From assembly GCA_029260215.1 (NCBI GenBank), contig JAJDDQ010000066.1, positions 62,001 to 126,000 of the forward strand: DNA of 64,000 nt, written 5' to 3'. The notes beneath the pieces were generated by a model. The model was given only the letters and a program-made list of their open reading frames with translations, made no database searches and was not told where the DNA came from. Shown one piece after another: positions 1 through 64,000 of the stretch. Source of the stretch: Phycisphaerae bacterium. Its GTDB lineage: Bacteria; Planctomycetota; Phycisphaerae; UBA1845. Position 1 is the first letter of the stretch; each line of letters begins with the position of its first letter. Both the position numbers and the translations under genes were made by a program.

Positions 1-696
1 CAGCCGTTTGCGTTTCTTCACCGCACCGACGGCGAAAACCTGCTGACGTTCATTCAGGAAGAGCATCCGCAAACGATCGCACTCATCCTTTCGCACTTGC
101 CGCCCGCGAAAGCCAGTGCGATCCTCGCCGGCCTCCCCGTGCAAAAGCAACTGGAAGCAGTCACCCGCATCGCCAACATGGATCAGACTAATCCCGACGT
201 CATCAAGGAAGTTGAAAAGGGACTGGAAATGCGACTCTCCGGTGTCATGTCGCAAAGCCTGCGCAGTGTCGGCGGAGTCGAAGCCGTCGCTGAAATGCTC
301 AATCTTGCGGACCGCACCAGCGAGAAGGCCATCCTCGAAGGGCTTGAGACCGACGACCCCGATCTCGTGGAACAAATACGGCGACTCATGTTCGTCTTCG
401 AGGACATCCTGCTGGTCAACGACAAGGGTATTCAGTCCGTTCTCAAGGAGGTCGAGAACGACGAACTCTCGCTCTCCCTCAAGACCGCGACGTCAGAACT
501 ACGCGACAAATTCTTCAAGAACATGTCCGAACGTGCTTCGCAACTCATCCAGGAGGACATGCAATACATGGGCCCCGTTCGTGTTGCAGATGTCGAGTCC
601 GCACAGCAGAAGATTGTCGACGTGGTACGCCGTCTTGAAGACGCCGGCGAGATCATAATTTCGGGACGCGGCGGCGAGAAAGAAATGATCGTCTAA
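1..696 (+). CDS. fliG: Flagellar motor switch protein FliG (C-terminal part, 5' truncated)
   Basis: The frame is open from the first base, so the gene starts upstream of the window; 231 C-terminal residues are visible, roughly two thirds of a usual FliG of about 330-340. The EHPQ motif of the middle domain lies at visible residues 21-24, followed by QTIALILSHL. The C-terminal torque helix region follows FVFEDI near residue 131, with the charged residues typical of the face that contacts the stator (LRDKFFKNMSERA). FliG sits on the cytoplasmic side of the MS ring and couples MotA to the C ring. It is the first visible gene of a long co-directional flagellar cluster, 19 bases before fliH. Identification is secure from motif and context. 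Confidence 0.97.
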   Translation, partial: QPFAFLHRTDGENLLTFIQEEHPQTIALILSHLPPAKASAILAGLPVQKQLEAVTRIANMDQTNPDVIKEVEKGLEMRLSGVMSQSLRSVGGVEAVAEMLNLADRTSEKAILEGLETDDPDLVEQIRRLMFVFEDILLVNDKGIQSVLKEVENDELSLSLKTATSELRDKFFKNMSERASQLIQEDMQYMGPVRVADVESAQQKIVDVVRRLEDAGEIIISGRGGEKEMIV

Positions 697-715
697 ACGC
701 AAGGATGCGAGATTC

Positions 716-1459
716 GTGGGAACCGTCATAAAAGCCAGTGGCGCCGGGAGGATCAAGAGAAACCTCCAAACCTTTGCGCTCAAGGATCACATGGCCGAGG
801 CGCACCGCGTTATCGCCGATGCACACGGTCGCGCCGAAGAGTTGATGCAGGAAGCGCGAAAGGACGCCGAGCGAATGAAGCAGGATGCCCGTCGCCTTGG
901 CTACACCAACGGATACGCCATGGGCTTGGACAAGGGCAGGGAAAAGGGGCACGAGGAGGCATTCAAAACCGCCAAGGCTAATTTCATCGAACAACAGCAA
1001 CCACTCATCGGTGCACTGCAAACCGTATCCGACACATTCGAGAGTCGCATCGACAACCTGATCGACCGCGCGCGACGCGACGTGCTCATCCTGGCGGTTG
1101 CCATCGCGGAGCGCGTGACGAAACGCGTCGGTATTCTCGACACCGATGCAGCCGCCGCAAACGCTGAGGCGGCTATTCGCTCCTGCGTCGGCGAGTCAGA
1201 CCTCGTGATACACGTCAATCCGCGCGACGCAGAGAACATGCGAATCTATGCGTCGAAAATCGTCGAGCAATTGGCGGGCAAGCGACACATACGCTTTGCC
1301 GAGGACGAGAACATCGAACCCGGCGGCGCGATTGTCGAGTCTGCCGCCACCCGCGTGGACGCCACGCTGGCCACCCAATTCAAACACGCAGCCGAGATTC
1401 TCCTCGGGCAGGGCGCTTTCGATGAAATGATCAACGGGATGGAGCGCACGCAGGAATGA
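716..1459 (+). CDS. fliH: Flagellar assembly protein FliH
   Basis: 247 residues from a GTG start, with AAGGA at 701-705 ten bases upstream. FliH is the negative regulator and peripheral stalk of the export ATPase FliI. The N-terminal half is rich in Ala, Glu, Lys and Arg and looks helical (AEELMQEARKDAERMKQDAR at about residues 40-60), followed by a compact C-terminal domain with IAERVTKRV and PGGAIVES segments that are typical of the FliH/YscL family. The stop codon overlaps the fliI start (ATGA), so the two are probably translationally coupled. Order fliG-fliH-fliI supports the call more than any single motif, because FliH sequences diverge strongly. Confidence 0.92.
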   Translation: MGTVIKASGAGRIKRNLQTFALKDHMAEAHRVIADAHGRAEELMQEARKDAERMKQDARRLGYTNGYAMGLDKGREKGHEEAFKTAKANFIEQQQPLIGALQTVSDTFESRIDNLIDRARRDVLILAVAIAERVTKRVGILDTDAAAANAEAAIRSCVGESDLVIHVNPRDAENMRIYASKIVEQLAGKRHIRFAEDENIEPGGAIVESAATRVDATLATQFKHAAEILLGQGAFDEMINGMERTQE

Positions 1460-2838
1460 AAACGCTTTTCGACAAGCAAATTCAAATGCTCGATGCCGCA
1501 TCTCTTATGGCGATCACAGGTCGCGTCACCGATGTCGCGGGCTTGGTTGTTGCGGTGGAAGGTCTTCCGCTTCCCCTCGGAGCCGCCTGTACGATTCACC
1601 CGGCCCGCCGCCCCTGCGTCGAGGCGCAGGTCATCGGTTTCCGAGGGGATCGAACACTGCTTCTGCCTTTGAGCGACCCGCTGGGGACAGCCTCCGGTGA
1701 CAGTGTGACCAGCGCGCCGATGCTCAACACCGTCGCCGTTTCCGACGAAATGCTCGGGCGCGTTTTCAACGGACTAGGCAGGCCGATTGACGGCAAGGAA
1801 CCAATCAACGCCAAAGACGCTTACCCGATCTACAAATCCGCTCCGCCTGCTTTCTCACGGCGCGCGATCGAACAGCCGATCTCCACCGGTGTGCGTTCGA
1901 TCGATGCGATGCTGACCCTCGGCCTCGGTCAGCGCATCGGACTCTTTGCGGGCACTGGTGTCGGTAAGAGCGTCCTCATGGGCATGATTACCCGCAACAC
2001 CGACGCCGACGTTGTCGTGGTGGGTTTGGTCGGCGAGCGCGGGCGCGAAGTCGGCGATTTCATTCGCAAAGACCTCGGCGAAGAGGGCCTCAAGAAATGC
2101 GTCATGGTTGTCAGCACGTCGGATGAATCGCCCGTCCTCCGCGTGCGTGCAGGCCTCGTCGCGACTTCGGTGGCGGAGTATTTCCGCGACCAGGGTGCGA
2201 ACGTCCTGCTTCTGATGGACTCCGTGACGCGCGTCGCGATGGCGCTGCGACAGATCGGACTCGCCGCCGGTGAGCCGCCCGTCTCCAAAGGCTATCCCCC
2301 GAGCGTTTTCTCGGCTTTGCCCGCCATGCTCGAGCGTGCCGGTTCAACTGAGCGTGGCAGCATTACCGGAATTTACACCGTGCTGGTCGAAGGTGACGAC
2401 ATCAACGAACCCGTGGCCGATGCGGTTCGCGGTATCCTCGACGGCCACGTGCTGCTCAGTCGCGATCTTGCGAACGCAGCGCACTATCCCGCCGTGGCTG
2501 TGCTCGAAAGCATCAGTCGCGTCATGGTCGATGTCGCGGACGAGGAGCAGATGTTAGCCGCGCGCTCTGTTCGCCGTGTGATGGCTGTTTGGAAAGATAT
2601 CGAAGACCTCGTCAACATCGGTGCGTACGCCAAAGGCACCACGCCAGCCTACGACATCGCCATCGAAATGAAACCGCTCATCGACGCCTTTCTGCAACAG
2701 GCGGTCAACGAAGCGTCGGACCACGAGAGTGCGCGGGCACAACTGCTTGCACTGCATCGGGAAATCCAATCAGCCGAGGCGGCCGCCAACCGGGTCGTGA
2801 TGTCGCCGGCTGAGTTACAAGAGGTTGCAGCGAAGTAA
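1456..2838 (+). CDS. fliI: Flagellum-specific ATPase FliI
   Basis: 460 residues, the usual length for the F1-beta-like ATPase of the flagellar type III export apparatus. A Walker A motif GTGVGKS lies at about residues 166-172 and the Walker B stretch VLLLMDSVTR at about 249-258. The family segment ERGREVGDF follows the Walker A by about 25 residues. FliI forms a hexamer at the export gate and unloads chaperones from substrates using ATP. It overlaps fliH by four bases and is followed by fliJ after three bases, the standard export-ATPase trio. Confidence 0.97.
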   Translation: MKTLFDKQIQMLDAASLMAITGRVTDVAGLVVAVEGLPLPLGAACTIHPARRPCVEAQVIGFRGDRTLLLPLSDPLGTASGDSVTSAPMLNTVAVSDEMLGRVFNGLGRPIDGKEPINAKDAYPIYKSAPPAFSRRAIEQPISTGVRSIDAMLTLGLGQRIGLFAGTGVGKSVLMGMITRNTDADVVVVGLVGERGREVGDFIRKDLGEEGLKKCVMVVSTSDESPVLRVRAGLVATSVAEYFRDQGANVLLLMDSVTRVAMALRQIGLAAGEPPVSKGYPPSVFSALPAMLERAGSTERGSITGIYTVLVEGDDINEPVADAVRGILDGHVLLSRDLANAAHYPAVAVLESISRVMVDVADEEQMLAARSVRRVMAVWKDIEDLVNIGAYAKGTTPAYDIAIEMKPLIDAFLQQAVNEASDHESARAQLLALHREIQSAEAAANRVVMSPAELQEVAAK

Positions 2839-2841
2839 ACC

Positions 2842-3345
2842 ATGACCAAACGCTTTCAATTTCGACTCGAACCGATCCTGAAGCTGCGCGAGCTGCGCGA
2901 AAAGGAGCAGCAGCGTCGCCTCGCCGACTGCCGGCGCGACGTGCAGGACGCCGAGCAAAAACTCGCTGATCTCCAGGCTCGTCTGCGCGATACGCTCGAC
3001 GGAGTCAGACGCGCGGGGTCGCAACCCACCGTGGATGTCTCCGCCATGATCGCTGAGCAGGATTGGCGGGATCGGGTCCGAAACATGATCGAAGCCCAGC
3101 ACGCCGAGATCCACCGCCTTGAGGAAAGGCTTCGTGCTGAGCGCAATGAGCTTGCCGCGCGAACCAGGCAAAGAAAAGTGATCGAGAAACTCCGCGAACG
3201 TCGTCACGAAGAGCACAAACGCACGCTTCAACGCGCTGAACGTGCAGAGGCGGATGAGTCGGCCGTTCAGCGGTTTGCCTGCCTTCACAACAACGCTGAA
3301 AGCGCTGCCGCCGACCTGAACCCGCTGCGGAGCACAAGCCCATGA
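2842..3345 (+). CDS. fliJ: Flagellar export protein FliJ
   Basis: 167 residues, almost wholly predicted coiled coil with dense Arg, Glu, Gln and Lys. The N terminus KRFQFRLEPILKLRELREKE matches the family pattern of FRLEPVL-L+---E. FliJ is the central stalk-like partner of the FliI hexamer and escorts chaperones to the gate. The stop overlaps the next start by four bases (ATGA at 3342), indicating tight coupling to the MotE-like gene. Confidence 0.9.
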   Translation: MTKRFQFRLEPILKLRELREKEQQRRLADCRRDVQDAEQKLADLQARLRDTLDGVRRAGSQPTVDVSAMIAEQDWRDRVRNMIEAQHAEIHRLEERLRAERNELAARTRQRKVIEKLRERRHEEHKRTLQRAERAEADESAVQRFACLHNNAESAAADLNPLRSTSP

Positions 3346-3992
3346 AGCGTGCATACCGACTGTTCGCCACCTTCGCATTGCTCAACCTTCTCGGTGCCGG
3401 CGGGTTTGTAACCTGGCTCGTCAACGCAGGCCGATTGGACGTTGAAAAGGCCCGCGAGATATTTGCGATGTTCCAGGAACAGCCGCAGGAGGAGCCGTTG
3501 CCCGATGAAGATGTGGCCCAGGAGGACGAAGACGTCACGGTGCGAACGGCGACCTCTTCGATCGAAGGCCAGCGCGCTGCCGACGAAGTCGCCTGGCGAA
3601 ACGCGGAACGATACCGAACGCAACTCGAACAACGCTTGAAGCTCGTCAATGCGGCGCGCGTCGAGGTCGATCGCCGCCGCGAAGAATTCGAAGCGCGCGT
3701 GGACGAGGAATCCAAGAACAGAAGCGAACGCGATACCCAGGAAGCGACCAAGGGTTTCGAGAAACAGATCGAGATCCTGTCGCTGCTTTCACCCAAGATC
3801 GCCCTCGAACAGTTGGCTACCATGTCCGACGCCGACGCCGCAAGCCTGCTGTTCGAGCTGGAAACACGCAAAGTCAAAAAGATCATCGAGTCAGCCAAGG
3901 ACGACGCGTCGCGCGACAAGATCACCCGCGTCATGCAACTCATGACCGACATCAAACCCGACGACCAGTCGGGCCGAAACACAGGAGCCTGA
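3342..3992 (+). CDS. MotE/YlxF-like flagellar protein
   Basis: 216 residues. One membrane-spanning segment near the N terminus (about residues 7-27, FATFALLNLLGAGGFVTWLV) is followed by an acidic stretch, a long coiled coil (about 85-125) and a small helical domain (about 145-205) resembling the MgtE intracellular N-domain, with LSPKIALEQLATMSDADAA. Proteins of this design occupy the same position after fliJ in Firmicutes (YlxF), and the related MotE is a periplasmic chaperone for the stator-associated protein MotC in Rhizobiales. Function here is inferred from architecture and position only. The start overlaps the fliJ stop. Confidence 0.72.
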   Translation: MKRAYRLFATFALLNLLGAGGFVTWLVNAGRLDVEKAREIFAMFQEQPQEEPLPDEDVAQEDEDVTVRTATSSIEGQRAADEVAWRNAERYRTQLEQRLKLVNAARVEVDRRREEFEARVDEESKNRSERDTQEATKGFEKQIEILSLLSPKIALEQLATMSDADAASLLFELETRKVKKIIESAKDDASRDKITRVMQLMTDIKPDDQSGRNTGA

Positions 3993-4060
3993 CCATCGCA
4001 ACCGCCATCGACACCAACCGAATCAGCCTGAAACCGGCATCAACGGACGCCCGCCGCAAG

Positions 4061-5182
4061 TTGGACACGCCCCAACGCGACGACTCAGCCGAGCAATTCA
4101 GTGTCATGCTTGCCGCCGTCCGGTCACCGTTGACGACGATCGCCGGAGCGGAACCGCCTACCGCCGCTGCTTCCGAAATACGGGGCAATGCCCGCGACAA
4201 GCGTCTGCAAACGCTCCAGCAGCAGGATCGCGAGAGTCGTCAACCTAACGGTTCCCGCGTTGCGGCTGTGCGTCCCGAAAATCGCCAGTCACAGGCGGCG
4301 TCTCAAGATGCATCCACGACATTGGACGCAGCCTCAAGTGAACGCAACGCGGCATCGTCACGGTCTGACGCGCGCGTCTCGACATCCTCGGCTGCGAGTA
4401 AGCCACAGGCCTCGAACGTCGCGCCGAATTCGCAAGTTTCAAGCGCCACGGGCACGAAGGAAGCGCCGTCAAACACGACAGGCCAAACTTCGGCGAGTGC
4501 TCGCGAGTCTTCCAATCAGCCGATCGCGACCATAGCGGAAGACGCACAAGCGTCTTCTTCAGCGAATCCGCAAAGTGACACGGCTTCGGCAGTCAACCTG
4601 ACCGCGAGCGCAGCCGCAGCCAGGCCGAGCGCCGCGCAGGGGGCTTCAGTCGCGAGAACCAGTTCGTCGCCCGCGCGACCGGTAGGCCCGGTTGACGCAG
4701 CGCGCAACACGAACGCAACGCGCGCCGCGACACGTACCGCGCGACCACCCGCCACCGGCGCATCGCAAAAAGCCGCTTTCGAGCGCATCGCACAATTGGC
4801 CCGCTTCACCACGCGCGGAAACGAAACGACCGTCCGCGCAGATCTCGAACCGGAAGCCCTCGGCTCCGTGCGCGTGCGCATGAGACTGGTCAACGACGCG
4901 CTTCGCGTGCGGATGGCCGTAGACAGCGAAAACGCCCGAGCCACCCTTATCAGCCGATCCGACGAGTTGGCGTCCATGCTCGAACGTCAAGGTGTCAAGG
5001 TACAGAGCATCGACGTCTGGGTCGCGCCGATCAACGCAGTAGCGCAATCAGTAAACCAGATGGACTCAAACGCACGAAACGACGGCTCCCGCCAGTCGCA
5101 AACACGTGATTCAAAATCGTCACATGCCCATCGCTCAACGCGCGGCACGCGACGCTCACTCACCGCAATCAAAGGAACCTGA
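4061..5182 (+). CDS. fliK: Flagellar hook-length control protein FliK
   Basis: 373 residues if read from the TTG at 4061. The long middle part is low-complexity, rich in Ala, Ser, Thr, Gln and Arg, as in most FliK rulers. The C-terminal Flg_hook domain lies at about residues 255-330 with LEPEALGSVRVRM, then ARATLISRSDELASMLERQG. FliK measures hook length and switches export specificity by binding FlhB. The start is uncertain: there is no ribosome site before 4061, but AGGAG at 3983-3987 sits seven bases before an in-frame ATC at 3995, which would add 22 residues. No ATG, GTG or other TTG lies in frame between them. flgD follows three bases later. Confidence 0.85.
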   Translation: MDTPQRDDSAEQFSVMLAAVRSPLTTIAGAEPPTAAASEIRGNARDKRLQTLQQQDRESRQPNGSRVAAVRPENRQSQAASQDASTTLDAASSERNAASSRSDARVSTSSAASKPQASNVAPNSQVSSATGTKEAPSNTTGQTSASARESSNQPIATIAEDAQASSSANPQSDTASAVNLTASAAAARPSAAQGASVARTSSSPARPVGPVDAARNTNATRAATRTARPPATGASQKAAFERIAQLARFTTRGNETTVRADLEPEALGSVRVRMRLVNDALRVRMAVDSENARATLISRSDELASMLERQGVKVQSIDVWVAPINAVAQSVNQMDSNARNDGSRQSQTRDSKSSHAHRSTRGTRRSLTAIKGT

Positions 5183-5184
5183 TT

Positions 5185-5766
5185 ATGGAAATTGACACGC
5201 TCACCAACGCGCCAGCCGCGCCAACATCGCCGCCCAGCGCAGCCGAGGCGCTCGGTGCAGACGATTTTCTCCAACTGCTCGTCACCCAACTGACGAATCA
5301 GGATCCGCTCGAACCGACTTCGAACGAAGTCATCCTTGAGCAGCTTTCCTCGATTCGAGAGATACAGTTGTCCACCACACTGACCGAATCGCTGCAAACG
5401 CTCACCGGCAATCAGCGCTTCGGATCAGCCGCAGCCCTCATCGGAAAACAGGTCGCCGGTACCGTCGGCAAAGACCCAGCCATCGATGTTTCCGGCCGCG
5501 TGACCGCCGTTCAATTCGATCCGAAAGGCAACGTCATTTTGCAACTCGACACCGGCGACAGCGTTCCACTCGAGCGCGTGCAAACCGTCGCCGACCCCGC
5601 AGCCGACGCCCAGTCACTGATCGGTAGAACAGTTCGAGGCACGTCTGGCGATGAAGTCGTCGAAGGACTCGTAACGGCTGTGCGCAGCGTGCCTAACCGC
5701 ACACCCCGACTCGAACTCGACACCGGCGACGACTTGGCAGTCACTGCGGTGGTAGGCGTTAGTTAG
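5185..5766 (+). CDS. flgD: Flagellar hook assembly scaffold protein FlgD
   Basis: 193 residues. The N-terminal signature DDFLQLLVTQLTNQDPLEP (about residues 28-46) is diagnostic of FlgD, followed by a beta-rich region with LIGKQV and VQFDPKGNVILQLD. FlgD caps the growing hook and is discarded when the hook is complete. An AAAGGA ribosome site precedes the ATG. The gene stands between fliK and flgE as in Bacillus and many other phyla. It lacks an obvious extended C-terminal Ig-like pair and is at the short end of the family. Confidence 0.94.
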   Translation: MEIDTLTNAPAAPTSPPSAAEALGADDFLQLLVTQLTNQDPLEPTSNEVILEQLSSIREIQLSTTLTESLQTLTGNQRFGSAAALIGKQVAGTVGKDPAIDVSGRVTAVQFDPKGNVILQLDTGDSVPLERVQTVADPAADAQSLIGRTVRGTSGDEVVEGLVTAVRSVPNRTPRLELDTGDDLAVTAVVGVS

Positions 5767-5790
5767 GGATAGGAACGTGTCGGCCCAACA

Positions 5791-5816
5791 AGCCGCGGAC
5801 TTCAGTCCGCGCGGAC
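5791..5816 (+). repeat. Palindromic repeat family A, copy 1
   Basis: A 26-base element whose core GCGGACTTCAGTCCGC is a perfect inverted repeat with almost no loop, followed by GCGGAC. It lies in the 157 bases between flgD and the flgE start. Seven copies occur in the window; this one has the TTCAG orientation on the + strand. A long-ORF reading from GTG 5777 would place it inside flgE, but the real start is downstream at 5924. Confidence 0.85.
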
Positions 5817-5923
5817 GTAATGAACATGCAAAACACTCAAAACCACAAGTCGCTCAAACACGCAAAACAGAATCGGGCAACGATCAGCGGAACAGCACGC
5901 AGCCCGATCGGGAGAAAATACGC

Positions 5924-7609
5924 ATGGGTCTAACCAGCGCCATTCTCACGGCATTTACCGGGATCAACAGCAACCAGGCCTCAGTCGAGACCATCGGTAA
6001 CAACATCGCCAACATCAACACGACGGGTTTCAAAGCTTCGCGCACGTTGTTCGAAACGCAGTTCTCGCGCACGCTGAGCGAAGGCACAGCCCCGTCCGAA
6101 ACCAGCGGTGGAACCAACCCCGTTCAAGTCGGGTACGGCAGCGCCGTCGCGACGATTCAGAAATCCTTCACCCAGGGCACGAACCAGCAGACCGGCGTTG
6201 TGTCCGATCTCGCCATCGACGGAGACGGTTTTTTCATCGTCGATACCGCCGCCGGAGACCGCTCCTTCACACGCGCGGGGGCCTTCACCCTCAACACAGC
6301 CAACGTCCTCACCGCCAACGACGGCTCCTTCGTCCAGGGGTTCGCCGCAAATGCCGACGGAACCATCGACCCCGGAAACCTGACCAATATCGAAATCCCC
6401 GTCGGAACAGCCTCAGACGCAGCCGCCACCACGCAAGTGCGCATGGTCGGCAACCTCAACGCCGGCGTCGATGTCTCCAGCGTCGGATCGGTCTCCGTTT
6501 CCAATGCGCTCAGCGATGCTTCGGGCAACCCCGCGACCGCAACAACACCGCTCGCCAATCTCGTCGGTAGCGATGGGAACCCGGTTTTCGCACAGTCCGA
6601 TGTGATCAACATTGCCGGCGTGCAGAAGGGCGGCGTTGACGTGCCGACATCCGATTTCGTTGTTGGTGTTGACGGCACAACGTACGGAGACTTAGCCGCC
6701 TTCCTCCAAAACGCTCTGGGCATCAACAGCGACCCGACCGCAACGGGCGCGCCGGGCGTCACCATCGGCGACGGCACGACCGCCCCCCTCGGCACGCTGG
6801 CTATTCGATCCGACGCCGGCGAGGTGAACGCCATCAGCCTCGACGCCACCTCAATCAGCAACAACACCAACCGTGCGACGCCGTTCGCGTTTACGACAAC
6901 GTCCGCCGTCGGCCAGGGTGTCACCACGACGTTTCCGGTTTTCGACTCTCTGGGGACACCTATCTCAGCACGCCTGAGACTTCGCCTGGATTCCAAAACC
7001 GACGCCGGGCTCGTCTGGCGCTTCACCGCAGAGTCTACCGACGCAGGAGCACCACTGGGTGAGGGAACCATCACCTTCGATCAGAACGGAAAATTCCTGG
7101 AAGCCACAGGAAACCAGATTTCCATCCCACGCCCCGACTCGGGCGCTGTTACGCCTCTGGCCGTCACCGTCGATTTTTCCGACATGAACGGTCTCACCGA
7201 GCTTGGCGGAGAGTCCGTCCTGCAAGCCGCCGAAATCGACGGCTTCGAAGCAGGCACGCTCACCGGATACGAAATCGACGGCGAAGGAATCATCACCGGC
7301 GTCTTCGACAATGGGCAGGACCAGGTCTTCGGCCAGGTAGCCTTGGCTACGTTTACAAACAATCAAGGCCTCGTCGCGCAGAGCGAAAACCGTTTTTCCT
7401 TAGGCCCGAACTCCGGCGAAGCGCGCGTCGGTGCTCCGCTGACCGGCAGCGCAGGGCGGATCAGCTCTCGGCAGCTCGAACTCGGAAACGTCGATCTCTC
7501 ACGCGAACTTGTCGGTCTGATTACAGCTTCAACAGGTTTCTCCGCCGCCGGGCGCGCCGTGCGTACAGCCGACGACATGCTTCAGGAGTTACTCCTCCTG
7601 GTCCGCTAA
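5924..7609 (+). CDS. flgE: Flagellar hook protein FlgE
   Basis: 561 residues from ATG 5924, with GGGAGA at 5910-5915 at good spacing. I chose this start over upstream GTGs because the rod/hook N-terminal signature begins directly after it (about residues 7-32, with NNIANINTTGFKASR) and because the upstream stretch is a dispersed repeat. The C terminus has the matching hook motif, with VGLITASTGFSAAGRAVRTA and LQELLLLVR. The central part (about residues 100-480) is a large variable beta region, longer than in E. coli FlgE (about 400 residues). The protein builds the universal joint outside the cell and is exported without a cleaved signal. Confidence 0.93.
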   Translation: MGLTSAILTAFTGINSNQASVETIGNNIANINTTGFKASRTLFETQFSRTLSEGTAPSETSGGTNPVQVGYGSAVATIQKSFTQGTNQQTGVVSDLAIDGDGFFIVDTAAGDRSFTRAGAFTLNTANVLTANDGSFVQGFAANADGTIDPGNLTNIEIPVGTASDAAATTQVRMVGNLNAGVDVSSVGSVSVSNALSDASGNPATATTPLANLVGSDGNPVFAQSDVINIAGVQKGGVDVPTSDFVVGVDGTTYGDLAAFLQNALGINSDPTATGAPGVTIGDGTTAPLGTLAIRSDAGEVNAISLDATSISNNTNRATPFAFTTTSAVGQGVTTTFPVFDSLGTPISARLRLRLDSKTDAGLVWRFTAESTDAGAPLGEGTITFDQNGKFLEATGNQISIPRPDSGAVTPLAVTVDFSDMNGLTELGGESVLQAAEIDGFEAGTLTGYEIDGEGIITGVFDNGQDQVFGQVALATFTNNQGLVAQSENRFSLGPNSGEARVGAPLTGSAGRISSRQLELGNVDLSRELVGLITASTGFSAAGRAVRTADDMLQELLLLVR

Positions 7610-7660
7610 CGTAGTGAAAAAGTGACGTAGCCCCGTCATGGAGTGACCGGCAATCGACCA

Positions 7661-7855
7661 ATGGTATTTCTCACACGACTCAATCAAAAGACCGTCGTCA
7701 TCAACGCCGAGTTGATCAAAATGATCGAATCGACGCCCGATACCCTTATTACCATGACAAACGGCGACCACCTCATGGTCCGGGAATCCGTCGAGGATGT
7801 GGTCGACAAGGTCATTGACTACGGCCGGCGCGTGCGCAGTTTCCAAATCGTCTGA
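7661..7855 (+). CDS. SwrD/FlbD-family small flagellar protein
   Basis: 64 residues from ATG 7661; an in-frame GTG at 7643 would add six residues but would overlap the GGAG at 7640-7643. The sequence FLTRLNQKTVVINAELIKMI, then PDTLITMTNGDHLMVRES, matches the short FlbD/YlzI (SwrD) family, not the NtrC-type FlbD regulator of Caulobacter. In Bacillus the homologue lies directly after the hook gene, as here, and increases motor power. Placement before motA is consistent with a stator-linked role, which remains inference. Confidence 0.88.
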   Translation: MVFLTRLNQKTVVINAELIKMIESTPDTLITMTNGDHLMVRESVEDVVDKVIDYGRRVRSFQIV

Positions 7856-7921
7856 AAATCGGAAGAAGAGTCGACGATATCTATGACCAGGGAAACGGCA
7901 GAAGCCGACGAAAGATAACGT

Positions 7922-8695
7922 ATGGACCTCGCAACAATCATTGGTTTTATTTCGGGCGTCGCACTCGTACTGTGGGCGATCGTGTCGAAGACCAGCATTA
8001 TGACCTTCGTTGACGGCGGCTCCCTCGCTATTGTCGCCGGCGGGGCGGTCGCGTCTGTTCTGTTGGCATACCCCCTGAAGAACGTCCTGGGTCTAATAGC
8101 CGTGGTCAAGAAAACCGTCCTGACCAAATCGCAGAGTCCCAACGAGATTATCACCGACATGGTACGCTTCGCCGAAGTCGCCCGACGCGACGGCATCCTC
8201 GCGCTTGAAAACGTCGCCGGAGATATCAAAGACCCCTTCATCGTCAGCGGCATTCAAATGGCCGTCGACGGCACCGAGCCGGCCCTCGTCGAACAAATGC
8301 TCAACAGTGAGCTTGACTCCCTGGCCGAACGACATTCCGACGGCAAGGGTATGCTCGAAGCCCTCGGAAAGTACGCGCCGGCCTTTGGCATGATCGGGAC
8401 ACTCGTCGGTCTGGTCATCATGCTTGGAAGCATGGACGACCCCTCGTCCATTGGCCCCGCCATGGCTGTCGCGCTACTTACCACGCTTTACGGCTCCATG
8501 ATCGCCAACATGTTCGCGCTGCCCCTCGCCGACAAACTCGGCGTGCGAAGTCAAGAGGAGCTACTCCTCAAATCGATCGTCATCCGGGGAATCATGGCCA
8601 TCCAGTCAGGTGACAACCCGCGTATCGTTGAGCAGAAACTCAAGACATTCCTGCCCCATCGCCTCCGAGGCGAAGGCGAGGAAGAAGCCGCCTAG
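7922..8695 (+). CDS. motA: Flagellar stator protein MotA
   Basis: 257 residues with four membrane segments (about 5-22, 35-52, 155-172 and 190-210), the MotA/PomA arrangement. The cytoplasmic loop between segments 2 and 3 holds RRDGILALE and the charged residues that face FliG. YAPAFGMIGTLVGLVIML and GPAMAVALLTTLYG are the conserved third and fourth segments. With MotB it forms the ion channel that drives rotation. motB follows nine bases later. Ion type (proton or sodium) cannot be fixed from this protein alone. Confidence 0.95.
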   Translation: MDLATIIGFISGVALVLWAIVSKTSIMTFVDGGSLAIVAGGAVASVLLAYPLKNVLGLIAVVKKTVLTKSQSPNEIITDMVRFAEVARRDGILALENVAGDIKDPFIVSGIQMAVDGTEPALVEQMLNSELDSLAERHSDGKGMLEALGKYAPAFGMIGTLVGLVIMLGSMDDPSSIGPAMAVALLTTLYGSMIANMFALPLADKLGVRSQEELLLKSIVIRGIMAIQSGDNPRIVEQKLKTFLPHRLRGEGEEEAA

Positions 8696-8704
8696 GAGAC
8701 TCCA

Positions 8705-9463
8705 ATGGCAAGGGCCAAGAAACCACCGCCCGCCGGTGCCCCAGACTGGATGGTCACCTACGGCGACATGATGACGCTCCTGCTTTGCTTCTTCGTCATC
8801 CTCGTCTCCATGAGCGAAATCAAGAAGGACCAAAAATTCCAGGAAGTCATGGACTCCATCCGGGTAGCCTTCGGTTACGACGGCACGATCGGCGTCGTCC
8901 CAACCATCGCCAGCAGCAAGAACAGCCTTGTCGAGAAACTCAACCGCGTCGTTCTACCCGACTCCATCAGACACGACGGAGATTCCGACGAGGAAGGAAT
9001 CGACGGCCGGGTCTTTCGCGTTACCAACGTGCGCGAAGGCATCCGCCTGCAAATCGGTGGACGCATCAGCTTCAACAAATTCGAAGCCGTCCTGAAGCCC
9101 AAGGCTGTCACGCTCATTCGAAAGTTGGCGTCCAAGATCGTCGGCCAAAACACAGTCATTAACATTCGCGGTCACGCAACGCTCGAACCGATCCCGCCGG
9201 ACTCGCCGTACCGCGACGCGATGGAACTCTCCATGGCCCGAGCAAGAGCCGTCGCGGATGAGCTTCAGGACAGCGGCGTCAGGCCCGAAAGACTCCGTGT
9301 TATCGGAGTTGGAAACTACGAACCGCTGGTCTCGCAGGCCTACACAGAAGAGCGGATGTCGCTGAACCGTCGCGTCGAGATCATCGTGACCGAAGCCGTC
9401 ATGCACGACTACGCGGGACGACCGCAATACACCGAGGAAAGGCTGGACGAGAATGGCAGATAA
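8705..9463 (+). CDS. motB: Flagellar stator protein MotB
   Basis: 252 residues. One N-terminal membrane segment carries the essential ion-binding aspartate in TYGDMMTLLLCFF (Asp21), followed by a linker with the plug region and an OmpA/MotB peptidoglycan-binding domain at about residues 120-235 (INIRGHA, ELSMARARAVADEL, VGNYEPL, NRRVEI). This anchors the stator to the cell wall. Its 3' end overlaps fliL by 11 bases, suggesting coupling. Confidence 0.95.
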   Translation: MARAKKPPPAGAPDWMVTYGDMMTLLLCFFVILVSMSEIKKDQKFQEVMDSIRVAFGYDGTIGVVPTIASSKNSLVEKLNRVVLPDSIRHDGDSDEEGIDGRVFRVTNVREGIRLQIGGRISFNKFEAVLKPKAVTLIRKLASKIVGQNTVINIRGHATLEPIPPDSPYRDAMELSMARARAVADELQDSGVRPERLRVIGVGNYEPLVSQAYTEERMSLNRRVEIIVTEAVMHDYAGRPQYTEERLDENGR

Positions 9464-9995
9464 GAAAGAAGCCAAGAATAAGGCCGAGGAAGAGCACGCA
9501 CCCGAAGATTCCGGCAAGAAGGGCAAGCTCAAGACGATCATGATCGTCGCAGGCCTCATGCTCGGCGAAGGCGTTGGGCTTTTCGTGGTCATGAATCTCG
9601 TAGCCACCCCGCCCGATGCCGCCCTCGCCGCCGATGACGAAGCCGCAATGGACGATCCGCTGAACCTCGAAACCGAAGCCGAGCTTGAACTCTGTTCGGT
9701 CGATGCGTTCAACCGTCGCGAAGGCCGACTCTTTGTCTACCACATGCAGCTTTCCGTGATGGTGGACGCTGAAAACAAGGAAATCGTCGAAAAATTCGTC
9801 CGCGCAAGAACCGCCTCCATACGCGACCGGGTCCAACTCGTGATCCGGTCAGCCGAACCCGTCGAGCTGAACGACCCCACCCTCGACGCCCTCAAACGCC
9901 AAATTCGCAATGAGGTCAACAATCTGCTCGGCGGCAAGGAACTAATCAAGCAGGTTCTCATCGCAAAAATGCTGCAATCACGCACCAACCTTTGA
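9453..9995 (+). CDS. fliL: Flagellar basal-body-associated protein FliL
   Basis: 180 residues: a lysine and glutamate rich cytoplasmic tail, one membrane segment at about residues 28-46, an acidic linker and a periplasmic FliL domain (YHMQLSVMVDAENKEIVEKF, then ALKRQIRNEVNNLLGG). FliL assembles around the stator and stabilises it. Its position after motB fits. In most genomes fliM follows fliL; here a FliN-type gene follows after 55 bases. Confidence 0.87.
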   Translation: MADKKEAKNKAEEEHAPEDSGKKGKLKTIMIVAGLMLGEGVGLFVVMNLVATPPDAALAADDEAAMDDPLNLETEAELELCSVDAFNRREGRLFVYHMQLSVMVDAENKEIVEKFVRARTASIRDRVQLVIRSAEPVELNDPTLDALKRQIRNEVNNLLGGKELIKQVLIAKMLQSRTNL

Positions 9996-10050
9996 TTGGC
10001 GGCAGCAGGCACGATCCGCCGATACATTCGCACCAAAGGATCGCGCAACA

Positions 10051-11133
10051 ATGGCCGACGAAGCGCAAAACACAACACAACCGGAAGACGACAAGCCAGA
10101 TTCCGAACAGGAACAGGCCGGAGCAGCCCCGGACCCGTCGCCGGACGCGGAAGCAGCGGATCAAACCGCGCAAAATCCGCCGCCCGCCGACGAATCCGCC
10201 GAGACGCCAGCCGAGGTCTCCGAGAACGATCCCGGCACCGAGGCCGAGCAAACGCCCGCCCTCGACGCTGAAGCCGATTGCCCAGCCGAAGTCGATCTGC
10301 AACCCGCACAGGAAGCAACCGATACGCACGATACGCCCGATACGCCTGATACGCCCGAACCCGCCGAGACCGAGGCAACGGCCGAGCCACCGGCTCCTGC
10401 TGCGGCGGACGACGAACCCTTTACCGGGTTCAGCCAAGACGATATCGATGCACTCATTAATGCTGGTGCTACCGATCAAGCTGCCCCCGCCGACGCGCCA
10501 GGCGATCAAGGCGGCCTCTCGTCGCAGGACGAAATCGACGCACTGATGGCCGCCGGCTCTGCCGGTCAGGCCAATCCAGCCGGTGCGCAGGGCGATCTTT
10601 CCCAAGCGGCAATCGACGCTGCCATGTCAGGCGATCAAAGCAGCCTCTCGTCGCAGGACGAAATCGACGCGCTCATGGCTGGTGCTTCTGCGCAGACTCC
10701 GGATGCCTCCAGCCCGCCCGCCGATGAGCGACTCGACTCTTCCGGTCGCCCATTTGACGCGGAGGCCGCTGCAATGGCCGCCGCCATCGCGGAAGAGCAA
10801 AATGAAGCAAGTGCCGCGCCGCAACCGACTCCGGTGAACCTTCCGGATTTCGCAGCCGTCGACGCCGCACCCTCCGCCTACGACATTTCGCTGTTGCGCG
10901 ATGTGGATATGCGCGTGCAGATCGAGCTTGGCAGAACGCTCATGTACATCGAAGACGTTCTTAAACTTTGCGAGGGAAGTGTCGTCGAGCTGGACAACCT
11001 CGCCGGCGACCCTGTCGAGGTCATTGTCAACGGAAGAACTGTCGCCCGCGGCGAAGTGCTTGTCCTCAGCGACAGCTTCTGCGTGCGAATCAGCGAAATC
11101 ATCACGGGGCCGCAAAATGTCGCCAGCGCATAA
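10051..11133 (+). CDS. fliN: FliN-type motor switch protein with four EIDAL-like motifs
   Basis: 360 residues, far longer than E. coli FliN (137). AAAGGA at 10035-10040 precedes the ATG. Residues 1-125 are acidic low complexity rich in Ala, Glu, Asp and Pro. Four motifs resembling the FliM/FliY N-terminal CheY-binding peptide follow: SQDDIDALI at 128-136, SQDEIDALM at 158-166, SQAAIDAAM at 184-192 and SQDEIDALM at 201-209. The SpoA (FliN) domain occupies about 283-355 (DVDMRVQIELGRT, DPVEVIVNGRTVARGEV). Motifs 2 and 4 are also nearly identical in DNA (10501-10548 and 10630-10677), so they arose by recent duplication. No CheC-like or FliM middle domain is present. Role: C-ring component and probable CheY docking site (inference). 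Confidence 0.9.
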   Translation: MADEAQNTTQPEDDKPDSEQEQAGAAPDPSPDAEAADQTAQNPPPADESAETPAEVSENDPGTEAEQTPALDAEADCPAEVDLQPAQEATDTHDTPDTPDTPEPAETEATAEPPAPAAADDEPFTGFSQDDIDALINAGATDQAAPADAPGDQGGLSSQDEIDALMAAGSAGQANPAGAQGDLSQAAIDAAMSGDQSSLSSQDEIDALMAGASAQTPDASSPPADERLDSSGRPFDAEAAAMAAAIAEEQNEASAAPQPTPVNLPDFAAVDAAPSAYDISLLRDVDMRVQIELGRTLMYIEDVLKLCEGSVVELDNLAGDPVEVIVNGRTVARGEVLVLSDSFCVRISEIITGPQNVASA

Positions 11134-11242
11134 TCGATCAGCAGTAAAGCGCAAAGAAACGAAGACCGCATCCGCAAGGGGGCGCTCACTCGGGGCATCG
11201 ATCCCGAATTCAGTTGTTCTGTACCGAGGCAAGCAGACTAAA

Positions 11243-12019
11243 GTGCGAGCTTGCGCTGTGCCGCTGGGACATGCTTTGGCAATCGCCGCACTCCTCGCCT
11301 TCACCGGCTTCACGGTTGCCGAAACAACCGAATCCCCAAGCGTCCCCTTCGGCCCCGAAGCACCGCTCAGCGCCAACGCAGCCGTCGATTTAACACACGC
11401 GCAACCCACCGAAGACCAATCCGAAGCCACGCAAAGCGATTCACACCCAACCGCCGCTACGGGCGTCGCCATCCCCCGTCGCGAGCCGCATGCCGTGACC
11501 ACAGAAGTCGAAAAACCCTGGTATCGCAGCACATTCATCGCGCTGGGGGCTGTCGTCGTGCTCATCATCGCACTCGCATCGCTCGCCAAACGCTATGTCA
11601 TGCCCACACAGTCAACCGGTGCGGACGTGCTGCGCGTGCTCTGCCGAACAAGCCTCTCACCCAAACACACCGTCGCGCTCGTCCAGATAGGTCGCGGTTT
11701 CGCATTCGTCGGACTCGCACCGGAAGCAATGACGCTCCTGCGCACAGTAGTCGACGACGACGAGGCCGCCCTCCTGCGTAAACAATTTCGCCTTCAGCCG
11801 GAAGAAAAGAAAAGCCCGACCGAATTTGATCGCGCGCTCGCAGGCCGATCGCAACGAGAGGAGCCGCCCCTCGAAAGGCCGCTCACCGTCGGAGCCGAAG
11901 CCGATACGCCCGTGAACGAACCGCGGGAGGAAGTCAAAAACCTCCTCCACCGCCTCAGAGAATTCAAGCAGGCCTCAAAGCGGGACAAGCGGAGCAAGGC
12001 ACCATCTCGCGCTGCCTGA
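11243..12019 (+). CDS. fliO: Flagellar biosynthetic protein FliO
   Basis: 258 residues from GTG 11243, chosen because it gives a clean signal peptide (MRACAVPLGHALAIAALLA, cleavage after GFTVA) with GAGG 13 bases upstream. An in-frame ATG at 11117, overlapping the fliN stop by 17 bases, would add 42 residues and bury that signal. A single membrane segment (about residues 94-115, FIALGAVVVLIIALASL) is followed by the FliO domain with VLRVLCRTSLSPKHTVALVQ and GFAFVGLAPE. FliO helps FliP assemble in the export gate. Position directly before fliP agrees. Confidence 0.85.
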   Translation: MRACAVPLGHALAIAALLAFTGFTVAETTESPSVPFGPEAPLSANAAVDLTHAQPTEDQSEATQSDSHPTAATGVAIPRREPHAVTTEVEKPWYRSTFIALGAVVVLIIALASLAKRYVMPTQSTGADVLRVLCRTSLSPKHTVALVQIGRGFAFVGLAPEAMTLLRTVVDDDEAALLRKQFRLQPEEKKSPTEFDRALAGRSQREEPPLERPLTVGAEADTPVNEPREEVKNLLHRLREFKQASKRDKRSKAPSRAA

Positions 12020-12086
12020 TGATGTAACAAGTTACCGCTCGCCGCACCAAACAGAAACGGATCGCGCTAAGGAGTAGCGCTAGAAC

Positions 12087-12908
12087 ATGGAGCATGGACG
12101 CTCAAAACTCGCCCGCACACCAGCCATCGTCTTCACGCTGGTCGTCTTGCTCGCATCGTACGCGCATGCTCAGCCCGTACCGTTCGAAAACACATTCGAT
12201 ATCCCCGACGTGCGCGGCGTCCTGCCATCCGCCACAGATACCAAAGGCGTCAGCGTAACCCTTCAAATTCTCGTCCTCATGACCGTATTGACGCTCGTGC
12301 CGTCAATCCTCGTCATGACCACCTGCTTCACACGCATCCTCGTCGTCATGTCATTGCTGCGACAGGCGATGGCCACCCCGCAACTCCCGCCAGGCCAGGT
12401 TCTGCTCGGATTGTCTATGTTCCTGACGCTGCTCGTCATGACACCAACCTGGTCGAGAATCAACGAACAGGCCATTCAACCCTACTTCGCCAATGAAATG
12501 TCCCAACGAAGAGCGACAGACATCACCCTCGACCACATGCGCGCCTTCATGTTCAGACAGATCGATCGAAGTGGAAACTACGAAGACATCTACCTCTTCC
12601 AGGAATACTCAGCCGGAGCACCCATCGACCCCTCTCAACCGCTGATGCTCGACGACGTACCCTCGACCGTCCTCATTCCAGCATTCATTCTCAGCGAGCT
12701 GAAGACCGCGTTCATCATGGGCTTTCGTATATACCTGCCGTTCCTCGTTATAGATATGGTCATCGCATCCATCCTGATTTCAATGGGTATGATGATGCTC
12801 CCGCCGGTGCTCATCAGTCTCCCGTTCAAAATACTCTTGTTCGTCCTGGCCGACGGCTGGCACCTCATCGTGCAGACGCTGCTCTACAGCTTTGACAACA
12901 TGACATAA
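12087..12908 (+). CDS. fliP: Flagellar type III export gate protein FliP
   Basis: 273 residues with a cleavable-looking signal peptide ending at AHA (about residue 29), as known for FliP. Core membrane motifs are present: ILVLMTVLTLVPSILVMTTC, then FTRILVVMSLLRQA and PPGQVLLGLSMFLTLLVM, and the C-terminal pair ending FKILLFVLADGWHLI. AAGGAG at 12069-12074 lies upstream. FliP forms the pentameric core of the FliPQR gate. fliQ follows ten bases later. Confidence 0.96.
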   Translation: MEHGRSKLARTPAIVFTLVVLLASYAHAQPVPFENTFDIPDVRGVLPSATDTKGVSVTLQILVLMTVLTLVPSILVMTTCFTRILVVMSLLRQAMATPQLPPGQVLLGLSMFLTLLVMTPTWSRINEQAIQPYFANEMSQRRATDITLDHMRAFMFRQIDRSGNYEDIYLFQEYSAGAPIDPSQPLMLDDVPSTVLIPAFILSELKTAFIMGFRIYLPFLVIDMVIASILISMGMMMLPPVLISLPFKILLFVLADGWHLIVQTLLYSFDNMT

Positions 12909-12918
12909 GGAATACGCA

Positions 12919-13176
12919 ATGGACCTCGGAGCATCACTGGACATCGGACGCGCAGCCTTCTTCATGGCACTCTCAACCTCCGCGCCCATCCTCGTAATCG
13001 GGATGGTCGTCGGACTGACCATCTCAGTCATCCAGTCCGTCACACAGCTTCAGGAGCAAACACTCACCTTCGTGCCGAAAATCGCAGCCATGGTCATCGC
13101 AGCCGCCTACTTCATTCCCTGGATCGCGAACAGAATGCTCGCCTACGCACAGGAAATGTTCGGGTCGTTACCATAA
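12919..13176 (+). CDS. fliQ: Flagellar export gate protein FliQ
   Basis: 85 residues, two membrane helices (about 12-40 and 50-72) typical of FliQ, with APILVIGMVVGLTISVIQSV and QTLTFVPKIAAM. AAGGAA lies just before the ATG. FliQ packs around FliP and FliR in the export gate. Confidence 0.95.
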   Translation: MDLGASLDIGRAAFFMALSTSAPILVIGMVVGLTISVIQSVTQLQEQTLTFVPKIAAMVIAAAYFIPWIANRMLAYAQEMFGSLP

Positions 13177-13196
13177 CAAGCACTGAGGGGAAACAG

Positions 13197-13973
13197 TTGC
13201 CCACGATTGCCATCAATCTAAAATTCCTCCTCCCGCCGTTCCTGCTCGTACTGGTGCGCGTCAGCGGTCTCACTCTGTCCGCACCGATTTTCAGCAGCCC
13301 CGGCATTCCCAGGCATGTCAAAGTCGGGTTTGTATCCGTAATCTCACTAATGATCACCCCGATCGTTTTCCCGCTCATACCCATGCAGTTGACTCTGGGA
13401 ACAGTCGTCGCCGCCGTCGTCGGGGAGTTAATCATCGGACTCGTCCTCGGCCTCGGCGTCTCGCTCGTATTCCTCGGCGCCCGCGCGACCGGCGTCATCG
13501 TCGGGCAGCAAGCCGGACTTTCGCTGGGGCAGGTCCTAAACCCCATGCTCAACGAGAATTCCTCCATCATCGACCAGTTATTTTACCTCGTCACGCTCAT
13601 GGTCTTCCTCGCCGTCGGAGGGCACCGGACGCTCGTCGCGACCCTGCTCGATACCTTCCACGCAATCCCCCCCGCATCCTTCAAATTCAACGCATCATTG
13701 CCCACCGTGATCGAAACACTCATCACCAGCGCATTCCAATTGGCCATCAGAATGTCCGCCCCCACGCTCATAGCACTGTTCATGGCCACACTCACGATGG
13801 GCTTCGTGTCGCGAACCATCCCGCAGTTGAACATTCTCTCGGTCGGTTTCGCCGTGCGCGTATTCGTCGCCCTGACAGCCGCCGCCGTCGCGATGCCGTT
13901 CTCATTCGATCTCATAAACGGAGAATTCATCAAGACATTCGACCTGCTCCGAGAAGTATTCGGGCTGGATTGA
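13197..13973 (+). CDS. fliR: Flagellar export gate protein FliR
   Basis: 258 residues from a TTG start, six bases after a strong GAGGGG at 13185-13190. About six membrane segments; family motifs include RVSGLTLSAPIFSSPGIP and the GELIIGLVLGLGVSLVF segment, then GQQAGLSLGQVLNPMLNE. FliR completes the FliPQR core. The gene is separated from flhB by 108 bases containing a family A repeat. Confidence 0.95.
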   Translation: MPTIAINLKFLLPPFLLVLVRVSGLTLSAPIFSSPGIPRHVKVGFVSVISLMITPIVFPLIPMQLTLGTVVAAVVGELIIGLVLGLGVSLVFLGARATGVIVGQQAGLSLGQVLNPMLNENSSIIDQLFYLVTLMVFLAVGGHRTLVATLLDTFHAIPPASFKFNASLPTVIETLITSAFQLAIRMSAPTLIALFMATLTMGFVSRTIPQLNILSVGFAVRVFVALTAAAVAMPFSFDLINGEFIKTFDLLREVFGLD

Positions 13974-13997
13974 AGATAATTGGTATACGGGCCAGCG

Positions 13998-14023
13998 AGC
14001 CGCGAACTTCAGTTCGCGAGGAC
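13998..14023 (+). repeat. Palindromic repeat family A, copy 2
   Basis: A variant with AGCCGCGAACTTCAGTTCGC then GAGGAC. The G-to-A change in the left arm is matched by a C-to-T change in the right arm, so the hairpin is preserved. Lies between fliR and flhB, same orientation as copy 1. Confidence 0.8.
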
Positions 14024-14081
14024 GACAGAAGTAAAACTCACGTAATTCATCAATAGACGTTTGACAATACAGTAAGAAACA

Positions 14082-15164
14082 ATGGCAGAGGACACCGGAG
14101 ACAAAACAGAGGCCCCAACACCGCGCAGACGCATGGAGTCGCGCAACAAAGGCCAGATCGCACGCAGCCAGGATCTCAACGCAGCCGTCATGTTATTGGC
14201 TTCGTTCATGGGCCTGGCGCTCTTCGGCCCGCGCATCTGGGTGGACCTCATCGCGATCATGCACGAATCACTCGACGCCCGAGTGTACCCCGCACCCGAT
14301 CAGCCGATTGTCATCGGTATCGCCAACCTGAGACGCATAGGCATGGCACTCGCGCCGTTCTTCGGCACAGTCTTCATCGTTGGGCTGACCGTACTCTACG
14401 CACAGGTCGGCTGGCTTATCACATTCGACCCGCTTACCCCGAATCTGGGAAAACTCAATCCCGTGAACGGCTTCAAGCGACTCTTTTCGCCGCATTCACT
14501 CGTCCAGCTCGCGCAAAACATGCTCAAGTTGTTCCTCATTGTAGGCGTAGCCTGGCTCACCATTCGTTCCATGACTAGTCGCATCACCCACGCCTACGGC
14601 CTCGATTTTATCGCCGTCCTGCCCTTCGCCTCGGGCCTGGTCTTCAATCTCGGCGTACGTCTTCTCATCATACTGCTGCTGCTCGCCTTCATAGACTACA
14701 TCTACCAGCGCTACCGCCACGAAAAACAGCTCAAAATGACCAAAGAGGAAGTCAAAGAGGAAATGAAGCGTATGGAGGGCGACCCCGTCGTCAAACGCAG
14801 GCGTCGCGAAGTCCAAATGAAACTCGCCACCCAACGCGCTCGGACCGTCGTCCCTCAAGCCGACGTCATCGTCGCCAACCCCACACACTTTGCAGTCGCA
14901 CTCAAGTACGACGCCGAGACCATGATCGCGCCCAAAGTCATCGCCAAGGGCGTCGATTTCCTTGCCCTGAAAATCCGGGAAATAGCAGCCGAAGCCGGCG
15001 TCCCCGTCGTCGAAAAACCGCTGCTCGCACGATCACTATACGCCGAGGTCGACGTCGGCCAGGAGGTTCCCGAAAAATTCTACCGACTCGTCGCCGAAGT
15101 GTTGGCCTACGTCTTCGAAATGGCCAACGCAAACCTAAAACCAAGACCGGTACCCGTAGCATGA
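14082..15164 (+). CDS. flhB: Flagellar export switch protein FlhB
   Basis: 360 residues: N-terminal DKTEAPTPRRRMESRNKGQ, four membrane segments, and a cytoplasmic domain with the self-cleaving NPTH motif at residues 266-269. Cleavage between Asn and Pro lets FlhB change export specificity when FliK signals hook completion. Post-cleavage features FAVALKYD and APKVIAKGVDFLALKIREIA are intact, so the protein looks functional. Confidence 0.97.
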   Translation: MAEDTGDKTEAPTPRRRMESRNKGQIARSQDLNAAVMLLASFMGLALFGPRIWVDLIAIMHESLDARVYPAPDQPIVIGIANLRRIGMALAPFFGTVFIVGLTVLYAQVGWLITFDPLTPNLGKLNPVNGFKRLFSPHSLVQLAQNMLKLFLIVGVAWLTIRSMTSRITHAYGLDFIAVLPFASGLVFNLGVRLLIILLLLAFIDYIYQRYRHEKQLKMTKEEVKEEMKRMEGDPVVKRRRREVQMKLATQRARTVVPQADVIVANPTHFAVALKYDAETMIAPKVIAKGVDFLALKIREIAAEAGVPVVEKPLLARSLYAEVDVGQEVPEKFYRLVAEVLAYVFEMANANLKPRPVPVA

Positions 15165-15232
15165 AAATGTGTCCGAACCACTACAGTCGCAGAGTGGCTC
15201 ACTCAGAGCAAACGAAAGGCTGATCCACCCCA

Positions 15233-17350
15233 ATGCCCGCAATGGACCACGTCAAATCTCTGACTGAACTCAAGCCGATGGAACTGGCCAAGGTCATCGC
15301 CAAGCATTCATCCGCGTTGATCCCGGTATTCGCCCTCTGCCTCATCTTCGTCATGCTCGTCCCGCTCCCCCCGGCGCTCATGGACATCATGCTCGCCGCC
15401 AACATAGCCCTCGCCGCAGTCATCCTCCTCACGGTGATGTTCATGGGAGGACCACTGGAATTCTCCGCATTCCCGTCACTGCTGTTAGCCATGACGCTCT
15501 ACAGACTCGTACTCAACACCGCCACCACCCGACTCATCCTCACAAATGCCAAAGACGGACCAGCCGCAGCCGGAAATGTCATCAAGGTATTCGGGGAATT
15601 CGTCGCCGGAGGCGCCCTCATTGTCGGCGTCGTAATTTTCGCCATTATCATAATCATACAGTTCGTCGTCATCACCAAAGGCGCCACACGCATCGCCGAA
15701 GTCGCCGCCAGATTCACTCTCGACGGCATGCCCGGAAAGCAGATGGCCATCGACGCAGACCTCAACGCCGGCGTCATCACCGAACCCGAGGCACGACGCA
15801 GACGAGACGAGATCTCTCGCGAATCCGATTTCTACGGTGCAATGGACGGTGCCAGTAAATTCGTGCGCGGAGACGCCATAGCAGGACTCATCATCACCTT
15901 CATCAACATCCTCGGCGGTATCTACGTCGGCATGGTCGATGAAGGCATGGGCTTCATGAAAACGCTCGAGGTCTTCACCACCCTCACCATCGGAGACGGA
16001 CTCGTCTCACAGATTCCCGCGTTCATTGTCTCCATCGCCGCCGCACTCATCGTCACACGCTCCGCCTCAAAGCGAAATCTCGGCACCGAACTTATCGATC
16101 AACTCACCGGCCAACCCATCGCGCTCATTATGTGCGGCGTCTTCCTGCTGGTGCTCGCCGCCACACCATTGCCCAGCATCCCCCTGGTCAGCCTCGCCGC
16201 AGGCGTCGCCACCGTAGGCGCGGTCATCAACAAATCGCGAGGCCAAGCCGAAGAACGCCAAGAGCAAGTAGACAAGGAAAAAGCAAAACACGTCGAAAAG
16301 CCCGAACACCTCATCCTCCCCGACCCAATGGAGATCGAGGTCGGCTACGGTTTGATCCGGCTCGTCGATCGCAAGCAGGGCGGAGACCTCCTCGACCGCA
16401 TCACCAACATGCGCCGCCAAATGGCCCGGGAGCTCGGCGTCGTCGTGCCCGCCGTCCGCATCCGCGACAACATCGAACTATCGCCCAACGAGTACCGCAT
16501 CAAATTGCGCGGAAACAAAGTCGCCCAGGGAGAGGGCATGCCCGGACACCTGCTCGCCATCGACTCCGGCACCGTCTCAGAAAAAATCAACGGAATCGAA
16601 ACGCTCGAACCAGCGTTCGGCCTGCCCGCCATGTGGATCGAAGACGATCAACGCTCATTGGCCGAACAGCGCAATTACACCGTCGTCGAATCCTCCGCCG
16701 TTCTAGCCACCCATCTGACCGAAACCATCAAACGTTTCGCCGATGAGTTGCTCACCCGCGCCGAGGTCAACCGTCTTCTCGACACACTCCGCGAGCGCTC
16801 GCCGAAGCTCCTGGAAGAGTTGATTCCCATAGTCGTAAAACCAGGCGAGATTCAGAAAATCCTCCAGATGCTCCTACGCGAGCGCGTCCCCATCCGAGAT
16901 CTCGAAACCATCCTCGAAACGCTCGGCGACTGGTCCCCGCGTACCAAAGACCCCGACGTACTCATCGAATACGTCCGCGCAGCATTGGCCAGAACGATCT
17001 GCGAACTCTATCGCGCCAACGAGGGAGCCGTCGGCTGCGTAACACTCGACCCAAGTCTCGAGGAATTGGTCACCGCACACCTCGAAACCAACGAACGCGG
17101 CGTCTCATGGGCCATGCCCGCAGACACTCAGCAAAAAATCATAACCGCATTCCGCGAGGAAATAGACCGCGTCATCCCCGCCATGGCCGGCAGAACCCCC
17201 GTCATTCTCTGCGCCCCACGCGTAAGATTGTGGATTCGTCGCATGCTGGAGGGCATTCTGCCCCACGTCCCCGTCCTTTCCTACAGCGAAATCGTACGCG
17301 GAATAGAGGTCGAAACGAAAGGAATGGTGTGTTTACCCGATGAACATTAA
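15233..17350 (+). CDS. flhA: Flagellar export protein FlhA
   Basis: 705 residues. Seven to eight membrane segments occupy residues 25-325, including the FHIPEP-family core (FPSLLLAMTLYRLVLNTATT, then DGMPGKQMAIDADLNAG at about 163-179). The cytoplasmic ring domain from about 345 carries chaperone docking regions. A second ATG at 15242 is possible. It overlaps flhF by 11 bases. Confidence 0.97.
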   Translation: MPAMDHVKSLTELKPMELAKVIAKHSSALIPVFALCLIFVMLVPLPPALMDIMLAANIALAAVILLTVMFMGGPLEFSAFPSLLLAMTLYRLVLNTATTRLILTNAKDGPAAAGNVIKVFGEFVAGGALIVGVVIFAIIIIIQFVVITKGATRIAEVAARFTLDGMPGKQMAIDADLNAGVITEPEARRRRDEISRESDFYGAMDGASKFVRGDAIAGLIITFINILGGIYVGMVDEGMGFMKTLEVFTTLTIGDGLVSQIPAFIVSIAAALIVTRSASKRNLGTELIDQLTGQPIALIMCGVFLLVLAATPLPSIPLVSLAAGVATVGAVINKSRGQAEERQEQVDKEKAKHVEKPEHLILPDPMEIEVGYGLIRLVDRKQGGDLLDRITNMRRQMARELGVVVPAVRIRDNIELSPNEYRIKLRGNKVAQGEGMPGHLLAIDSGTVSEKINGIETLEPAFGLPAMWIEDDQRSLAEQRNYTVVESSAVLATHLTETIKRFADELLTRAEVNRLLDTLRERSPKLLEELIPIVVKPGEIQKILQMLLRERVPIRDLETILETLGDWSPRTKDPDVLIEYVRAALARTICELYRANEGAVGCVTLDPSLEELVTAHLETNERGVSWAMPADTQQKIITAFREEIDRVIPAMAGRTPVILCAPRVRLWIRRMLEGILPHVPVLSYSEIVRGIEVETKGMVCLPDEH

Positions 17351-18560
17351 GAAGTTTCGCGCCCACAATATGAGCGACGCATTGGCCAAGGTGAAACGAG
17401 AGTTCGGACCGGATGGCGTGATCTTGCAGACTCGTTCATACAATGAGGGCGCGGTTTTGGGTTACGGCGGAAAGAGCGTCGTCGAAATCACGGCCGCAAA
17501 AGACCTCGCCTCGGTGCAAACCGGCGACACAAAAAGGCGCCCAGCCAACCCCGCCCGTCGCAACACCGTCGCAGGCGACAGGGGCCTTACGCGTATCCCG
17601 AAAGAAGAAAGTGCCGATGTCATGGCACTGCAACGCAACCTGACCGAGCTGTCCGGCGTCGTCGGCGACCTGCTCGATGACGCACGCGACCTCGGCCGCA
17701 TCTCCGTACCTAAGTCTCTCAAGCGCCATTACCACCAGCTTATCGAAGCCCAGGTCGCCGAAGAACTCGCCGCCAAGCTCGTCCGCCGCGTCCGCGCCGA
17801 GTGTTCCGCCGCAGAACTTGCCGACGAAAAAACCGTCAGACGAAAGATCGCAGCCTTCATCGCCTCCATGCTCCCCGTCGCCGACTCGACCGTACAGAAA
17901 AAAGGCACCCGTCCCGCCGTGATCGGCCTCGTCGGTCCCACCGGCGTCGGAAAAACCACGACAGCCGCCAAGCTCGCCGCCGATTTCTCACTCCGCAAAG
18001 GACGCTCCGTCGGACTACTTTCCCTCGACACGCAACGACTCGGAGCACTGGAACAAATACGCGCCTTCGCCGAAGTCATCGGCGTACCCCTCGCCCAAGC
18101 CGCCGACCCGCAGGCGGTCAGCGCAATCATGAAAGATTTCGCCGACCGCGACGTCGTCATCATCGACGCCAATGGCCAAAACCACCGCGACCAACCCGGC
18201 ATGCACGCCCTCAAGAACCTCCTCGCCGCCGCCTCCCCCACAGAGGTGCATCTCGTGCTGCCCGGCACATACCAAACGCCCGTGCTCCTCGAAACAATAC
18301 GTGGCTACCAGACGCTCGGTGTCGATCGGCTCCTTTTCACCAAGCTCGACGAAGCCGTCGGACTCGGCGTCATTCTGAACTGTCTCGCCCTCGCAGACGC
18401 CCAGCTTTCGCTCACCTCCGCAAGCCCAGACGTATCCGCCGCCCTCCAACAAGGCGAAGCCGCACGCATCTCCAAGGGCATCATCGGTGACGATTCCCCC
18501 AACGAAGCCCCTCAACCACCGCCCCAAACTCCAAAAACCATAGGCAGCCTGAAGCCATGA
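17340..18560 (+). CDS. flhF: Flagellar placement GTPase FlhF
   Basis: 406 residues. The N terminus MNIKKFRAHNMSDALAKVKR and FGPDGVILQTRSY are typical, and the SRP-type NG domain follows with P-loop GPTGVGKT at residues 199-206 and SLDTQRLGALEQIRAFAEV. The usual DTAG motif of SRP GTPases appears changed to DANGQ near residue 280, and the specificity motif is TKLDE. FlhF marks the site and number of polar flagella. The last 30 residues are Pro-rich. Confidence 0.93.
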   Translation: MNIKKFRAHNMSDALAKVKREFGPDGVILQTRSYNEGAVLGYGGKSVVEITAAKDLASVQTGDTKRRPANPARRNTVAGDRGLTRIPKEESADVMALQRNLTELSGVVGDLLDDARDLGRISVPKSLKRHYHQLIEAQVAEELAAKLVRRVRAECSAAELADEKTVRRKIAAFIASMLPVADSTVQKKGTRPAVIGLVGPTGVGKTTTAAKLAADFSLRKGRSVGLLSLDTQRLGALEQIRAFAEVIGVPLAQAADPQAVSAIMKDFADRDVVIIDANGQNHRDQPGMHALKNLLAAASPTEVHLVLPGTYQTPVLLETIRGYQTLGVDRLLFTKLDEAVGLGVILNCLALADAQLSLTSASPDVSAALQQGEAARISKGIIGDDSPNEAPQPPPQTPKTIGSLKP

Positions 18561-18607
18561 TCCACCCCCACCTCACCAAATGTGAAGCCATGATCCACTT
18601 CCACCCC

Positions 18608-18706
18608 GCGACAGAAAACATTCTTTTCCCCCCTTACAAAGGGGGGATACAGGGGGGTTCGGACCAGAGCAACGTCCTGCTTCGCACGAAGAACCTCCCC
18701 CAGCCC
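18608..18706 (+). repeat. Dispersed repeat family C, copy 1
   Basis: About 99 bases containing CCCCCCTTACAAAGGGGGG, a strong hairpin, then ATACAGGGGGGT and a tail with CTTCGCACGAAGAACCTCCC. A reverse-oriented copy lies at 30042-30140 and aligns through both the hairpin and the tail. It fills most of the 175 bases between flhF and the flhG-like gene. Confidence 0.85.
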
Positions 18707-18735
18707 ACCAACCGAATGCGGGAGGCGCGCGCAAC

Positions 18736-19674
18736 ATGAGGTTCCGCCGCGACCCAAACACAAGCGGAAGAATATCCGTCGCATCGACCCGCGATCGGAC
18801 GACCCCAAAGTTCCCATTCGCCTCAGACTCACCGCACCCCACAAGACCGTACCCATCAGAAAACCGCATCGCAATCATCGGCTCAGTCGCCGGCGTCGGC
18901 CGACGAACGCTCCTGCGAAACCTCGTCGCCACCCTCGCAGCCCGAAGCCACGACGTCTCCGTCGAACGCGAATTCAGCCAAGGAACCCCCGACCTCTCCG
19001 CCGATTGGAACCCCAACCCGCTCGCCGACCGCCGTTTCCACCGATCAGAGTACGCACCGCCGCGCCCCCAAGGAGGACATCACATTCTGGGTGGCACGGT
19101 CTGGCGCAGCCAGGCCGTGGCATTCCGCAACGCCCACGGCCCACCGGCCGCGCCGGTAGACGGTGTAACCCTGCGCCACGAGTTGCCACCCGTTTCGGGA
19201 TGCACCCGCCCCCAGCTCATACTCACCGATTGCGGTGTCGGGTTCCAACACGCCGCCATCGAACGCGCAGCCAAGTGCCGCCAAATCATGATCGTGACGT
19301 CCCCCGACAAAATCGCCTTGACCTTCGCCTACACAATAATCAAAGCCCTGCGCATCGAAGCGTATCACGGAGCCATAGGCCTCGTCCTCAATCGCGCCGC
19401 CAATCGCGTCACCGCCGAAGATGCCATCATCCGCATCCGGCACGCCGCGAAAAAATTCCTCAAGATTTCCCTTGCATACGCCGAGTGGTCGCTCCAAGAT
19501 GACCGCGTATCGTGTGCGATCGGAGTACGGGAACCCCATGTTCTCACCGCTCCACGCAGTCGCTACAGCCGATGCGTCGTGCGAATCGCCGACCAGCTCG
19601 CGAAGGATCGCGAGACCTGTCACCGGGGTTCGCTCACGCAGACATTGACGCGTTTCGCCGCACTATTCGCCTAG
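18736..19674 (+). CDS. FlhG/MinD-like protein with degenerate P-loop and repeat insertion
   Basis: 312 residues, placed after flhF where flhG (a MinD-type ATPase that limits flagellar number) belongs. The C-terminal half matches FlhG: LILTDCGVGFQHAAIERAAK, then QIMIVTSPDKIALTFAYTII. The N-terminal nucleotide site is broken: where the family has GKGGVGKT this has SVAGVGRRT (residues 50-58), so the P-loop lysine is arginine. Residues about 119-156 are encoded by tandem hairpin repeats at 19090-19203, the second of which recurs in non-coding DNA at 36501. Either a decaying gene still in frame or a repurposed non-hydrolysing FlhG. The frame itself is open throughout. Confidence 0.6.
   Translation: MRFRRDPNTSGRISVASTRDRTTPKFPFASDSPHPTRPYPSENRIAIIGSVAGVGRRTLLRNLVATLAARSHDVSVEREFSQGTPDLSADWNPNPLADRRFHRSEYAPPRPQGGHHILGGTVWRSQAVAFRNAHGPPAAPVDGVTLRHELPPVSGCTRPQLILTDCGVGFQHAAIERAAKCRQIMIVTSPDKIALTFAYTIIKALRIEAYHGAIGLVLNRAANRVTAEDAIIRIRHAAKKFLKISLAYAEWSLQDDRVSCAIGVREPHVLTAPRSRYSRCVVRIADQLAKDRETCHRGSLTQTLTRFAALFA
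19133..19203 (+). repeat. Hairpin repeat family E, copy 1 (inside the flhG-like gene)
   Basis: 71 bases sharing CGGTAGAC, ACCCTGCGCCACG and CCGTTT-GGGATGC with 36501-36571; I count roughly 80% identity without gaps. The first 30 bases form an imperfect hairpin (ACGGCCCACCGGC against GCCGGTAGACGGT). A second hairpin, CACGGTCTGGC paired with GCCAGGCCGTG, lies just upstream at about 19096-19120. Confidence 0.75.
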
Positions 19675-19697
19675 TGCATGGCCGCACGCTGTCTCGT

Positions 19698-19749
19698 GGG
19701 TTTCGCTCTTTCAGAGCCGCGACCGTAAGAGAGCAGGGAGCACGAAACC
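19698..19749 (+). repeat. Dispersed repeat family B, copy 1
   Basis: About 52 bases with the core CAGAGCCGCGACCGTAAG, flanked by short inverted ends GGTTTCG and CGAAACC. Related copies lie at 21171, 26662 (reverse) and 47030. It fills the gap between the flhG-like gene and the next gene. Confidence 0.8.
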
Positions 19750-19770
19750 GCACAATGGGCAGGAGTGCCG

Positions 19771-20232
19771 ATGATCTGGTCGGCACGAAGAAACGCGTCC
19801 GCCGACGGCATGGATGCCGCCGGTCCGAAAAAAACGGTCGAGTGTCGATCGCGGATGGATCCGAAACCAAGTCCTGACGCGATCCTCGCTCTACAAGAAC
19901 GGTTTCAACGTCGTCACAAGGATGTGGCCATGGGCGTATCGCGCTTCACCGCTGCCGCTTTGGGGTTGATGGCCTTCGCTGCCAGCACCATCGCAGGCCT
20001 ATTCAGTCGCAATCCCGTCGAGTCCGTCCTTACAAACGCACTCTGGGCCATGATCATTTTCGCGTTTATCGGGCTTGGTGTGGGCATGGCCGCCGACGTT
20101 GTCATCCGGGAGTACTCAACCGGGCGTAAGCGCGACATCCGCGCTCGATACGACGCCCCGAACGAGTCCGAGAAGTCTCCGAATTCGGAAAAATCATCGA
20201 CCGAAGACCAGGTGGAGCCGATGGGTACGTGA
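19771..20232 (+). CDS. Small membrane protein of unknown function in the flagellar cluster
   Basis: 153 residues from ATG 19771, with AGGAG at 19761-19765; internal ATGs at 19810 and 19855 are alternatives. Two membrane segments (about residues 52-70 and 82-104, with AALGLMAFAASTIAGLF and ALWAMIIFAFIGLGVGMAAD) precede a charged tail rich in Ser, Glu and Pro. I do not recognise the family. It lies between the flhG-like gene and the sigma-28 gene, where Bacillus has chemotaxis genes, so a flagellar or sigma-related role is only guilt by association. Confidence 0.75.
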   Translation: MIWSARRNASADGMDAAGPKKTVECRSRMDPKPSPDAILALQERFQRRHKDVAMGVSRFTAAALGLMAFAASTIAGLFSRNPVESVLTNALWAMIIFAFIGLGVGMAADVVIREYSTGRKRDIRARYDAPNESEKSPNSEKSSTEDQVEPMGT

Positions 20233-20314
20233 TCCCGCGTAGCGAAAACCGTACGCGGCAAGCCGGTGTCCGAGAGATTGAACGCGGCAATGCGAAGCTC
20301 AAGGAGCGGATTGA

Positions 20315-21136
20315 ATGCAAACGACCGTGAAAAAGCAAAGCCTCCACGAAGTTTGGGTTGAGTACAAAAGCACACGCGACCCCTTGTTGCGCAATCGCCT
20401 TCTCGAAACCTACAAGGGAATCGTCAAGTACAATTCCGAACGAATCGGAGCCAAGCTGCCCGACGAAGTCGAAGTCGATGACCTCATGTCCGCCGGCATT
20501 TTCGGACTCGTCGACGCCATCGAATCATTCGACCTCGAACGAGGCGTCAAATTCGAAACCTATTGCGCCCCCAGAATCCGAGGCGCAATCCTCGACGAAC
20601 TGCGCGCCATGGACTGGGTGCCCCGCCTCGTAAGAAGCCGCGCAAACAAGCTCGATCGCGCAACCCAGGCACTCGAAACGCTCAACGGCCGAGCGCCCAC
20701 CGAACAGGAAATCTCAAGGCACATGGCCCTCCCCCCCGAGGAGTTCAAACGACTGCTGAGGGACGCGAAAGCCGTCTCCGTCGTATCTCTTTCCCGAAAA
20801 CAATACGAAACCGATTCCAGCCGCGACGTCTGCGAAATCGACGTCCTGCAGGACAAACGCAGCAGCGACCCCGTAGAGGAAGCCCAAAAACGCGACCTCC
20901 GCGAATTCATCACCAAAGGCCTGTCCCGCGCCGAGAGACTGGTGTTAATACTCTATTACTACGAGCAGATGACCATGAAGGAGATCGGCAACACGCTCGA
21001 TCTCTCGGAGTCGCGCGTCAGCCAGATGCACTCGTCCATCCTCGCCCGCCTGAAAGAGCAGGTCTACCGAAATCATCAGGACGACGAGATGGCCTTCGAC
21101 CAGAACATGGCCGCAGAATGGCTCGCAGGCTGCTGA
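20315..21136 (+). CDS. fliA: RNA polymerase sigma-28 factor (FliA/WhiG/SigD family)
   Basis: 273 residues. Region 2 has VDDLMSAGIFGLVDAIESFD and KFETYCAPRIRGAILDELRA, including the -10 recognition helix; region 3 has NGRAPTEQEISRHM; region 4 has LSRAERLVLILYYYEQMTMK, then the helix-turn-helix LDLSESRVSQMHSSIL. AAGGAG at 20301-20306 precedes the ATG by eight bases. Sigma-28 transcribes late flagellar genes. Its place at the end of the cluster mirrors sigD of Bacillus. Confidence 0.95.
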   Translation: MQTTVKKQSLHEVWVEYKSTRDPLLRNRLLETYKGIVKYNSERIGAKLPDEVEVDDLMSAGIFGLVDAIESFDLERGVKFETYCAPRIRGAILDELRAMDWVPRLVRSRANKLDRATQALETLNGRAPTEQEISRHMALPPEEFKRLLRDAKAVSVVSLSRKQYETDSSRDVCEIDVLQDKRSSDPVEEAQKRDLREFITKGLSRAERLVLILYYYEQMTMKEIGNTLDLSESRVSQMHSSILARLKEQVYRNHQDDEMAFDQNMAAEWLAGC

Positions 21137-21170
21137 TGCGTGCATGACACTTCTGGCCGGGTGATCGAGG

Positions 21171-21223
21171 CTTATCAGAACCGCGACACTGAGTGCGACC
21201 GAGGAGGGAGCACGAAGGGAGCG
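21171..21223 (+). repeat. Dispersed repeat family B, divergent copy
   Basis: CTTATCAGAACCGCGAC, an inserted ACTGAGTG, then CGACCGAGGAGGGAGC. It starts like the 47030 copy (CTTATCAGAGCCGCG) but diverges in the right half. Lies in the 454 bases between the sigma gene and the next gene. Apart from this and a family A copy I see nothing coding there. Confidence 0.6.
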
Positions 21224-21400
21224 GCCAAGCCGCGAACGTGATAGACGCTTCTTCGCCCGTATCAGCCGTTCCGATACGAGATTTCCGGCTTCGCCGGTAT
21301 TGTCACGGACTCGCTGCTGATTCACTGGCGGACAACATTCGTTTTCGCCGATACACCTCAAAGTCGCGCATGACTCTGCCCGATTCGCCGGTCCACAACG

Positions 21401-21426
21401 AGCCGCGGACTTCAGTCCGCGCGGAC
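21401..21426 (+). repeat. Palindromic repeat family A, copy 3
   Basis: Identical over its 26 bases to copy 1 (AGCCGCGGACTTCAGTCCGC then GCGGAC), same orientation. Lies upstream of the small acidic-protein gene. Confidence 0.85.
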
Positions 21427-21590
21427 TCGGATTCAGGCTCTGATTCAGTTTCGGAACGAATCTCGATTCCGAAGGGATTCTTCAACCTCGGCGATACGCC
21501 CGAAACGGCAGAACCGCGACAAGACAACCGAGTCGTTCACAAACCTCCGAACGATGATGGGGCATACACCTCGCCCCCGGAGACGCCGCA

Positions 21591-21917
21591 ATGGCCGACA
21601 TACCACCGATCCTGGGTTCCGCCGCACAAGCCGGCTACCAGCAAGCCGACGTCTCAAAAGCACGTGACGCCGAAAAATCAGGCCGAGCAGAGGCAGGCAG
21701 ACGCGAAGCCAAGGCGATCGACGAAGCCGGATCAACCATCGAAGCCAACGACGAGGACGTCGCCGTATTCGCAGACGCAGAAGGTGCCGGTGGACAAGGC
21801 CGAAGCAGCCAGGAAGAATCCAATGACGCCCACGAATCCGACCAGCAGGCCGACGAAGATTCGCAGGGCTTTTCGACCGATTCAACCGGCCAAACGCACG
21901 TCGATCTCGAGGCATAG
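21591..21917 (+). CDS. Small acidic protein of unknown function, last gene of the flagellar cluster
   Basis: 108 residues from ATG 21591 with GGAG at 21579-21582. The N-terminal half is helical and mixed charge (SAAQAGYQQADVSKARDAEK), then VFADAEGAGGQGR and a Ser, Glu, Asp rich tail ending HVDLEA. No signal peptide or membrane segment. A strong terminator follows 46 bases later. I chose this frame over a longer overlapping ORF (21193-22218) because it has a ribosome site, ends cleanly before the terminator and does not run into dapF. Function unknown; it could be a cytoplasmic flagellar accessory. Confidence 0.65.
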   Translation: MADIPPILGSAAQAGYQQADVSKARDAEKSGRAEAGRREAKAIDEAGSTIEANDEDVAVFADAEGAGGQGRSSQEESNDAHESDQQADEDSQGFSTDSTGQTHVDLEA

Positions 21918-21963
21918 GTGCGTTTCGCCGATCCAAGCCAAGCCCTTGGGAGAGGGACGGCTG

Positions 21964-21995
21964 AAGGCCCGGCTTACCCAAGCCGGGCCTTTCTC
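21964..21995 (+). terminator. Intrinsic terminator of the flagellar cluster
   Basis: Perfect 12-base stem AAGGCCCGGCTT / AAGCCGGGCCTT around loop ACCC, followed by TTCTCC. It is the first strong terminator I see after fliG and marks the end of the co-directional cluster. Confidence 0.88.
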
Positions 21996-22070
21996 CCGAC
22001 AAAACACCCCAAATCCACCGCCAAAACGAAACATTCCATCAATTGAGAGACCCCGACCTCCCCCAAAACG

Positions 22071-22096
22071 AGCCGAGGACTTCAGTCCGCGCGGAC
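22071..22096 (+). repeat. Palindromic repeat family A, copy 4
   Basis: AGCCGAGGACTTCAGTCCGC then GCGGAC; one base differs from copy 1, slightly weakening the hairpin. Lies 63 bases before dapF, same orientation as copies 1-3. Confidence 0.82.
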
Positions 22097-22159
22097 TTCC
22101 CAACCCCACCTCCCGGAACCGCTACGATTTCCCCGCAGCCCCGATAGAATACCCCGATC

Positions 22160-22990
22160 ATGAAAGTCACAAAAATGCACGGTACGGGCAACGACTACGT
22201 CTTCGTCCACTGCTTTGACGAGCACATCGCCGATCCGCCAGCCACCGCCCGGCGCATCGCGGACCGCCACACCGGCGTCGGCGGCGACGGGTTGATTATG
22301 ATTTGCCCGTCCGAAATCGCTCCCGTCCGCATGGAAATGTACAACAACGACGGCTCCCGCGCCCAAATGTGCGGCAACGGCCTCCGCTGCGTCGCCAAGT
22401 ATGCCTTCGACCACGGGCTGACCGATCAGACCAGCATCCCCATCGAAACGGACGACGGCCTGAAAATCGCCGAATGCACGCTCGAAAACGGAAAAGTCTC
22501 GCGCGTACGCATCGACATGGGCCTGCCCCGATTCGCACCGACTGAAATTCCCGTCAATCTTTCCGGCGACTGCGTCCAGGACGCGACCATCAAAATCCGA
22601 GGCCGCGACCTCAAGATGACCTGCATCTCGATGGGCAATCCCCACGCCGTTTTTTTCCTGGATTCCTTCAACCAAATTTCACACTTCCAGGACGGCCCCG
22701 CCATCGAGAATCACCCGCTCTTCCCGGAGCGCGTCAACGCGCATTTCGTCACGATTGAGAATCGATCGCGCGTCAACGTCCTCACCTGGGAACGCGGCAC
22801 GGGGCGAACGCTTGCGTGCGGAACCGGCGTGTCAGCCGTCTGCGTCGCTGGAGTCAAGACGGCCCGCACGGACCGCCGCATCATCGCCAAAGTTGAAGGT
22901 GGAGAACTCGAACTCGAATGGGCCGACGACAACCGGGTCTTCAAGACCGGCCCTGCCGTCGAAGTCTTTCAGGCTGACTGGCGAGCGTAG
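22160..22990 (+). CDS. dapF: Diaminopimelate epimerase DapF
   Basis: 276 residues. Converts LL- to meso-diaminopimelate for lysine and peptidoglycan synthesis in the cytosol. The N-terminal MHGTGNDYV motif and both catalytic cysteines are present: Cys71 in MCGNGLRC and Cys220 in ACGTGVSAVC. Length is normal. Its presence implies a DAP-based cell wall or at least lysine synthesis. It stands alone: the flagellar terminator precedes it and no partner follows. Confidence 0.97.
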   Translation: MKVTKMHGTGNDYVFVHCFDEHIADPPATARRIADRHTGVGGDGLIMICPSEIAPVRMEMYNNDGSRAQMCGNGLRCVAKYAFDHGLTDQTSIPIETDDGLKIAECTLENGKVSRVRIDMGLPRFAPTEIPVNLSGDCVQDATIKIRGRDLKMTCISMGNPHAVFFLDSFNQISHFQDGPAIENHPLFPERVNAHFVTIENRSRVNVLTWERGTGRTLACGTGVSAVCVAGVKTARTDRRIIAKVEGGELELEWADDNRVFKTGPAVEVFQADWRA

Positions 22991-23389
22991 CAGTGGGGGA
23001 TCCCGAGTTCAGTCTTGGATCGGAATTGCACGTTATCAGAATGCTTCGGCAAGAAAGCATTGCGGCTCTCAAAGGTGAGAACGCAACACACAGTGACCGA
23101 CGGAATTGTGCTGACTCAGGTGGATGCCGTCCTTGATTCTGCTGAGAGATCAAGTCGCGCACCAAGCGCTACAGTGCGCGTTGCTTCCAATTCATTTGCT
23201 GGCACAAGTATGGCAATCTTAGGGTTGACGCTTTCCATTCGCCGGCTACGATCAATACCGGTTGATTACTGTAACAGGTAGGCGACGGACTGACCGCGGC
23301 GCGGTCATGGTCACCGCGCTGCCGTCGCTCCAAATCACCGCCTGCCGAATGCCTCCCATCACCGGGGAGCGCCAAGAAGGAGTCCTACA
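22991..23389. other. Intergenic region without a recognisable gene
   Basis: About 400 bases. It contains CTTGGATCGGAATTGC at 23014-23029, identical to 42835-42850 just after a family A repeat, so this is probably a repeat remnant. AAGGAG near the right end belongs to the next gene. An 88-codon ORF at 23015-23281 has no ribosome site or recognisable sequence. Confidence 0.5.
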
Positions 23390-24970
23390 ATGTATGCACG
23401 CGATTCTCTTACGATGTTTGCGGTATCGGTCTGCGCCGCACTGACAACTGTCGGCGCCCGAGCGGAGTGCCCAACACTTGAATTCGAAGAGTTCTCCTCC
23501 GGAACGACGATCACTTCGCAGTACGTCGGCGTCACGTTTTCAGCGCCTGACACGTTCGGATCGTGCGACGGAGATGTGAGAGTGTGGAACATGGGAACGT
23601 ACGGAGGAACTTCCTCGGGCACGCGGGGTTTGCGTACCTTCGCGGGGCCGGGGTGTGAATTCAGTCCCGAGCATTTTCGCATGGTGTTCGACGAACCGCA
23701 GGGCGAAGTCACGTTTACCGTCGGGCCTTACTGCGGGGACTATGTGATTCGGGCCTACAACGCGGTTTCCGGTGGAGGGCTTGTCCATTCCCAAGTCGTG
23801 GCCATCACAGATTGCTTGAGTTTGCACGGCGTGTATCGGTTCGTACGCGTGCCTTCGCCCGCCGAGAACATCCGCCGGATCGAGATCGACGCGGGCATGG
23901 GCGCATCGGAAAGCATCGACGATCTGCGCTTCGATCTGGACGACACGCCGCCCATCATCGAAATCGAAACTCCCATGGCGCGCGAGTGCGTGTGCGACTC
24001 GGTGCCGATCTTTGGCTCGGTGGACGACCCCGACGGCCTCTACATTGGAGACAAGCTCGAAATCCGCGGGCAGGACGAAGTGGGCTGGACGTTCCACAAC
24101 GACGCAACCGGTCCATGGTCGGGCCTACTCTACACATGGAATGCGTCGAGCGTACCGGGAGGATACTATTATCTGCGCGTGACCGGTGAGAACCGCTGCC
24201 AACTGTCCGCATCGGACACCACCTTTGTCTATGTCGACAAGCTGCCCCCGGTCCTGGAGGTCCGCACTCCAGCCCCCAACGCCGTTGTCGGCGGCACGGT
24301 CTGTTTTGACGGGTCAGCCTACGAATCTCGCGGAACGCGGGGCGGTTGTTTCGAAAGCTACACCGTTCGTTACGACGCTGGCGGCAGCCTCTTGCCCGTT
24401 GAGCCAGGCACACCGGTCTACACGTCGCCGGTCGTCAACGACCCGTTCGCCCACTGGGACACGCGCGACGGTATCCCTGATGGGTCCTACCCGGTCGAAA
24501 CGCGCGCCGTGGATATCTGCGGGAACGAGATCACCGACGTTCGCAATGTCGTCGTGGACAACACCTCGCCCGACGCGATCATCACCCAGCCGCAGGATTG
24601 TCTTTATGTCGAGGAGGCAGTCGCGGTTTTCGGAACAGCGCTAGACCAACACCTGCGCAATTGGGTGCTGGAATTCACCGGTGATGGTGAGCACAATTGG
24701 CAGACGATCGCATCGAGCGACGAGCCGCGCGTCAACGACCTGCTCGCGATCTGGGATGTGACGGAACTGCCGACGTGCGCCTACACGCTTCGCCTGCGTG
24801 TCTGGGATGAATCCGTCATTGATTGCAACAATTCGATTCGCAACCGCACCGATTACATGGTTACTGTGAACGTCGGCGTTTGCGAGAACTTCGATTCCGA
24901 CAACGACGGAGACATAGATCTGCACGACTTCGGCGCGTTCCAGGACGCGTTCACCGGCGGCGGTGAGTGA
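23390..24970 (+). CDS. Secreted protein with C-terminal dockerin-like calcium loop
   Basis: 526 residues. AAGGAG lies eight bases before the ATG. A signal peptide ends at about residue 25 (VGARA before ECP). The body is beta-rich and Cys-containing, with two or three Ig-like or Big-type modules opening DDTPPIIEIETPMA (about 183), DKLPPVLEVRTPAPN (about 283) and DNTSPDAIITQPQ (about 387). It ends with DSDNDGDIDLHDFGAFQ, a single dockerin/EF-hand-like loop common in planctomycete exported proteins. The protein is probably at the surface or in the periplasm; the function is unknown. Confidence 0.85.
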   Translation: MYARDSLTMFAVSVCAALTTVGARAECPTLEFEEFSSGTTITSQYVGVTFSAPDTFGSCDGDVRVWNMGTYGGTSSGTRGLRTFAGPGCEFSPEHFRMVFDEPQGEVTFTVGPYCGDYVIRAYNAVSGGGLVHSQVVAITDCLSLHGVYRFVRVPSPAENIRRIEIDAGMGASESIDDLRFDLDDTPPIIEIETPMARECVCDSVPIFGSVDDPDGLYIGDKLEIRGQDEVGWTFHNDATGPWSGLLYTWNASSVPGGYYYLRVTGENRCQLSASDTTFVYVDKLPPVLEVRTPAPNAVVGGTVCFDGSAYESRGTRGGCFESYTVRYDAGGSLLPVEPGTPVYTSPVVNDPFAHWDTRDGIPDGSYPVETRAVDICGNEITDVRNVVVDNTSPDAIITQPQDCLYVEEAVAVFGTALDQHLRNWVLEFTGDGEHNWQTIASSDEPRVNDLLAIWDVTELPTCAYTLRLRVWDESVIDCNNSIRNRTDYMVTVNVGVCENFDSDNDGDIDLHDFGAFQDAFTGGGE

Positions 24971-25011
24971 ATCCCGGATGCCGATCGCCTTTCCACGCTG
25001 CCCCCAGCCAC

Positions 25012-25043
25012 TCCTCTTCGACCTGCCGTTGGGTCGAAGAGGA
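25012..25043. terminator. Hairpin between convergent genes, possible bidirectional terminator
   Basis: A 12-base perfect stem TCCTCTTCGACC / GGTCGAAGAGGA with an 8-base loop, in the 192 bases between the 3' ends of the secreted-protein gene (+) and the O-antigen ligase gene (-). There is no clear T-run on either side, so termination is plausible but not certain. Confidence 0.5.
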
Positions 25044-25162
25044 CCGTTTGTGCGCATCCGCTCGGCGTCCGCCGTCGCAATATTTCTGGACGACCGGAGC
25101 ACTTGACTCAGTCAAGCGTCACCCGACAGGAGCAGAATGCCGCACCACGCATTGAACCTGCT

Positions 25163-26626
25163 CTACGCATGAGCACGCGCATCGCCTCCCCCACGCTCAC
25201 CCCGCCACGCATCCGCCGCCGCGATCAACGCCAGAAGCAACCACCATTCCTTCTGATACTGCGCATGGATCAACACCGCACTGAACGCGAACACGAGCGC
25301 ACTGATTGACAAGGCTTCAAACAACAGCGCCCGCGGAGGCTCCGTCGATCGCTTCCGCGCCGATTCCGCCGCCAGCCACGCGAAGAACACAATCGCGACC
25401 ATCAGCATCAACCCGACAGGCCCCAATTCCGCCAGAACCTCCGCGTACATGTTGTGCGCGCCGATGTCCGGCTCAATCCGCCACCGGTCCGGCACGCGAT
25501 CGACGTAAAGATTCGTCGTATTCTCAAAATTCCCAGGCCCCACCCCCGCGATCGGGTTGTCGCGAAACATCCACCAAGCCGCCAACTGCTGCCCGATGCG
25601 TGTCACGCTCGATGAGCTTTTCGTGTAATCGAAAATCGAAGCCACCCGATTTGTCATCGTGTCAGGCCAAAACGGAACCGTCGCAAACCCCAGCACCGCA
25701 GCCCACACCACCACCGCAGGCCCACCGCGCCGCCGCAAAAGGAAAAGCCCAGCCGCCATCACAATCGCCAGATAGCCCATGCGCGCATAGGTGGCCAGCA
25801 CGGCTGCCACCTGAAAAAAAGCGGCACACAAAAAGAACAATCGCAAAGCAGCCGAACGCGATGTCCAGATCGCGTACAGCGAAAGCGGGAACGTCGTCGT
25901 CAGATAAAGTGCAAGCCAGATCGGATGCGTAAACGACCCCGACGCGCGCACCATCACCCCGATTTCAGACTCGCCTACATCTACCACCGTCGACGCCGTC
26001 GGAGACCAGTCCACCGAACTCACCGTAGCCCCGAACCGCCGCTCGAAAAGACTGTACGCAGAGACCAGCAACCCCACCGTCACCCAGCACATCACCACCG
26101 CATGAATACGCCGTGGAGAATTCACCACGTGCAGCGTGATGAAGAAAAACACGACGATCGTGACGAACCGCACACTTTCCTTGACACTTTCTTCCGTCGG
26201 ATGCAGCGCCGTCGAAGCGATCATCACCATCGCCAGCGCGCACAGACAAAGAGGGATTCGCCGAAACATCCGCGACCATTCGATGGGCCGTCGGCGCAGA
26301 AGAATGTCCAGCATGACCGACGCCAACGTCGCAAGCCCGCCGAGTTTCGTAATCGAAATCGCACCGGCAGCGTCAGGGTCGCCCAGCATGCCGGCTGTCT
26401 CAAACGGCAGCGACCCCACAATCACCAGCAGCCCGATGAACGGATTCCAGAGAATCAGCGCCCCGCCCAGAGCGCCCCCGATCCCCATCGCGCCGTACGT
26501 CGAATAACGCGCAACCGCAAACCCGATCACACACGCCAACGCGCAGAGACCGACCCCGCCGGCCACCGTCGCCCGCCAATCCCGCACATTCGTTTGAGTC
26601 GTCGCCACTGTCACGATATCAAGCAC
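25163..26626 (-). CDS. O-antigen ligase family membrane protein
   Basis: 487 residues, ten to twelve predicted membrane segments, with the Wzy_C/WaaL-type periplasmic loop: TYARMGYLAIVMAAGLFLL before it, then NPIAGVGPGNFENTT and the conserved histidine in HNMYAEVLAELGPVGL. Such proteins ligate O-antigen to lipid A core or polymerise or transfer other glycans in the inner membrane. No glycan cluster adjoins, so the substrate is unknown. The coding strand is minus but the + strand is C-rich here, like the rest of the left half. Confidence 0.85.
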   Translation of the reverse strand: MLDIVTVATTQTNVRDWRATVAGGVGLCALACVIGFAVARYSTYGAMGIGGALGGALILWNPFIGLLVIVGSLPFETAGMLGDPDAAGAISITKLGGLATLASVMLDILLRRRPIEWSRMFRRIPLCLCALAMVMIASTALHPTEESVKESVRFVTIVVFFFITLHVVNSPRRIHAVVMCWVTVGLLVSAYSLFERRFGATVSSVDWSPTASTVVDVGESEIGVMVRASGSFTHPIWLALYLTTTFPLSLYAIWTSRSAALRLFFLCAAFFQVAAVLATYARMGYLAIVMAAGLFLLRRRGGPAVVVWAAVLGFATVPFWPDTMTNRVASIFDYTKSSSSVTRIGQQLAAWWMFRDNPIAGVGPGNFENTTNLYVDRVPDRWRIEPDIGAHNMYAEVLAELGPVGLMLMVAIVFFAWLAAESARKRSTEPPRALLFEALSISALVFAFSAVLIHAQYQKEWWLLLALIAAADAWRGERGGGDARAHA

Positions 26627-26661
26627 GCCCCCATCGCTATTGCATTGTCACACCTGATTTT

Positions 26662-26721
26662 GCGGGTTCTCGCCAACCGCTCCCTCACGGTCGCGGCTCT
26701 GAAAGAGCGGACGAAACCCGC
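26662..26721 (-). repeat. Dispersed repeat family B, reverse copy with inverted ends
   Basis: 60 bases bounded by GCGGGTT and AACCCGC, with CTTACGG-type core reversed (CCCTCACGGTCGCGGCTCTG). The inverted ends give it the look of a tiny mobile element. It lies upstream of both flanking divergent genes. Confidence 0.78.
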
Positions 26722-26885
26722 ACTTTTTCGATTGACGATACACCAGGCACCTGTATCTATCCGCCTCCCCTGTATCATCGACCAATACGGGTTCGCGATT
26801 CTATGTTCCCCGAATCCCCAGGTCGACACGCCGCCACCCGCCGCTACCATGTCACCAAAATCGTCTTACACCGGGAGTCACAACC

Positions 26886-27668
26886 GTGTCCGAATTCGTC
26901 CGAACCGAAACCATCGATGCCGTCACCACAGTCACCATCGATCGTCCCGATCTGCACAACGCCTTCAACGAAGTCGTGATGGCTGAGATTTCCGACGCAT
27001 TTACTGTCGCCGGCAAAGACGCCTCTGTCCGCGCGATCGTCTTGCGTTCCGAGGGCAAGTCCTTCTCCGCCGGCGCCGACATCAACTGGATGAAACGCAT
27101 GGTCGATTACTCGCTGGATGAAAACGTCAAAGATGCGTTCGTCCTCTCCAACATGCTGCGCACCATCCGCGAGTGTCCGAAACCCGTCATCATGCGCGTG
27201 CAGGGTGCCACATTCGGCGGCGGGGTAGGCCTGGTCGCCGCAGCCGACATGGCCGTCGCGGTGGAGTCGGCCTTCTTCTGTTTGAGCGAAGTGAAACTCG
27301 GCATCGTCCCGGCTGTTATCTCGCCTTTTCTGCTCGAAAAAATTGGACTTACCCACGCCCGACGCTACGGCCTGACCGCCGAACGGTTCGGCGCACAAGA
27401 GGCCAAACGCATCGGACTTCTCAGTGAATGCGTCGCATCTGTCGAAGCGATGGACGCATGGATCGACGATGTGGTAGCCGCCCTCAAAAAGAACGGCCCC
27501 CAGGCTGTCGCCGCCTGCAAGAAGGTTTTTTTCGAAGTCGCCGACGCGGGTTGGAACGAATCGCACAACATCACCACAAAGTGCATCGCCGAACGCCGCG
27601 TCTCCCCCGAAGGCCAAGAGGGCCTGAAAGCATTCCTCGAAAAACGCAAACCCAACTGGATCGCCTGA
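26886..27668 (+). CDS. Enoyl-CoA hydratase/isomerase family, probable methylglutaconyl-CoA hydratase
   Basis: 260 residues, crotonase fold. The oxyanion-hole segments FSAGADINWMKRM (about residues 59-71) and VQGATFGGGVGLVAAADMAV (about 101-120) are intact, and CLSEVKLGIVPAVISPF follows with the second catalytic glutamate region. The GADxNWM form is characteristic of methylglutaconyl-CoA and related hydratases of leucine or isoprenoid degradation. A biotin carboxylase alpha subunit lies 2.6 kb downstream, consistent with a leucine pathway, but no carboxyltransferase subunit or isovaleryl-CoA dehydrogenase is in the window, so substrate is inferred. Confidence 0.85.
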   Translation: MSEFVRTETIDAVTTVTIDRPDLHNAFNEVVMAEISDAFTVAGKDASVRAIVLRSEGKSFSAGADINWMKRMVDYSLDENVKDAFVLSNMLRTIRECPKPVIMRVQGATFGGGVGLVAAADMAVAVESAFFCLSEVKLGIVPAVISPFLLEKIGLTHARRYGLTAERFGAQEAKRIGLLSECVASVEAMDAWIDDVVAALKKNGPQAVAACKKVFFEVADAGWNESHNITTKCIAERRVSPEGQEGLKAFLEKRKPNWIA

Positions 27669-27685
27669 AATGAAAACGTCGCCGC

Positions 27686-28390
27686 TCATCGACGAATTTT
27701 GCATGTCTTCCCTCGCGCGTGCGTGGCGCGCTTGCGAACATACCACTGCTTTGGGCGGAACTGCGAGTCGCGCAGGTCGTCGAAGATCGGAGCGGTTGTC
27801 TTGGGGCCAAGCTCGAAGCGGTCCCGATCGGGATCGAAATCGAACGTAGACGTAAGGCCCTTGATAGAAACCATGAACCACGCCCGACGTGTGCGATCCT
27901 TGACCCGCGGAATGACGAGTGGACCGGTGAGCCCCATTTCCTCTTGTGGCACCAGTCGCTCCGACGGCGCGCGCGGGCCGAGTTCGGCGAAAACATCAGG
28001 CATAGGTTGGTTGCCCAAACAGATCGACGACGTCGCACCCACCGTCACCCTCTGATCGGGGCGTCGCGTGTATGGCGTGTGGAACCAGTGTCGCTCGAAA
28101 AAGACCATGAATCGCGAAGCGTTAAAAGCACTAGCCAATAGGAAGCCCGGTTCTACCAATTTGTGCTTGCAGCGAGCGGCCACGATTACGGCGATTTCAC
28201 GCAGCGGCAGGCCCATCCACTTCGCGTCCAGTCCGGCCAGCATCACCACTGCGCAGCTGTCTTCCTCGATCGGTTCGAGATCTTCATTGGCGAGATGATC
28301 CCGCCACCATGTGAGATCGGCTGTCCCTTCGAGTACCAGTTCGCGGACGTTTTTGACGGTCGCAACGTATTTCACTGATTTGGATTTCAT
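27686..28390 (-). CDS. Conserved-looking protein of unknown function
   Basis: 234 residues, no signal peptide or membrane segment. WWRDHLANEDLEPIEEDSCA, KWMGLPLREIAVIVAARC and FFERHWFHTPYTRRP recall the layout of acetoacetate-decarboxylase-like folds, but I see no clear active-site lysine and do not assign it. Ends with a basic tail. It follows the SRPBCC gene by three bases on the same strand, so the two are one operon, and both have fold types used for lipid-like ligands. Confidence 0.72.
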   Translation of the reverse strand: MKSKSVKYVATVKNVRELVLEGTADLTWWRDHLANEDLEPIEEDSCAVVMLAGLDAKWMGLPLREIAVIVAARCKHKLVEPGFLLASAFNASRFMVFFERHWFHTPYTRRPDQRVTVGATSSICLGNQPMPDVFAELGPRAPSERLVPQEEMGLTGPLVIPRVKDRTRRAWFMVSIKGLTSTFDFDPDRDRFELGPKTTAPIFDDLRDSQFRPKQWYVRKRATHARGKTCKIRR

Positions 28391-28393
28391 GTG

Positions 28394-28837
28394 TTACGCC
28401 TGCTCAAGTTCCTCGATCAAATTCGGGATCGCGCGATCCAGATTGCGCGCGTAGATGGCCGCGAAAATTCGGCCGAAGATGCCAACGCCGAATCCTTCGC
28501 CATCCAGGACGAAGGTGATTTCCGTTTCCTGCGGGCCGATTCGCTTGAACTTGTGATCGTAATGGACGGTGATCCACAGGAAAGGCCCAACCCATTTCCA
28601 ATTGTTTCCGGCGTTGAGTTCGGCCATGCGAAAAGTGGATTTGATTCCGTTGGTGAGCTTGATCGTGCCTTCTGATTCGAGTCCAAGTGGGCCGGGAGGA
28701 CGAAGTTCGATCTTGCGAATGTGTCGCGCCCAGCTTGGCCATTGTTCCACACGTTCAAGGTGCGCCCAGGCCTTTTGGAGCGGAACCTTCACGGTGAAAC
28801 GGCGTTCCAACAATCGGACCAATTCTCTTTTCTGCAT
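28394..28837 (-). CDS. SRPBCC (START-like) domain protein
   Basis: 147 residues. ERRFTVKVPLQKAWAHLERV, then QWPSWARHIRKIEL is the usual start of a polyketide cyclase/START-like fold, followed by beta strands and a long C-terminal helix (FGRIFAAIYARNLDRAIPNL). Such proteins bind hydrophobic ligands in a cavity; the ligand is unknown. Upstream partner of the unknown gene at 27686-28390. Confidence 0.8.
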   Translation of the reverse strand: MQKRELVRLLERRFTVKVPLQKAWAHLERVEQWPSWARHIRKIELRPPGPLGLESEGTIKLTNGIKSTFRMAELNAGNNWKWVGPFLWITVHYDHKFKRIGPQETEITFVLDGEGFGVGIFGRIFAAIYARNLDRAIPNLIEELEQA

Positions 28838-28906
28838 CGCTTAATCCAGCTAGTTGGCTCGGCATCATTCTACCGTCACAAGCCTCGCGTGGACAGTTGG
28901 AGGACG

Positions 28907-29911
28907 TTACGGCGGAAACAAGATGAAACCCGCGATCGCCGCCATGAACAGCCCGACGATCACGAACGACGAAAACGCTACGGCGAATGCGTGCGGAAAC
29001 CGCAGGTACAAGCGGTAGGCCATCCATAATCGAAACCAGCCGATCAACAACAGGACGGTCGCCATGGCAGCCTGAAGTTTCAGAATCTTTTCAACCCCTC
29101 TAGCCGAAAGCAATTGGAAGCTTCCCATGTCCATCCAAACAAGTCCGATCGCGCAAACCCCCAGGCAGCTAATCCAAAAGACCATGTCGAACGAGTAGAT
29201 TGCGCAGCGCAGAACATGTTCGCGTTGAATCTTGGCCCGGCGCATTGATTGGACGAATATCATTAGCGTCGCGGCTGTCAGCCAGGGAATAACCGCAGGC
29301 AAGAAGGGTGCCATCACGATTGCCAGTATGAATTTCGCAGGGGTCGTTTTGCCGAATGAAACAAGCACCCCAGGAATGGTGGTTGGGTATTCCGCGTCCA
29401 GCCACGCCTCAACAGACCCGTGCTTTTGCTTCATCTCCAGAGCGAGGCGAGCATTGGTTGGCTTACGAACTTCCGTTTTCCAGATTGATCGAATGGCACG
29501 CGTCTGCACGGCAATAGTCTGTGCGGTCGCGAGTACAGTGCCGATGGCGGGCATGAGCAGCGTCAACGAACACAGTGCCCAGTAGAGCACGAGTCGGCGG
29601 GGGCGGGATGGTTGGACTGGGTGGAGCGATTGCCAGAAGCGCAGCGGTCTGAGGCCGCCGAGGAGTGTCTTGAAAAAGCATCTTGTTGAGGCTTCGGGGT
29701 GGTGCTCGAAGAGATAGGGGTGCAGCCGCCGTGCGGGGTCGAGCAACTCCTCCCATTCAAAACGGTAGCCGCATTCCGGGCAGCGCGATTGTGTCAGGTA
29801 ACGCAGATCGTAGGTGCAGAGTGGGCACTCGAGGGGTTCGGTGTGCTGGTCCCAGTCCGGCGGGGAGTTGGCTGTGGGGTCGGCGGTGGTTTCGTTTTCG
29901 TGTGATTCCAT
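28907..29911 (-). CDS. Membrane protein with N-terminal zinc ribbon
   Basis: 334 residues. Cys29, Cys32, Cys44 and Cys47 form a CPLC-CPEC zinc ribbon, then four or five membrane segments (about 95-117, 185-215, 240-262, 275-298 and 310-330). This architecture is frequent in Phycisphaerae-type genomes, with no known function. Stands alone on the minus strand. Confidence 0.78.
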   Translation of the reverse strand: MESHENETTADPTANSPPDWDQHTEPLECPLCTYDLRYLTQSRCPECGYRFEWEELLDPARRLHPYLFEHHPEASTRCFFKTLLGGLRPLRFWQSLHPVQPSRPRRLVLYWALCSLTLLMPAIGTVLATAQTIAVQTRAIRSIWKTEVRKPTNARLALEMKQKHGSVEAWLDAEYPTTIPGVLVSFGKTTPAKFILAIVMAPFLPAVIPWLTAATLMIFVQSMRRAKIQREHVLRCAIYSFDMVFWISCLGVCAIGLVWMDMGSFQLLSARGVEKILKLQAAMATVLLLIGWFRLWMAYRLYLRFPHAFAVAFSSFVIVGLFMAAIAGFILFPP

Positions 29912-29932
29912 ACTATGAGGCCTTACGTAAAG

Positions 29933-30190
29933 CGTAACAGGTCAGCCGTGTGCAACTTCGGATGACAAGAAACACCGCGATGATGAGACTCTCTCGTACA
30001 TACGCAGCGATCTTCCTCTTCCTCCTCTCCTTGTGAAGGAGGGGCCGGGGGAGGTTCTTCTTGCGAGACGAAGCGTTGCTTTGTTCCAGACCCCCCTGTA
30101 TCCCCCCTTCGTAAGGGGGGACAAGATGGTTCCCTGTCGCAAGGAAAGAACAGAAGGTACGCACGCGTCGCACATGGCTGACCTGTTACC
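29933..30190. mobile_element. Possible MITE-like element with 21-base inverted ends
   Basis: Left end CGTAACAGGTCAGCCGTGTGC (29933-29953, 21 bases, here split as CGTAACAGGTC and AGCCGTGTGC) and right end at 30170-30190 match as inverted repeats at 19 of 21 positions. A third end alone is at 41723-41743. Inside lies a family C repeat. No coding capacity. It fills most of the 340 bases between the zinc-ribbon gene and the carboxylase gene. Confidence 0.55.
30042..30140 (-). repeat. Dispersed repeat family C, reverse copy
   Basis: Contains CCCCCCTTCGTAAGGGGGG preceded by GACCCCCCTGTAT, the reverse orientation of 18608-18706, with the same purine-rich tail (GGGGGAGGTTCTTC). Nested within the inverted-end element at 29933-30190. 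Confidence 0.85.
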
Positions 30191-30251
30191 GTAAAACGAG
30201 ACTTGATCCCGCAACGTGACGGACGGTGAACGTTCGTCTATCTTACCGCCC

Positions 30252-31784
30252 ATGTTCAAAAGCGTCCTTATTGCCAACCGTGGCGAGATCGCCGTTCGTG
30301 TCACGCAGACCGTGCAGGAAATGGGTATGCGCGCTGTGGCGGTTTTTTCCGATCCGGATCGACAGGCTGTGCATGTGCGTACGGCGGATGAAGCCTACCC
30401 GCTGCACGGCGTGACGGCGGCGGAGACCTATCTGGATATTCAGAAGATCATCGGTATCGCCAAGTCTCATGCGGTGGATGCGATCCATCCGGGGTATGGC
30501 TTTCTTTCGGAGAACGCCGATTTTGCTCAGGCGTGCGCCGATGCGGGGATCGTGTTCATCGGGCCGACGCCGGAGGCGATTCGCGCGATGGGCGACAAGA
30601 TTGTGGCTAAGCGCGGCATGATTGCGGCTGGTGTACCGGTTGTGCCGGGTTGGTCCGGCCCAAGTGCTGAAAAGCACGATTCGGGCGAATCCGATTCGGG
30701 CGAAGCGGACTCGAAGGTGTGGGCGGCTGAGGCTGAGCGGATCGGTTACCCCGTGCTGGTCAAGGCGGCGGCGGGTGGTGGTGGCAAGGGTATGCGCGTG
30801 GTTGCGTCGGCTGAGGAATTCGCCGGTGCGTTTGCGGCTGCCCAGCGTGAAGCGGGTTCGGCGTTTGGTGATGCGCGTGTTTTTCTTGAGAAGTATGTGA
30901 CTCGTCCCAGGCATGTTGAGTTTCAGGTTTTTGGCGATACGCATGGCAATGTGGTGCATCTGTTCGAGCGTGAGTGTTCCATTCAACGTCGTCATCAGAA
31001 GATTGTTGAGGAGTCGCCTTCGCCCGCGCTGACGCCGGCGCTGCGCGAGAAGATGGGGGCGGCTGCGGTGGAGGCGGTGCGGTCCATCGGTTATGTGAAC
31101 GCGGGCACGGTGGAGTTCATGGTCGATGCGTCCGGGGCGTTTTACTTTTTGGAAGTTAATACGCGGTTGCAGGTCGAGCATCCTGTTACGGAGATGGTCA
31201 CCGGTCTTGATCTGGTTCGGGTGCAGATCATGGTGGCGGCTGGTGAGGCGTTGCCGTTTACACAGGACTCGATTCGTCAGGTCGGGCACGCCGTTGAATG
31301 CCGGATTTATGCTGAGGATGCCGCGAAGGGATTTTTGCCGTCGACCGGCGTGCTGAAACATTACCGCGAGCCGAGCGGGGTTGGCGTGCGGGTGGACAGC
31401 GGGGTGACGGCGGGTTCTGAGATTACTGTGCATTACGATCCGATGATTAGTAAGTTGATCGTGTGGGCCGGTGACCGTGAGGCTGCGCTGGCCAGGATGA
31501 GCCGGGCGCTGCGTCGCTATCCGATTCTCGGTGTGACGACGAATGTGGAATTCCTGGCCAACCTGATGGGGCATGAGGCGTTCCGGCGGGGATCGCTGCA
31601 TACGCATTTTTTGGAAGAGCATTCGATTTCTGCGACGTCGGATGCGCCGCCGGATGAAGCGGTCCTTGCGGCGGTGATGACGCTGGGCGCGGTGCGTCGA
31701 AGCTCGGCTGGGCAAGGCGTGCGCGTTGATGCCGAACGTGCAGGCCCGTGGCAGACGGCGGGCGCGTGGAGGATGACGTCGTGA
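30252..31784 (+). CDS. Biotin carboxylase part of an acyl-CoA carboxylase alpha subunit
   Basis: 510 residues from ATG 30252, where the family start FKSVLIANRGEIAVRV begins. ATP-grasp biotin carboxylase: IHPGYGFLSENADFA (about 79-93), glycine loop GGGGKGM (175-181), and the C-terminal EVNTRLQVEHPVTE site. An acidic insert of about 15 residues (141-155, DSGESDSGEADS) sits before the ATP-grasp lid. Length and the ending WQTAGAWRMTS match a methylcrotonyl- or propionyl-CoA carboxylase alpha subunit cut in its BT domain. The stop overlaps the next start (GTGA), whose product supplies the missing part. Confidence 0.92.
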   Translation: MFKSVLIANRGEIAVRVTQTVQEMGMRAVAVFSDPDRQAVHVRTADEAYPLHGVTAAETYLDIQKIIGIAKSHAVDAIHPGYGFLSENADFAQACADAGIVFIGPTPEAIRAMGDKIVAKRGMIAAGVPVVPGWSGPSAEKHDSGESDSGEADSKVWAAEAERIGYPVLVKAAAGGGGKGMRVVASAEEFAGAFAAAQREAGSAFGDARVFLEKYVTRPRHVEFQVFGDTHGNVVHLFERECSIQRRHQKIVEESPSPALTPALREKMGAAAVEAVRSIGYVNAGTVEFMVDASGAFYFLEVNTRLQVEHPVTEMVTGLDLVRVQIMVAAGEALPFTQDSIRQVGHAVECRIYAEDAAKGFLPSTGVLKHYREPSGVGVRVDSGVTAGSEITVHYDPMISKLIVWAGDREAALARMSRALRRYPILGVTTNVEFLANLMGHEAFRRGSLHTHFLEEHSISATSDAPPDEAVLAAVMTLGAVRRSSAGQGVRVDAERAGPWQTAGAWRMTS

Positions 31785-32350
31785 AGCGTTTCGATCTTCG
31801 GCCTATTGTTTCAGGAACGCGGGCGCCCGCAGTTGGGAAGACGGAATCGGCGGACCGTCGGACGGAGCCGGGCGTTCTTCGTGTTTCGCTGGAGCGTGCG
31901 TCCGAGGCTGGCGGGTACATTGCGCACATCGGTGATCGGTCGATCGAGTTCGAAGGTGAGGCTGACGGGGACGGTGCGGGTTTTGTGCGCGTCGGGGGTC
32001 GCGTGGTGCCGTTCCTGGCTGATCGTTGTGACAATGTTCTGACACTTTGGTTGAACGGTGCGCTCCATTCGTTTGAGATTGTCGAGCGGTCCGCCCGTCG
32101 GGCCGGTGCGTCTGCGCTGGCGGCTGCCTCTGACAAGCTTGTGGCGCCGATGCCGGGTACGGTGCTCAAGATCAATGCGGTGGCGGGGGAGGCTTTTGAA
32201 GCGCACGCGCCGTTGGTGATTATGGAGTCCATGAAGATGGAGATGACCATTTCGGCGCCGCAGGCTGGTCGGGTGAAGCGTGTGGTGGTTGCGCCCGGTG
32301 CGCTTGTCGAGATGGATGCTTTGCTGGTCGAGTTGGAAGCGGTTGATTGA
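31781..32350 (+). CDS. BT-domain remainder plus biotin carboxyl carrier domain
   Basis: 189 residues from GTG 31781, overlapping the biotin carboxylase stop; an in-frame GTG at 31748 is an alternative. Residues 1-105 resemble the second half of the BT linker domain of MccA/PccA, and residues 110-189 are a biotinyl domain with the lysine in ESMKMEMTIS. With the preceding ORF the sum is 699 residues, the size of an intact alpha subunit, so this is one polypeptide split in two by a frame change, either naturally or by a sequencing or assembly error. Confidence 0.9.
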   Translation: MKRFDLRPIVSGTRAPAVGKTESADRRTEPGVLRVSLERASEAGGYIAHIGDRSIEFEGEADGDGAGFVRVGGRVVPFLADRCDNVLTLWLNGALHSFEIVERSARRAGASALAAASDKLVAPMPGTVLKINAVAGEAFEAHAPLVIMESMKMEMTISAPQAGRVKRVVVAPGALVEMDALLVELEAVD

Positions 32351-32415
32351 TCGCTCATTTCGGGTTTCCCTGCTCTGGGGACTCTTGTTTGTCCACTAAA
32401 TAGAACGTCGTTGCT

Positions 32416-32442
32416 GATTCGTTTTTTCTTGAAAAACGAATC
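32416..32442. terminator. Hairpin downstream of the carboxylase genes
   Basis: Stem GATTCGTTTTT / AAAAACGAATC (11 bases, perfect) with a short loop, 66 bases after the carrier stop. The T-tract is inside the stem, so it could terminate in either direction. A second small inverted repeat, AGGGTGAACACCCT, follows at 32445-32458. Confidence 0.55.
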
Positions 32443-32667
32443 ATAGGGTGAACACCCTGTGTTTGGATTTCAGCGGCGACCCAGGTAAGTACACGGATCC
32501 TGTTGTCAATACAGGGGTTACGGCCGGACACGGGTCGGTCTTCACGCAAATATTCAGTACGTACTTGAACTCGGAGATTGCATTCGGCTACCATGTTGGT
32601 GCTAGGGTCGGGACACTGGAGCGTTCCGGATCAACATATTGACGCCTGTACTAACAAGGAGGGCGCT

Positions 32668-34389
32668 GTGCGCATTCCCAACCTAACCACCAGAATCTGT
32701 CTCGTCGTGTCCGTTTGTGTGTTCATGCTGTCTGTGCCCGAAGTGCGTGCCGATGGTGCGTGCCCATGTATTGCGGACATCGTGGGTCCGTTTGGTGACT
32801 GTACCCCTGATGGGTTTTGCGATTCCTTTGACGTGAGAATCATTACGGAGTGCATGGCTGGCGCTTGCCCTTGTCCTGCTGCCGATCTGGATATCAATTG
32901 CGACGGTGTTTTGGACTTGCTGGACGTTTCTTTGGTGGAGTGCTGTTTTGCCGCGGTTTGCCCCACGGGAACTTGCGTTCCGACGGCGCCCACGGGCGCG
33001 TGTTGTTTCGAAGATCTGGCGGGCTTCTCAGGTGTTACTGGATGTTCGCTTGCCACCGAACTCACCTGCGCGAATGTGAATATTTTTCCGGGCGCGACGG
33101 CCACGTATCTCGGCGACGGCACCTCATGCGACCCGAACCCGTGCGATTGCAACGGGAATGGTGTGCCCGACGGTACTGATATTTCCAGCCTGACAAGTGC
33201 TGATTGCGATGGGAATGGTGTGCCCGACGAATGCGAAAATTTCGGTTGTTGCGGTCCTCAGAATGGCCAATGCGGCGATGCCAGTTTGGCGGGTTGCGAC
33301 GCGATCGGCGGAACTTGGATGGGTGTCGATTGTATGCGGTGTCCGATGCAAAACGTTGCCCTCATTAACGAGGGTGGCGGTCAGATTTTCGTCCACGTGA
33401 TAGGGCCGCCGGTCGATTGCGATCTTGCTCCTGCGCCGTCGCCGGAGGGGCCCGGCTGTACGCCTGGTCAGTTTATCGATGCGTGGAATACGGAGGCCGG
33501 GCAGGGTTGTCACAACTTCGGTGTGACTGGTTCACCGGCTATTCCCGCAAACTTTTTCGTGGATCCGGGTTCCGATCCGTTCACGGGCAGCATATGCCTG
33601 GAGGGTGTACCGCTTGGTCCGACTCCGTTTGGTGATTTCGGCACTGCGGATACTCTGGTTTTGCGTACGCAGGATCCGTTTGACCGATGCGAGCTACCGA
33701 ATCCGAACCCGGTGGTGGTTTCCATAGAAATCGTGGAATTGAACCTCAAGAGCATTCAGCCGATTGAGGTGATGGTGAATGGGCAACCCGAGTTTTGGGA
33801 CGTTTTCGTGGATTTGTCCTCGGTTACGCCGACTGCCGGCCAACTTACGGCGACGAAAGACCATTGCAACGGCGGCATGTACACGTCGATCTTGAACGTG
33901 CAGCCTCGTTTCACCTTCGTGAAAGTCGGCGACCCGGGACAAGTGCGTGTTTTGGACACGGGCACGGAAGCAGGGTTTGACCCGATTGTGCTCGATCAGT
34001 CCGCCAACCCAGCGCCTTGGGTGCATGACGTTGATCCGCCCTTCGACACGAGTCTCGACCCATGCACGTCCTTTCATGGTGGTTTTAATGAATTGGCTCC
34101 GACCACTTCCTGTGACTGCAACGGCAACACGGTGCGGGATCGGTGCGACATCGAGCAGTGTCCGGGTGGCGACGCGTCCTGTCAGGATTGCAACGGAAAT
34201 GAGACGCCCGACGGTTGCGATATCGGCCAGGGTCAGTCGCCTGACGGTAATGGCGATGGTATTCCGGACGAATGTGCGGCTGGTCCGGCGATTCCCGCTG
34301 CTTCGACCTGGGGCTTGCTGGTGATGGCGATGCTCATTCTCACGACGGCGACGATAGTGTTCCGTCGTCGCCGACATGTGGCGATGTAG
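32668..34389 (+). CDS. Secreted protein with dockerin-like loops and IPTL-CTERM-like tail
   Basis: 573 residues from GTG 32668, five bases after AAGGAGG at 32656-32662; a longer reading from 32578 lacks a ribosome site. Signal peptide ends near residue 29 (VRA before DGAC). Cys-rich with repeated loops DCNGNGVPDGTD, DCDGNGVPDEC, DCNGNTVRDRCD and DCNGNETPDGCD. The C terminus has IPAASTWGLLVMAM, a hydrophobic helix and RRRR, the three-part IPTL-CTERM sorting pattern. It is probably anchored or processed at the surface by an exosortase-like enzyme, which is not in this window. Confidence 0.88.
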   Translation: MRIPNLTTRICLVVSVCVFMLSVPEVRADGACPCIADIVGPFGDCTPDGFCDSFDVRIITECMAGACPCPAADLDINCDGVLDLLDVSLVECCFAAVCPTGTCVPTAPTGACCFEDLAGFSGVTGCSLATELTCANVNIFPGATATYLGDGTSCDPNPCDCNGNGVPDGTDISSLTSADCDGNGVPDECENFGCCGPQNGQCGDASLAGCDAIGGTWMGVDCMRCPMQNVALINEGGGQIFVHVIGPPVDCDLAPAPSPEGPGCTPGQFIDAWNTEAGQGCHNFGVTGSPAIPANFFVDPGSDPFTGSICLEGVPLGPTPFGDFGTADTLVLRTQDPFDRCELPNPNPVVVSIEIVELNLKSIQPIEVMVNGQPEFWDVFVDLSSVTPTAGQLTATKDHCNGGMYTSILNVQPRFTFVKVGDPGQVRVLDTGTEAGFDPIVLDQSANPAPWVHDVDPPFDTSLDPCTSFHGGFNELAPTTSCDCNGNTVRDRCDIEQCPGGDASCQDCNGNETPDGCDIGQGQSPDGNGDGIPDECAAGPAIPAASTWGLLVMAMLILTTATIVFRRRRHVAM

Positions 34390-34416
34390 GGCAAGAGTGT
34401 AATAGCTAATACGTTT

Positions 34417-34457
34417 GGCCCGCCCCTCTTTGGAGAAAGAGGGCGGGCCAATTTTTT
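34417..34457 (+). terminator. Intrinsic terminator after the IPTL-CTERM gene
   Basis: GGCCCGCCC then CTCTTT pairs with AAAGAG then GGCGGGCC (one bulged base), followed by AATTTTTT. A classic strong terminator. Confidence 0.92.
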
Positions 34458-34584
34458 CGGTTCCACGCTTCCTTCGCGAGGCGCGGAAACTATGCTGGCC
34501 TTCCGCTCTTGCGTTGGTGTTTTGCGCTTTTGTGAAATCTGCAATCATGGGGTGAACACGCTTGGTGCGCGTGGGCGGGTTGGC

Positions 34585-34610
34585 GTCCGCGCGGACTGAA
34601 GTCCGCGGCT
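34585..34610 (-). repeat. Palindromic repeat family A, copy 5 (reverse)
   Basis: Exact reverse complement of copy 1: GTCCGC then GCGGACTGAAGTCCGCGGCT. Lies in the 374 bases between the IPTL-CTERM gene and the HD-GYP gene; apart from this and the terminator I see nothing else there. Confidence 0.85.
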
Positions 34611-34763
34611 CGTTGGGGGGCGGATCAATCGGTGTTTTCGGGTGCGATTGTTATGATCGTTACGATCGCCGTTGGCTTTGCGTCCCGATAACGCGGTGCA
34701 ACGTCCCCTCCTCACTATTCATCAACCCGGTTTTCAGGCGCGTCGATACCGGTTCGGGGACTG

Positions 34764-36386
34764 GTGGAATACGTGAATGTGACGACTACGAAAATCGGAC
34801 TGAGGCGCGTTCTGATCATCGGGGGAGACGAGGCGTCTCGGTCCCGAGCGACGCGATTCCTGGCGCGGGATCATGCCTGCGTCGCTGGCGACTCGCCTGC
34901 GATGGGGCATGCGCTGCTGCGGCGCAAGCGTTTCGATGTGGTGGTTGTGTACCGTATTGGCGACGAGTTTGACGGGCTTGCGGTGACGGACTGGGTGGCT
35001 GGGATTGAAGATCGGCCTAAGGTCGTTTTTGTGTCCGATAAACCGAGTGCGGATTGGGTTCGTCTGGCGTTCAAGCGCGGAGCCTTCGACGTTCTTACCT
35101 CTGCACATGCTTACGAAGAGCTGGTCGCAACGGTGGCGAACGCTTTTGCGCAGAGGGCGGTGGAACGGGGCTGCTCGGATGTTTCGCGCGGTGTTGAGGC
35201 GGCTATTCCGTTGATTGATCGTATTGATTCGGTGACCGGCTTGGCGGGTCGGTCGGAGTTTGCGACGGCTGTTGGGCGTTTGGGTTGGGAGGTCGGCGAG
35301 CTTGGGCGACCGGTCAGCGTTCTGGTGGTCGATATCGATGGATTTCGCAATGTTGTTGAACGTGTGTCTCGCCGGGCGGGGGACGATGTCCTGCGTGCGT
35401 TGGCGGATTTTTTGCGCGGGCGACTTAGTTTTTCGGACTGTATCGGCGTGAACAAGCCCGATCAGTTTTTTCTGGGAATCGCCGGGGCGACTGAGGCGGA
35501 AGCGGTCACCTTGGCCAATCGTCTCCGTGCGGACCTCGCGGACGGCCCGCTGCCGCATTTTGAGCACGAGCGCATTCGCGTCAGCATCGGCGTCGCTTCG
35601 AAGCCGGCTGGCTGGTGTGATTCGCCCAAGGATCTTGTCGAACAAGCATTGGCTGCTTTGCGGCAGGCTAAGCGTGACGGGGGTAACCAGACGCTGGCCT
35701 GGTCTTTTTTGCATGCTCAGGTTCCGTCGCGTCAACAGTTGGCTGAAGCGTCGGTTCATGAGGTGTCGAATTGGCTTCAGTTGTCGAAGCAGCAGTTGCG
35801 CAGGGGTTATCTTGAATCGACGCACGCGCTTATCGCGGCGGTCGAGGCTAAGGAGCCTATGACGCGGGCACATGCTCAGGTGGTGAGTCGATATTGTGAA
35901 GAAATCGCGCGACGCATGGAGTTGCCTGCGGCTCAGATTCGGGCTGTGAAGACGGCTGGCTTGCTGCACGACATCGGCAAGATTGGTGTGCCCGACGCGA
36001 TCCTGCAGAAGCCGGGCGCTCTGACGCCGAGCGAATTTGAGATCATCAAGCATCATCCGGCGACGGCTGTCAACATTCTTCAGCACGCCAGCTTCTTGCA
36101 GGCGGAAATCCCGATGATTCTGCATCACCACGAGCGTTTCGATGGCGGGGGGTACCCTGCGGGTTTGGCTGGTGATGCTATTCCGCTTGGTGCGCGTATT
36201 GTCTGCGTTGGCGACGCTTTGGATGCGATGCACTCGGCGCGCAGTTACAAGGCCGGCTTTGGTCTGGACTATATTCGGGCTGAGCTGAAGCGGTGTGCCG
36301 GTTCGCATTTTGATCCGGAAGTGGCGGAAGTTACGGCAGACTGGATCGATTCCCACCCCGAAGCCTTCACGCCCTGTACGGTGTGA
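34764..36386 (+). CDS. HD-GYP phosphodiesterase with degenerate receiver and GGDEF domains
   Basis: 540 residues from GTG 34764 (GTGs at 34773 and 34779 also possible). Residues 12-130 look like a response receiver with the acidic pair at 22-23 but Tyr63 where the phospho-acceptor Asp should be. Residues 150-310 have a GGDEF-domain layout (DSVTGLAGRSEF, VVDIDGFRNV), but the catalytic GGDEF loop is replaced by NKPDQF (230-235). Residues 355-530 are an intact HD-GYP domain: HDIGKIGVPD (402-411) and HHERFDGGGYP (about 455-465). Predicted to degrade cyclic di-GMP, with the other domains sensing or scaffolding. It may link to motility in region 1 (inference). Confidence 0.9.
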   Translation: MEYVNVTTTKIGLRRVLIIGGDEASRSRATRFLARDHACVAGDSPAMGHALLRRKRFDVVVVYRIGDEFDGLAVTDWVAGIEDRPKVVFVSDKPSADWVRLAFKRGAFDVLTSAHAYEELVATVANAFAQRAVERGCSDVSRGVEAAIPLIDRIDSVTGLAGRSEFATAVGRLGWEVGELGRPVSVLVVDIDGFRNVVERVSRRAGDDVLRALADFLRGRLSFSDCIGVNKPDQFFLGIAGATEAEAVTLANRLRADLADGPLPHFEHERIRVSIGVASKPAGWCDSPKDLVEQALAALRQAKRDGGNQTLAWSFLHAQVPSRQQLAEASVHEVSNWLQLSKQQLRRGYLESTHALIAAVEAKEPMTRAHAQVVSRYCEEIARRMELPAAQIRAVKTAGLLHDIGKIGVPDAILQKPGALTPSEFEIIKHHPATAVNILQHASFLQAEIPMILHHHERFDGGGYPAGLAGDAIPLGARIVCVGDALDAMHSARSYKAGFGLDYIRAELKRCAGSHFDPEVAEVTADWIDSHPEAFTPCTV

Positions 36387-36703
36387 GCGGTGTCACTTCG
36401 CATCCGGCGTTCATGGCTCGGGTGATTCCAAAACGCGATTGAATTATTTGAAGCTGACCGGCTTACGTCAGGCGTAGTCAGGCTGGGGTGTTGTGCAACT
36501 CTCACGGCCTACCGATTGCGTCGGTAGACCGTGCCACCCTGCGCCACGGATTGCCTGCCGTTTTGGGATGCGCGCTTTTCGTCAACCGGCATTGCATGCG
36601 GCTGGGGGAATGGCGGTGATTGGGTTAGTATCTTTGGGGGATGCAGCGGCGCGTTGTTTGGACGGGCTGGGTTGATGCGGAATGTTTTGGGATTGAGTTT
36701 TGT
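36387..36703. other. Intergenic region carrying repeat family E
   Basis: About 317 bases between the HD-GYP gene and rnhA. It holds the second copy of family E at 36501-36571; I see no gene with a ribosome site. Long minus-strand frames across here and the next two genes are shadows. Confidence 0.5.
36501..36571 (+). repeat. Hairpin repeat family E, copy 2 (intergenic)
   Basis: 71 bases, with ACGGCCTACCGAT / GTCGGTAGACCGT as a near-perfect hairpin and then ACCCTGCGCCACGGATTG and CCGTTTTGGGATGC. Counterpart of 19133-19203 in the flhG-like gene. Confidence 0.75.
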
Positions 36704-37162
36704 ATGGATGTGGAAGTTGTGTTGTTTACGGATGGGGCGTGCAGCGGGAATCCGGGGCCTGGGGGATGGGCTTATATCCTCAAGCACGTGGAGTCGGGGT
36801 CGGAGAAGAAGGCGGCGGACGGGGTTCCTTTGACGACCAACAATAAGATGGAATTGACGGCGGTTATCGAAGGATTGAAGGCGTTGACCCGGCCTACGCG
36901 GGTGCGGGTGGTGACGGACAGCCAATACGTGATTAAAGGGATGACGGAGTGGGTCGAGGGGTGGATTCGCAACGGCTGGCAACGCAAGGAGGGGCGGCGG
37001 TTCAAGCCGTTGAAGAATGTGGAGTTTTGGCAGGCGCTCGTGGAGCTTTGTGCGAAGCATGAGGTGGAGTTCGAGCATGTTAAAGGGCATGCGGGGCATG
37101 CGGAGAATGAAGAGTGCGATCGGATGGCGATCGAGGCGACGGATCGTGTGCGGTTTGGGTAG
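36704..37162 (+). CDS. rnhA: Ribonuclease HI
   Basis: 152 residues from ATG 36704, where the RNase H fold starts (VEVVLFTDGACSGNPGPGGW). The four catalytic acids are visible: Asp10, Glu50 in NNKMEL, Asp72 in VTDSQYV and Asp139 in ECDRMA. The basic handle region WQRKEGRRFKPLKN is present. It removes the RNA strand of RNA-DNA hybrids. A longer ORF from 36641 adds an unrelated N terminus and is not used. Confidence 0.96.
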   Translation: MDVEVVLFTDGACSGNPGPGGWAYILKHVESGSEKKAADGVPLTTNNKMELTAVIEGLKALTRPTRVRVVTDSQYVIKGMTEWVEGWIRNGWQRKEGRRFKPLKNVEFWQALVELCAKHEVEFEHVKGHAGHAENEECDRMAIEATDRVRFG

Positions 37163-37200
37163 TGCCGGGTCAAGCTTGGGACGGGGGATGGTCTCCGGGA

Positions 37201-37235
37201 TTCGACTTTCCCACGGCTGAAGCCGTGGGGCACCC
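37201..37235 (+). repeat. Dispersed hairpin repeat family D, copy 1
   Basis: GACTTTCCCACGGCTGAAGC then CGTGGGGCACCC; the core CCACGGCT / AGCCGTGG is a perfect hairpin. Related copies are at 41761, 47154 (reverse) and 47200. Confidence 0.8.
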
Positions 37236-37251
37236 GGCCGTGGGGGATCCG

Positions 37252-37317
37252 CACCGGTTGGAAACCGGTGGCACACTGGGATCGGTGGCACACTGGGATC
37301 GATGGCACACTGGAAAT
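37252..37317 (+). repeat. Short tandem repeat after a hairpin, upstream of the MEMO gene
   Basis: A hairpin CACCGGTT / AACCGGTG (37252-37270) is followed by two exact 17-base units GGTGGCACACTGGGATC (37267-37283, 37284-37300) and a partial third unit GATGGCACACTGG. It ends 16 bases before the MEMO start. Confidence 0.8.
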
Positions 37318-37333
37318 TGGGTGAGGGGCGATC

Positions 37334-38566
37334 TTGAATGACTTTGATTTGATTCGACCGAAGCTTAGGCCTGTGGAGGCGTTTCCGGCGCGGGACGGTG
37401 CGCGGGAGATGTTTACCATTCGCGATCCGTCGATGGTGGCGGATCAGGAGATGACGCTTTCCGGGCCTGCGTTGTTTATCCTTATGCATTTCGATGGAAC
37501 GAACACGCTGGACGAGGTGGCGGAGAAGTTTGCCGGGCAGTTCGGGCAATCTGTTTCGCGGGGCGCTCTGGAAGAGATGGTAGAGAAACTCGATTCGGGC
37601 TTGATGCTGGAGGGGGCGCGGTTCGAGTCGCGGATGGCGGGGCTGCTCGATGCGTATCTTCGTGCGGAGGTTCGGCCTGGGTGTTATGGGCAGGTTTTGG
37701 GTGATGGTGCGGCTGTGGCTGCTTATCTTGATGAGATGATTCCGCCGCGAGACGGGGCGTCGGAGGTGGCAGCGGGCGGGCGTGTCGTTGGGTTGATCGC
37801 GCCGCATCTGGATTTCCCGCGCGGGTATCCGTGTTATGGGTTGGCTTATGGAGCGCTGCGCGGGCGACCTGTACCGAAGCGTGTTGTGATTCTGGGTACG
37901 AACCACTTCGGCAGATCGACGTCGGTGGTGGCGACGGAGAAGGCGTTCGAAACGCCGCTCGGTGTGACGGGCGTGGATGTCGATTTTCTGGAGCGTCTGG
38001 AGCGTCGGTGCGATTACGATCTGCGGGCGCATCAGTTCGATCACAAGCGCGAGCACTCGATCGAATTGCAGGTGATTTGTTTGCAGCATGTTTTCGGGGC
38101 TGACGCGTTCGAGATTGTGCCGGTGTTGTGTCACGATCCGACGGGTCCGTGCGGCGGAGCAGCGCGTGACGGGCGCGGTATGCATCTGAATGATTTTACT
38201 GCTGCGCTCGGTGAGGTTATTGCGGATGATGGTTCGGATACGTTGGTGGTGGCTGGTGCGGATATGAGCCACGTCGGCGGGCAGTTCGGGGATGATTTCA
38301 GTTTGGATGAGGCGTTTTTGTCGGAGGTTGAAAAGGGCGATCGGGCGGCGCTCGGTCATTTGGCGGCGGGTCGCCCTGAGGCGTTTGTGAAGTGCCTGTC
38401 GGATGCGGACAATGCGACGCGCGTGTGCAGTGCGGGTTGTATGTTTGTGACGGCGAGCGTGTTGAGCGATGCGAAACCTCAGGTGCTGCACTATCATCAG
38501 GCGTACACGGAAGAAGAGAACATCTGCGTGAGTTGCACGGCGGTGACGTACGTGCGCTGGAGTTGA
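37334..38566 (+). CDS. MEMO-family protein (AmmeMemoRadiSam system B) with PqqD-like N-terminal domain
   Basis: 410 residues from TTG 37334, with GAGGGG at 37323-37328. Residues about 1-100 have a PqqD-like layout (LSGPALFILMHFDGTNTLDE, then LEEMVEKLDSGLMLEG). Residues 150-410 are a MEMO domain: LIAPHLDFPRGYPCYGLAY, LGTNHFG, EHSIELQ and VVAGADMSHVG, the conserved His and Asp positions related to extradiol dioxygenases. In many bacteria this protein co-occurs with AMMECR1 and a radical SAM enzyme; neither is here. Stop overlaps the lpxK start (TGATG). Confidence 0.88.
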   Translation: MNDFDLIRPKLRPVEAFPARDGAREMFTIRDPSMVADQEMTLSGPALFILMHFDGTNTLDEVAEKFAGQFGQSVSRGALEEMVEKLDSGLMLEGARFESRMAGLLDAYLRAEVRPGCYGQVLGDGAAVAAYLDEMIPPRDGASEVAAGGRVVGLIAPHLDFPRGYPCYGLAYGALRGRPVPKRVVILGTNHFGRSTSVVATEKAFETPLGVTGVDVDFLERLERRCDYDLRAHQFDHKREHSIELQVICLQHVFGADAFEIVPVLCHDPTGPCGGAARDGRGMHLNDFTAALGEVIADDGSDTLVVAGADMSHVGGQFGDDFSLDEAFLSEVEKGDRAALGHLAAGRPEAFVKCLSDADNATRVCSAGCMFVTASVLSDAKPQVLHYHQAYTEEENICVSCTAVTYVRWS

Positions 38567-39600
38567 TGCCGCTTTCCTCAATTCATTCCAAAGCGATCGA
38601 CGGGTCGGCTGGTGCGTGGTGGTGGCCTCTTCGGTGGGTGCTCGCAGCGGCTGAGCCTGTGTATGCGCTGGCGGTTGGGCGGCGAAACGCAGCGTTCGAC
38701 GACGGCTCGCGGGTGATCGAGCGGGTTGAGGTTCCGGTGATTTCCGTTGGTAACATTACGGCTGGCGGTACGGGCAAGACGCCGCTGGTGATCGATCTGG
38801 TGCAGCGGCTGGAGCGGATGGGGCGGAAGGTTGGTGTTGTGTCGCGCGGGTACAAGGCGGCGGCAGGCGGGGTTGCGGATGAGCTTGCGCTGGTGGGGCG
38901 GAAAGTGCCCGGGGCGATTTGTGTGGCCAACCCGGATCGGGTGGCGGGTGCGCGGGCGGCGATCGGTCGTGGTGCGGATGTTATCGTGTTGGATGATGGG
39001 TTTCAGCATCGGCGGATCGGGCGGGATTTGGATATTGTGGTGATCGATGCGACGGACCCGTTTGGTGGGGAGCGGTTGCTGCCGCGCGGGCGACTGCGGG
39101 AGCCGGTTGCATCGCTGAGGCGGGCGGGCTTGGTGGTCGTGTCGCGCGCGGATGCGGTCGATGCGGATGTGCTGAGCGCGCTGATGGAGCGCGTTGGGCG
39201 GTTTGGGCGGAGTGTCACGTGCCGGCACGCGCCGGCTGGGGTGTTTGATGTTGATGGGGGTCGGTGCGACGTGACGGTCGGCAGGGTGTTTGCGTTTGCG
39301 GGGGTTGGGAATCCGAAAGCGTTCGAGGGGACGGTTGTGCAGGCGGGCTTGACGGTGGTGGGGCGGCGATGTTGGGGGGATCATCATCGATACACGTCGG
39401 CGGATTTGGCGGAGGTTCGTGAATCCGTGCGGCGGGTTGGGGCTGACTTTGCGGTGACGACGGAGAAGGATGCGGTGAAGCTGGTGGGTCTGGAGCGATC
39501 GGTTGCGGATGAATTGCGCGTGCTGGCGATTGAGATTGACTATTTGGACGGTGGAGCCTGTGTGATGGACGAGGTTTTGGCGAGCGTGTGCGGGCGATGA
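38566..39600 (+). CDS. lpxK: Tetraacyldisaccharide 4'-kinase LpxK
   Basis: 344 residues from ATG 38566. Phosphorylates the lipid A precursor at the inner membrane. The P-loop GNITAGGTGKTP lies at residues 62-73, a short hydrophobic N-terminal anchor precedes it, and DDGFQHRRIGRDLDIVVIDA and TTEKDAVKL are conserved. It shows that lipid A is made, hence a Gram-negative outer membrane. Overlaps both neighbours (TGATG and ATGA). Confidence 0.95.
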   Translation: MPLSSIHSKAIDGSAGAWWWPLRWVLAAAEPVYALAVGRRNAAFDDGSRVIERVEVPVISVGNITAGGTGKTPLVIDLVQRLERMGRKVGVVSRGYKAAAGGVADELALVGRKVPGAICVANPDRVAGARAAIGRGADVIVLDDGFQHRRIGRDLDIVVIDATDPFGGERLLPRGRLREPVASLRRAGLVVVSRADAVDADVLSALMERVGRFGRSVTCRHAPAGVFDVDGGRCDVTVGRVFAFAGVGNPKAFEGTVVQAGLTVVGRRCWGDHHRYTSADLAEVRESVRRVGADFAVTTEKDAVKLVGLERSVADELRVLAIEIDYLDGGACVMDEVLASVCGR

Positions 39601-40784
39601 AGGTGGATGTGGTCATTTTCGGCGGTGGTGGAGCTGGGTTGTGGCTTCTGGATGTTCTTTGCGGGCGGGGTTTGCGCGTGGTGCTGGTGGAGAAGGACAC
39701 GCTGGGCGGCGGGCAGACGGTGGGGTCGCAGGGCATTATTCACGGGGGGATGAAGTACGCGATTACGGGTTCTCAGCGGGCGTCGGCCACGGCGATTCGG
39801 GACATGCCGGAGGTGTGGCGGGAATGCATTGCGGGGCGGTCGCAGCCCGATCTTCGTGGGACGCCGACGCGGAGCACGTGTTGCTTTATGTGGCGGACGA
39901 TGTCGTTGAAATCGACACTGGGGATGCTCGGGGCGCGGGTCGGGCTTCGCTCCAATGCGGAGAAGGTTGAGGTTTGTGATCGTCCGGTTGTGTTGCAGGC
40001 GTGTCCGGGCGACGTGTTCAGGTTGGATGAACAGGTGATCGATACGGTGGGGTTTGTGCGAACGTTGGCGGAGCGTCACGAGCGGCGATTGCTTTCATGT
40101 GCGGAAGTCGAGTTTGTGCGTTCGGATGCGCGAGACGTGTCAGCCGTTGTGTTGCGTCATCCGCGAACGGGTGAGGCGCTCAGGGTTGATGTTGGTCAGG
40201 TGGTTTTGACTGCGGGGGCGGGGAATGCTGGTTTGCGCGAGCTGGCAGGTTTGTCGACGGGGGTGATGCAGCGGCGGCCTTTGCACATGGCGATGGTGCG
40301 TGGGGATTTGCCGAATTTGTTCGGACATTGTATCGACGGGGCGCGCACGCGTGTGACGGTGACGAGTGCGCGTGATGCGCGCGGTGAGATGGTTTGGCAG
40401 GTTGGTGGGCAGGTGGCTGAGGACGGTGTTTCGATGTCGGCGGCGGAGTTGGTGGAGCATGTTCGCCGCGAGTTGGTGCTTGCGTTGCCGGGTGTGAATT
40501 TTCGCGGGTGTGCGTGGTCGACCTATCGCATCGATCGCGGGGAAGGTTTCACCGAAGACGGCGGGCGGCCGTCGGGGCCTGTGGTTTTGCGGGATGGTAA
40601 CGTCATAACAGCCTGGCCGACGAAACTTGCCCTGTTGCCGCACCTGGCTATGCTTGTGTCGGAGCGACTTGGCGCGTGCGGGTCGGAAGAATGTGATGGT
40701 CTTGAAGCGTTCGACGGTTGGCTTCGACCGGAGGTTTCACTGCCTCCGTGGGATTGCGAAACGCGATGGGTGACACTGGATTGA
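39597..40784 (+). CDS. FAD-dependent oxidoreductase (DAO family)
   Basis: 395 residues from ATG 39597, overlapping the lpxK stop. Nucleotide-binding GGGGAG at residues 9-14, then VVLVEKDTLGGGQTVGSQG, the region contacting the FAD in the D-amino acid oxidase/glycerol-3-phosphate dehydrogenase superfamily, and VVLTAGAGNAGL near the middle. The substrate is unknown. It overlaps the following aldo/keto reductase by 19 bases, so lpxK, this gene and the reductase are probably one transcript. Confidence 0.85.
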   Translation: MKVDVVIFGGGGAGLWLLDVLCGRGLRVVLVEKDTLGGGQTVGSQGIIHGGMKYAITGSQRASATAIRDMPEVWRECIAGRSQPDLRGTPTRSTCCFMWRTMSLKSTLGMLGARVGLRSNAEKVEVCDRPVVLQACPGDVFRLDEQVIDTVGFVRTLAERHERRLLSCAEVEFVRSDARDVSAVVLRHPRTGEALRVDVGQVVLTAGAGNAGLRELAGLSTGVMQRRPLHMAMVRGDLPNLFGHCIDGARTRVTVTSARDARGEMVWQVGGQVAEDGVSMSAAELVEHVRRELVLALPGVNFRGCAWSTYRIDRGEGFTEDGGRPSGPVVLRDGNVITAWPTKLALLPHLAMLVSERLGACGSEECDGLEAFDGWLRPEVSLPPWDCETRWVTLD

Positions 40785-41527
40785 CACTCTGCCCGATCGG
40801 ATTCGGCGCGTTCAAGATCGGTCGCGACGCGGGCGGCAAGTTCGGGCATCGCTATGACGTGCCGGACGACGCAGCGGCTGATCGTTTGCTCAACAGCGTG
40901 CTCGATCTGGGCGTGACCTACGTGGATACGGCGCCGGCGTACGGGTTGAGCGAGGATCGGATCGGGCGGTTCATCGGGCATCGTCGGGATGAGTATGTGG
41001 TGAGCACCAAGGTCGGCGAGACGTTCGCCGGTGGTGAATCGACGCATGATTTTTCGGCGGCGGCGGTTCGCGGGAGTGTTGAGTCGAGCTTGCGCAATCT
41101 GAAGCGGGATGTGCTCGATATTGTTTTTGTGCATGCTCATCGTGATGACGCGCGCATTCTTGCGGAAACCGATGTGGCTGAGACGCTGGCTGGGCTTCGT
41201 GAACGGGGGCTTGTGCGGCATATCGGTTTTTCGGGGTATTCAGCCGAGGGATTTCGGTTGGCGCTTTCGTGGTCGGATGCGATCATGATCGAGTATCACG
41301 CGGACGATTGTTCGCTTCAGCCGGTTATTGCGGAGGCGGGCGAGCGGGGCGTGATGGTGGTGGTGAAGAAAGGGTTGGCCTGCGGGAAGCTCGACGCGGA
41401 GCGGGCTGTTCGGTTTGTGTTGTCGCATGAATCGGTTTCGAGCCTGGTCGTGGGCACGCTGAATGTGGATCATTTAGCTGCCAATCTTCGGGCGGCTGAA
41501 GCGGTGCGCGGGTGTTGGCGGAGCTGA
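40766..41527 (+). CDS. Aldo/keto reductase
   Basis: 253 residues from ATG 40766. TIM-barrel aldo/keto reductase with the catalytic tetrad visible: Asp54 and Tyr59 in YVDTAPAYG, Lys82 in VSTKVG, His123 in VFVHAHR. It is shorter than many family members (about 280-330), missing part of the C-terminal loops. Likely uses NADPH; substrate unknown. Last gene of the MEMO-lpxK-oxidoreductase-reductase run. Confidence 0.88.
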   Translation: MGDTGLTLCPIGFGAFKIGRDAGGKFGHRYDVPDDAAADRLLNSVLDLGVTYVDTAPAYGLSEDRIGRFIGHRRDEYVVSTKVGETFAGGESTHDFSAAAVRGSVESSLRNLKRDVLDIVFVHAHRDDARILAETDVAETLAGLRERGLVRHIGFSGYSAEGFRLALSWSDAIMIEYHADDCSLQPVIAEAGERGVMVVVKKGLACGKLDAERAVRFVLSHESVSSLVVGTLNVDHLAANLRAAEAVRGCWRS

Positions 41528-41632
41528 GTCGATGTGCGCGATGCGATTCGGTAACTGGTCAGCAATCTGCAATGGTGATGTTTCGGCTTGGAGGCGTGCT
41601 GGCTGAGAATGGTGTCGGATGGGTCTGGGGGC

Positions 41633-41658
41633 GTCCGCGCGGATTGAAGTCCGCGGCT
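41633..41658 (-). repeat. Palindromic repeat family A, copy 6 (reverse)
   Basis: GTCCGC then GCGGATTGAAGTCCGCGGCT; one base differs from copy 5. In the 330-base gap between the aldo/keto reductase and the GmhB-like gene. Confidence 0.83.
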
Positions 41659-41722
41659 CGTGGTGCGCTCTCGAAAACCGTGTGGAATGCGGACGAACGC
41701 GGTCCTTGAATGGATTGGCACT

Positions 41723-41743
41723 GCACACGGCCGACCTGTTACG
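41723..41743. repeat. Solitary end of the inverted-end element
   Basis: GCACACGGCCGACCTGTTAC plus G matches the right and left ends of 29933-30190 (20 of 21 to the left end reversed). No partner end is visible nearby. Confidence 0.6.
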
Positions 41744-41756
41744 AAAAATTTTTTGG

Positions 41757-41840
41757 GTTTGACTTTCCCAGGGCTAAAGCCGTGGGGCACCCAGCACCCA
41801 GCACTCAGTCTGTCGATTGAGTCGTGACAACGCACTGGTC
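41757..41840 (+). repeat. Dispersed hairpin repeat family D, composite copy
   Basis: GACTTTCCCAGGGCTAAAGC and CGTGGGGCACCC, followed by a second hairpin near GATTGAGTCGTGAC and GCACTGGT. The same two-part layout recurs at 47200-47272, so the whole unit moved together. It ends just before the GmhB-like gene, which argues for the later start of that gene. Confidence 0.7.
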
Positions 41841-41857
41841 GTGTGACGGATTTTGGT

Positions 41858-42739
41858 ATGGTTGCGGGTTCGCCGGTGGTGTTTTTGGATCGTGATGACA
41901 CGCTGGTCGTGGATTCGGGCTACATCGATCACCCGGACAAGGTGCAACTGGTCTCGCGTGCGGCTGAGGCGGTGCGGCGGATCGGTCGGGCTGGGTTCAG
42001 GGTGGTGGTTGTGTCGAATCAGTCGGGCGTGGCCCGTGGGTACTTCGACGAAGCCCGTTTGAATGAAGTGAACGATCGCATGCGTACGTTGCTGTCGCGT
42101 GGCGGGGCTGAGCTGGACGGTATCTATTGCTGTCCGTTTCTGGACGGTCCGGAAGCGAAAGTGGAGGCTTACCGATGTGCGAGCGATTTGAGAAAACCGT
42201 TGCCGGGCATGTTGTTGCAGGCGGCGAAGGACTTGAATCTGGACCTTTCGCGCTCGTGGATGATCGGTGATTCCGCCCGCGATATCGAGGCGGGTCGATC
42301 GGCGGGTTGCAGGACGATTCTGATTCGGAACGGGCGGGCGGATGGTGCGGAGTCGGCGGCGACTTTGCCTGATTTCAGCACGCGTTCCATAATCGAGGCA
42401 GCTATGATCGTTGAACGCGAATCGGACGACGACGTTGTGGTGCGTGACGAGCCTTTGGGGGGGGAAGGTGCAGGTCGCGCGGGCGACGCGGAGCAAACGA
42501 AGCTCCTGGCGGAAATCCGCGATTTGCTGGATCGTCAACAGCGCGAGGCGATGCACGACGACTTTTCGATACGGCGGCTGGTCGGCACGCTGGTGCAAAT
42601 GCTGGCGCTGGTGGTGGCTGCCTGGGGCGTGTATGCGATGTTCTCCGGTCAGCCGGGCCACGCTTTGACGCGGTTTAGTTTGGCGGTGTTTCTGCAACTC
42701 GTGACGATCAGTATGAACTCCGGCGATCGGTCGGGGTAG
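41858..42739 (+). CDS. GmhB-like HAD phosphatase fused to a membrane tail
   Basis: 293 residues from ATG 41858; GTG 41843 would add five. Residues 1-165 are a HAD-IIIA phosphatase: motif I DRDDT (11-15, usually DRDGT), VVSNQSGVARGYF (51-63), LRKPLPGML (111-119) and GDSARDIEAGRSAGC (137-151), as in D,D-heptose 1,7-bisphosphate phosphatase of LPS heptose synthesis. The usual zinc cluster CPHHP with a later CxC is altered to CCPFLDGP and a single Cys107. Residues about 205-235 are acidic and helical, and two membrane segments (about 243-262 and 268-285) end the protein. The tail is not part of known GmhB. Confidence 0.85.
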   Translation: MVAGSPVVFLDRDDTLVVDSGYIDHPDKVQLVSRAAEAVRRIGRAGFRVVVVSNQSGVARGYFDEARLNEVNDRMRTLLSRGGAELDGIYCCPFLDGPEAKVEAYRCASDLRKPLPGMLLQAAKDLNLDLSRSWMIGDSARDIEAGRSAGCRTILIRNGRADGAESAATLPDFSTRSIIEAAMIVERESDDDVVVRDEPLGGEGAGRAGDAEQTKLLAEIRDLLDRQQREAMHDDFSIRRLVGTLVQMLALVVAAWGVYAMFSGQPGHALTRFSLAVFLQLVTISMNSGDRSG

Positions 42740-42801
42740 GCGGATGCGTGGCGGCGCATTCTCAACCCGGACGAGGTGGATTACGGTTTCGACTTAGGGA
42801 A

Positions 42802-42827
42802 GTCCGTGCGAACTGAAGTTCGCGTCT
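42802..42827 (-). repeat. Palindromic repeat family A, copy 7 (reverse)
   Basis: GTCCGTGCGAACTGAAGTTC then GCGTCT, the reverse of the copy 2 type (GAACTTCAGTTC core). In the 127 bases between convergent genes. Confidence 0.78.
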
Positions 42828-42866
42828 CGCTACACTTGGATCGGAATTGCTCCAACTGAAACCGTT

Positions 42867-44825
42867 CTACACAGCAAACCCCAAAAATTCATCCAACCAA
42901 TCATCCGTCTGAAGCACACTTCTTCGCTGGGCGAAGGCTTGGCGTTCGGCGCGGGTTTGGGCGCGGTCGAAAACCCACGTCTGGCCGGTTTCGTTGGCGG
43001 GGATGTTCTTGGCGATGCGCGTGAATCCTGATGCGTGACGCTGGATTAGCTCGTCCTCCAGGCTGACGTATGCCACGGCGCTGCCGGGGTCGCCTTGTCG
43101 GCCTGCACGCCCGTAGAGCTGGCGGTCGATGCGGCCGGCGGAATGTCGCTCGGTTGCGATGACGTGCAGGCCGCCCAACTCGCTCACCCCGCGGCCGAGT
43201 TTGATGTCCGTACCGCGACCAGCCATGTTGGTGGCGACGGTGATGGCGCCGCGTGCTCCGGCTTCGGCGATGATCTGTGCTTCCTCCGAGACGCGGACGG
43301 CGTTGAGAATGCGATGCGGCAGGTCTTCGACGGTCAGCCGGGCGCTGAGGTGTTCGCTGTCGCCGACGCTTCGCGTGCCGATGAGAATCGGCTGACCCGT
43401 CGCATGCACATCGCGAATTTCGTCCACGATGGCTGTCCACTTTGCGTCGGCGGTGGTGAAGCAGCGATCGGGCAGCTTGCGTCTTCGTATCGGGCGGTTG
43501 GTGGGGATGCGCACGACGGGCAGATTGTACACGCGCCAGAACTCCGCCCGACCCTCCACGCCGGTTCCGGTCAAACCCGCGAGTTTGCCGTACATGCGGA
43601 AAAAGCGTTGAAAACTGATGCGGGCGAATGTCGATTTCGGCGGATTGATGGTCAGTCGCTCCTTGGCTTCGACGGCTTGGTGCAGTCCGTCGCGCCAGGT
43701 TCGGTCGGGCATGAGTCTGCCTGTGGATTCGTCGACGATGACGATCTTGCCTTCCTGGATGACGTATTGCTGATCGCACAGAAACAACTCGCGTGCCTGA
43801 AGAGCCTGGTTGACAAGCTCCTCGCGACGGCGCGTCGATCGCCAGATGCCACCGAGCGGCACTGCATGTTTCGCCAACATCGCTCTGCCTGTTTCGTTGA
43901 GTTCGATATCGCGAAAGCGGTGGTTGACGCGGTAGTGTTCGCCGGCGTTCAGCTCGGTGGCCAGTTCTGCCGCCTGGGCGAAAGACTCGACTTGCTCGGC
44001 ATTGGGTGCGTCGCCGGAGATGATCAGTGGTGTTACCGCCTCGTCAAGCAGGACGGAATCGGCTTCGTCGATGATAGCGCAGTGCAGGCCTCGATGGGCG
44101 AGTTGGAGCGAGCGATTGCGTCGATCGACAATGTTGCCGACCAGCACGTCGGTGAGGCTGCGTCGCCGGCCGAGGATGAGGCTGTCGCGGAGAAAATCTG
44201 CGGCGGCTTCTTTGTTGGTGCAGTAGGTGACGTCGGCGAGGTAGGCCTGTCGTCGCTCGGGCGGGGGCGTGTCCTGCTTCACGCATGCGACACGCAGGCC
44301 GCTGAATGCGTAGATGCTCTTCATCCAATCCGCGTCGCGTTCAGCTAAATAGTCGTTGACCGTGATGACGTGGCATCCCCTGCCTCGCCAACCGGCTGCG
44401 ACGGCTGCGATGGCGGCCACCAGTGTTTTCCCTTCTCCGGTGGCCATCTCGATTACGCATCCCGCGTCGACCGCGAGCGCCCCGGCGACTTGCACGGCGA
44501 AAGCGCGTTGGCCTAGTTGGCGAAACGCGACCTCGCGAATGACGGCGAAGGCGCGGTCGATGTCTGCGGGTGTTTCTCGGCTGCGGCGGAACAGGGCGTG
44601 CAGGTCGTCGCACGCTTCGCGCAGGCGCGCGTCGGAGAGTGTGGTGAATTCGGACTCCGTCGCGACGATCCGCCCAGCGCGTTGGAGAAAGTGTGATCGA
44701 CGGCGGCGGATGCGCTGGGCGATGCCAAGCCCGCGCTCCCAGACCACGTCGAAGCCCTTGGCCAACGGACGCCGCTGGACGGGCTGGGAAAGCATGCGCC
44801 AGGTTAGACTCGGTACGGTGGTCAT
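42867..44825 (-). CDS. SecA paralogue, shortened
   Basis: 652 residues from ATG 44825, four bases after the stop of the upstream M50-HlyD gene; the longer open frame to 45026 runs inside that gene and is ignored. Walker A MATGEGKT at 127-134, VNDYLAERDA at 156-165, DEAD at 253-256, then NMAGRGTDI and YGRAGRQGDPG of the second motor domain. It stops just where canonical SecA begins its helical scaffold (LQTDDWLDEFLGFAV), so the scaffold's long part, helical wing and zinc-binding tail are missing; ordinary SecA is 800-900 residues. It is therefore a second, specialised SecA, presumably energising export of a particular substrate. Confidence 0.9.
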   Translation of the reverse strand: MTTVPSLTWRMLSQPVQRRPLAKGFDVVWERGLGIAQRIRRRRSHFLQRAGRIVATESEFTTLSDARLREACDDLHALFRRSRETPADIDRAFAVIREVAFRQLGQRAFAVQVAGALAVDAGCVIEMATGEGKTLVAAIAAVAAGWRGRGCHVITVNDYLAERDADWMKSIYAFSGLRVACVKQDTPPPERRQAYLADVTYCTNKEAAADFLRDSLILGRRRSLTDVLVGNIVDRRNRSLQLAHRGLHCAIIDEADSVLLDEAVTPLIISGDAPNAEQVESFAQAAELATELNAGEHYRVNHRFRDIELNETGRAMLAKHAVPLGGIWRSTRRREELVNQALQARELFLCDQQYVIQEGKIVIVDESTGRLMPDRTWRDGLHQAVEAKERLTINPPKSTFARISFQRFFRMYGKLAGLTGTGVEGRAEFWRVYNLPVVRIPTNRPIRRRKLPDRCFTTADAKWTAIVDEIRDVHATGQPILIGTRSVGDSEHLSARLTVEDLPHRILNAVRVSEEAQIIAEAGARGAITVATNMAGRGTDIKLGRGVSELGGLHVIATERHSAGRIDRQLYGRAGRQGDPGSAVAYVSLEDELIQRHASGFTRIAKNIPANETGQTWVFDRAQTRAERQAFAQRRSVLQTDDWLDEFLGFAV

Positions 44826-44829
44826 GGGG

Positions 44830-47001
44830 TTAAATCTTGAATCGCTGTTGGAAAAGTTGTGCGATTGCTCGCCACCATTGGTAGGCCAGCGGCTTGGGCG
44901 TGAGCGTGTGGCGGACGACGACACGCTGACCTGCGAAGAGTCGATCGAACGAGTCGGGCGTGATACGGATTTCGAAGAACGCTTCAACGGATTTTTGACC
45001 GCTGGGGTCGCTCGCTTCGATCTCAACGTTGCCCCCGGCGGCTAAACCGAGCGCAGCCGATGGAAGCTGTTCCTGTCCGGCGGGCAGTAATTCGGTGACT
45101 AAGCCCGGCACTTCGATATCAGGGCGCGTGCGCACGCGAATTTCAACCGTCGAGGATGCTTCGGTCATGAGCAAGGCCGCTTTGAACTGATCAGCCGTCG
45201 CGCGAATGATGAAGCCTTCAAGGTCCGCGACGGTGCCGACGGGTTGGCCTCTGCGGAAGTAGGCACTTTGGGATCGTTCGATGTCGGGCGCGATCCACGT
45301 TCCGTCAAACGGTGCTTTGATCGTGAGGTTGGCGAACTCGGTGCGCTTTCGGGCGATCTGCTCATCGAACGCGTCGCGCTGCTCGGTGAAAACCTGGGCG
45401 GAGGGTACGTCGCTGTCCCGAACGGCCCACCGCCTGCGCGTTTCGACACGCTCGCGGTCCTGTTCGAGCATGGCCAACTTGGCGCGAAGCTCGGCGCTGT
45501 CTGCCTCGATGAGTGAACCGTTTTTCGGATCAACGCGTTGACCGGACTCGGCAGCCGTTCGCACGAATCCGTCGGTCGCGACATGGATGACCGCGAGTCG
45601 CTGCGGCTCCACAATGCCGTCCGTACGCAAGTGGTCTGGAAAGGGGACCAAGCTGATGATGACGAACAATGCAATGGCTGTGCCGGTCGTTGAATAAATG
45701 GCCCGAGAGCGGACGCGACTGAGTTCCGCGTTGTTGGCCAGGTAGCGGATGAGTTTTCCGATGGGCATGACGACCCAGGTGACAAACGCGACCACAGCCA
45801 GGATGGCCCCCACGAAGAAGAGCTTGTCCGCGACGAACAGCAGGATGAAAATCGAAATCATCGTGCGGTAAATTGTGGACGCGATCGCGTAGACGAACAG
45901 CCAGAGTCGCTCGCCGCGCACGACCGGGCTGATGACGTTTCGCGCTCCCCACACATAACGCTTGATGAGAAAATACAGGTAATCGCGGCTGCGCTGGGCG
46001 AGGTTGGGTATTTCGAGCAGATCGGAAAGAATGTAGTAGCCGTCGTAGCGCAGCAGCGGGTTGCCGTTGAACATGAGCGTGGACACGCCGGCGACGAACA
46101 TGACATTGTACGCCAACGTGTGCGTGAGCGTGGACTCGGACGTATTCGCCCAGACGACAGCGGCCAGTCCCGCGACGGCGAATTCCACGATCATCCCGCC
46201 CGACGCGACCATCGCCCGCTGCCACTTGCTGCGGAATACCCACGAACTTGACGCATCGACGTAGGGGATGGGCGTGAACACCAGCAGCATGATGCCCATC
46301 TCGTGTACTTCGCCGCCCGCACCGTTCAGCACGCCGAAACGCTTGCAGCAAAATCCGTGGCCGAATTCGTGAAGCAGCTTTGTGGCGACGAAACAGACAT
46401 AAAGCCAGGGAATGTTTTCGCGACTGAGCACGCCGGAACTGCGGTCAACAAGCTCCTCCTCAAGCCCAGCCAGTTGAAACAGACCGGCGAACAGGATGAC
46501 GCCGATGACGATCGCGCCAGGCCAGGAGAAAATCAGGCCGAAGATTCCGACCCAGCGGTTGAGAAAATGATCCGGGTCGAACAGTGGAATGCGAATAAAC
46601 AGCAGGTTGGAGAACATGCCCCGCAGTTCCCGCTGCACACGCTGAGTGTATCGGCGGAATAGCGATTCCGTATCGCCGGGCAATTCACCATGCAGCATAT
46701 TCGACGCATACAGTTGGCCCAACAGGCGAATGACTTCGCTTTGCGTCGGAGCGTCGTCGCCCTGCATCTCGTTACAGATTTGCCAGGCCTCCGCCACCGT
46801 GCGTCGCCCATCCAGCAGGCCGATGAACCCATAGCCCGCTGCATTGAGCCGGTAGAATGCGTTGCTCGACGCATCCTGCGCGACATACCACGTCTGCCCG
46901 CGAAATTGCTGGCGATGAATCTGCACAGTGGTAGCCGGTCGCAGATGCAGATCGGCGACCTTGTACCACGATTCACTGAATGTCGGTCTCGCAACGGGCA
47001 T
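44830..47001 (-). CDS. PqqD-like / M50 metalloprotease / HlyD fusion membrane protein
   Basis: 723 residues. Residues about 18-105 have a PqqD-like (RiPP recognition element) layout: YRLNAAGYGFIGLLDGRRTV at 50-69. Membrane segments start at about 151. Site-2-protease zinc motif HEFGH at 211-215, with a third-ligand candidate Asp320 in NPLLRYDG. After six to eight membrane segments, residues about 480-700 resemble an HlyD adaptor (coiled coil 495-545, IKAPFDGTWIAP, then a beta barrel). Predicted inner-membrane protease-exporter adaptor. Upstream of the secA-like gene on one transcript; 275 bases of repeats separate it from the GAF-HlyD gene. Confidence 0.87.
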   Translation of the reverse strand: MPVARPTFSESWYKVADLHLRPATTVQIHRQQFRGQTWYVAQDASSNAFYRLNAAGYGFIGLLDGRRTVAEAWQICNEMQGDDAPTQSEVIRLLGQLYASNMLHGELPGDTESLFRRYTQRVQRELRGMFSNLLFIRIPLFDPDHFLNRWVGIFGLIFSWPGAIVIGVILFAGLFQLAGLEEELVDRSSGVLSRENIPWLYVCFVATKLLHEFGHGFCCKRFGVLNGAGGEVHEMGIMLLVFTPIPYVDASSSWVFRSKWQRAMVASGGMIVEFAVAGLAAVVWANTSESTLTHTLAYNVMFVAGVSTLMFNGNPLLRYDGYYILSDLLEIPNLAQRSRDYLYFLIKRYVWGARNVISPVVRGERLWLFVYAIASTIYRTMISIFILLFVADKLFFVGAILAVVAFVTWVVMPIGKLIRYLANNAELSRVRSRAIYSTTGTAIALFVIISLVPFPDHLRTDGIVEPQRLAVIHVATDGFVRTAAESGQRVDPKNGSLIEADSAELRAKLAMLEQDRERVETRRRWAVRDSDVPSAQVFTEQRDAFDEQIARKRTEFANLTIKAPFDGTWIAPDIERSQSAYFRRGQPVGTVADLEGFIIRATADQFKAALLMTEASSTVEIRVRTRPDIEVPGLVTELLPAGQEQLPSAALGLAAGGNVEIEASDPSGQKSVEAFFEIRITPDSFDRLFAGQRVVVRHTLTPKPLAYQWWRAIAQLFQQRFKI

Positions 47002-47029
47002 TGTATATCGAGTCTACTCGCAAGGAGTC

Positions 47030-47067
47030 CTTATCAGAGCCGCGTCCGTAAGGAAGCGGGGAATAAG
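47030..47067 (+). repeat. Dispersed repeat family B, copy with CTTAT/ATAAG ends
   Basis: CTTATCAGAGCCGCGTCCGT then AAGGAAGCGGGGAATAAG; short inverted ends. Lies just upstream of the M50-HlyD start. Confidence 0.75.
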
Positions 47068-47153
47068 AGTTTCGCCAATCTTGCTAATATCGCATTCTCA
47101 GCAAGGCGCACTCATCAATGCTCCAGTGCTTTGTCAAGCCTAAAACAATGGAT

Positions 47154-47187
47154 GGGTGCCCCACCTCTTCAGAGGTGGGGAGTCGAA
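47154..47187 (-). repeat. Dispersed hairpin repeat family D, reverse copy
   Basis: GGGTGCCCCACCTCTTCAGA then GGTGGGGAGTCGAA; hairpin CCCCACCTCT / AGAGGTGGGG. Faces the copy at 47200, so the two form a larger inverted pair. Confidence 0.78.
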
Positions 47188-47199
47188 TAGTCCTTCAGA

Positions 47200-47272
47200 T
47201 TCGACTTCCCCACGACTAAAGCCGCGGTGCACGCAACTCATCAATTGAGTTGTGACTATGCACTGGTGGAAC
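47200..47272 (+). repeat. Dispersed hairpin repeat family D, second composite copy
   Basis: TCGACTTCCCCACGACTAAAGCCG (24 bases at 47200) continuing with GTGCACGC, then hairpin CAACTCAT / ATTGAGTTG and GTGACTATGCACTGGT, parallel to 41757-41840. Ends five bases from the stop of the GAF-HlyD gene. Confidence 0.68.
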
Positions 47273-47276
47273 GTTC

Positions 47277-49139
47277 TCAAATCCACAGCTTCATACGAAC
47301 CCAGTTCACCAGTTCCCGCGTCCATATCCACGCATAGCTTCTCTGGTCGATGTCGATCTTGGCCACGCCTGCCATGCCCGGTCGAAGCCATGCGCGGGTT
47401 TCCTGCAAGCGGGCGAACACTCTGAAGACGTTGCGACCTTCGACAATCTCCGCCATCGGGTTGATGCGTTCGACGACGAAGGGAATCTTGTCACCGGGGA
47501 AGGAGGCCGTCGCGAGCAGGCCGGTTTGCCCGGTTTGCACGTCGGCGATCTGGTCTTCGGGGATGGCCAACTCCGCACGCAGGGCGTCGAGCGGAGCCAC
47601 TTCAAACAGAATGTCGCCGGTCGCGAACGGCGCACCGAGTTGTCTCTCCAGATCACCCGCGACGACGATGCCGCTGATGGTCGGGCGGATGTCCGCCTGA
47701 GAAATCTTGTATTCCACGAGATCGATCTGGGCGCGAACCTTGGCAGCCTCGGCCTCAGCCACCTGCGCTTCTGCTTGTTCACCCTGACGCCGCGCGAGGG
47801 CTGCGCGTTTCAGGTTGGAGGCTTCGTCTGCGCGATACGATGCGAGTTGCAGTCGCAGTTCCGACGTATCAATTGTTGCGAGCAGGGTTTGGTTTCCCTC
47901 GACCGTTTCGCCGATCTTGGCTGTTACGGTTTCGAGGTATCCGTCGAACGGTGCCGGCACGATTTGGCGGACCGTCGGCTGGATTTCGAAGGACGCCTCC
48001 GCGCGGTATGTGCCCTGGGCGAACGTGACGAACAATCCGCCAGCCAGAATCCCCAGGGCGGCGGCTTTGATCCACGTGTGCGTCGGCCCAACAGCCTTGG
48101 CGATGCCCTTGCGGAGCCACTTCGCCAAGCGAGCGCCGAACCAGCGATCATTGTCATGCAATTCGAGCAACCGGGGGCCGCATAGATCGCAGGTCAGACG
48201 CAGGACGTTGAGCTCGTGGGCGTCGAACGATTCGTCTAGCGGGCGGTCGAGCGTCAGCACCGCGCGCACTTGGCCGTCCTTGCGAATCGGCATGCTGCAC
48301 ACGGTCAGCGGGCCGTGACGTCCGGTGTAGTGTTCGGCTGCGCGTGCGATGCAGGGAGCGTCTTCGAGCGGCGGATGCACGACCTCGATGTCCTGGTCGA
48401 GACACTCTTCCATGACGGATTCGATCGTCTGGACGAGCTCCATCTTGCGGTCGAATTTTTCCGTGTGGCTCATCGCATGCATGACAACATAGCGGCCGGT
48501 AAGAAAGCCGACCGACGCCCGCTGTGCATGCCATCGGGAGGCGGTCTCATTGCAGAAGCTCATGGCTGCGCTGACGAAGCGGTCTGCCCGATTGACGGCA
48601 GCCACCATCTCCAGCGCGACCTGCAATTGACGCAGATCGTCGTCGCGACCTTGCAGGGTCAGGCGCATCTCGTAGAGGCTGAGCAATTGAATGGAAAGTT
48701 CGAGTCGCTCGCGCCGGGAATCTATGTCGTCGCGATTGTGAGTGGCTAGCACAAATGCCGCCGCCCCGCGCACGCCCGACCGACCACGGATGGGAATCAG
48801 CAGGACATGGTGCGCCGGTCGCTGGCCGTAGAGTTCCTCAGCCGTTCTCAGCGGAATGAGGCTTGTCTTTTGCGATGAGATTGTGTTCGGCAGCGCTTCA
48901 GCCGCCACCGCAAGCCAGACCGGTGAGGGGCTTCCTGCCTCAGGCTGGGGGTGGACGGCGATGACATCCGGTTGGCCTTGGGGGGTGCTGCGGAAGACCG
49001 CCCCGCCGTCGGCGTCGGCGAACGAACACTGAGCCGCGAGCAGCCTGATGAGGAATTCCTCCGGCTGCCCTTCAAACTCGATAAGATGTTCGAGCAGTGC
49101 CACCCTTGCGGCATGTTCGGATTGAGCGGCTTCTACCAC
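47277..49139 (-). CDS. GAF-domain HlyD membrane-fusion protein
   Basis: 620 residues from GTG 49139; the frame upstream is closed by the DUF3467 stop. Residues 15-160 and 170-325 look like two GAF domains (second: CNETASRWHAQRASVGFLTG, then LTVCSMPIRKDGQVRAVLTL). A membrane segment at about 356-374 leads to an HlyD part: VPAPFDGYLETVTAKIGETV, a short Ala/Glu coiled coil (425-465) and a beta barrel with LGAPFATGDILFEVA. GAF modules on a membrane-fusion protein suggest a cytoplasmic ligand controls the exporter (inference). Downstream of the DUF3467 gene. Confidence 0.87.
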   Translation of the reverse strand: MVEAAQSEHAARVALLEHLIEFEGQPEEFLIRLLAAQCSFADADGGAVFRSTPQGQPDVIAVHPQPEAGSPSPVWLAVAAEALPNTISSQKTSLIPLRTAEELYGQRPAHHVLLIPIRGRSGVRGAAAFVLATHNRDDIDSRRERLELSIQLLSLYEMRLTLQGRDDDLRQLQVALEMVAAVNRADRFVSAAMSFCNETASRWHAQRASVGFLTGRYVVMHAMSHTEKFDRKMELVQTIESVMEECLDQDIEVVHPPLEDAPCIARAAEHYTGRHGPLTVCSMPIRKDGQVRAVLTLDRPLDESFDAHELNVLRLTCDLCGPRLLELHDNDRWFGARLAKWLRKGIAKAVGPTHTWIKAAALGILAGGLFVTFAQGTYRAEASFEIQPTVRQIVPAPFDGYLETVTAKIGETVEGNQTLLATIDTSELRLQLASYRADEASNLKRAALARRQGEQAEAQVAEAEAAKVRAQIDLVEYKISQADIRPTISGIVVAGDLERQLGAPFATGDILFEVAPLDALRAELAIPEDQIADVQTGQTGLLATASFPGDKIPFVVERINPMAEIVEGRNVFRVFARLQETRAWLRPGMAGVAKIDIDQRSYAWIWTRELVNWVRMKLWI

Positions 49140-49175
49140 GCTTGTCGAGTATCCGTTCCTGGTTAATGGCGTCCT

Positions 49176-49547
49176 TTACTCCGGCTTGCGGCGTTTCGCG
49201 ACGTTCAATTCGAGCGCCCCGAACTGTTCCTCGTATCGTCGGATCTGCTGCCCGAGCGAGATGGCCATTCGTTTAGCTGAGTAGTAATTCATCACAATGC
49301 GGTCGTTGACCTGAAAAACGCAGTTTACTTCGTTTTCCGCTGGTTTGGTGTTCTGGTCGATCAGGTTCATGCCGAAGTCGATGATGACCTCCTCGGCTGT
49401 GAATTGCGTTCGGAAACTGTTGGCGTAGCTGGTCTTGAGATCGCGCTGGTCGATGCGCAACCGCACTTTGCGCCCGCCGGCCTGGTCTTTTGCCTGCTGT
49501 TCGATCTGTTCGTCAGCCGCGGTATCCTGCTCTTTGTCCTTGGCCAT
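49176..49547 (-). CDS. DUF3467 family protein
   Basis: 123 residues from ATG 49547 with AAGGTT upstream. An N-terminal charged stretch (KDKEQDTAADEQIEQQAKDQ) precedes the domain: LKTSYANSFRTQFTAEEVII, DFGMN and NDRIVMNYYSAKRMAISLGQ. DUF3467 proteins are small and soluble with no settled function. First gene of the minus-strand export cluster and divergent from the giant gene across 400 bases. Confidence 0.85.
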   Translation of the reverse strand: MAKDKEQDTAADEQIEQQAKDQAGGRKVRLRIDQRDLKTSYANSFRTQFTAEEVIIDFGMNLIDQNTKPAENEVNCVFQVNDRIVMNYYSAKRMAISLGQQIRRYEEQFGALELNVAKRRKPE

Positions 49548-49947
49548 CGATATCAACCTTTCTTTTTAATTAACAATTGGTTACGCGCGTTTTTTACGAT
49601 TTGTTCGCCCGTTTCGTGTTCCAGCCCCGTCGTACGCTTCAGGCTCGTGCCTCGCGTAGACGCTGTGAGCATAACCGAAATTTCTCGGAAATCGACACGA
49701 GAATTTTGTGCGCTATCGTTGTGCAATTGCACTAAGAACTGGTCGGGTGGGCCAACCTGCTTGAAGGTGGTCAGGTCAAGACGACATATCTACGGGCCGG
49801 AATTTTTGGGAAAATAATCGATTTTGAGAGTGATATCGGTTAGCCTCTGCGGCTGCGGAGGGATCCGCGTTTTGCCGGGTGGATGCTCGTCCTCGGGGTT
49901 TCACAGATCGGGACGTGCGAAGTTTTTGGAATCAGGAGGCACGGGTT
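49548..49947. promoter_or_regulatory. Divergent intergenic region between DUF3467 and the giant gene
   Basis: 400 bases with no supportable gene. The left end (49560-49600) is AT-rich (TTTTTAATTAACAATTG) and is the likely promoter area of the minus-strand cluster. AGGAGG at 49934-49939 is the ribosome site of the giant gene. I see no convincing -35/-10 pair, so promoters are placed here by position only. Confidence 0.5.
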
Positions 49948-52900
49948 ATGCGCACGGCGAATTCTGCGCGCGATGGTGAGCGTCCGTTTTTCGAGCGGCT
50001 GGAGCCGAGGCTTTTGCTCAGCGCCAGTCCGCTCGGTTTGGACGAACAGGATGCGGGACTTGAATCAACGGCTGCTTTTGGTGCGGTCATTGACGAGACT
50101 GCGCAGCAAGCTCTGACTGAGGGCCTGCTCGATGTGACGTCGTTGTTCGAGACCGTTTCCGCTTTGGACGACTATGCGCAGCAATTGCCGCTGGTCGGCG
50201 GTTCGCTGGCAGAGCGTCTGTCCCCGTTCGCCGCTTTCGCGGAAGATGTCTTCTCTCCCATCGGCAACTTTTTCACGGTTTTTCAATCACCGTCGGTTGG
50301 TCAGTTCGAATCTTTCTTCGAGGCGATGGGCTGGGCTGTTGATTTCAACAATGCTGCCAATGTGTTGTCGTTCACGGTGGGCGTTGACGGGGGTCAAACG
50401 TCGACCGATCCCGTTGGTTTGGACACCAGCGCGACTGTGCCTATTGGTGCGGGTGAGATCAGTTTGGGTCTGGACCTTCCCGATTTCGAGGTGACGACGG
50501 GTCTCGATATCGATCTGACTGTCGCGATCGATTTGGATACGAACAACGTCACGCTCGACGTCAACAGTTTCACCGCCGGGGTGGATGCAGCCGCGTTGAA
50601 TTTCGATGCGTCGGCTACGCTCGGGTTCCTGGGGTTTGGCGTCGCGGGTGCTTCGACGGCGTTCGATGCGAACGCGAACATCACGATCAACAACGGCAAC
50701 CCGATCGACACGGACAATTTGGGCGGCGTCAGTATCGGTGTTGACGCGACCGGTTCCCTGACGGCTTCTCTCCCGCTGGAGTTGACGGCTGGTCTGGGTG
50801 ATCTTCTGGTGGTCGGCGGGAACCCGCAGATCGACATCAGCATTCAGAATATGTTTGACGACCCCTCGCCGGTGTTCACCGCCAAGGGTCTGGACAACGT
50901 TCTCGATTTCCAGGTGGCGAGTCCGGGCGCGGTGCTCAGCGCATTGAATCAGTTGGGCGGATGGTTGAGTGCGTTTGGCGAAAGCGAGGTTTTCGATCTC
51001 GCGTTGCCGTTTGTGGACGGTCTGGACCTTTCGTCGCTGGACCTTGCGAGCGCGCTTGCGGGCGGTATTACGGATCAATTGCAGGCTGTTCGTCTGACGG
51101 CGCCCGGGAACGCTCCGACCGGCAACGTCAATGTGCCTTTCACGCTGAACATCAACAACGAGCAGGACATTTCGATCCTGCTTTCGACGACGGCAGACAC
51201 GGTGGACGACCTTGTGGCTGCGATCAACGACCGCCTGGATAGCAGGATTCTTGCCCTGTTCGTGGATTCGAACGAAGAGATTGATTTCCAGGGGCAGATT
51301 GAGGCGGTCAACGCGGGCGGAAGCGTCGAATTCGTGGCCGACCCCAGTACTGTCTCCAGCCTGACGGTGACGGATGCAACGGCTTTGGGTTTCGACGCGG
51401 ATCAGGAAGCCAGCGGGCTGGGCTTTAATTCAGCGCAGTCGCTTGCGTCACTGTTGGCCAACTTCCTCGGTGTCGATCCGTCGGTCATTGACGCGACGTA
51501 CGACCCCGCCACCAAGGAACTGACGTTTACGGTTGGTTTCACGGAAACGCTGGATGAGTTTAAGCAGACCCTCGATTTTGACTACGATCTCGGCGCGCTG
51601 GCTGGCGTGAACACTGCGAGCGAATTGTCGCTGATGTCCACGGTTCAGAGCGGGTTTACGTTTGGTTTCGTGCTGGATGAGCTGGGCCAGAATTTCACGC
51701 TGACCGAGAACACGCTGGTCAACACGGTTGTTCAGCTTGGCGGTTTTGACAAGAAAGATTTTTCGGACTTCATCAAGGCGGGCGTTCCCGAGTTGGTTAT
51801 TACGCTGCGCGACGGAACGCAGCAGTTTATTGATCTTGACGCTGCGGCTGCACCGGGCGCGACGATCGCCACTGTCAAGAATCTCATCGAGAGCCAGTCT
51901 GATGTCACTGTGGTGGTCAACAGCGTTGAGGATCGCCTGGAACTCGTTCATCCGGAGGACGTGAACGGTAGCGAAAAATTCACGGTGCGGGCGGCCAACG
52001 GTTCGTTCGCGATTTACGCGCTCGGCCTGTTGGGCGAGGGGATCGATGAAAACGGGCAGCACGTTATCAAGGGCAATGTCCTGCACGGCGAGACGCTGGC
52101 GGATCGCATGTTCCTGCGCGACGACGCCTTCATCGGCGGGCGATTGGACGTCATGGCGGCTGACATTGATGCATCGGCCATGTTTGGATTCGTCGAGGTT
52201 GGTGTCGTGGACGGCGGGGCGGCTGGCTCGGCTGAGATCATGGTGCAATTGGCTGACCCGGATGGCGACGGGAATATTTTCATCAGCGAGTTAGTCGATT
52301 CGCTATCCAATGTGAACGGCATTGTTGAGTCGTCGACCATCACCGGTGAGGTGATGGCCAACCTGCCGGTCAGCGTGGACATTCTGGGCATTCAATCCAG
52401 TCCGAACCCGATGGATACGCCGCGTTTTTTGCTGACCTGGTCGGCGGACGATCCGAGCAACATCGATGTGCAATCGAGCAATCTTGAAGACCTGCTCGAC
52501 TTCCGCAATTTGGGTGTGAGCGACATCGTCGCAGCCTTGAATGGCCTTGTGGGTTTCCTGGGGGATGTCGAGGGTTTCAGCGACATCTTCAATTTTGAAA
52601 TTCCGTTGTTGGATTTCAGCATTACCGACGCTTTGGAATTCGCGGATCGTTTTGCGGCTGACGTGCAGAGTTTTGAACAGGCACCCGCGTCAAGTCTTCA
52701 AAATCTCGCGACGAGCCTGGAGCAGCGGCTCGGGCTGATGCCGGGAACGGTGGACCTCGGATTCACGTTGCCGTCGCAGCCGCAGGAGGATGGGCTTAGC
52801 GATCTGGTGCTTGAGATCGGATTCGATTGGGGCAGGGCCTTCGAAGAATCCATGCCATTGAATGTCGATCTGGCTGAGCTGTTCGGCGGCGATGAGACGC

Positions 52901-55900
52901 TTTCGCAGTTGGGCAATGTGGTGGATGTCGGTGGCACTTCGTTGCTGCAGGTCAAGGGCAGCGCGATGTTCAACGTCGATCTGGGCATCAATCTGTCTGA
53001 CCCAACGAATCCCGTGCCGTTTGTGGCCGACACGACCGGGGCGACCTTGACGCTGGGGGCGGGTGCGAACGATCTGGATCTCACGGCGGCGCTTGGACCG
53101 TTGGGCGTGTTCATCAACGGCGGGCAGATCGCTCTGGGCCGGGGTGACAACGTGAATGAGCATGCGGAATTCACGATTGAACTGAACGACAATGACGGCA
53201 ACAACGACGGGCAAATCAGCGTTTTGGATATTGGTTTCGACAACGCCGTCGTGGACTTGAACGGTCAGGTGTCGGCTAACTTGCCGTTCGATTTCCCGCT
53301 CGCGGGCAATTCCATCGGAGCGTTGAATTTCGGCATCAGCGACTTGCGCGACATTCCGGGCACGACGATGCTCAATTCGACGCCCGATTTCTCGAGCGCC
53401 CTGGACAATCTTTCACTGCGTCAGAATCTGTCTGCGATGGTCGATGGCTGGATCGGCTTGATGACGCTTTTGGAAGATGCGCTGGATGGCGAGGTGTTCG
53501 GGATCGACCTGCCGTTTATCGGTGACAATCTGGAGTCCGCCTCCAACTTCTTCGGCGAGATGCGTGATGCGGTGATCGGTGTGCTCGATCCGAGTGAGCT
53601 GATGACCGATGCCTCGGCGTTGCCGGCCAACTTCGCGGGCGCGCTGCCGAACGTCGATCCGGTCGAGGTGTTGCGTCAGGCGATTTTCGACGGCTTGAGC
53701 GATGTGGGTTGGTTGTTGGATTCATCTGGTTCAGGCGAACAGTCTGACAGCATTGACGATGTTGTTATTGTCGAGAACGACGACTCCATCGAATTCCAGA
53801 TGCGCATCGGGCAGTCGATATACGACAACGTGCCGTCGGATTCCGGTTTCGATCTCGACATAGGCCTGCCCGGTCTGGGTCTTGAGGCGGAGGGCGAGTT
53901 CGAATTTACGTCGCAGTTCGGGTTCGATCTCGGATTCGGCATCAGTCTTGACGACGGGGTGTACTTCGATTTCGACCCGTTTGGTGACGGTGACGATATT
54001 TCGGTGGACATTCGCGCGAGCGTGCCGGGTTTCACCGCCACCGGCGAGCTGCTGTTTTTGCAGTTGGACGTGAATGACGAAGACCTGAACGGCGACGACG
54101 GGGATCAGTTCGGCCCCAGTGGTGTTGATGCGCAGTTCGCCATCGACGTGGACGGGGAAGCCGGTGACGGACGCATTCTGTTGACCGAGTTGTTCAGCGG
54201 TTTTTCGGGACTGGAAGCGTCGGCTTCGTTGAATGCGGCGCTCAATCTGGAGGCGGTAGCGAGCTTCGGCGGTGAAGCTTCGTTCCCATCTTTGGATTTC
54301 GATTTCAATCTGGATTGGGGCGCGACGGCTAGCACAGCCAGCGGGTTTGAGTTTGATTCCGCACCGAACATCGGCTTCAACAATGTGCGCATCGACTTCG
54401 GTTCGTTCATCGGGGACTTCCTGGGGCCTGTGGTCGAACAGGTTGACACCGTGCTCGGACCGACCGGTGACGTGATTGAAATTCTGACCACGCCGATTCC
54501 GGTCATTTCCGATTTGGGCGGCGACATAACACTGATCGATATCGCGGGGTTCTTCGGTGAGGTGCGCGAGGTCGAGCCGTTCTTTGACGCCATCGTCGAT
54601 GTCGTCGAAATCATCGATCTTATTTCCGCCGCTGACGGGGAGTTTTTCCTCGAACTGGGCAGCTTCCAGGTTTCGGGCGAAGCAGCGATGAACCCGAATA
54701 TGCGCGGCCAACTGATGCCGATGAATCCTCAGGCGAATCCGGACGCGATGGCCAACGCGATGAACGCGCCCGGTGACCTGGGCAATATCTTCACGAAGGC
54801 GACCCAGGTCGGCGAAAACGGTGCCAGCCCCGATTTCGGTGACAACCCCGACGGTGGGTTCAGTTTCCCGATCATTGACGATCCGACTATGGCGTTCCAG
54901 CTTCTGCTGGGCGGGAACCCGACGCTGGTCGAATACGACTTCCCCGAGTTTTTCCTGGGCTTTGAGTACAGCCAATACTTCCCGATCATCGGCCCGTTGG
55001 GTGCGACAATTACGGGACGGGCTGGGGCGGAACTGGACTTCGGGTTTGGTTACGACACGTTTGGTCTGCGTCAGTTCGCCGAGAGCGATTTCAACAACTT
55101 TGGCGCGATCTTCGAGGGCTTTTTCATCAAGGACCTTGACGATCAGGGCAACGATGTGCCGGAGCTGACTTTGTTGGCGGAGATCGCTGCGGGCATCGAG
55201 TTGAACCTTGGCGTGGCGCGTGCTGGTGTGGAGGGCGGCATACGGGCGACGGTGGAATTCAATCTGAACGATCCCGACGACGACGGCAAGGTGCGCGTCA
55301 ACGAGATCATCGAGAATTTCAACCTTGGGCCTGTGTTTATCTTCGACATCAGCGGCGAAGTCTCAGCCTTTCTGCGTGCGTATTTGAAGGTTGTGATTCC
55401 GTTGGGCATCGGTGAAATCGTTCTGTGGGATTATGACCAGACGATTGTGGACGTGACGCTGTTCGAGTTTGAACTGGACAGGCCTGACGAGACGCCGGTG
55501 CTGGCGGACATGATGGGCAGCATGCTCAATCTCAACGTCGGTGCCCGCGCGGGCAACCGCATGTTCGGGGATATGTCGGACTCGGCTGAGAACTTCATCA
55601 TCAGGCCCGGCCCGAACGCGCAAGAGGTGATTGTTGAGTCTTTCGGTCTGCGTCAGACGTACAGCGGCGTGAACAGCATCATGATTGAGGATGCGGGCCA
55701 GGGCGACGACACGATTATTGTGGCTGGCGGGCTTGATATTCCGGTTGAGATTCACGGCGGGAGCGGCAACGACAAGATCGTGGCTGGCAACGGCGGCGGG
55801 TCGTACTACGGCGGCGCGGGCGACGATGAAATCATCGGCGGCGCGGGTGACGACGATATTTTTGGTGAGTTCGGCAACGATATTCTTCGCGGCGGGCCGG

Positions 55901-58900
55901 GCGACGACACGATCGAAGGCGGCCAGGGCGACGATCAGATTTTCGGCGATACGGGCGCGGATGTGCTCAGGGGTGACGAAGGTATCGACACGATCGAGGG
56001 CGGTCGCGGCAACGACATGATCTTCGGCGACGCGGGGAACGACATTCTTCGCGGGCAGGAAAATGATGACGCGGTCTTCGGCGGGGCGGACAACGACACG
56101 ATCGAGGGCGGTCTGGGTGCGGACGCGTTGATCGGCGACGACGGGATGGCTACTTTTGATACGGTGGCCAACAAGTGGGTGGTCGATCCGGGCGATCTCT
56201 TGGGCAACGGCAACGACACGATTCGCGGTAATGATGGGTTCGATGTGCTCTACGGCGTGGGCGGCAATGACGATTTGCGCGGCGGCGGTGGCGGCGACGG
56301 ACTGTTTGGCGGGGCGGGCAGCGATCTTTTGCTGGGTGAATCCGGTAACGACAATCTCGACGGTGGCGATGGCAACGACGACGGGTCGCCGTTCGGGATG
56401 GCGGCTGGCGTGATCGGCGGTGGGGGCAGTGACACGCTGCTGGGTGGCTGGGGTGCGGATGTCATTTTCGCGGGTGATACAGCGGCTGGCAACGGAATCG
56501 AGGGTGAGAATCATTCGATTTTCGGCGATACAGATGATCCGAATGCGTCCGTCCCGGCGGGCAGCAACGCGGACATCATTTTCGGCGATGCTGGCGATGA
56601 CGCGGTCGATGGTGGCCCTGGAGCGGATCAGATCACGGTGTATATCGGTGACGCGACGATTACCGGGCGCGCGGGCGGTGACACGATCAACGTAGGCCCC
56701 GGTGCGGGTGAGGTGTTCGTCGACGGCGGCGGTGAGAACGACGACATCAACATCAACGCGGGCAGCGGCAGCGTGACTGTCTTTGGCGGGTCTGGTTCGG
56801 ATGACATCGATCTTGATGCGGATGGTGTGATTTCGGTCGACGCGGGCGCGGGCAATGATTTCGTCACCATCACCGGCGATGGTGATGGCGGTGTGCTTGT
56901 GATCGGTGGGGGCGGTGTGGATGACATCGACATCGGCACATTGTTCGGTGTCCTTGCGGGCGGTGGTGATGTGACCGTTTTCGGCGACGGTGTGAACGCC
57001 GCGCAGCCGGACGGTGCCAACGACGACATTCGCGTGTTCGCAGCCGGCGATGTCGACGTGGATGGCGGTGAGGGCGGGGATTCGATCATCCTGCGCAGCA
57101 CGCAGGGCGCGATCACGGTCGATAGCGACGGCAATGCTCCGGCGGCTGCCGCGGGTGCGGATACGGTCAATATCAATGCTGCTCTGGCGGTCGATGTGGA
57201 CCTTGGCCCGGGTGACGATCTGCTGAGCGTTTTGGGCGCGGTGGGCGGCAATGTGGACGTGATCGGTCGCGGCGGAGCGGACACGATCAACCTCGGCAGC
57301 GTGTCCAGCATTCTCAACGCGCCGAGTATCGACGTCTTTACGGACGGTCCAAACGGTCCGTTGGCCACCGGCGGCAACGATGTTCTTAACATCTTCGGTG
57401 TCGGTGCGATTCTGGTGGAAGCCAACGAAGGCGACGACACGGTCAATATTCGCGGCGGCAGTGCCCCGGTGACGGTGATCGGTGACGGCGGCGTGGCACT
57501 CAACGCCGCCGGTGTGGACGATATCGACATCGATGCGGATGGTCTGATTAGCGTGTTCGCGGGACCGGCCAACGACTTTGTGACCATCGTGGGGGCGGGC
57601 AACGGGAATGTGAAAGTCGTCGGTGATCGCGGACGCGACGATATCGACATCGGCAACGCTTCCAATCGCCTGGCCACCGGGTCGATTGAGGTCTACGGAG
57701 ACGCGGAGAACGGCCCTCTCACCGGTGGGGGCAGCGACACGATCGACATCTACGCCGACGGCGAGATTTACGTTGACGCCGGTGAAAATACGCTGGCTGG
57801 TCCTGAGTCGGGTGGATCCGATCCGACCGTCGACTACGTCACCATCGTCAACGACGGTGATGAGCCGATCACCGTGTTCGGTGACGGCGAAGACGAGCAG
57901 AATGTTGCGGGCGGTGTGGATGTGATCGACATCACAGCCGGCAGCGGTTTGATTACGGTTTTCGGCAGCCAGGCGGGCGACGATATTGACATTGTCGCGA
58001 GCGGGAATGGGAACATTCTGGTCTACGGCGACGGCGTGGGCGACATCATGACGCCGGGCGACGGATTCGGGGATCCGCTGGTTCCGGGTGGTGACGACAC
58101 CATCGACATCACCACGCTGGGCAACAGCACGGTATACGCCGACGAGGGCGACGACATCGTGCGCATCGTCGGGCCTGGCAATGATAATGTTGTGGCTGGC
58201 TACGGTGACGACTTCGTTTACGCGGGCGAAGGGGCGGACATCATCATCGGCGGGTTTGGCGACGACGTCATTTGGGGTGATGACGAGAATCAAAGCGAGG
58301 GCGGCGACGGCAGCGATGTCATCTGGGGCGGGCAGCTTCCGGTCGCGCCGGGGCTGAACGGATTCGACTGGGCGACGTTGTCCGACTTTGGCCGGCAGTT
58401 CTTTGACGATCCGACCGACTTCATTCGCGACCCGGGTTTCGTTCAGGCTGAGGATTTCAACGCCACGACGTACGAAGAGCGCTACGGTGTTTTGCGCATC
58501 ACACCGCTGGGCGGTCAGGGTGTGAACCTGTCGACAGCCTCCTGGAACGGCACGCAATTTGATCCGCAGGGCAATCCGATCGGTGACGGCGTCGACACAA
58601 TCTACGGCGGCCCGAGCACGGACTGGATTTTCTCCGGTTGGGATGCGGACAACGTTTTTGGTGGCGACGGGAATGATTATCTGGATGGCGGCATCGCGGA
58701 CGATCGTATTCGCGGCGAAGGCGACGACGACATTCTGCGCGGGGGGCTGAACAGCGACATTCTTCGCGGCGGCGAGGGCATCGATCAGCTTTACGGCGAT
58801 CAGGGCGATGACTTTCTGTTCGCCGATCAGGGACGACTGTTCGACGCATTCACGCCGGTGGAATGGCTGGCCAACCCCGAGTGGAATAACGATCAAGCCG

Positions 58901-61900
58901 GTCAGCGTCTGTCGGGCGGGGCGGGCTTTGATTATCTGTACGCTTACGCGCCGAGCATCAACGTCGCGAGCGAGTACAACCAGATCGGCGACGAGCTTCG
59001 CGGCGGCGGCGACGGTGACTACCTCTACGGCAATTTGCGTCAGGACTTGCTCTTCGGCAACGACGGCAACGATTATCTGAGCGGCGACTATCTTGAGGGA
59101 CCGACCTACCCGCGCAACACGCAATCCGCTCTGAATCAGCCCCTGCCGCTCGCGCCTGGGGCGGCGGAGTCGGGCGAGGTGGTTTATGTCGGGGCAGCTG
59201 ACCGGTTGTACGGCGGGTTCGGACAGGATCAGCTTTACGGCGGCGGTGGAAACGACACGTTGTTCGGCGGGCGGGATTCGGACTGGATCGAGGGACAAGA
59301 CGGTAACGATCGCGGCTATGGCGGTAACGGTGTCGATATTCTCGTGCTCGATGTGGCCGGTGACTTCAGAGTAGCTGGCGATGATTTCGACGGCTTCTTC
59401 GGCAACGAGATCGAAGGCGACGTTGACGACGCGGGCGAGGTTGACATTCTCCTGGTCGAGGGCGACAAGGCGGGAACGTTTCTCAATCCCGTGTTCGACG
59501 ACGAAATTATCCTGACAGAACAGGATGTAGCTGTCACCGGCACGCTCAGCCTGCCCGAGGACGGGCGTCTGGGCGAAGGCGTGGCGGCATCGTTCACGCT
59601 GTCGGTGGCTGGCGGGGGTGTGCCGAACTCCACCGTGACCGTGGTGGTCAACGACGATCCAACCAACGAAAGCATCAACGATCTGGTGGCCGACGTCGGA
59701 GCGGCGTTGACGGCGGAACTGGTCAACGTTGGTGTGCCGGCTGGTCTGGTTCAGGTGGTTCGCGCGGGCGATCGCCTGCGAATTCAGACGGCTGGTCTGG
59801 GCGAGTTTGCCGAAATCCTCATCAGCGATACGAACGCGACCACCAACAACGTGCTGGGCATTGACGAGACGGTGTTCTTCGACGCAGCCGTCACCGGGGC
59901 CGATGACTTGCCGCTGGACGGTTCCTTCGGCAGCGACGTCAATGAAACGTTCACAGCTCTGTTTTCCCTGACACTCAACGGCACGGGCGTGAACAATCAG
60001 ACGGTGTTCGTCATGGTGCCGGACGATTCCGAAAGCATCACGCAACTGGTCAACGCCGTGGACGATGCCATCAACCTGGCACTGTCCAACGCGGGGTTAG
60101 ATGAAAACATCGCGTCGGCGGTCCGCGTTGGCGATCGGCTGCGCATTCAGACGAACGATCTTGGCGTGACGGGTTCCATCGCAGTCGGCAACACCAACGC
60201 AACTGCCCAGAACTTCCTCGGCTTGACTGATGATCTTTCCGGTGTTGGCGATGCGGTCAGACCCGGCGTGCGGTTGATCAATGTCGATTACGGCGGGCGA
60301 TCGATCGGTGTCAGTTGGCGCGATATTAACGGCGTGCCGTTGGTCGAGCAGTTCCAGATTTCCGGACTGATGGGCGACGACGTGATACAGGCCGTCATCA
60401 GTCAGACCACTATTGACGAGTTGAAGCTGGTTACCCCCGGCGATCCGTGGGTCACGGTTATCAGCGGCGGGCCTGGGGATGATCAAGTCACCGGCAGTGC
60501 CGGTCGCGATCGCATCGAGGGCGGACCGGGAAGCGACACGCTTTTCGGGATGGCCGGCAACGATCGTTTATGGGGCGATTTCGGTGTGGGTGATCCGCTT
60601 CTGGATGTGGACAATCTCTTCGCCGGTCAGGGCAACGATGATCTCGTGGGCGGCGTCGGAGCCAACTTCATGTACGCCTGGTCTTCGGACCCCGCGGCTG
60701 ACAGTCCGTTCGGTGTGATCGATCCGGTCACGGGCGAGTTCGAGGACACCGGGTTGAACCGCATGCTGGGCAACGACAACCCGGACCGGGCCGACGTGTT
60801 CTACGGCGGTACGGGCCTGGATTTCATGTTCGGCAATGGCGGAGGCGGGGTTGACGGCGATCAGCTGATCACGCGGGATGGCGATGTTTTTCAGGACGAG
60901 GACGGACTGCTCTTCTCCGACGATACGTGGAAGGAATACGCCCGCGACACGGATCAGGTGTGGTACCTTGGCGCTTCCGCGACGGACGACACCATCGAGA
61001 TCGACTTCGTCACCAACCCGTTCAATCCGTTCTTCGGCAGACACCAGGTGACACTCAGCGCGGACGGCTCGTTCGACCCGCGTTTCAGTGGTTTTGACAA
61101 TACGACCGCCTACGACGCCGGCGGCGAAGCGACGCACGAACCTGTGGACGAGCGCTACGACGCGGAATCGCAGTTGATGGTCGAAGCGATCGAGGTGGAC
61201 GACAATCAGGGTCAGGACGACCTGGCTGCCAATGTTCCGATGGACGTTCGCGATCGTCTGGTCGATCCGTTCGAGCTTTCGCCCTACGACCTTATCAACG
61301 AATTGATCGGCCAGGAGGACTTCCTGGCCATCATCATCGACGCCCTCGGCGGGGACGACACGATCATCGTCGGCGAGACGGTGCAGACCTCTGTCTGGGT
61401 GGATGCGGGCGACGGCGACGACACGGTACTCATCGAAGAGCAGCTGTCGTTCCTGCCGGATGAGACTGACGAAATCGGCCAACGCAACGACATTCGCGAA
61501 AACGCCTACCCGCTTGGCGAGACGGATGAAGACGGAAACCTCGTCGAGTCTATTGGCTTGAACAACAGTGCGTTCGGCGGCTTGACGATTGACAGTGCCC
61601 GGGCTGACGCACCGGATATCGACTGGTACCGGTTCATTCCGCCCTCGACGACGCCCGGCGATGAGCTTGAGCTTATTCCGTTAAGCGACAATCTCGACGT
61701 GAACCTGTCATTCTCTCTCGAAAATGCGTCCGGTCAGCCGGCGGGAGAGGCGGCGGTCGCGGGCAATCTGTCGTTGCCGGTGGATGGCAGACTGGGTACG
61801 GGCGTGACAGCGCAGTTCACGATCAACAACACACTCGTCACCGTCGTTGACGATCCGACCAACGAAACGCGGCAGGATCTGGTGGCAGACGTCAACGCAG

Positions 61901-64000
61901 CCCTTTCCGCTCAAACGGACAATTTCAACGCCACCCTGGTCGATCAACGGCTTCAGATTGCAACGGTCGGTTTCGGTCCGAACGTGACGATCACAATCAC
62001 CAACGCGAATCTCGCTGCCAACGACCTGCTCGGTCTGGAAAGCGGGCAGGACCAGTTCACCGCGCCGCTGCTGAGCGGTTTGGAAGGCGGACAGGAATAC
62101 TGGGTGCGCGTTGAGTCCATCGGCAACGTGGTCACCGACTATGCGATGGTTTTCAACATTGCATCTCTTGAAGACTCAGCCGACACCATGATCACGCCCG
62201 ATGGCCTGCCGCTCGGCGACACGCGCGAGACGGCGGCGGTTCTGGACGTGGACAGGCCTATCAACCGCATTGATGAAGTGATCGGCGGCACGCTGGACAG
62301 TGTGAGCGACGCGGACTGGTACAGCTTCCGCCTGGGCGAGACTGCCGGCGACAATCCGATTCGCCTGATCAGTCACACACCGCAGTCGGAAGTGACCATC
62401 GCGGTGTTCCGTGACAACGAAGCCTCACCGATCGTCTCCGGCAGTGTTATCAATGATGAAATCGAACTGCTGCTCGACCCGACACCCGAGCCGGACAACG
62501 ACGCGTCCAACACGGACGATGTCTACTTCATTCGCGTCACCGGCGATGGTCGAGCGCGTTACGACCTTGAGCTTGAATTGGGGGCTTCAGCGCCGTCGGG
62601 GACGACGTTGCAGGATCCGTTCCAGCTTCCGCCGTTGGATCAGGTCTTGCCGATCGTGGACGACAGCCTCACTCTGCCCGGCGACGAAGCGTGGTATCGC
62701 CTGACGCTCGACGCGGACGGCCGAAGTGGTGAAGGCATTCGCGTTCGCTCAGTCGGCGAATTCAGCGATGTGCAGGCCACCCTTTTCCGCGAACTCGATC
62801 AAGGTGTGCTTGGCGATGAACTGGGCACGATCCAACTCGGCGAGTTGGTCGATTTCGGGGCGGAAGTCGCGGTTATCAACCGCGGGGCGCAGGTGCTGGA
62901 CTTAGCTGGTCTGCCTGCGGGCAATTATGTCATCCGTGTTTCAGTCACGCCGCGTGATCTGGACGGCAACGGTGTCAACGATCCGACGGCGGCGGGCTAC
63001 GAACTGGCATCGCTGTCCAACCTCGTCATTCCGTCCCGCGTCAATCTGGCGGCTGGTGAGGCTGTCCAATTATCAGGCCAAACGCCGCTTGATCGTCGCG
63101 ATGTGATCGTCGGTGGTGCGGGCAACGACCGTCTACGCGGCGGCACGGGCGAAGATTGGGTGCTCGGCGGGGCGGGTAACGATGTGCTTTCCGGCGGGGC
63201 GGACCGTCAGGCCAGCGATCTTCTGTTTGGCGGCGACGGCGACGATATTTTCCAGGTCATCCCTGATTTCCTGCCGGAGATTCCAGGCACGGGGCGCAGC
63301 GGTGACCCACGCTTCCTGGGCGATGTGCAGGCTGCTGACGCAGCCCTTGCTGATATTTACATCGGTGGCGACGGCGACGATCAGGTGCTGTACCTCGGCG
63401 GCGATGAAGACGACTCGGGCACGCCTATCCGTGATTTCGTGGCCATTGGTTATGACCGATTCCTGCATCGCTACCGCATGACGGCATTGATTTGGGACAC
63501 GGGTAACGACGCCTTCGTGGTCGATCCGGAAACGGGCATATTTGAACAGGTATACGGATTCTTCCAATCGCGCGAGATTGAGCGCACCGTGATCGACACT
63601 GGCGACGGTGTTGATGTGGTTCATGCGGACGCCAACTATGTGCTCAACGGTGAGACATGGGGCATCGCACGCGGCGATGTCGAAGACGCGGCCAACGCCT
63701 ATCAGTCCATAGAGATTCGCGGTGGTGATGGGAAGGATTGGCTTTACGGTGGTGCCGGTCCGGATGTGATTTACGGAGAGGGCGGCAAGGATTTCATCGC
63801 CGGCGGTGAGGGCGATGATCGCATTCTCGGCGGCGCGGGCGATGACGAACTTTCGGGCAACCGTGCGGGTTTCGGGGTGTTGCTGCAGGGCGGCGATCCG
63901 GACAATCCAGCCGACTATACCTACGATGTGCTGTCGCCGTTTAGCGAGTTGCCGCCCAACACGCCGGACGACGGTGCTCTGCTGGGCGGCGGGGCGATCA
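49948..64000 (+). CDS. Giant LEPR-XLL, RTX-repeat surface protein (3' truncated by window end)
   Basis: ATG 49948 follows AGGAGG by eight bases, and the frame is open to the last base: at least 4,684 residues. The LEPR-XLL motif FFERLEPRLLLSA is at 14-26. Residues 30-1900 are repeated beta domains with EF-hand-like loops (DPDGDGNIFISE at about 768, NDGQISVLD at about 1085, DPDDDGKVRVNE at about 1774). RTX blocks of GGxGxDxI type begin at about 1915-2240, then 2740-3130, and recur near 3510, 4390 and 4595. Between them lie modules with VTVVVNDDPTNESINDLVAD and LxI-T-G-LG patterns (3190-3440, 3930-4030) and prepeptidase-C-like domains (4090-4330). Probably exported and calcium-folded at the cell surface. 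No usual signal peptide is seen, so LEPR-XLL may be the export signal. Confidence 0.93.
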   Translation, partial: MRTANSARDGERPFFERLEPRLLLSASPLGLDEQDAGLESTAAFGAVIDETAQQALTEGLLDVTSLFETVSALDDYAQQLPLVGGSLAERLSPFAAFAEDVFSPIGNFFTVFQSPSVGQFESFFEAMGWAVDFNNAANVLSFTVGVDGGQTSTDPVGLDTSATVPIGAGEISLGLDLPDFEVTTGLDIDLTVAIDLDTNNVTLDVNSFTAGVDAAALNFDASATLGFLGFGVAGASTAFDANANITINNGNPIDTDNLGGVSIGVDATGSLTASLPLELTAGLGDLLVVGGNPQIDISIQNMFDDPSPVFTAKGLDNVLDFQVASPGAVLSALNQLGGWLSAFGESEVFDLALPFVDGLDLSSLDLASALAGGITDQLQAVRLTAPGNAPTGNVNVPFTLNINNEQDISILLSTTADTVDDLVAAINDRLDSRILALFVDSNEEIDFQGQIEAVNAGGSVEFVADPSTVSSLTVTDATALGFDADQEASGLGFNSAQSLASLLANFLGVDPSVIDATYDPATKELTFTVGFTETLDEFKQTLDFDYDLGALAGVNTASELSLMSTVQSGFTFGFVLDELGQNFTLTENTLVNTVVQLGGFDKKDFSDFIKAGVPELVITLRDGTQQFIDLDAAAAPGATIATVKNLIESQSDVTVVVNSVEDRLELVHPEDVNGSEKFTVRAANGSFAIYALGLLGEGIDENGQHVIKGNVLHGETLADRMFLRDDAFIGGRLDVMAADIDASAMFGFVEVGVVDGGAAGSAEIMVQLADPDGDGNIFISELVDSLSNVNGIVESSTITGEVMANLPVSVDILGIQSSPNPMDTPRFLLTWSADDPSNIDVQSSNLEDLLDFRNLGVSDIVAALNGLVGFLGDVEGFSDIFNFEIPLLDFSITDALEFADRFAADVQSFEQAPASSLQNLATSLEQRLGLMPGTVDLGFTLPSQPQEDGLSDLVLEIGFDWGRAFEESMPLNVDLAELFGGDETLSQLGNVVDVGGTSLLQVKGSAMFNVDLGINLSDPTNPVPFVADTTGATLTLGAGANDLDLTAALGPLGVFINGGQIALGRGDNVNEHAEFTIELNDNDGNNDGQISVLDIGFDNAVVDLNGQVSANLPFDFPLAGNSIGALNFGISDLRDIPGTTMLNSTPDFSSALDNLSLRQNLSAMVDGWIGLMTLLEDALDGEVFGIDLPFIGDNLESASNFFGEMRDAVIGVLDPSELMTDASALPANFAGALPNVDPVEVLRQAIFDGLSDVGWLLDSSGSGEQSDSIDDVVIVENDDSIEFQMRIGQSIYDNVPSDSGFDLDIGLPGLGLEAEGEFEFTSQFGFDLGFGISLDDGVYFDFDPFGDGDDISVDIRASVPGFTATGELLFLQLDVNDEDLNGDDGDQFGPSGVDAQFAIDVDGEAGDGRILLTELFSGFSGLEASASLNAALNLEAVASFGGEASFPSLDFDFNLDWGATASTASGFEFDSAPNIGFNNVRIDFGSFIGDFLGPVVEQVDTVLGPTGDVIEILTTPIPVISDLGGDITLIDIAGFFGEVREVEPFFDAIVDVVEIIDLISAADGEFFLELGSFQVSGEAAMNPNMRGQLMPMNPQANPDAMANAMNAPGDLGNIFTKATQVGENGASPDFGDNPDGGFSFPIIDDPTMAFQLLLGGNPTLVEYDFPEFFLGFEYSQYFPIIGPLGATITGRAGAELDFGFGYDTFGLRQFAESDFNNFGAIFEGFFIKDLDDQGNDVPELTLLAEIAAGIELNLGVARAGVEGGIRATVEFNLNDPDDDGKVRVNEIIENFNLGPVFIFDISGEVSAFLRAYLKVVIPLGIGEIVLWDYDQTIVDVTLFEFELDRPDETPVLADMMGSMLNLNVGARAGNRMFGDMSDSAENFIIRPGPNAQEVIVESFGLRQTYSGVNSIMIEDAGQGDDTIIVAGGLDIPVEIHGGSGNDKIVAGNGGGSYYGGAGDDEIIGGAGDDDIFGEFGNDILRGGPGDDTIEGGQGDDQIFGDTGADVLRGDEGIDTIEGGRGNDMIFGDAGNDILRGQENDDAVFGGADNDTIEGGLGADALIGDDGMATFDTVANKWVVDPGDLLGNGNDTIRGNDGFDVLYGVGGNDDLRGGGGGDGLFGGAGSDLLLGESGNDNLDGGDGNDDGSPFGMAAGVIGGGGSDTLLGGWGADVIFAGDTAAGNGIEGENHSIFGDTDDPNASVPAGSNADIIFGDAGDDAVDGGPGADQITVYIGDATITGRAGGDTINVGPGAGEVFVDGGGENDDININAGSGSVTVFGGSGSDDIDLDADGVISVDAGAGNDFVTITGDGDGGVLVIGGGGVDDIDIGTLFGVLAGGGDVTVFGDGVNAAQPDGANDDIRVFAAGDVDVDGGEGGDSIILRSTQGAITVDSDGNAPAAAAGADTVNINAALAVDVDLGPGDDLLSVLGAVGGNVDVIGRGGADTINLGSVSSILNAPSIDVFTDGPNGPLATGGNDVLNIFGVGAILVEANEGDDTVNIRGGSAPVTVIGDGGVALNAAGVDDIDIDADGLISVFAGPANDFVTIVGAGNGNVKVVGDRGRDDIDIGNASNRLATGSIEVYGDAENGPLTGGGSDTIDIYADGEIYVDAGENTLAGPESGGSDPTVDYVTIVNDGDEPITVFGDGEDEQNVAGGVDVIDITAGSGLITVFGSQAGDDIDIVASGNGNILVYGDGVGDIMTPGDGFGDPLVPGGDDTIDITTLGNSTVYADEGDDIVRIVGPGNDNVVAGYGDDFVYAGEGADIIIGGFGDDVIWGDDENQSEGGDGSDVIWGGQLPVAPGLNGFDWATLSDFGRQFFDDPTDFIRDPGFVQAEDFNATTYEERYGVLRITPLGGQGVNLSTASWNGTQFDPQGNPIGDGVDTIYGGPSTDWIFSGWDADNVFGGDGNDYLDGGIADDRIRGEGDDDILRGGLNSDILRGGEGIDQLYGDQGDDFLFADQGRLFDAFTPVEWLANPEWNNDQAGQRLSGGAGFDYLYAYAPSINVASEYNQIGDELRGGGDGDYLYGNLRQDLLFGNDGNDYLSGDYLEGPTYPRNTQSALNQPLPLAPGAAESGEVVYVGAADRLYGGFGQDQLYGGGGNDTLFGGRDSDWIEGQDGNDRGYGGNGVDILVLDVAGDFRVAGDDFDGFFGNEIEGDVDDAGEVDILLVEGDKAGTFLNPVFDDEIILTEQDVAVTGTLSLPEDGRLGEGVAASFTLSVAGGGVPNSTVTVVVNDDPTNESINDLVADVGAALTAELVNVGVPAGLVQVVRAGDRLRIQTAGLGEFAEILISDTNATTNNVLGIDETVFFDAAVTGADDLPLDGSFGSDVNETFTALFSLTLNGTGVNNQTVFVMVPDDSESITQLVNAVDDAINLALSNAGLDENIASAVRVGDRLRIQTNDLGVTGSIAVGNTNATAQNFLGLTDDLSGVGDAVRPGVRLINVDYGGRSIGVSWRDINGVPLVEQFQISGLMGDDVIQAVISQTTIDELKLVTPGDPWVTVISGGPGDDQVTGSAGRDRIEGGPGSDTLFGMAGNDRLWGDFGVGDPLLDVDNLFAGQGNDDLVGGVGANFMYAWSSDPAADSPFGVIDPVTGEFEDTGLNRMLGNDNPDRADVFYGGTGLDFMFGNGGGGVDGDQLITRDGDVFQDEDGLLFSDDTWKEYARDTDQVWYLGASATDDTIEIDFVTNPFNPFFGRHQVTLSADGSFDPRFSGFDNTTAYDAGGEATHEPVDERYDAESQLMVEAIEVDDNQGQDDLAANVPMDVRDRLVDPFELSPYDLINELIGQEDFLAIIIDALGGDDTIIVGETVQTSVWVDAGDGDDTVLIEEQLSFLPDETDEIGQRNDIRENAYPLGETDEDGNLVESIGLNNSAFGGLTIDSARADAPDIDWYRFIPPSTTPGDELELIPLSDNLDVNLSFSLENASGQPAGEAAVAGNLSLPVDGRLGTGVTAQFTINNTLVTVVDDPTNETRQDLVADVNAALSAQTDNFNATLVDQRLQIATVGFGPNVTITITNANLAANDLLGLESGQDQFTAPLLSGLEGGQEYWVRVESIGNVVTDYAMVFNIASLEDSADTMITPDGLPLGDTRETAAVLDVDRPINRIDEVIGGTLDSVSDADWYSFRLGETAGDNPIRLISHTPQSEVTIAVFRDNEASPIVSGSVINDEIELLLDPTPEPDNDASNTDDVYFIRVTGDGRARYDLELELGASAPSGTTLQDPFQLPPLDQVLPIVDDSLTLPGDEAWYRLTLDADGRSGEGIRVRSVGEFSDVQATLFRELDQGVLGDELGTIQLGELVDFGAEVAVINRGAQVLDLAGLPAGNYVIRVSVTPRDLDGNGVNDPTAAGYELASLSNLVIPSRVNLAAGEAVQLSGQTPLDRRDVIVGGAGNDRLRGGTGEDWVLGGAGNDVLSGGADRQASDLLFGGDGDDIFQVIPDFLPEIPGTGRSGDPRFLGDVQAADAALADIYIGGDGDDQVLYLGGDEDDSGTPIRDFVAIGYDRFLHRYRMTALIWDTGNDAFVVDPETGIFEQVYGFFQSREIERTVIDTGDGVDVVHADANYVLNGETWGIARGDVEDAANAYQSIEIRGGDGKDWLYGGAGPDVIYGEGGKDFIAGGEGDDRILGGAGDDELSGNRAGFGVLLQGGDPDNPADYTYDVLSPFSELPPNTPDDGALLGGGAI

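Follow-up and report, generated by a model that had tools for sequence, protein, structure and literature searches.

The window analysed here is a stretch of 64,000 nt of Phycisphaerae bacterium DNA (GCA_029260215.1, contig JAJDDQ010000066.1, positions 62,001 to 126,000 of the forward strand). It carries, on its forward strand, flagellar genes in the order motA-motB-fliL-fliN-fliO-fliP-fliQ-fliR-flhB, which placed fliN1 (10051-11133) as the core C-ring fliN. The stator genes motA and motB (7922-9463; PF01618, PF13677 and PF00691) and the 5' neighbour fliL (9453-9995; PF03748, 33.9 bits) precede it, and fliP, fliQ, fliR and flhB (12087-15164; PF00813, PF01313, PF01311 and PF01312) follow.

The open reading frame of fliN1 was translated into 360 amino acids. 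An ordinary FliN domain is preceded by an N-terminal arm of 280 residues, which is acidic, of low complexity and rich in Ala, Pro, Asp and Glu. The FliMN_C (SpoA) domain was matched by Pfam at residues 281-351 (10891-11103), and the C-terminus scored as FliN with both PF01052 (71.5 bits, cut-off 23.8) and the NCBIfam fliN model TIGR02480 (91.7 bits, cut-off 84). The Pfam search of FliN1 returned FliMN_C only, with neither the FliM middle domain PF02154 nor a CheC-type phosphatase middle domain, and the match of the NCBIfam FliY model was limited to residues 247-352, far under its cut-off. FliY was thus ruled out as the identity of this protein by the missing CheC domain, and FliN1 is the C-ring FliN encoded in the operon, its N-terminal arm being expanded and probably disordered. 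A conserved block, LDSSGRPFDAEAAAMAAAIAEE (residues 228-249; 10732-10797, forward strand), lies 5' of the SpoA domain and downstream of the repeats described below. Its pattern LDS(S/A)GRPFD..AAAMAAAI is kept across relatives, a helix was predicted at residues 237-249, and the block is perhaps the alpha1 helix of FliN.

A divergent flhG (18736-19674; phmmer E 1e-10 to 4rz2) was observed downstream of flhF in the same window. An in-frame stretch of this gene (about 19009-19216) falls outside most FlhG matches in relatives and matches some 50 other sites in the genome, and a second DNA copy of it lies in the window at 36467-36571 (77% over 105 bases). A dispersed repeat seems to have been inserted into flhG and to be read through.

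EIDAL-type motifs of the FliN1 arm

The four EIDAL motifs that had been predicted in FliN1 were all present in its translation, on the forward strand. They are motif 1, FSQDDIDALI (residues 127-136, 10429-10458); motif 2, SSQDEIDALM (157-166, 10519-10548); motif 3, LSQAAIDAAM (183-192, 10597-10626); and motif 4, SSQDEIDALM (200-209, 10648-10677). The residue numbers first given for them (128, 158, 184 and 201) mark the Ser of S-Q-x, while the core D/E/A residue lies at 131, 161, 187 and 204, and the peptides are spaced 17 to 30 residues apart along the arm. The third motif is weakened to AAIDAAM, as had been noticed, and none of the four has the full LL ending. When the arm was shuffled 2000 times, the strict motif appeared 0 times, compared with 3 in the real sequence, which ruled out a chance origin. 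Across the whole genome, the codon pattern for Q-x-D/E-I-D-A was found at 9 sites: 3 in fliN1, one in each of two FliN paralogues, and 4 in unrelated frames.

Motifs 2 and 4 sit in a direct duplication of 52 bases, the former in copy A (10499-10550) and the latter in copy B (10628-10679), both on the forward strand. The copies are identical at 48 of 52 bases, with a longest identical run of 28 bases. Since just four positions differ, two of them silently within motif codons, the duplication is fairly recent, and the original prediction of a recent DNA-level duplication holds. A structure model of FliN1, built on only two aligned sequences (mean pLDDT 46), was read for helix positions only. The sole helices within its first 236 residues coincided with the four motifs (residues 129-139, 158-168, 185-192 and 203-210), all at low confidence, with weak pLDDT of about 40-63 in these blocks.

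Conservation was compared over aligned codons in two congeneric pairs. Motif codons kept 21/24 (88%) and 23/24 (96%) of their amino acids, near the level of the SpoA domain (93% and 96%), whereas the linkers kept 94/180 (52%) and 115/140 (82%). Because the motif codons also hold 7 and 6 synonymous changes, their conservation does not come from recency. Over 89 FliN copies the pattern was [LFVI]-S-Q-x-D-I-D-A-[LA]-[LM], which matches the FliM N-terminus of the order. Outside the search expression, 90% of the copies have a hydrophobic residue at -2 and about 80% have Ser or Asp at -1, as FliM does, and the FliN1 peptides fit the sequence pattern of FliM-N. The first Leu of the FliM motif is replaced by Ala in about 40% of FliN copies; given this, and the lack of a full LL in the window's copies, affinity may be low. 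The motif array is real and lineage-wide, and it is apparently under selection.

A comparison of motif copy number among relatives, suggested at the outset, gave 0 to 5 motifs across 54 genomes of the order: 0 in 13 orthologues, 1 in 13 (one of which, PTSVDDMA, is probably spurious), 2 in 13, 3 in 11, 4 in 3 and 5 in 1. At least two motifs were found in 28 of the 54, and at least one in 28/30 of the window's family. FliN proteins sampled elsewhere in the class and phylum mostly had no motif and never more than one clear motif, and the full FliN1 used as query to the genome collection retrieved mainly single-motif proteins of other phyla. On a FliN-domain tree the motif-count states switch many times, and two members of one genus (G003 and G033) have 3 and 4 motifs.

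fliM, FliN2 and the chemotaxis genes

It had been proposed that fliM is missing and that FliN1 takes its place. In the window, there is indeed no fliM between fliL and fliN1, but the genome (97% complete) has a single intact fliM on another contig (C74), encoding 337 amino acids with 225 bits to PF02154. The N-terminus of this FliM is MSDVLEQSEVDALLSAV, including its own motif LEQSEVDALL. Loss of FliM was ruled out by this copy, and with fliM also found in 53/60 relatives, replacement of FliM by FliN1 no longer stands. In these relatives fliM never adjoins fliN1: the two genes are either on different contigs or separated by some 46 kb or more. Because fliM is apart from fliN throughout the order, its lack in the fliN1 operon explains nothing. 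Moreover, one family (f4) has a displaced fliM and no FliN motif in 6/6 genomes, so fliM displacement is not the driver of the FliN repeats, and a link between displacement and motif gain was ruled out.

The motif is present in each of the 30 FliM N-termini that were read, two of which have it in the degraded form EVNALL. The degraded form DPNEVNALL occurs in two congeneric genomes (G042 and G046, loci L061 and L065). Neither of these yielded a CheA, and their FliN1 is motif-free; a decay of the FliM motif parallel to chemotaxis loss is possible in them.

Two FliN paralogues (FliN2) in the window genome (C43 and C44) have one N-terminal motif each, FDQSEIDALL and LDQSEIDALL. Like FliN1, FliN2 of this order combines a SpoA domain with an EIDAL motif; it differs in having one motif at the extreme N-terminus and a place beside a fabF-like gene, whereas FliN1 has several motifs and belongs to the flagellar operon. 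Across most of the order, FliN2 (L004, L005 and L209-L238), which as a rule has a single EIDAL motif at its N-terminus, was observed next to this fabF-like ketoacyl-ACP synthase gene, with a fabF match at 24/31 loci, and the window genome has two such pairs, one with each paralogue.

The window genome contains a complete che operon, MCP-CheR-CheA-CheC-like-CheD-CheY-CheB, and a second CheY (C47; L124:6010-6866), which is paired with CheX apart from this operon. The CheX-paired CheY shares 48% identity with that of E. coli, of which it retains T87, E89, A90, K92, Y106, V108, K109 and K119, which we take to be residues touching FliM. By residue identity, this CheY keeps most of the FliM-binding face. 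Fewer FliM-contact residues are kept in the CheY of the main operon.

CheA was found in 15/15 genomes with at least three FliN1 motifs and in 19/39 with fewer (Fisher p = 3e-4, kinship ignored), counts made with a CheA Pfam model that also picks up CheA-like kinases unrelated to flagella. None of the 20 genomes lacking CheA had three or more motifs, although some of these absences may be draft-genome gaps. Among genomes at least 90% complete the numbers were 11/11 and 17/31 (p = 0.0075, kinship again ignored), and the supported contrasts, corrected for relatedness, gave 2.5 pairs for and 0.1 against the association, too few for a test. Four of the 13 motif-free orthologues are in genomes with CheA.

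Probable CheY capture by the FliN1 arm and comparison with known systems

We consider it probable, at roughly two in three, that the flexible FliN1 arm captures CheY-P at several sites and so supplements FliM. The idea of multivalent capture supplementing FliM is favoured indirectly by motifs kept while linkers diverge, by their FliM-like pattern, by the low-confidence helices and by a motif count that tracks CheA. The complete che operon, the E. coli-like CheY and the published work on EIDALL peptides cited below also speak for it. Like FliM-N, each peptide would form a short helix and pack against the face that alpha4-beta5-alpha5 presents on activated CheY. The arms would then raise local CheY-P at the ring, from which it could be handed to the effective FliM/FliG site. 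A 34-fold ring in which FliN outnumbers FliM three to one, as in Salmonella, would add about 400 docking peptides to the 34 on FliM, a figure which assumes that fliN1 fills every FliN position, some of which FliN2 paralogues could occupy. The motor would then likely be more sensitive when CheY-P is low, and would likely buffer or retain CheY-P. In Salmonella, where each FliM is accompanied by three FliN, the 34 bound CheY lie between FliM and FliG and make no contact with FliN (PMC11528121), which counts against CheY capture by a FliN arm, as do the 13 motif-free orthologues.

The repeats might instead mainly bind FlhG or another assembly factor, since FlhG has a known role in the loading of the C-ring, in which it contacts the FliM N-terminus or FliY, and an FlhG is encoded in the window. 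The FliM motif can also persist without CheA, as it does in several CheA-less relatives. High FliN copy numbers, however, do not persist there, and this difference favours CheY over FlhG as partner of the repeats. FlhG was moreover found in 33/40 relatives, some of which lack CheA and have few FliN motifs or none, and the in-frame insertion seems to have altered the FlhG of the window, so that we regard binding of an assembly factor as unlikely, while placing it ahead of the two readings that follow. Under neutral expansion, slippage and duplication would have multiplied one ancestral motif within an arm of low complexity, leaving functionless extra copies. The 52-base duplication, the difference of 3 and 4 motifs within one genus and the repeated changes on the tree are all as this reading would have them. 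It fits poorly with motifs that stay intact while linkers diverge, with a pattern constrained past the search core and with counts that follow CheA, and we rank it as the least probable reading.

The arm might also serve as a CheY-P sink or as a scaffold delivering it to phosphatases (CheX/CheC), shortening the signal and giving no input to the switch. In the FliY of B. subtilis this kind of peptide is fused to a CheC-type phosphatase (PMC12826062, PMC9126983), and the window genome has CheX beside its E. coli-like CheY as well as the CheC-like gene of the che operon. Nothing in this genome ties CheX or CheC to FliN, though, and FliN1 is a SpoA protein with no CheC domain of its own, which makes such a scaffold quite improbable.

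CheY-P capture by the FliN1 arm, our preferred reading, leads to a broader proposal, which we make tentatively and at not quite even odds: FliN may carry a multivalent CheY receptor tunable by copy number, with which lineages would adjust motor sensitivity through peptide gain and loss, and in which recruitment (FliN arms) would be separate from switching (FliM/FliG). If true, peptides would be gained or lost on the most abundant subunit of the ring. The FliN proteins with 0 to 5 peptides, found in relatives that have CheA and in others that lack it, form a natural series on which it can be tested how far the motor's steep response depends on how many CheY docking sites there are and where they sit.

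Motors normally catch CheY by one such peptide per subunit, and the FliN and FliY proteins known to us have one EIDAL-type motif each. The view that one peptide per FliM or FliY carries CheY recruitment is questioned by the FliN1 array. CheY-P binds to FliM and FliY through their EIDALL peptides, the N-terminus being described as the recruitment site from which CheY-P then moves to the FliM core (PMC9126983), and in Caulobacter the extra density that a bound CheY-like protein gives is lost with FliM ID57WA, a change in the motif region (PMC7534056). E. coli FliM-N (1F4V) shares with FliN1 the pattern hydrophobic-S/D-Q-x-E/D-I/V-D-A-L-L, with the difference that FliM-N occurs once, at the very start of FliM, whereas FliN1 has several internal copies on an arm. 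FliY of Bacillus subtilis and Thermotoga maritima is, like FliN1, a SpoA-domain C-ring protein with an EIDAL peptide, but it has one motif, N-terminal, and a CheC-type phosphatase domain that FliN1 lacks. On FliN, a full or degenerate EIDAL motif occurs sporadically in a 12-species survey (PMC6946799); FliN1 has this motif in common with the surveyed proteins, for which the available part of that survey describes no tandem array or copy-number variation. A search of the open-licence literature for tandem EIDAL motifs, multivalent CheY binding and FliN in Phycisphaerae found no tandem-motif report. The tandem, copy-variable EIDAL array on FliN is a new and unexpected form of the known theme of EIDAL peptides in the C-ring.

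What the first reader, a model, noticed from the sequence alone, without database searches (positions are those of the whole stretch)
44830..47001. PqqD-like recognition domain fused to an M50 protease and an HlyD adaptor
The first 105 residues match the PqqD/RRE layout known to bind leader peptides in RiPP systems. It is joined to a zinc protease (HEFGH at 211-215, Asp320) and an HlyD-like periplasmic arm in one chain. A leader-binding domain on a protease-exporter suggests recognition of a leader, and the divergent LEPR-XLL N terminus is the obvious candidate. This would be a new use of an RRE-type domain, for a giant protein rather than a small peptide.
Basis: partly seen in the sequence, partly recalled or inferred. 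Interest (0 to 1): 0.74.

Follow-up and report, generated by a model that had tools for sequence, protein, structure and literature searches.

The report
Leader-reading protease-exporter for giant proteins
A bacterial membrane protease carries the kind of small domain that normally reads the front tag of peptide antibiotics, and its gene repeatedly sits beside genes for enormous surface proteins that share one short front tag, which suggests that this machine recognises, trims and exports giant proteins by reading that tag.

Summary
The 723-residue protein at 44830-47001 (-) has an RRE/PqqD-type domain (AF2 pLDDT 91; PDB matches include lasso-peptide RREs solved with leaders, and PqqD), an M50 core (HEFGH 211-215, Asp320) and an AcrA/MacA-like arm. 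Its operon also encodes DUF3467, GAF-HlyD and a SecA-like ATPase without the scaffold/wing domain. Most of this machine was described in 2015 (PMC4452313), role 'completely unknown', with no RRE or substrate named. RRE-M50 proteases that remove leaders are known from daptides (PMC10036551). Added here is the substrate link. 38 of 39 LEPR-XLL-positive Pseudomonadota (85 of 299 overall) and 18 of 19 LEPR-XLL-positive Planctomycetota (67 of 294 overall) have this protein; 24 of 51 LEPR sites in Pseudomonadota lie within 15 kb of it. In LEPR-model-negative Pseudomonadota, 17 of 22 systems neighbour a large protein with a divergent leader, LExRxxFD(A/G). The shared motif resembles the daptide leader motif ELExMEAP. 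Most likely the RRE binds the LExR leader, M50 cuts it, and HlyD arms with TolC guide the giant out. Binding, cutting and export are inferred; a co-fold could not be run here.

The parts
46672..47001 (-). RRE/PqqD-type domain, residues 1-110 of the M50-HlyD protein
   Evidence: AF2 and fold searches; Pfam PqqD 40-102 below cut-off
45637..46599 (-). M50 (site-2-protease-like) membrane core, about residues 135-455; HEFGH at 46357-46371, Asp320 at 46042-46044
44833..45636 (-). HlyD/AcrA-like periplasmic arm, about residues 456-723
42867..44795 (-). SecA-like ATPase without the SecA scaffold/wing domain
47277..49139 (-). GAF-HlyD adaptor (one membrane span by hydropathy)
49176..49547 (-). DUF3467 protein, role unknown
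   Evidence: Pfam 59.9 bits; next to relatives of the operon
49999..50025 (+). LEPRLLLSA motif: the proposed leader read by the RRE
49948..64000 (+). Giant LEPR-XLL protein with RTX-like repeats, about 8165 residues; runs past the window to about base 10445 of L009

Best explanation
This is the leader-reading inner-membrane component of a dedicated exporter of giant surface proteins that has no ABC transporter of its own. The cytosolic RRE domain binds the LExR leader (consensus E-A/P-L-E-P-R-x-L-(L/F)-(S/D)-(A/G)), about 30 residues from the start of the giant. This holds the giant at the M50 intramembrane protease, which cuts at or just after the motif. The unfolded chain passes along the HlyD arms of the M50-HlyD and GAF-HlyD proteins and a small periplasmic adaptor to a TolC-type channel; in many systems a truncated SecA-like ATPase feeds it, and folding of Ca-binding repeats outside may pull it. 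Shown: the three-domain protein and its predicted fold, the conserved operon, the co-occurrence and linkage with LExR giants. Inferred: binding, cutting, the cut site, the route and the energy source.
For: RRE fold; protease residues kept in 179 of 179 (HExxH). Co-occurrence: 38 of 39 LEPR+ against 85 of 299 in Pseudomonadota and 18 of 19 against 67 of 294 in Planctomycetota (Fisher 3e-23 and 6e-12). Linkage: 24 of 51 LEPR sites within 15 kb; operons with giant, adaptors, M50-HlyD, in some SecA-like and TolC. Second leader type beside 17 of 22 LEPR-model-negative systems, against a shuffled rate of 9 in 21,180. One or two readers with up to 17 LEPR genes in a genome (G220). Homologous RRE-M50 protease with a similar leader motif in daptides. 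Leaders are not Sec-like: maximum 12-residue hydropathy median 1.28 in 89 leaders, against 2.0-2.5 for nine of ten TolC/adaptor N termini. ABC ATPase-like ORF within 8 kb on the same strand in only 4 of 80 loci.
Against: No RRE-leader interface was computed. The fold also occurs in proteins that I do not know as leader readers (GdmN Z 10.0, NO66 and MINA53 Z 6-8), and Foldseek E-values are weak. 4 of 20 Planctomycetota genomes with a close M50-HlyD have no LEPR match, G165 and G525 have LEPR without the M50 protein, and 49 of 67 and 47 of 85 M50-HlyD genomes lack an NF012209 match. 5 of 22 checked systems had no LExR ORF nearby. The RRE profile is weak or missing in 11 of 179 M50 cores, mostly of the FD-leader branch. 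Fisher tests ignore phylogeny. The FD-leader systems I checked have no SecA-like gene beside them, so their energy source is unknown.
Confidence: 0.7

Rival explanations
1. The RRE-like domain is a docking domain for the SecA-like ATPase or the GAF-HlyD protein, or only structural. The leader is read by another component.
For: The same fold serves other roles elsewhere (GdmN, NO66 rows); SecA-like and GAF-HlyD are as tightly linked as the giant (71 and 76 of 80 loci).
Against: The domain is kept in systems without a SecA-like gene; its homologues in daptide clusters go with a similar leader.
Confidence: 0.15
2. M50-HlyD and the giant are linked through a shared envelope function, but M50 cuts another protein (a regulator or a misfolded adaptor), and the LExR end is a surface anchor or retention element.
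For: M50 proteases often cut membrane regulators (general knowledge); no cut of a giant is shown. GAF domains suggest signalling (view of PMC4452313).
Against: The motif is N-terminal, short and shared across otherwise unrelated giants; it tracks the M50 protein across two phyla.
Confidence: 0.08
3. The giants leave by Sec or by an ordinary ABC-type T1SS encoded elsewhere.
For: RTX repeats in the window giant; the second paragraph of evidence is from general knowledge: RTX proteins usually leave by T1SS.
Against: No Sec-like hydrophobic core; adaptors and TolC are encoded with M50-HlyD; ABC ATPases rarely nearby (4 of 80).
Confidence: 0.04
4. The RRE reads a small RiPP-like peptide encoded nearby; the giant is a bystander.
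For: RRE-M50 fusions are known from daptide clusters.
Against: The linked protein is large in two phyla and with two leader types; the protein scores 163 against the daptide model's cut-off of 300. Small ORFs were not searched exhaustively.
Confidence: 0.03

Closest known systems
Secondary SecA_DEAD / T1SS-related locus (Kamneva, Poudel and Ward 2015, PMC4452313)
   Same: M50-HlyD, GAF-HlyD, HlyD/biotin_lipoyl protein, SecA_DEAD protein lacking most of SecA_SW, sometimes an OEP protein; ATPase and pore roles proposed there
   Different: In the passages and sections read, no PqqD/RRE domain, no LEPR leader and no giant substrate is named; the SecA-less branch with the FD leader was not in the sections read
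Daptide leader protease MpaP (RRE fused to site-2 protease, PMC10036551; NF041824)
   Same: N-terminal RRE and M50 core; conserved leader motif ELExMEAP; RRE-dependent leader removal stated; NF041824 matches residues 22-412
   Different: No HlyD arm; substrates are small peptides made into RiPPs; score 163 against a cut-off of 300
LEPR-XLL domain NF012209 (LEPR-8K)
   Same: N-terminal motif of giant proteins; the window giant passes its cut-off
   Different: As far as I saw, an annotation of the motif only; here it is tied to a reader, and to a divergent FD type that the model does not find
Type I secretion of RTX and Bap/LapA-like giant adhesins
   Same: HlyD-type adaptors, TolC-type channel, RTX or Bap-like giants
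   Different: ABC ATPase rarely nearby (4 of 80); N-terminal leader and intramembrane protease instead

Membership tests
RRE / PqqD domain | Winged-helix fold, three strands then three helices | tested here: met
RRE / PqqD domain | Pfam PqqD above its gathering score | tested here: not met
   20.0 bits against 23.4 for the window protein; 19 of 30 relatives match at E <= 0.01
RRE / PqqD domain | Binds a leader peptide in the b3/a3 groove | not testable with these tools
   no co-folding or binding assay on hand
Peptidase M50 / site-2 protease | HExxH and a distal Asp in membrane helices | tested here: met
   proteolysis itself not testable; Pfam M50 22.6 bits, below its cut-off
HlyD / periplasmic adaptor | Barrel-sandwich and hairpin fold | tested here: met
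LEPR-XLL domain NF012209 | Score above the curated cut-off, near the N terminus of a large protein | tested here: met
   21.7 bits against 17
Secondary SecA_DEAD T1SS-related locus | SecA_DEAD protein without SecA_SW, with M50-HlyD and GAF-HlyD neighbours | tested here: met
   searches compared
Daptide intramembrane protease NF041824 | Score above the equivalog cut-off of 300 | tested here: not met
   163.2 bits
Type I secretion system | ABC transporter in the locus | tested here: not met
   motif scan: 4 of 80 relatives' loci have an ABC ATPase-like ORF within 8 kb on the same strand; the window operon encodes none among the proteins scanned
Type I secretion system | TolC/OEP outer-membrane channel | tested here: inconclusive
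   beside relatives; in the window's genome OEP matches lie on other contigs

The most novel reading that the evidence does not exclude
LExR is a general N-terminal export signal for giant proteins across many Gram-negative phyla, from planctomycetes to E. coli plasmids. It is read by an RRE and cut by a fused intramembrane protease in a secretion route without an ABC transporter, and it shares an origin with the leader reading of daptide-type RiPPs.
Probability: 0.55. Interest if true: 0.87.

Novelty: new variant of a known kind. Interest (0 to 1): 0.73.

Why it matters
It would give a function to a secretion-related locus whose role was called completely unknown in 2015, and a reader to the LEPR-XLL motif. 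It would extend RRE-guided recognition from small peptides to proteins with open frames of up to 19,427 residues, among the largest that bacteria make. A tag of about nine residues that sends giants out would be directly testable in laboratory strains.

Tried and rejected
Papers: ten searches of the open-licence PMC library. Seen: PMC4452313 abstract, passages and sections 14, 16, 17 and 18; passages of PMC10036551, PMC12710340, PMC7470986, PMC7730722 and PMC10868602; PMC9611531 in the listing only. None of these links an RRE to M50-HlyD or to LEPR giants. bioRxiv is not held and most subscription papers are missing, so I claim only that I did not find it. One search was swamped by leptin-receptor papers.

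Idea that RRE-less systems would have giants without LExR: abandoned, because E. coli, Azospirillum and Variovorax M50-HlyD proteins keep a PqqD-like stretch by eye and their giants keep LExR.

Idea that S-type leaders always go with a SecA-like gene: only a tendency. In the deduplicated set 9 of 10 S/N-type and 2 of 12 D-type leaders lie in a locus with a SecA-like hit; the own-genome C21 operon is S-type and has no SecA-like match.

Dropped before counting: one of 11 printed systems (G503, a 221-aa ORF) was a chance match; a real one was found downstream. L135's match was not counted. Motifs in ORFs under 350 aa were left out of the leader table; E and R there are fixed by the search pattern. 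A start codon at 46926 suggested by my codon score was rejected because relatives align from residue 1.

Limits of the counts: the genome search scored at most 3 M50 candidates per genome in most genomes, and one search did not list all matches; for I copied the M50 places mainly of LEPR-positive genomes, so linkage is a lower bound. The 80 loci are the best 80 of 555 confirmed. The 20 genomes (16 with NF012209) were chosen because they hold the M50 protein. Flanks of 10 kb cannot reach the N terminus of giants encoded upstream, so 13 of 80 loci with an LExR ORF (my count from its list) is also a lower bound.

Full report
What is there. The ORF at 44830-47001 (-) encodes 723 residues. Its N-terminal ~110 residues are predicted as three strands followed by three helices, in the full chain (pLDDT 88.6) and alone (pLDDT 91.0, pTM 0.83). 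In the PDB the first five Foldseek rows are lasso-peptide RRE proteins solved with their leaders (probability 1.00, but E 0.018-0.045). VIA-align gives Z 7-9 to TbiB1, PqqD and the PbtF RRE, with GdmN-type enzymes slightly higher at Z 10. The middle is an M50 core with HEFGH 211-215 and Asp320, invariant in 30 of 30 relatives. The tail is an AcrA/MacA-like adaptor arm. By my reading seven AF2 helices span the membrane, which would put the RRE in the cytosol and the arm in the periplasm; a simple hydropathy scan marks only four, so the topology is inferred.

Surroundings. The minus-strand cluster reads DUF3467 (49547-49176), GAF-HlyD (49139-47277), this gene, and a SecA-like ATPase (44795-42867) that has the DEAD, cross-linking and P-loop domains but no scaffold/wing match. 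Divergently, from ATG 49948, runs a giant of about 8165 residues with RTX-like repeats and LEPRLLLSA from residue 18. The same genome has a second set on contig C21: a 2888-residue frame with LEPRILLSA, a 343-residue frame that looks like a small adaptor by eye, GAF-HlyD and RRE-M50-HlyD, with no SecA-like match. A separate, longer SecA-type frame lies on C84.

Distribution. A scan of genome contigs gave 555 confirmed relatives; the best 80 come, by record title, from Planctomycetota, Verrucomicrobiota, Nitrospirota, Desulfobacterota, several classes of Pseudomonadota, Elusimicrobia, Spirochaetes, Fibrobacter and others. GAF-HlyD matches are in 76 of these 80 loci and SecA-like in 71. All 104 near-complete SecA-like ORFs in the fetched loci end close to the end of the window's (median 4, maximum 76 residues beyond the alignment). 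HExxH is in 179 of 179 M50 cores, and the RRE profile at E below 0.001 in 168.

Substrate link. NF012209 (LEPR-XLL) is found in 19 of 294 Planctomycetota; 18 of them have the M50 protein, against 67 of 294 overall. In Pseudomonadota it is in 39 of 299, 38 of them with the M50 protein, against 85 of 299 overall. Fisher p is 6e-12 and 3e-23 without correction for phylogeny; within the window's own class (22 genomes) all 10 LEPR-positive genomes have the close form, against 2 of 12 LEPR-negative. Of 51 LEPR sites in Pseudomonadota, 24 are within 15 kb of an M50-HlyD, 2 are farther away on the same contig, and 25 have none listed on their contig. Annotated alphaproteobacterial plasmids show the operon directly, with giant genes of 12 to 39 kb. 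Some genomes have one or two readers listed and many LEPR genes: G220 has 17 and G242 has 8, which fits recognition in trans.

A second leader type. M50-HlyD systems of genomes without an NF012209 match were checked in 22 places (20 genomes). Ten have a large ORF upstream and seven downstream that begin with LE(P/Q/A)R followed by a FD(A/G) ending; of the other five, two lie on short contigs. Named examples are an Azospirillum DUF4347 protein (LEPRFMFDAA), a 16-kilo-residue Variovorax protein (LEARYMFDAA) and a Bap-like protein on an E. coli plasmid (LESRQLFDGA). That E. coli M50-HlyD gene is in 24 of 5,426 E. coli genomes. Across 89 distinct leaders in the fetched loci (E and R are fixed by the search pattern), L is at 0 in 82, P at +2 in 59, L or M at +5 in 87, S/N at +7 in 61 and D in 28; the 25 residues before the motif carry a mean net charge of +3.1 (81 leaders). 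Shuffled ORF starts match at 9 in 21,180.

How it probably works. The homologous daptide protease is an RRE fused to a site-2 protease; the precursors share ELExMEAP, and the paper states that an RRE-dependent intramembrane peptidase removes the leader. In that work L(-7) and M(-4) were essential for a reaction that depends on the RRE of another enzyme, MpaB. Lining up L-(E/D)-P-(M/R) in the two leaders is my own comparison: a lead, not a test. By analogy the RRE here holds LExR and M50 cuts near the (S/D)(A/G) end. The HlyD arms, the small adaptor and TolC make the path; the SecA-like ATPase, where present, is the likely motor (the ATPase and pore ideas are from PMC4452313). Leaders lack a Sec-type hydrophobic core, and ABC ATPases are rarely near.

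What is new. The machine parts were reported in 2015 and the RRE-M50 fusion in 2023. LEPR-XLL is a named domain, and an ~8000-residue Vibrio LEPR-XLL protein is mentioned in print. The link between reader, leader and giants, and the SecA-less branch with the FD leader, I did not find in print (searches named under Tried and rejected). Hence 'new variant of a known kind'.

What is not shown. No interface, no cut, no export. The energy source of systems without a SecA-like gene is open. More than half of the M50-HlyD genomes have no NF012209 match (49 of 67 and 47 of 85); the FD leader explains many in the sample, but this was not measured over all genomes, nor in Planctomycetota.

Noticed in passing
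L325 (G374:C30), L326 (G478:C30), L327 (G347:C32): RRE and M50-HlyD lie in two overlapping frames joined at a run of ten A in all three loci (two of them near-identical), and the M50 frame shows no obvious start codon: slippage, a phase-variable joint, or a homopolymer error.
   Followed up: partly
G220 and G242: 17 and 8 LEPR-XLL matches but only 2 and 1 M50-HlyD matches listed in these genomes: a shared reader with many clients would be a good test case.
   Followed up: no
G374:C115: A LEPR open frame of 19,427 residues, the longest seen here; its contig has no listed M50-HlyD.
   Followed up: no
window 37373-38566 (+): A Memo-like protein whose N-terminal ~100 residues look PqqD-like by eye; not tested.
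   Followed up: no
L190:20263-21084 and L206:3058-3855: SapC family genes lie next to two of the alphaproteobacterial operons or giants.
   Followed up: no
L195 (E. coli plasmid NZ_CP081687): A SecA-less system with TolC, small adaptor, HlyD, M50-HlyD and a 4459-residue Bap-like protein; the M50-HlyD gene is in 24 of 5,426 E. coli genomes, 21 of 25 places on plasmids.
   Followed up: partly
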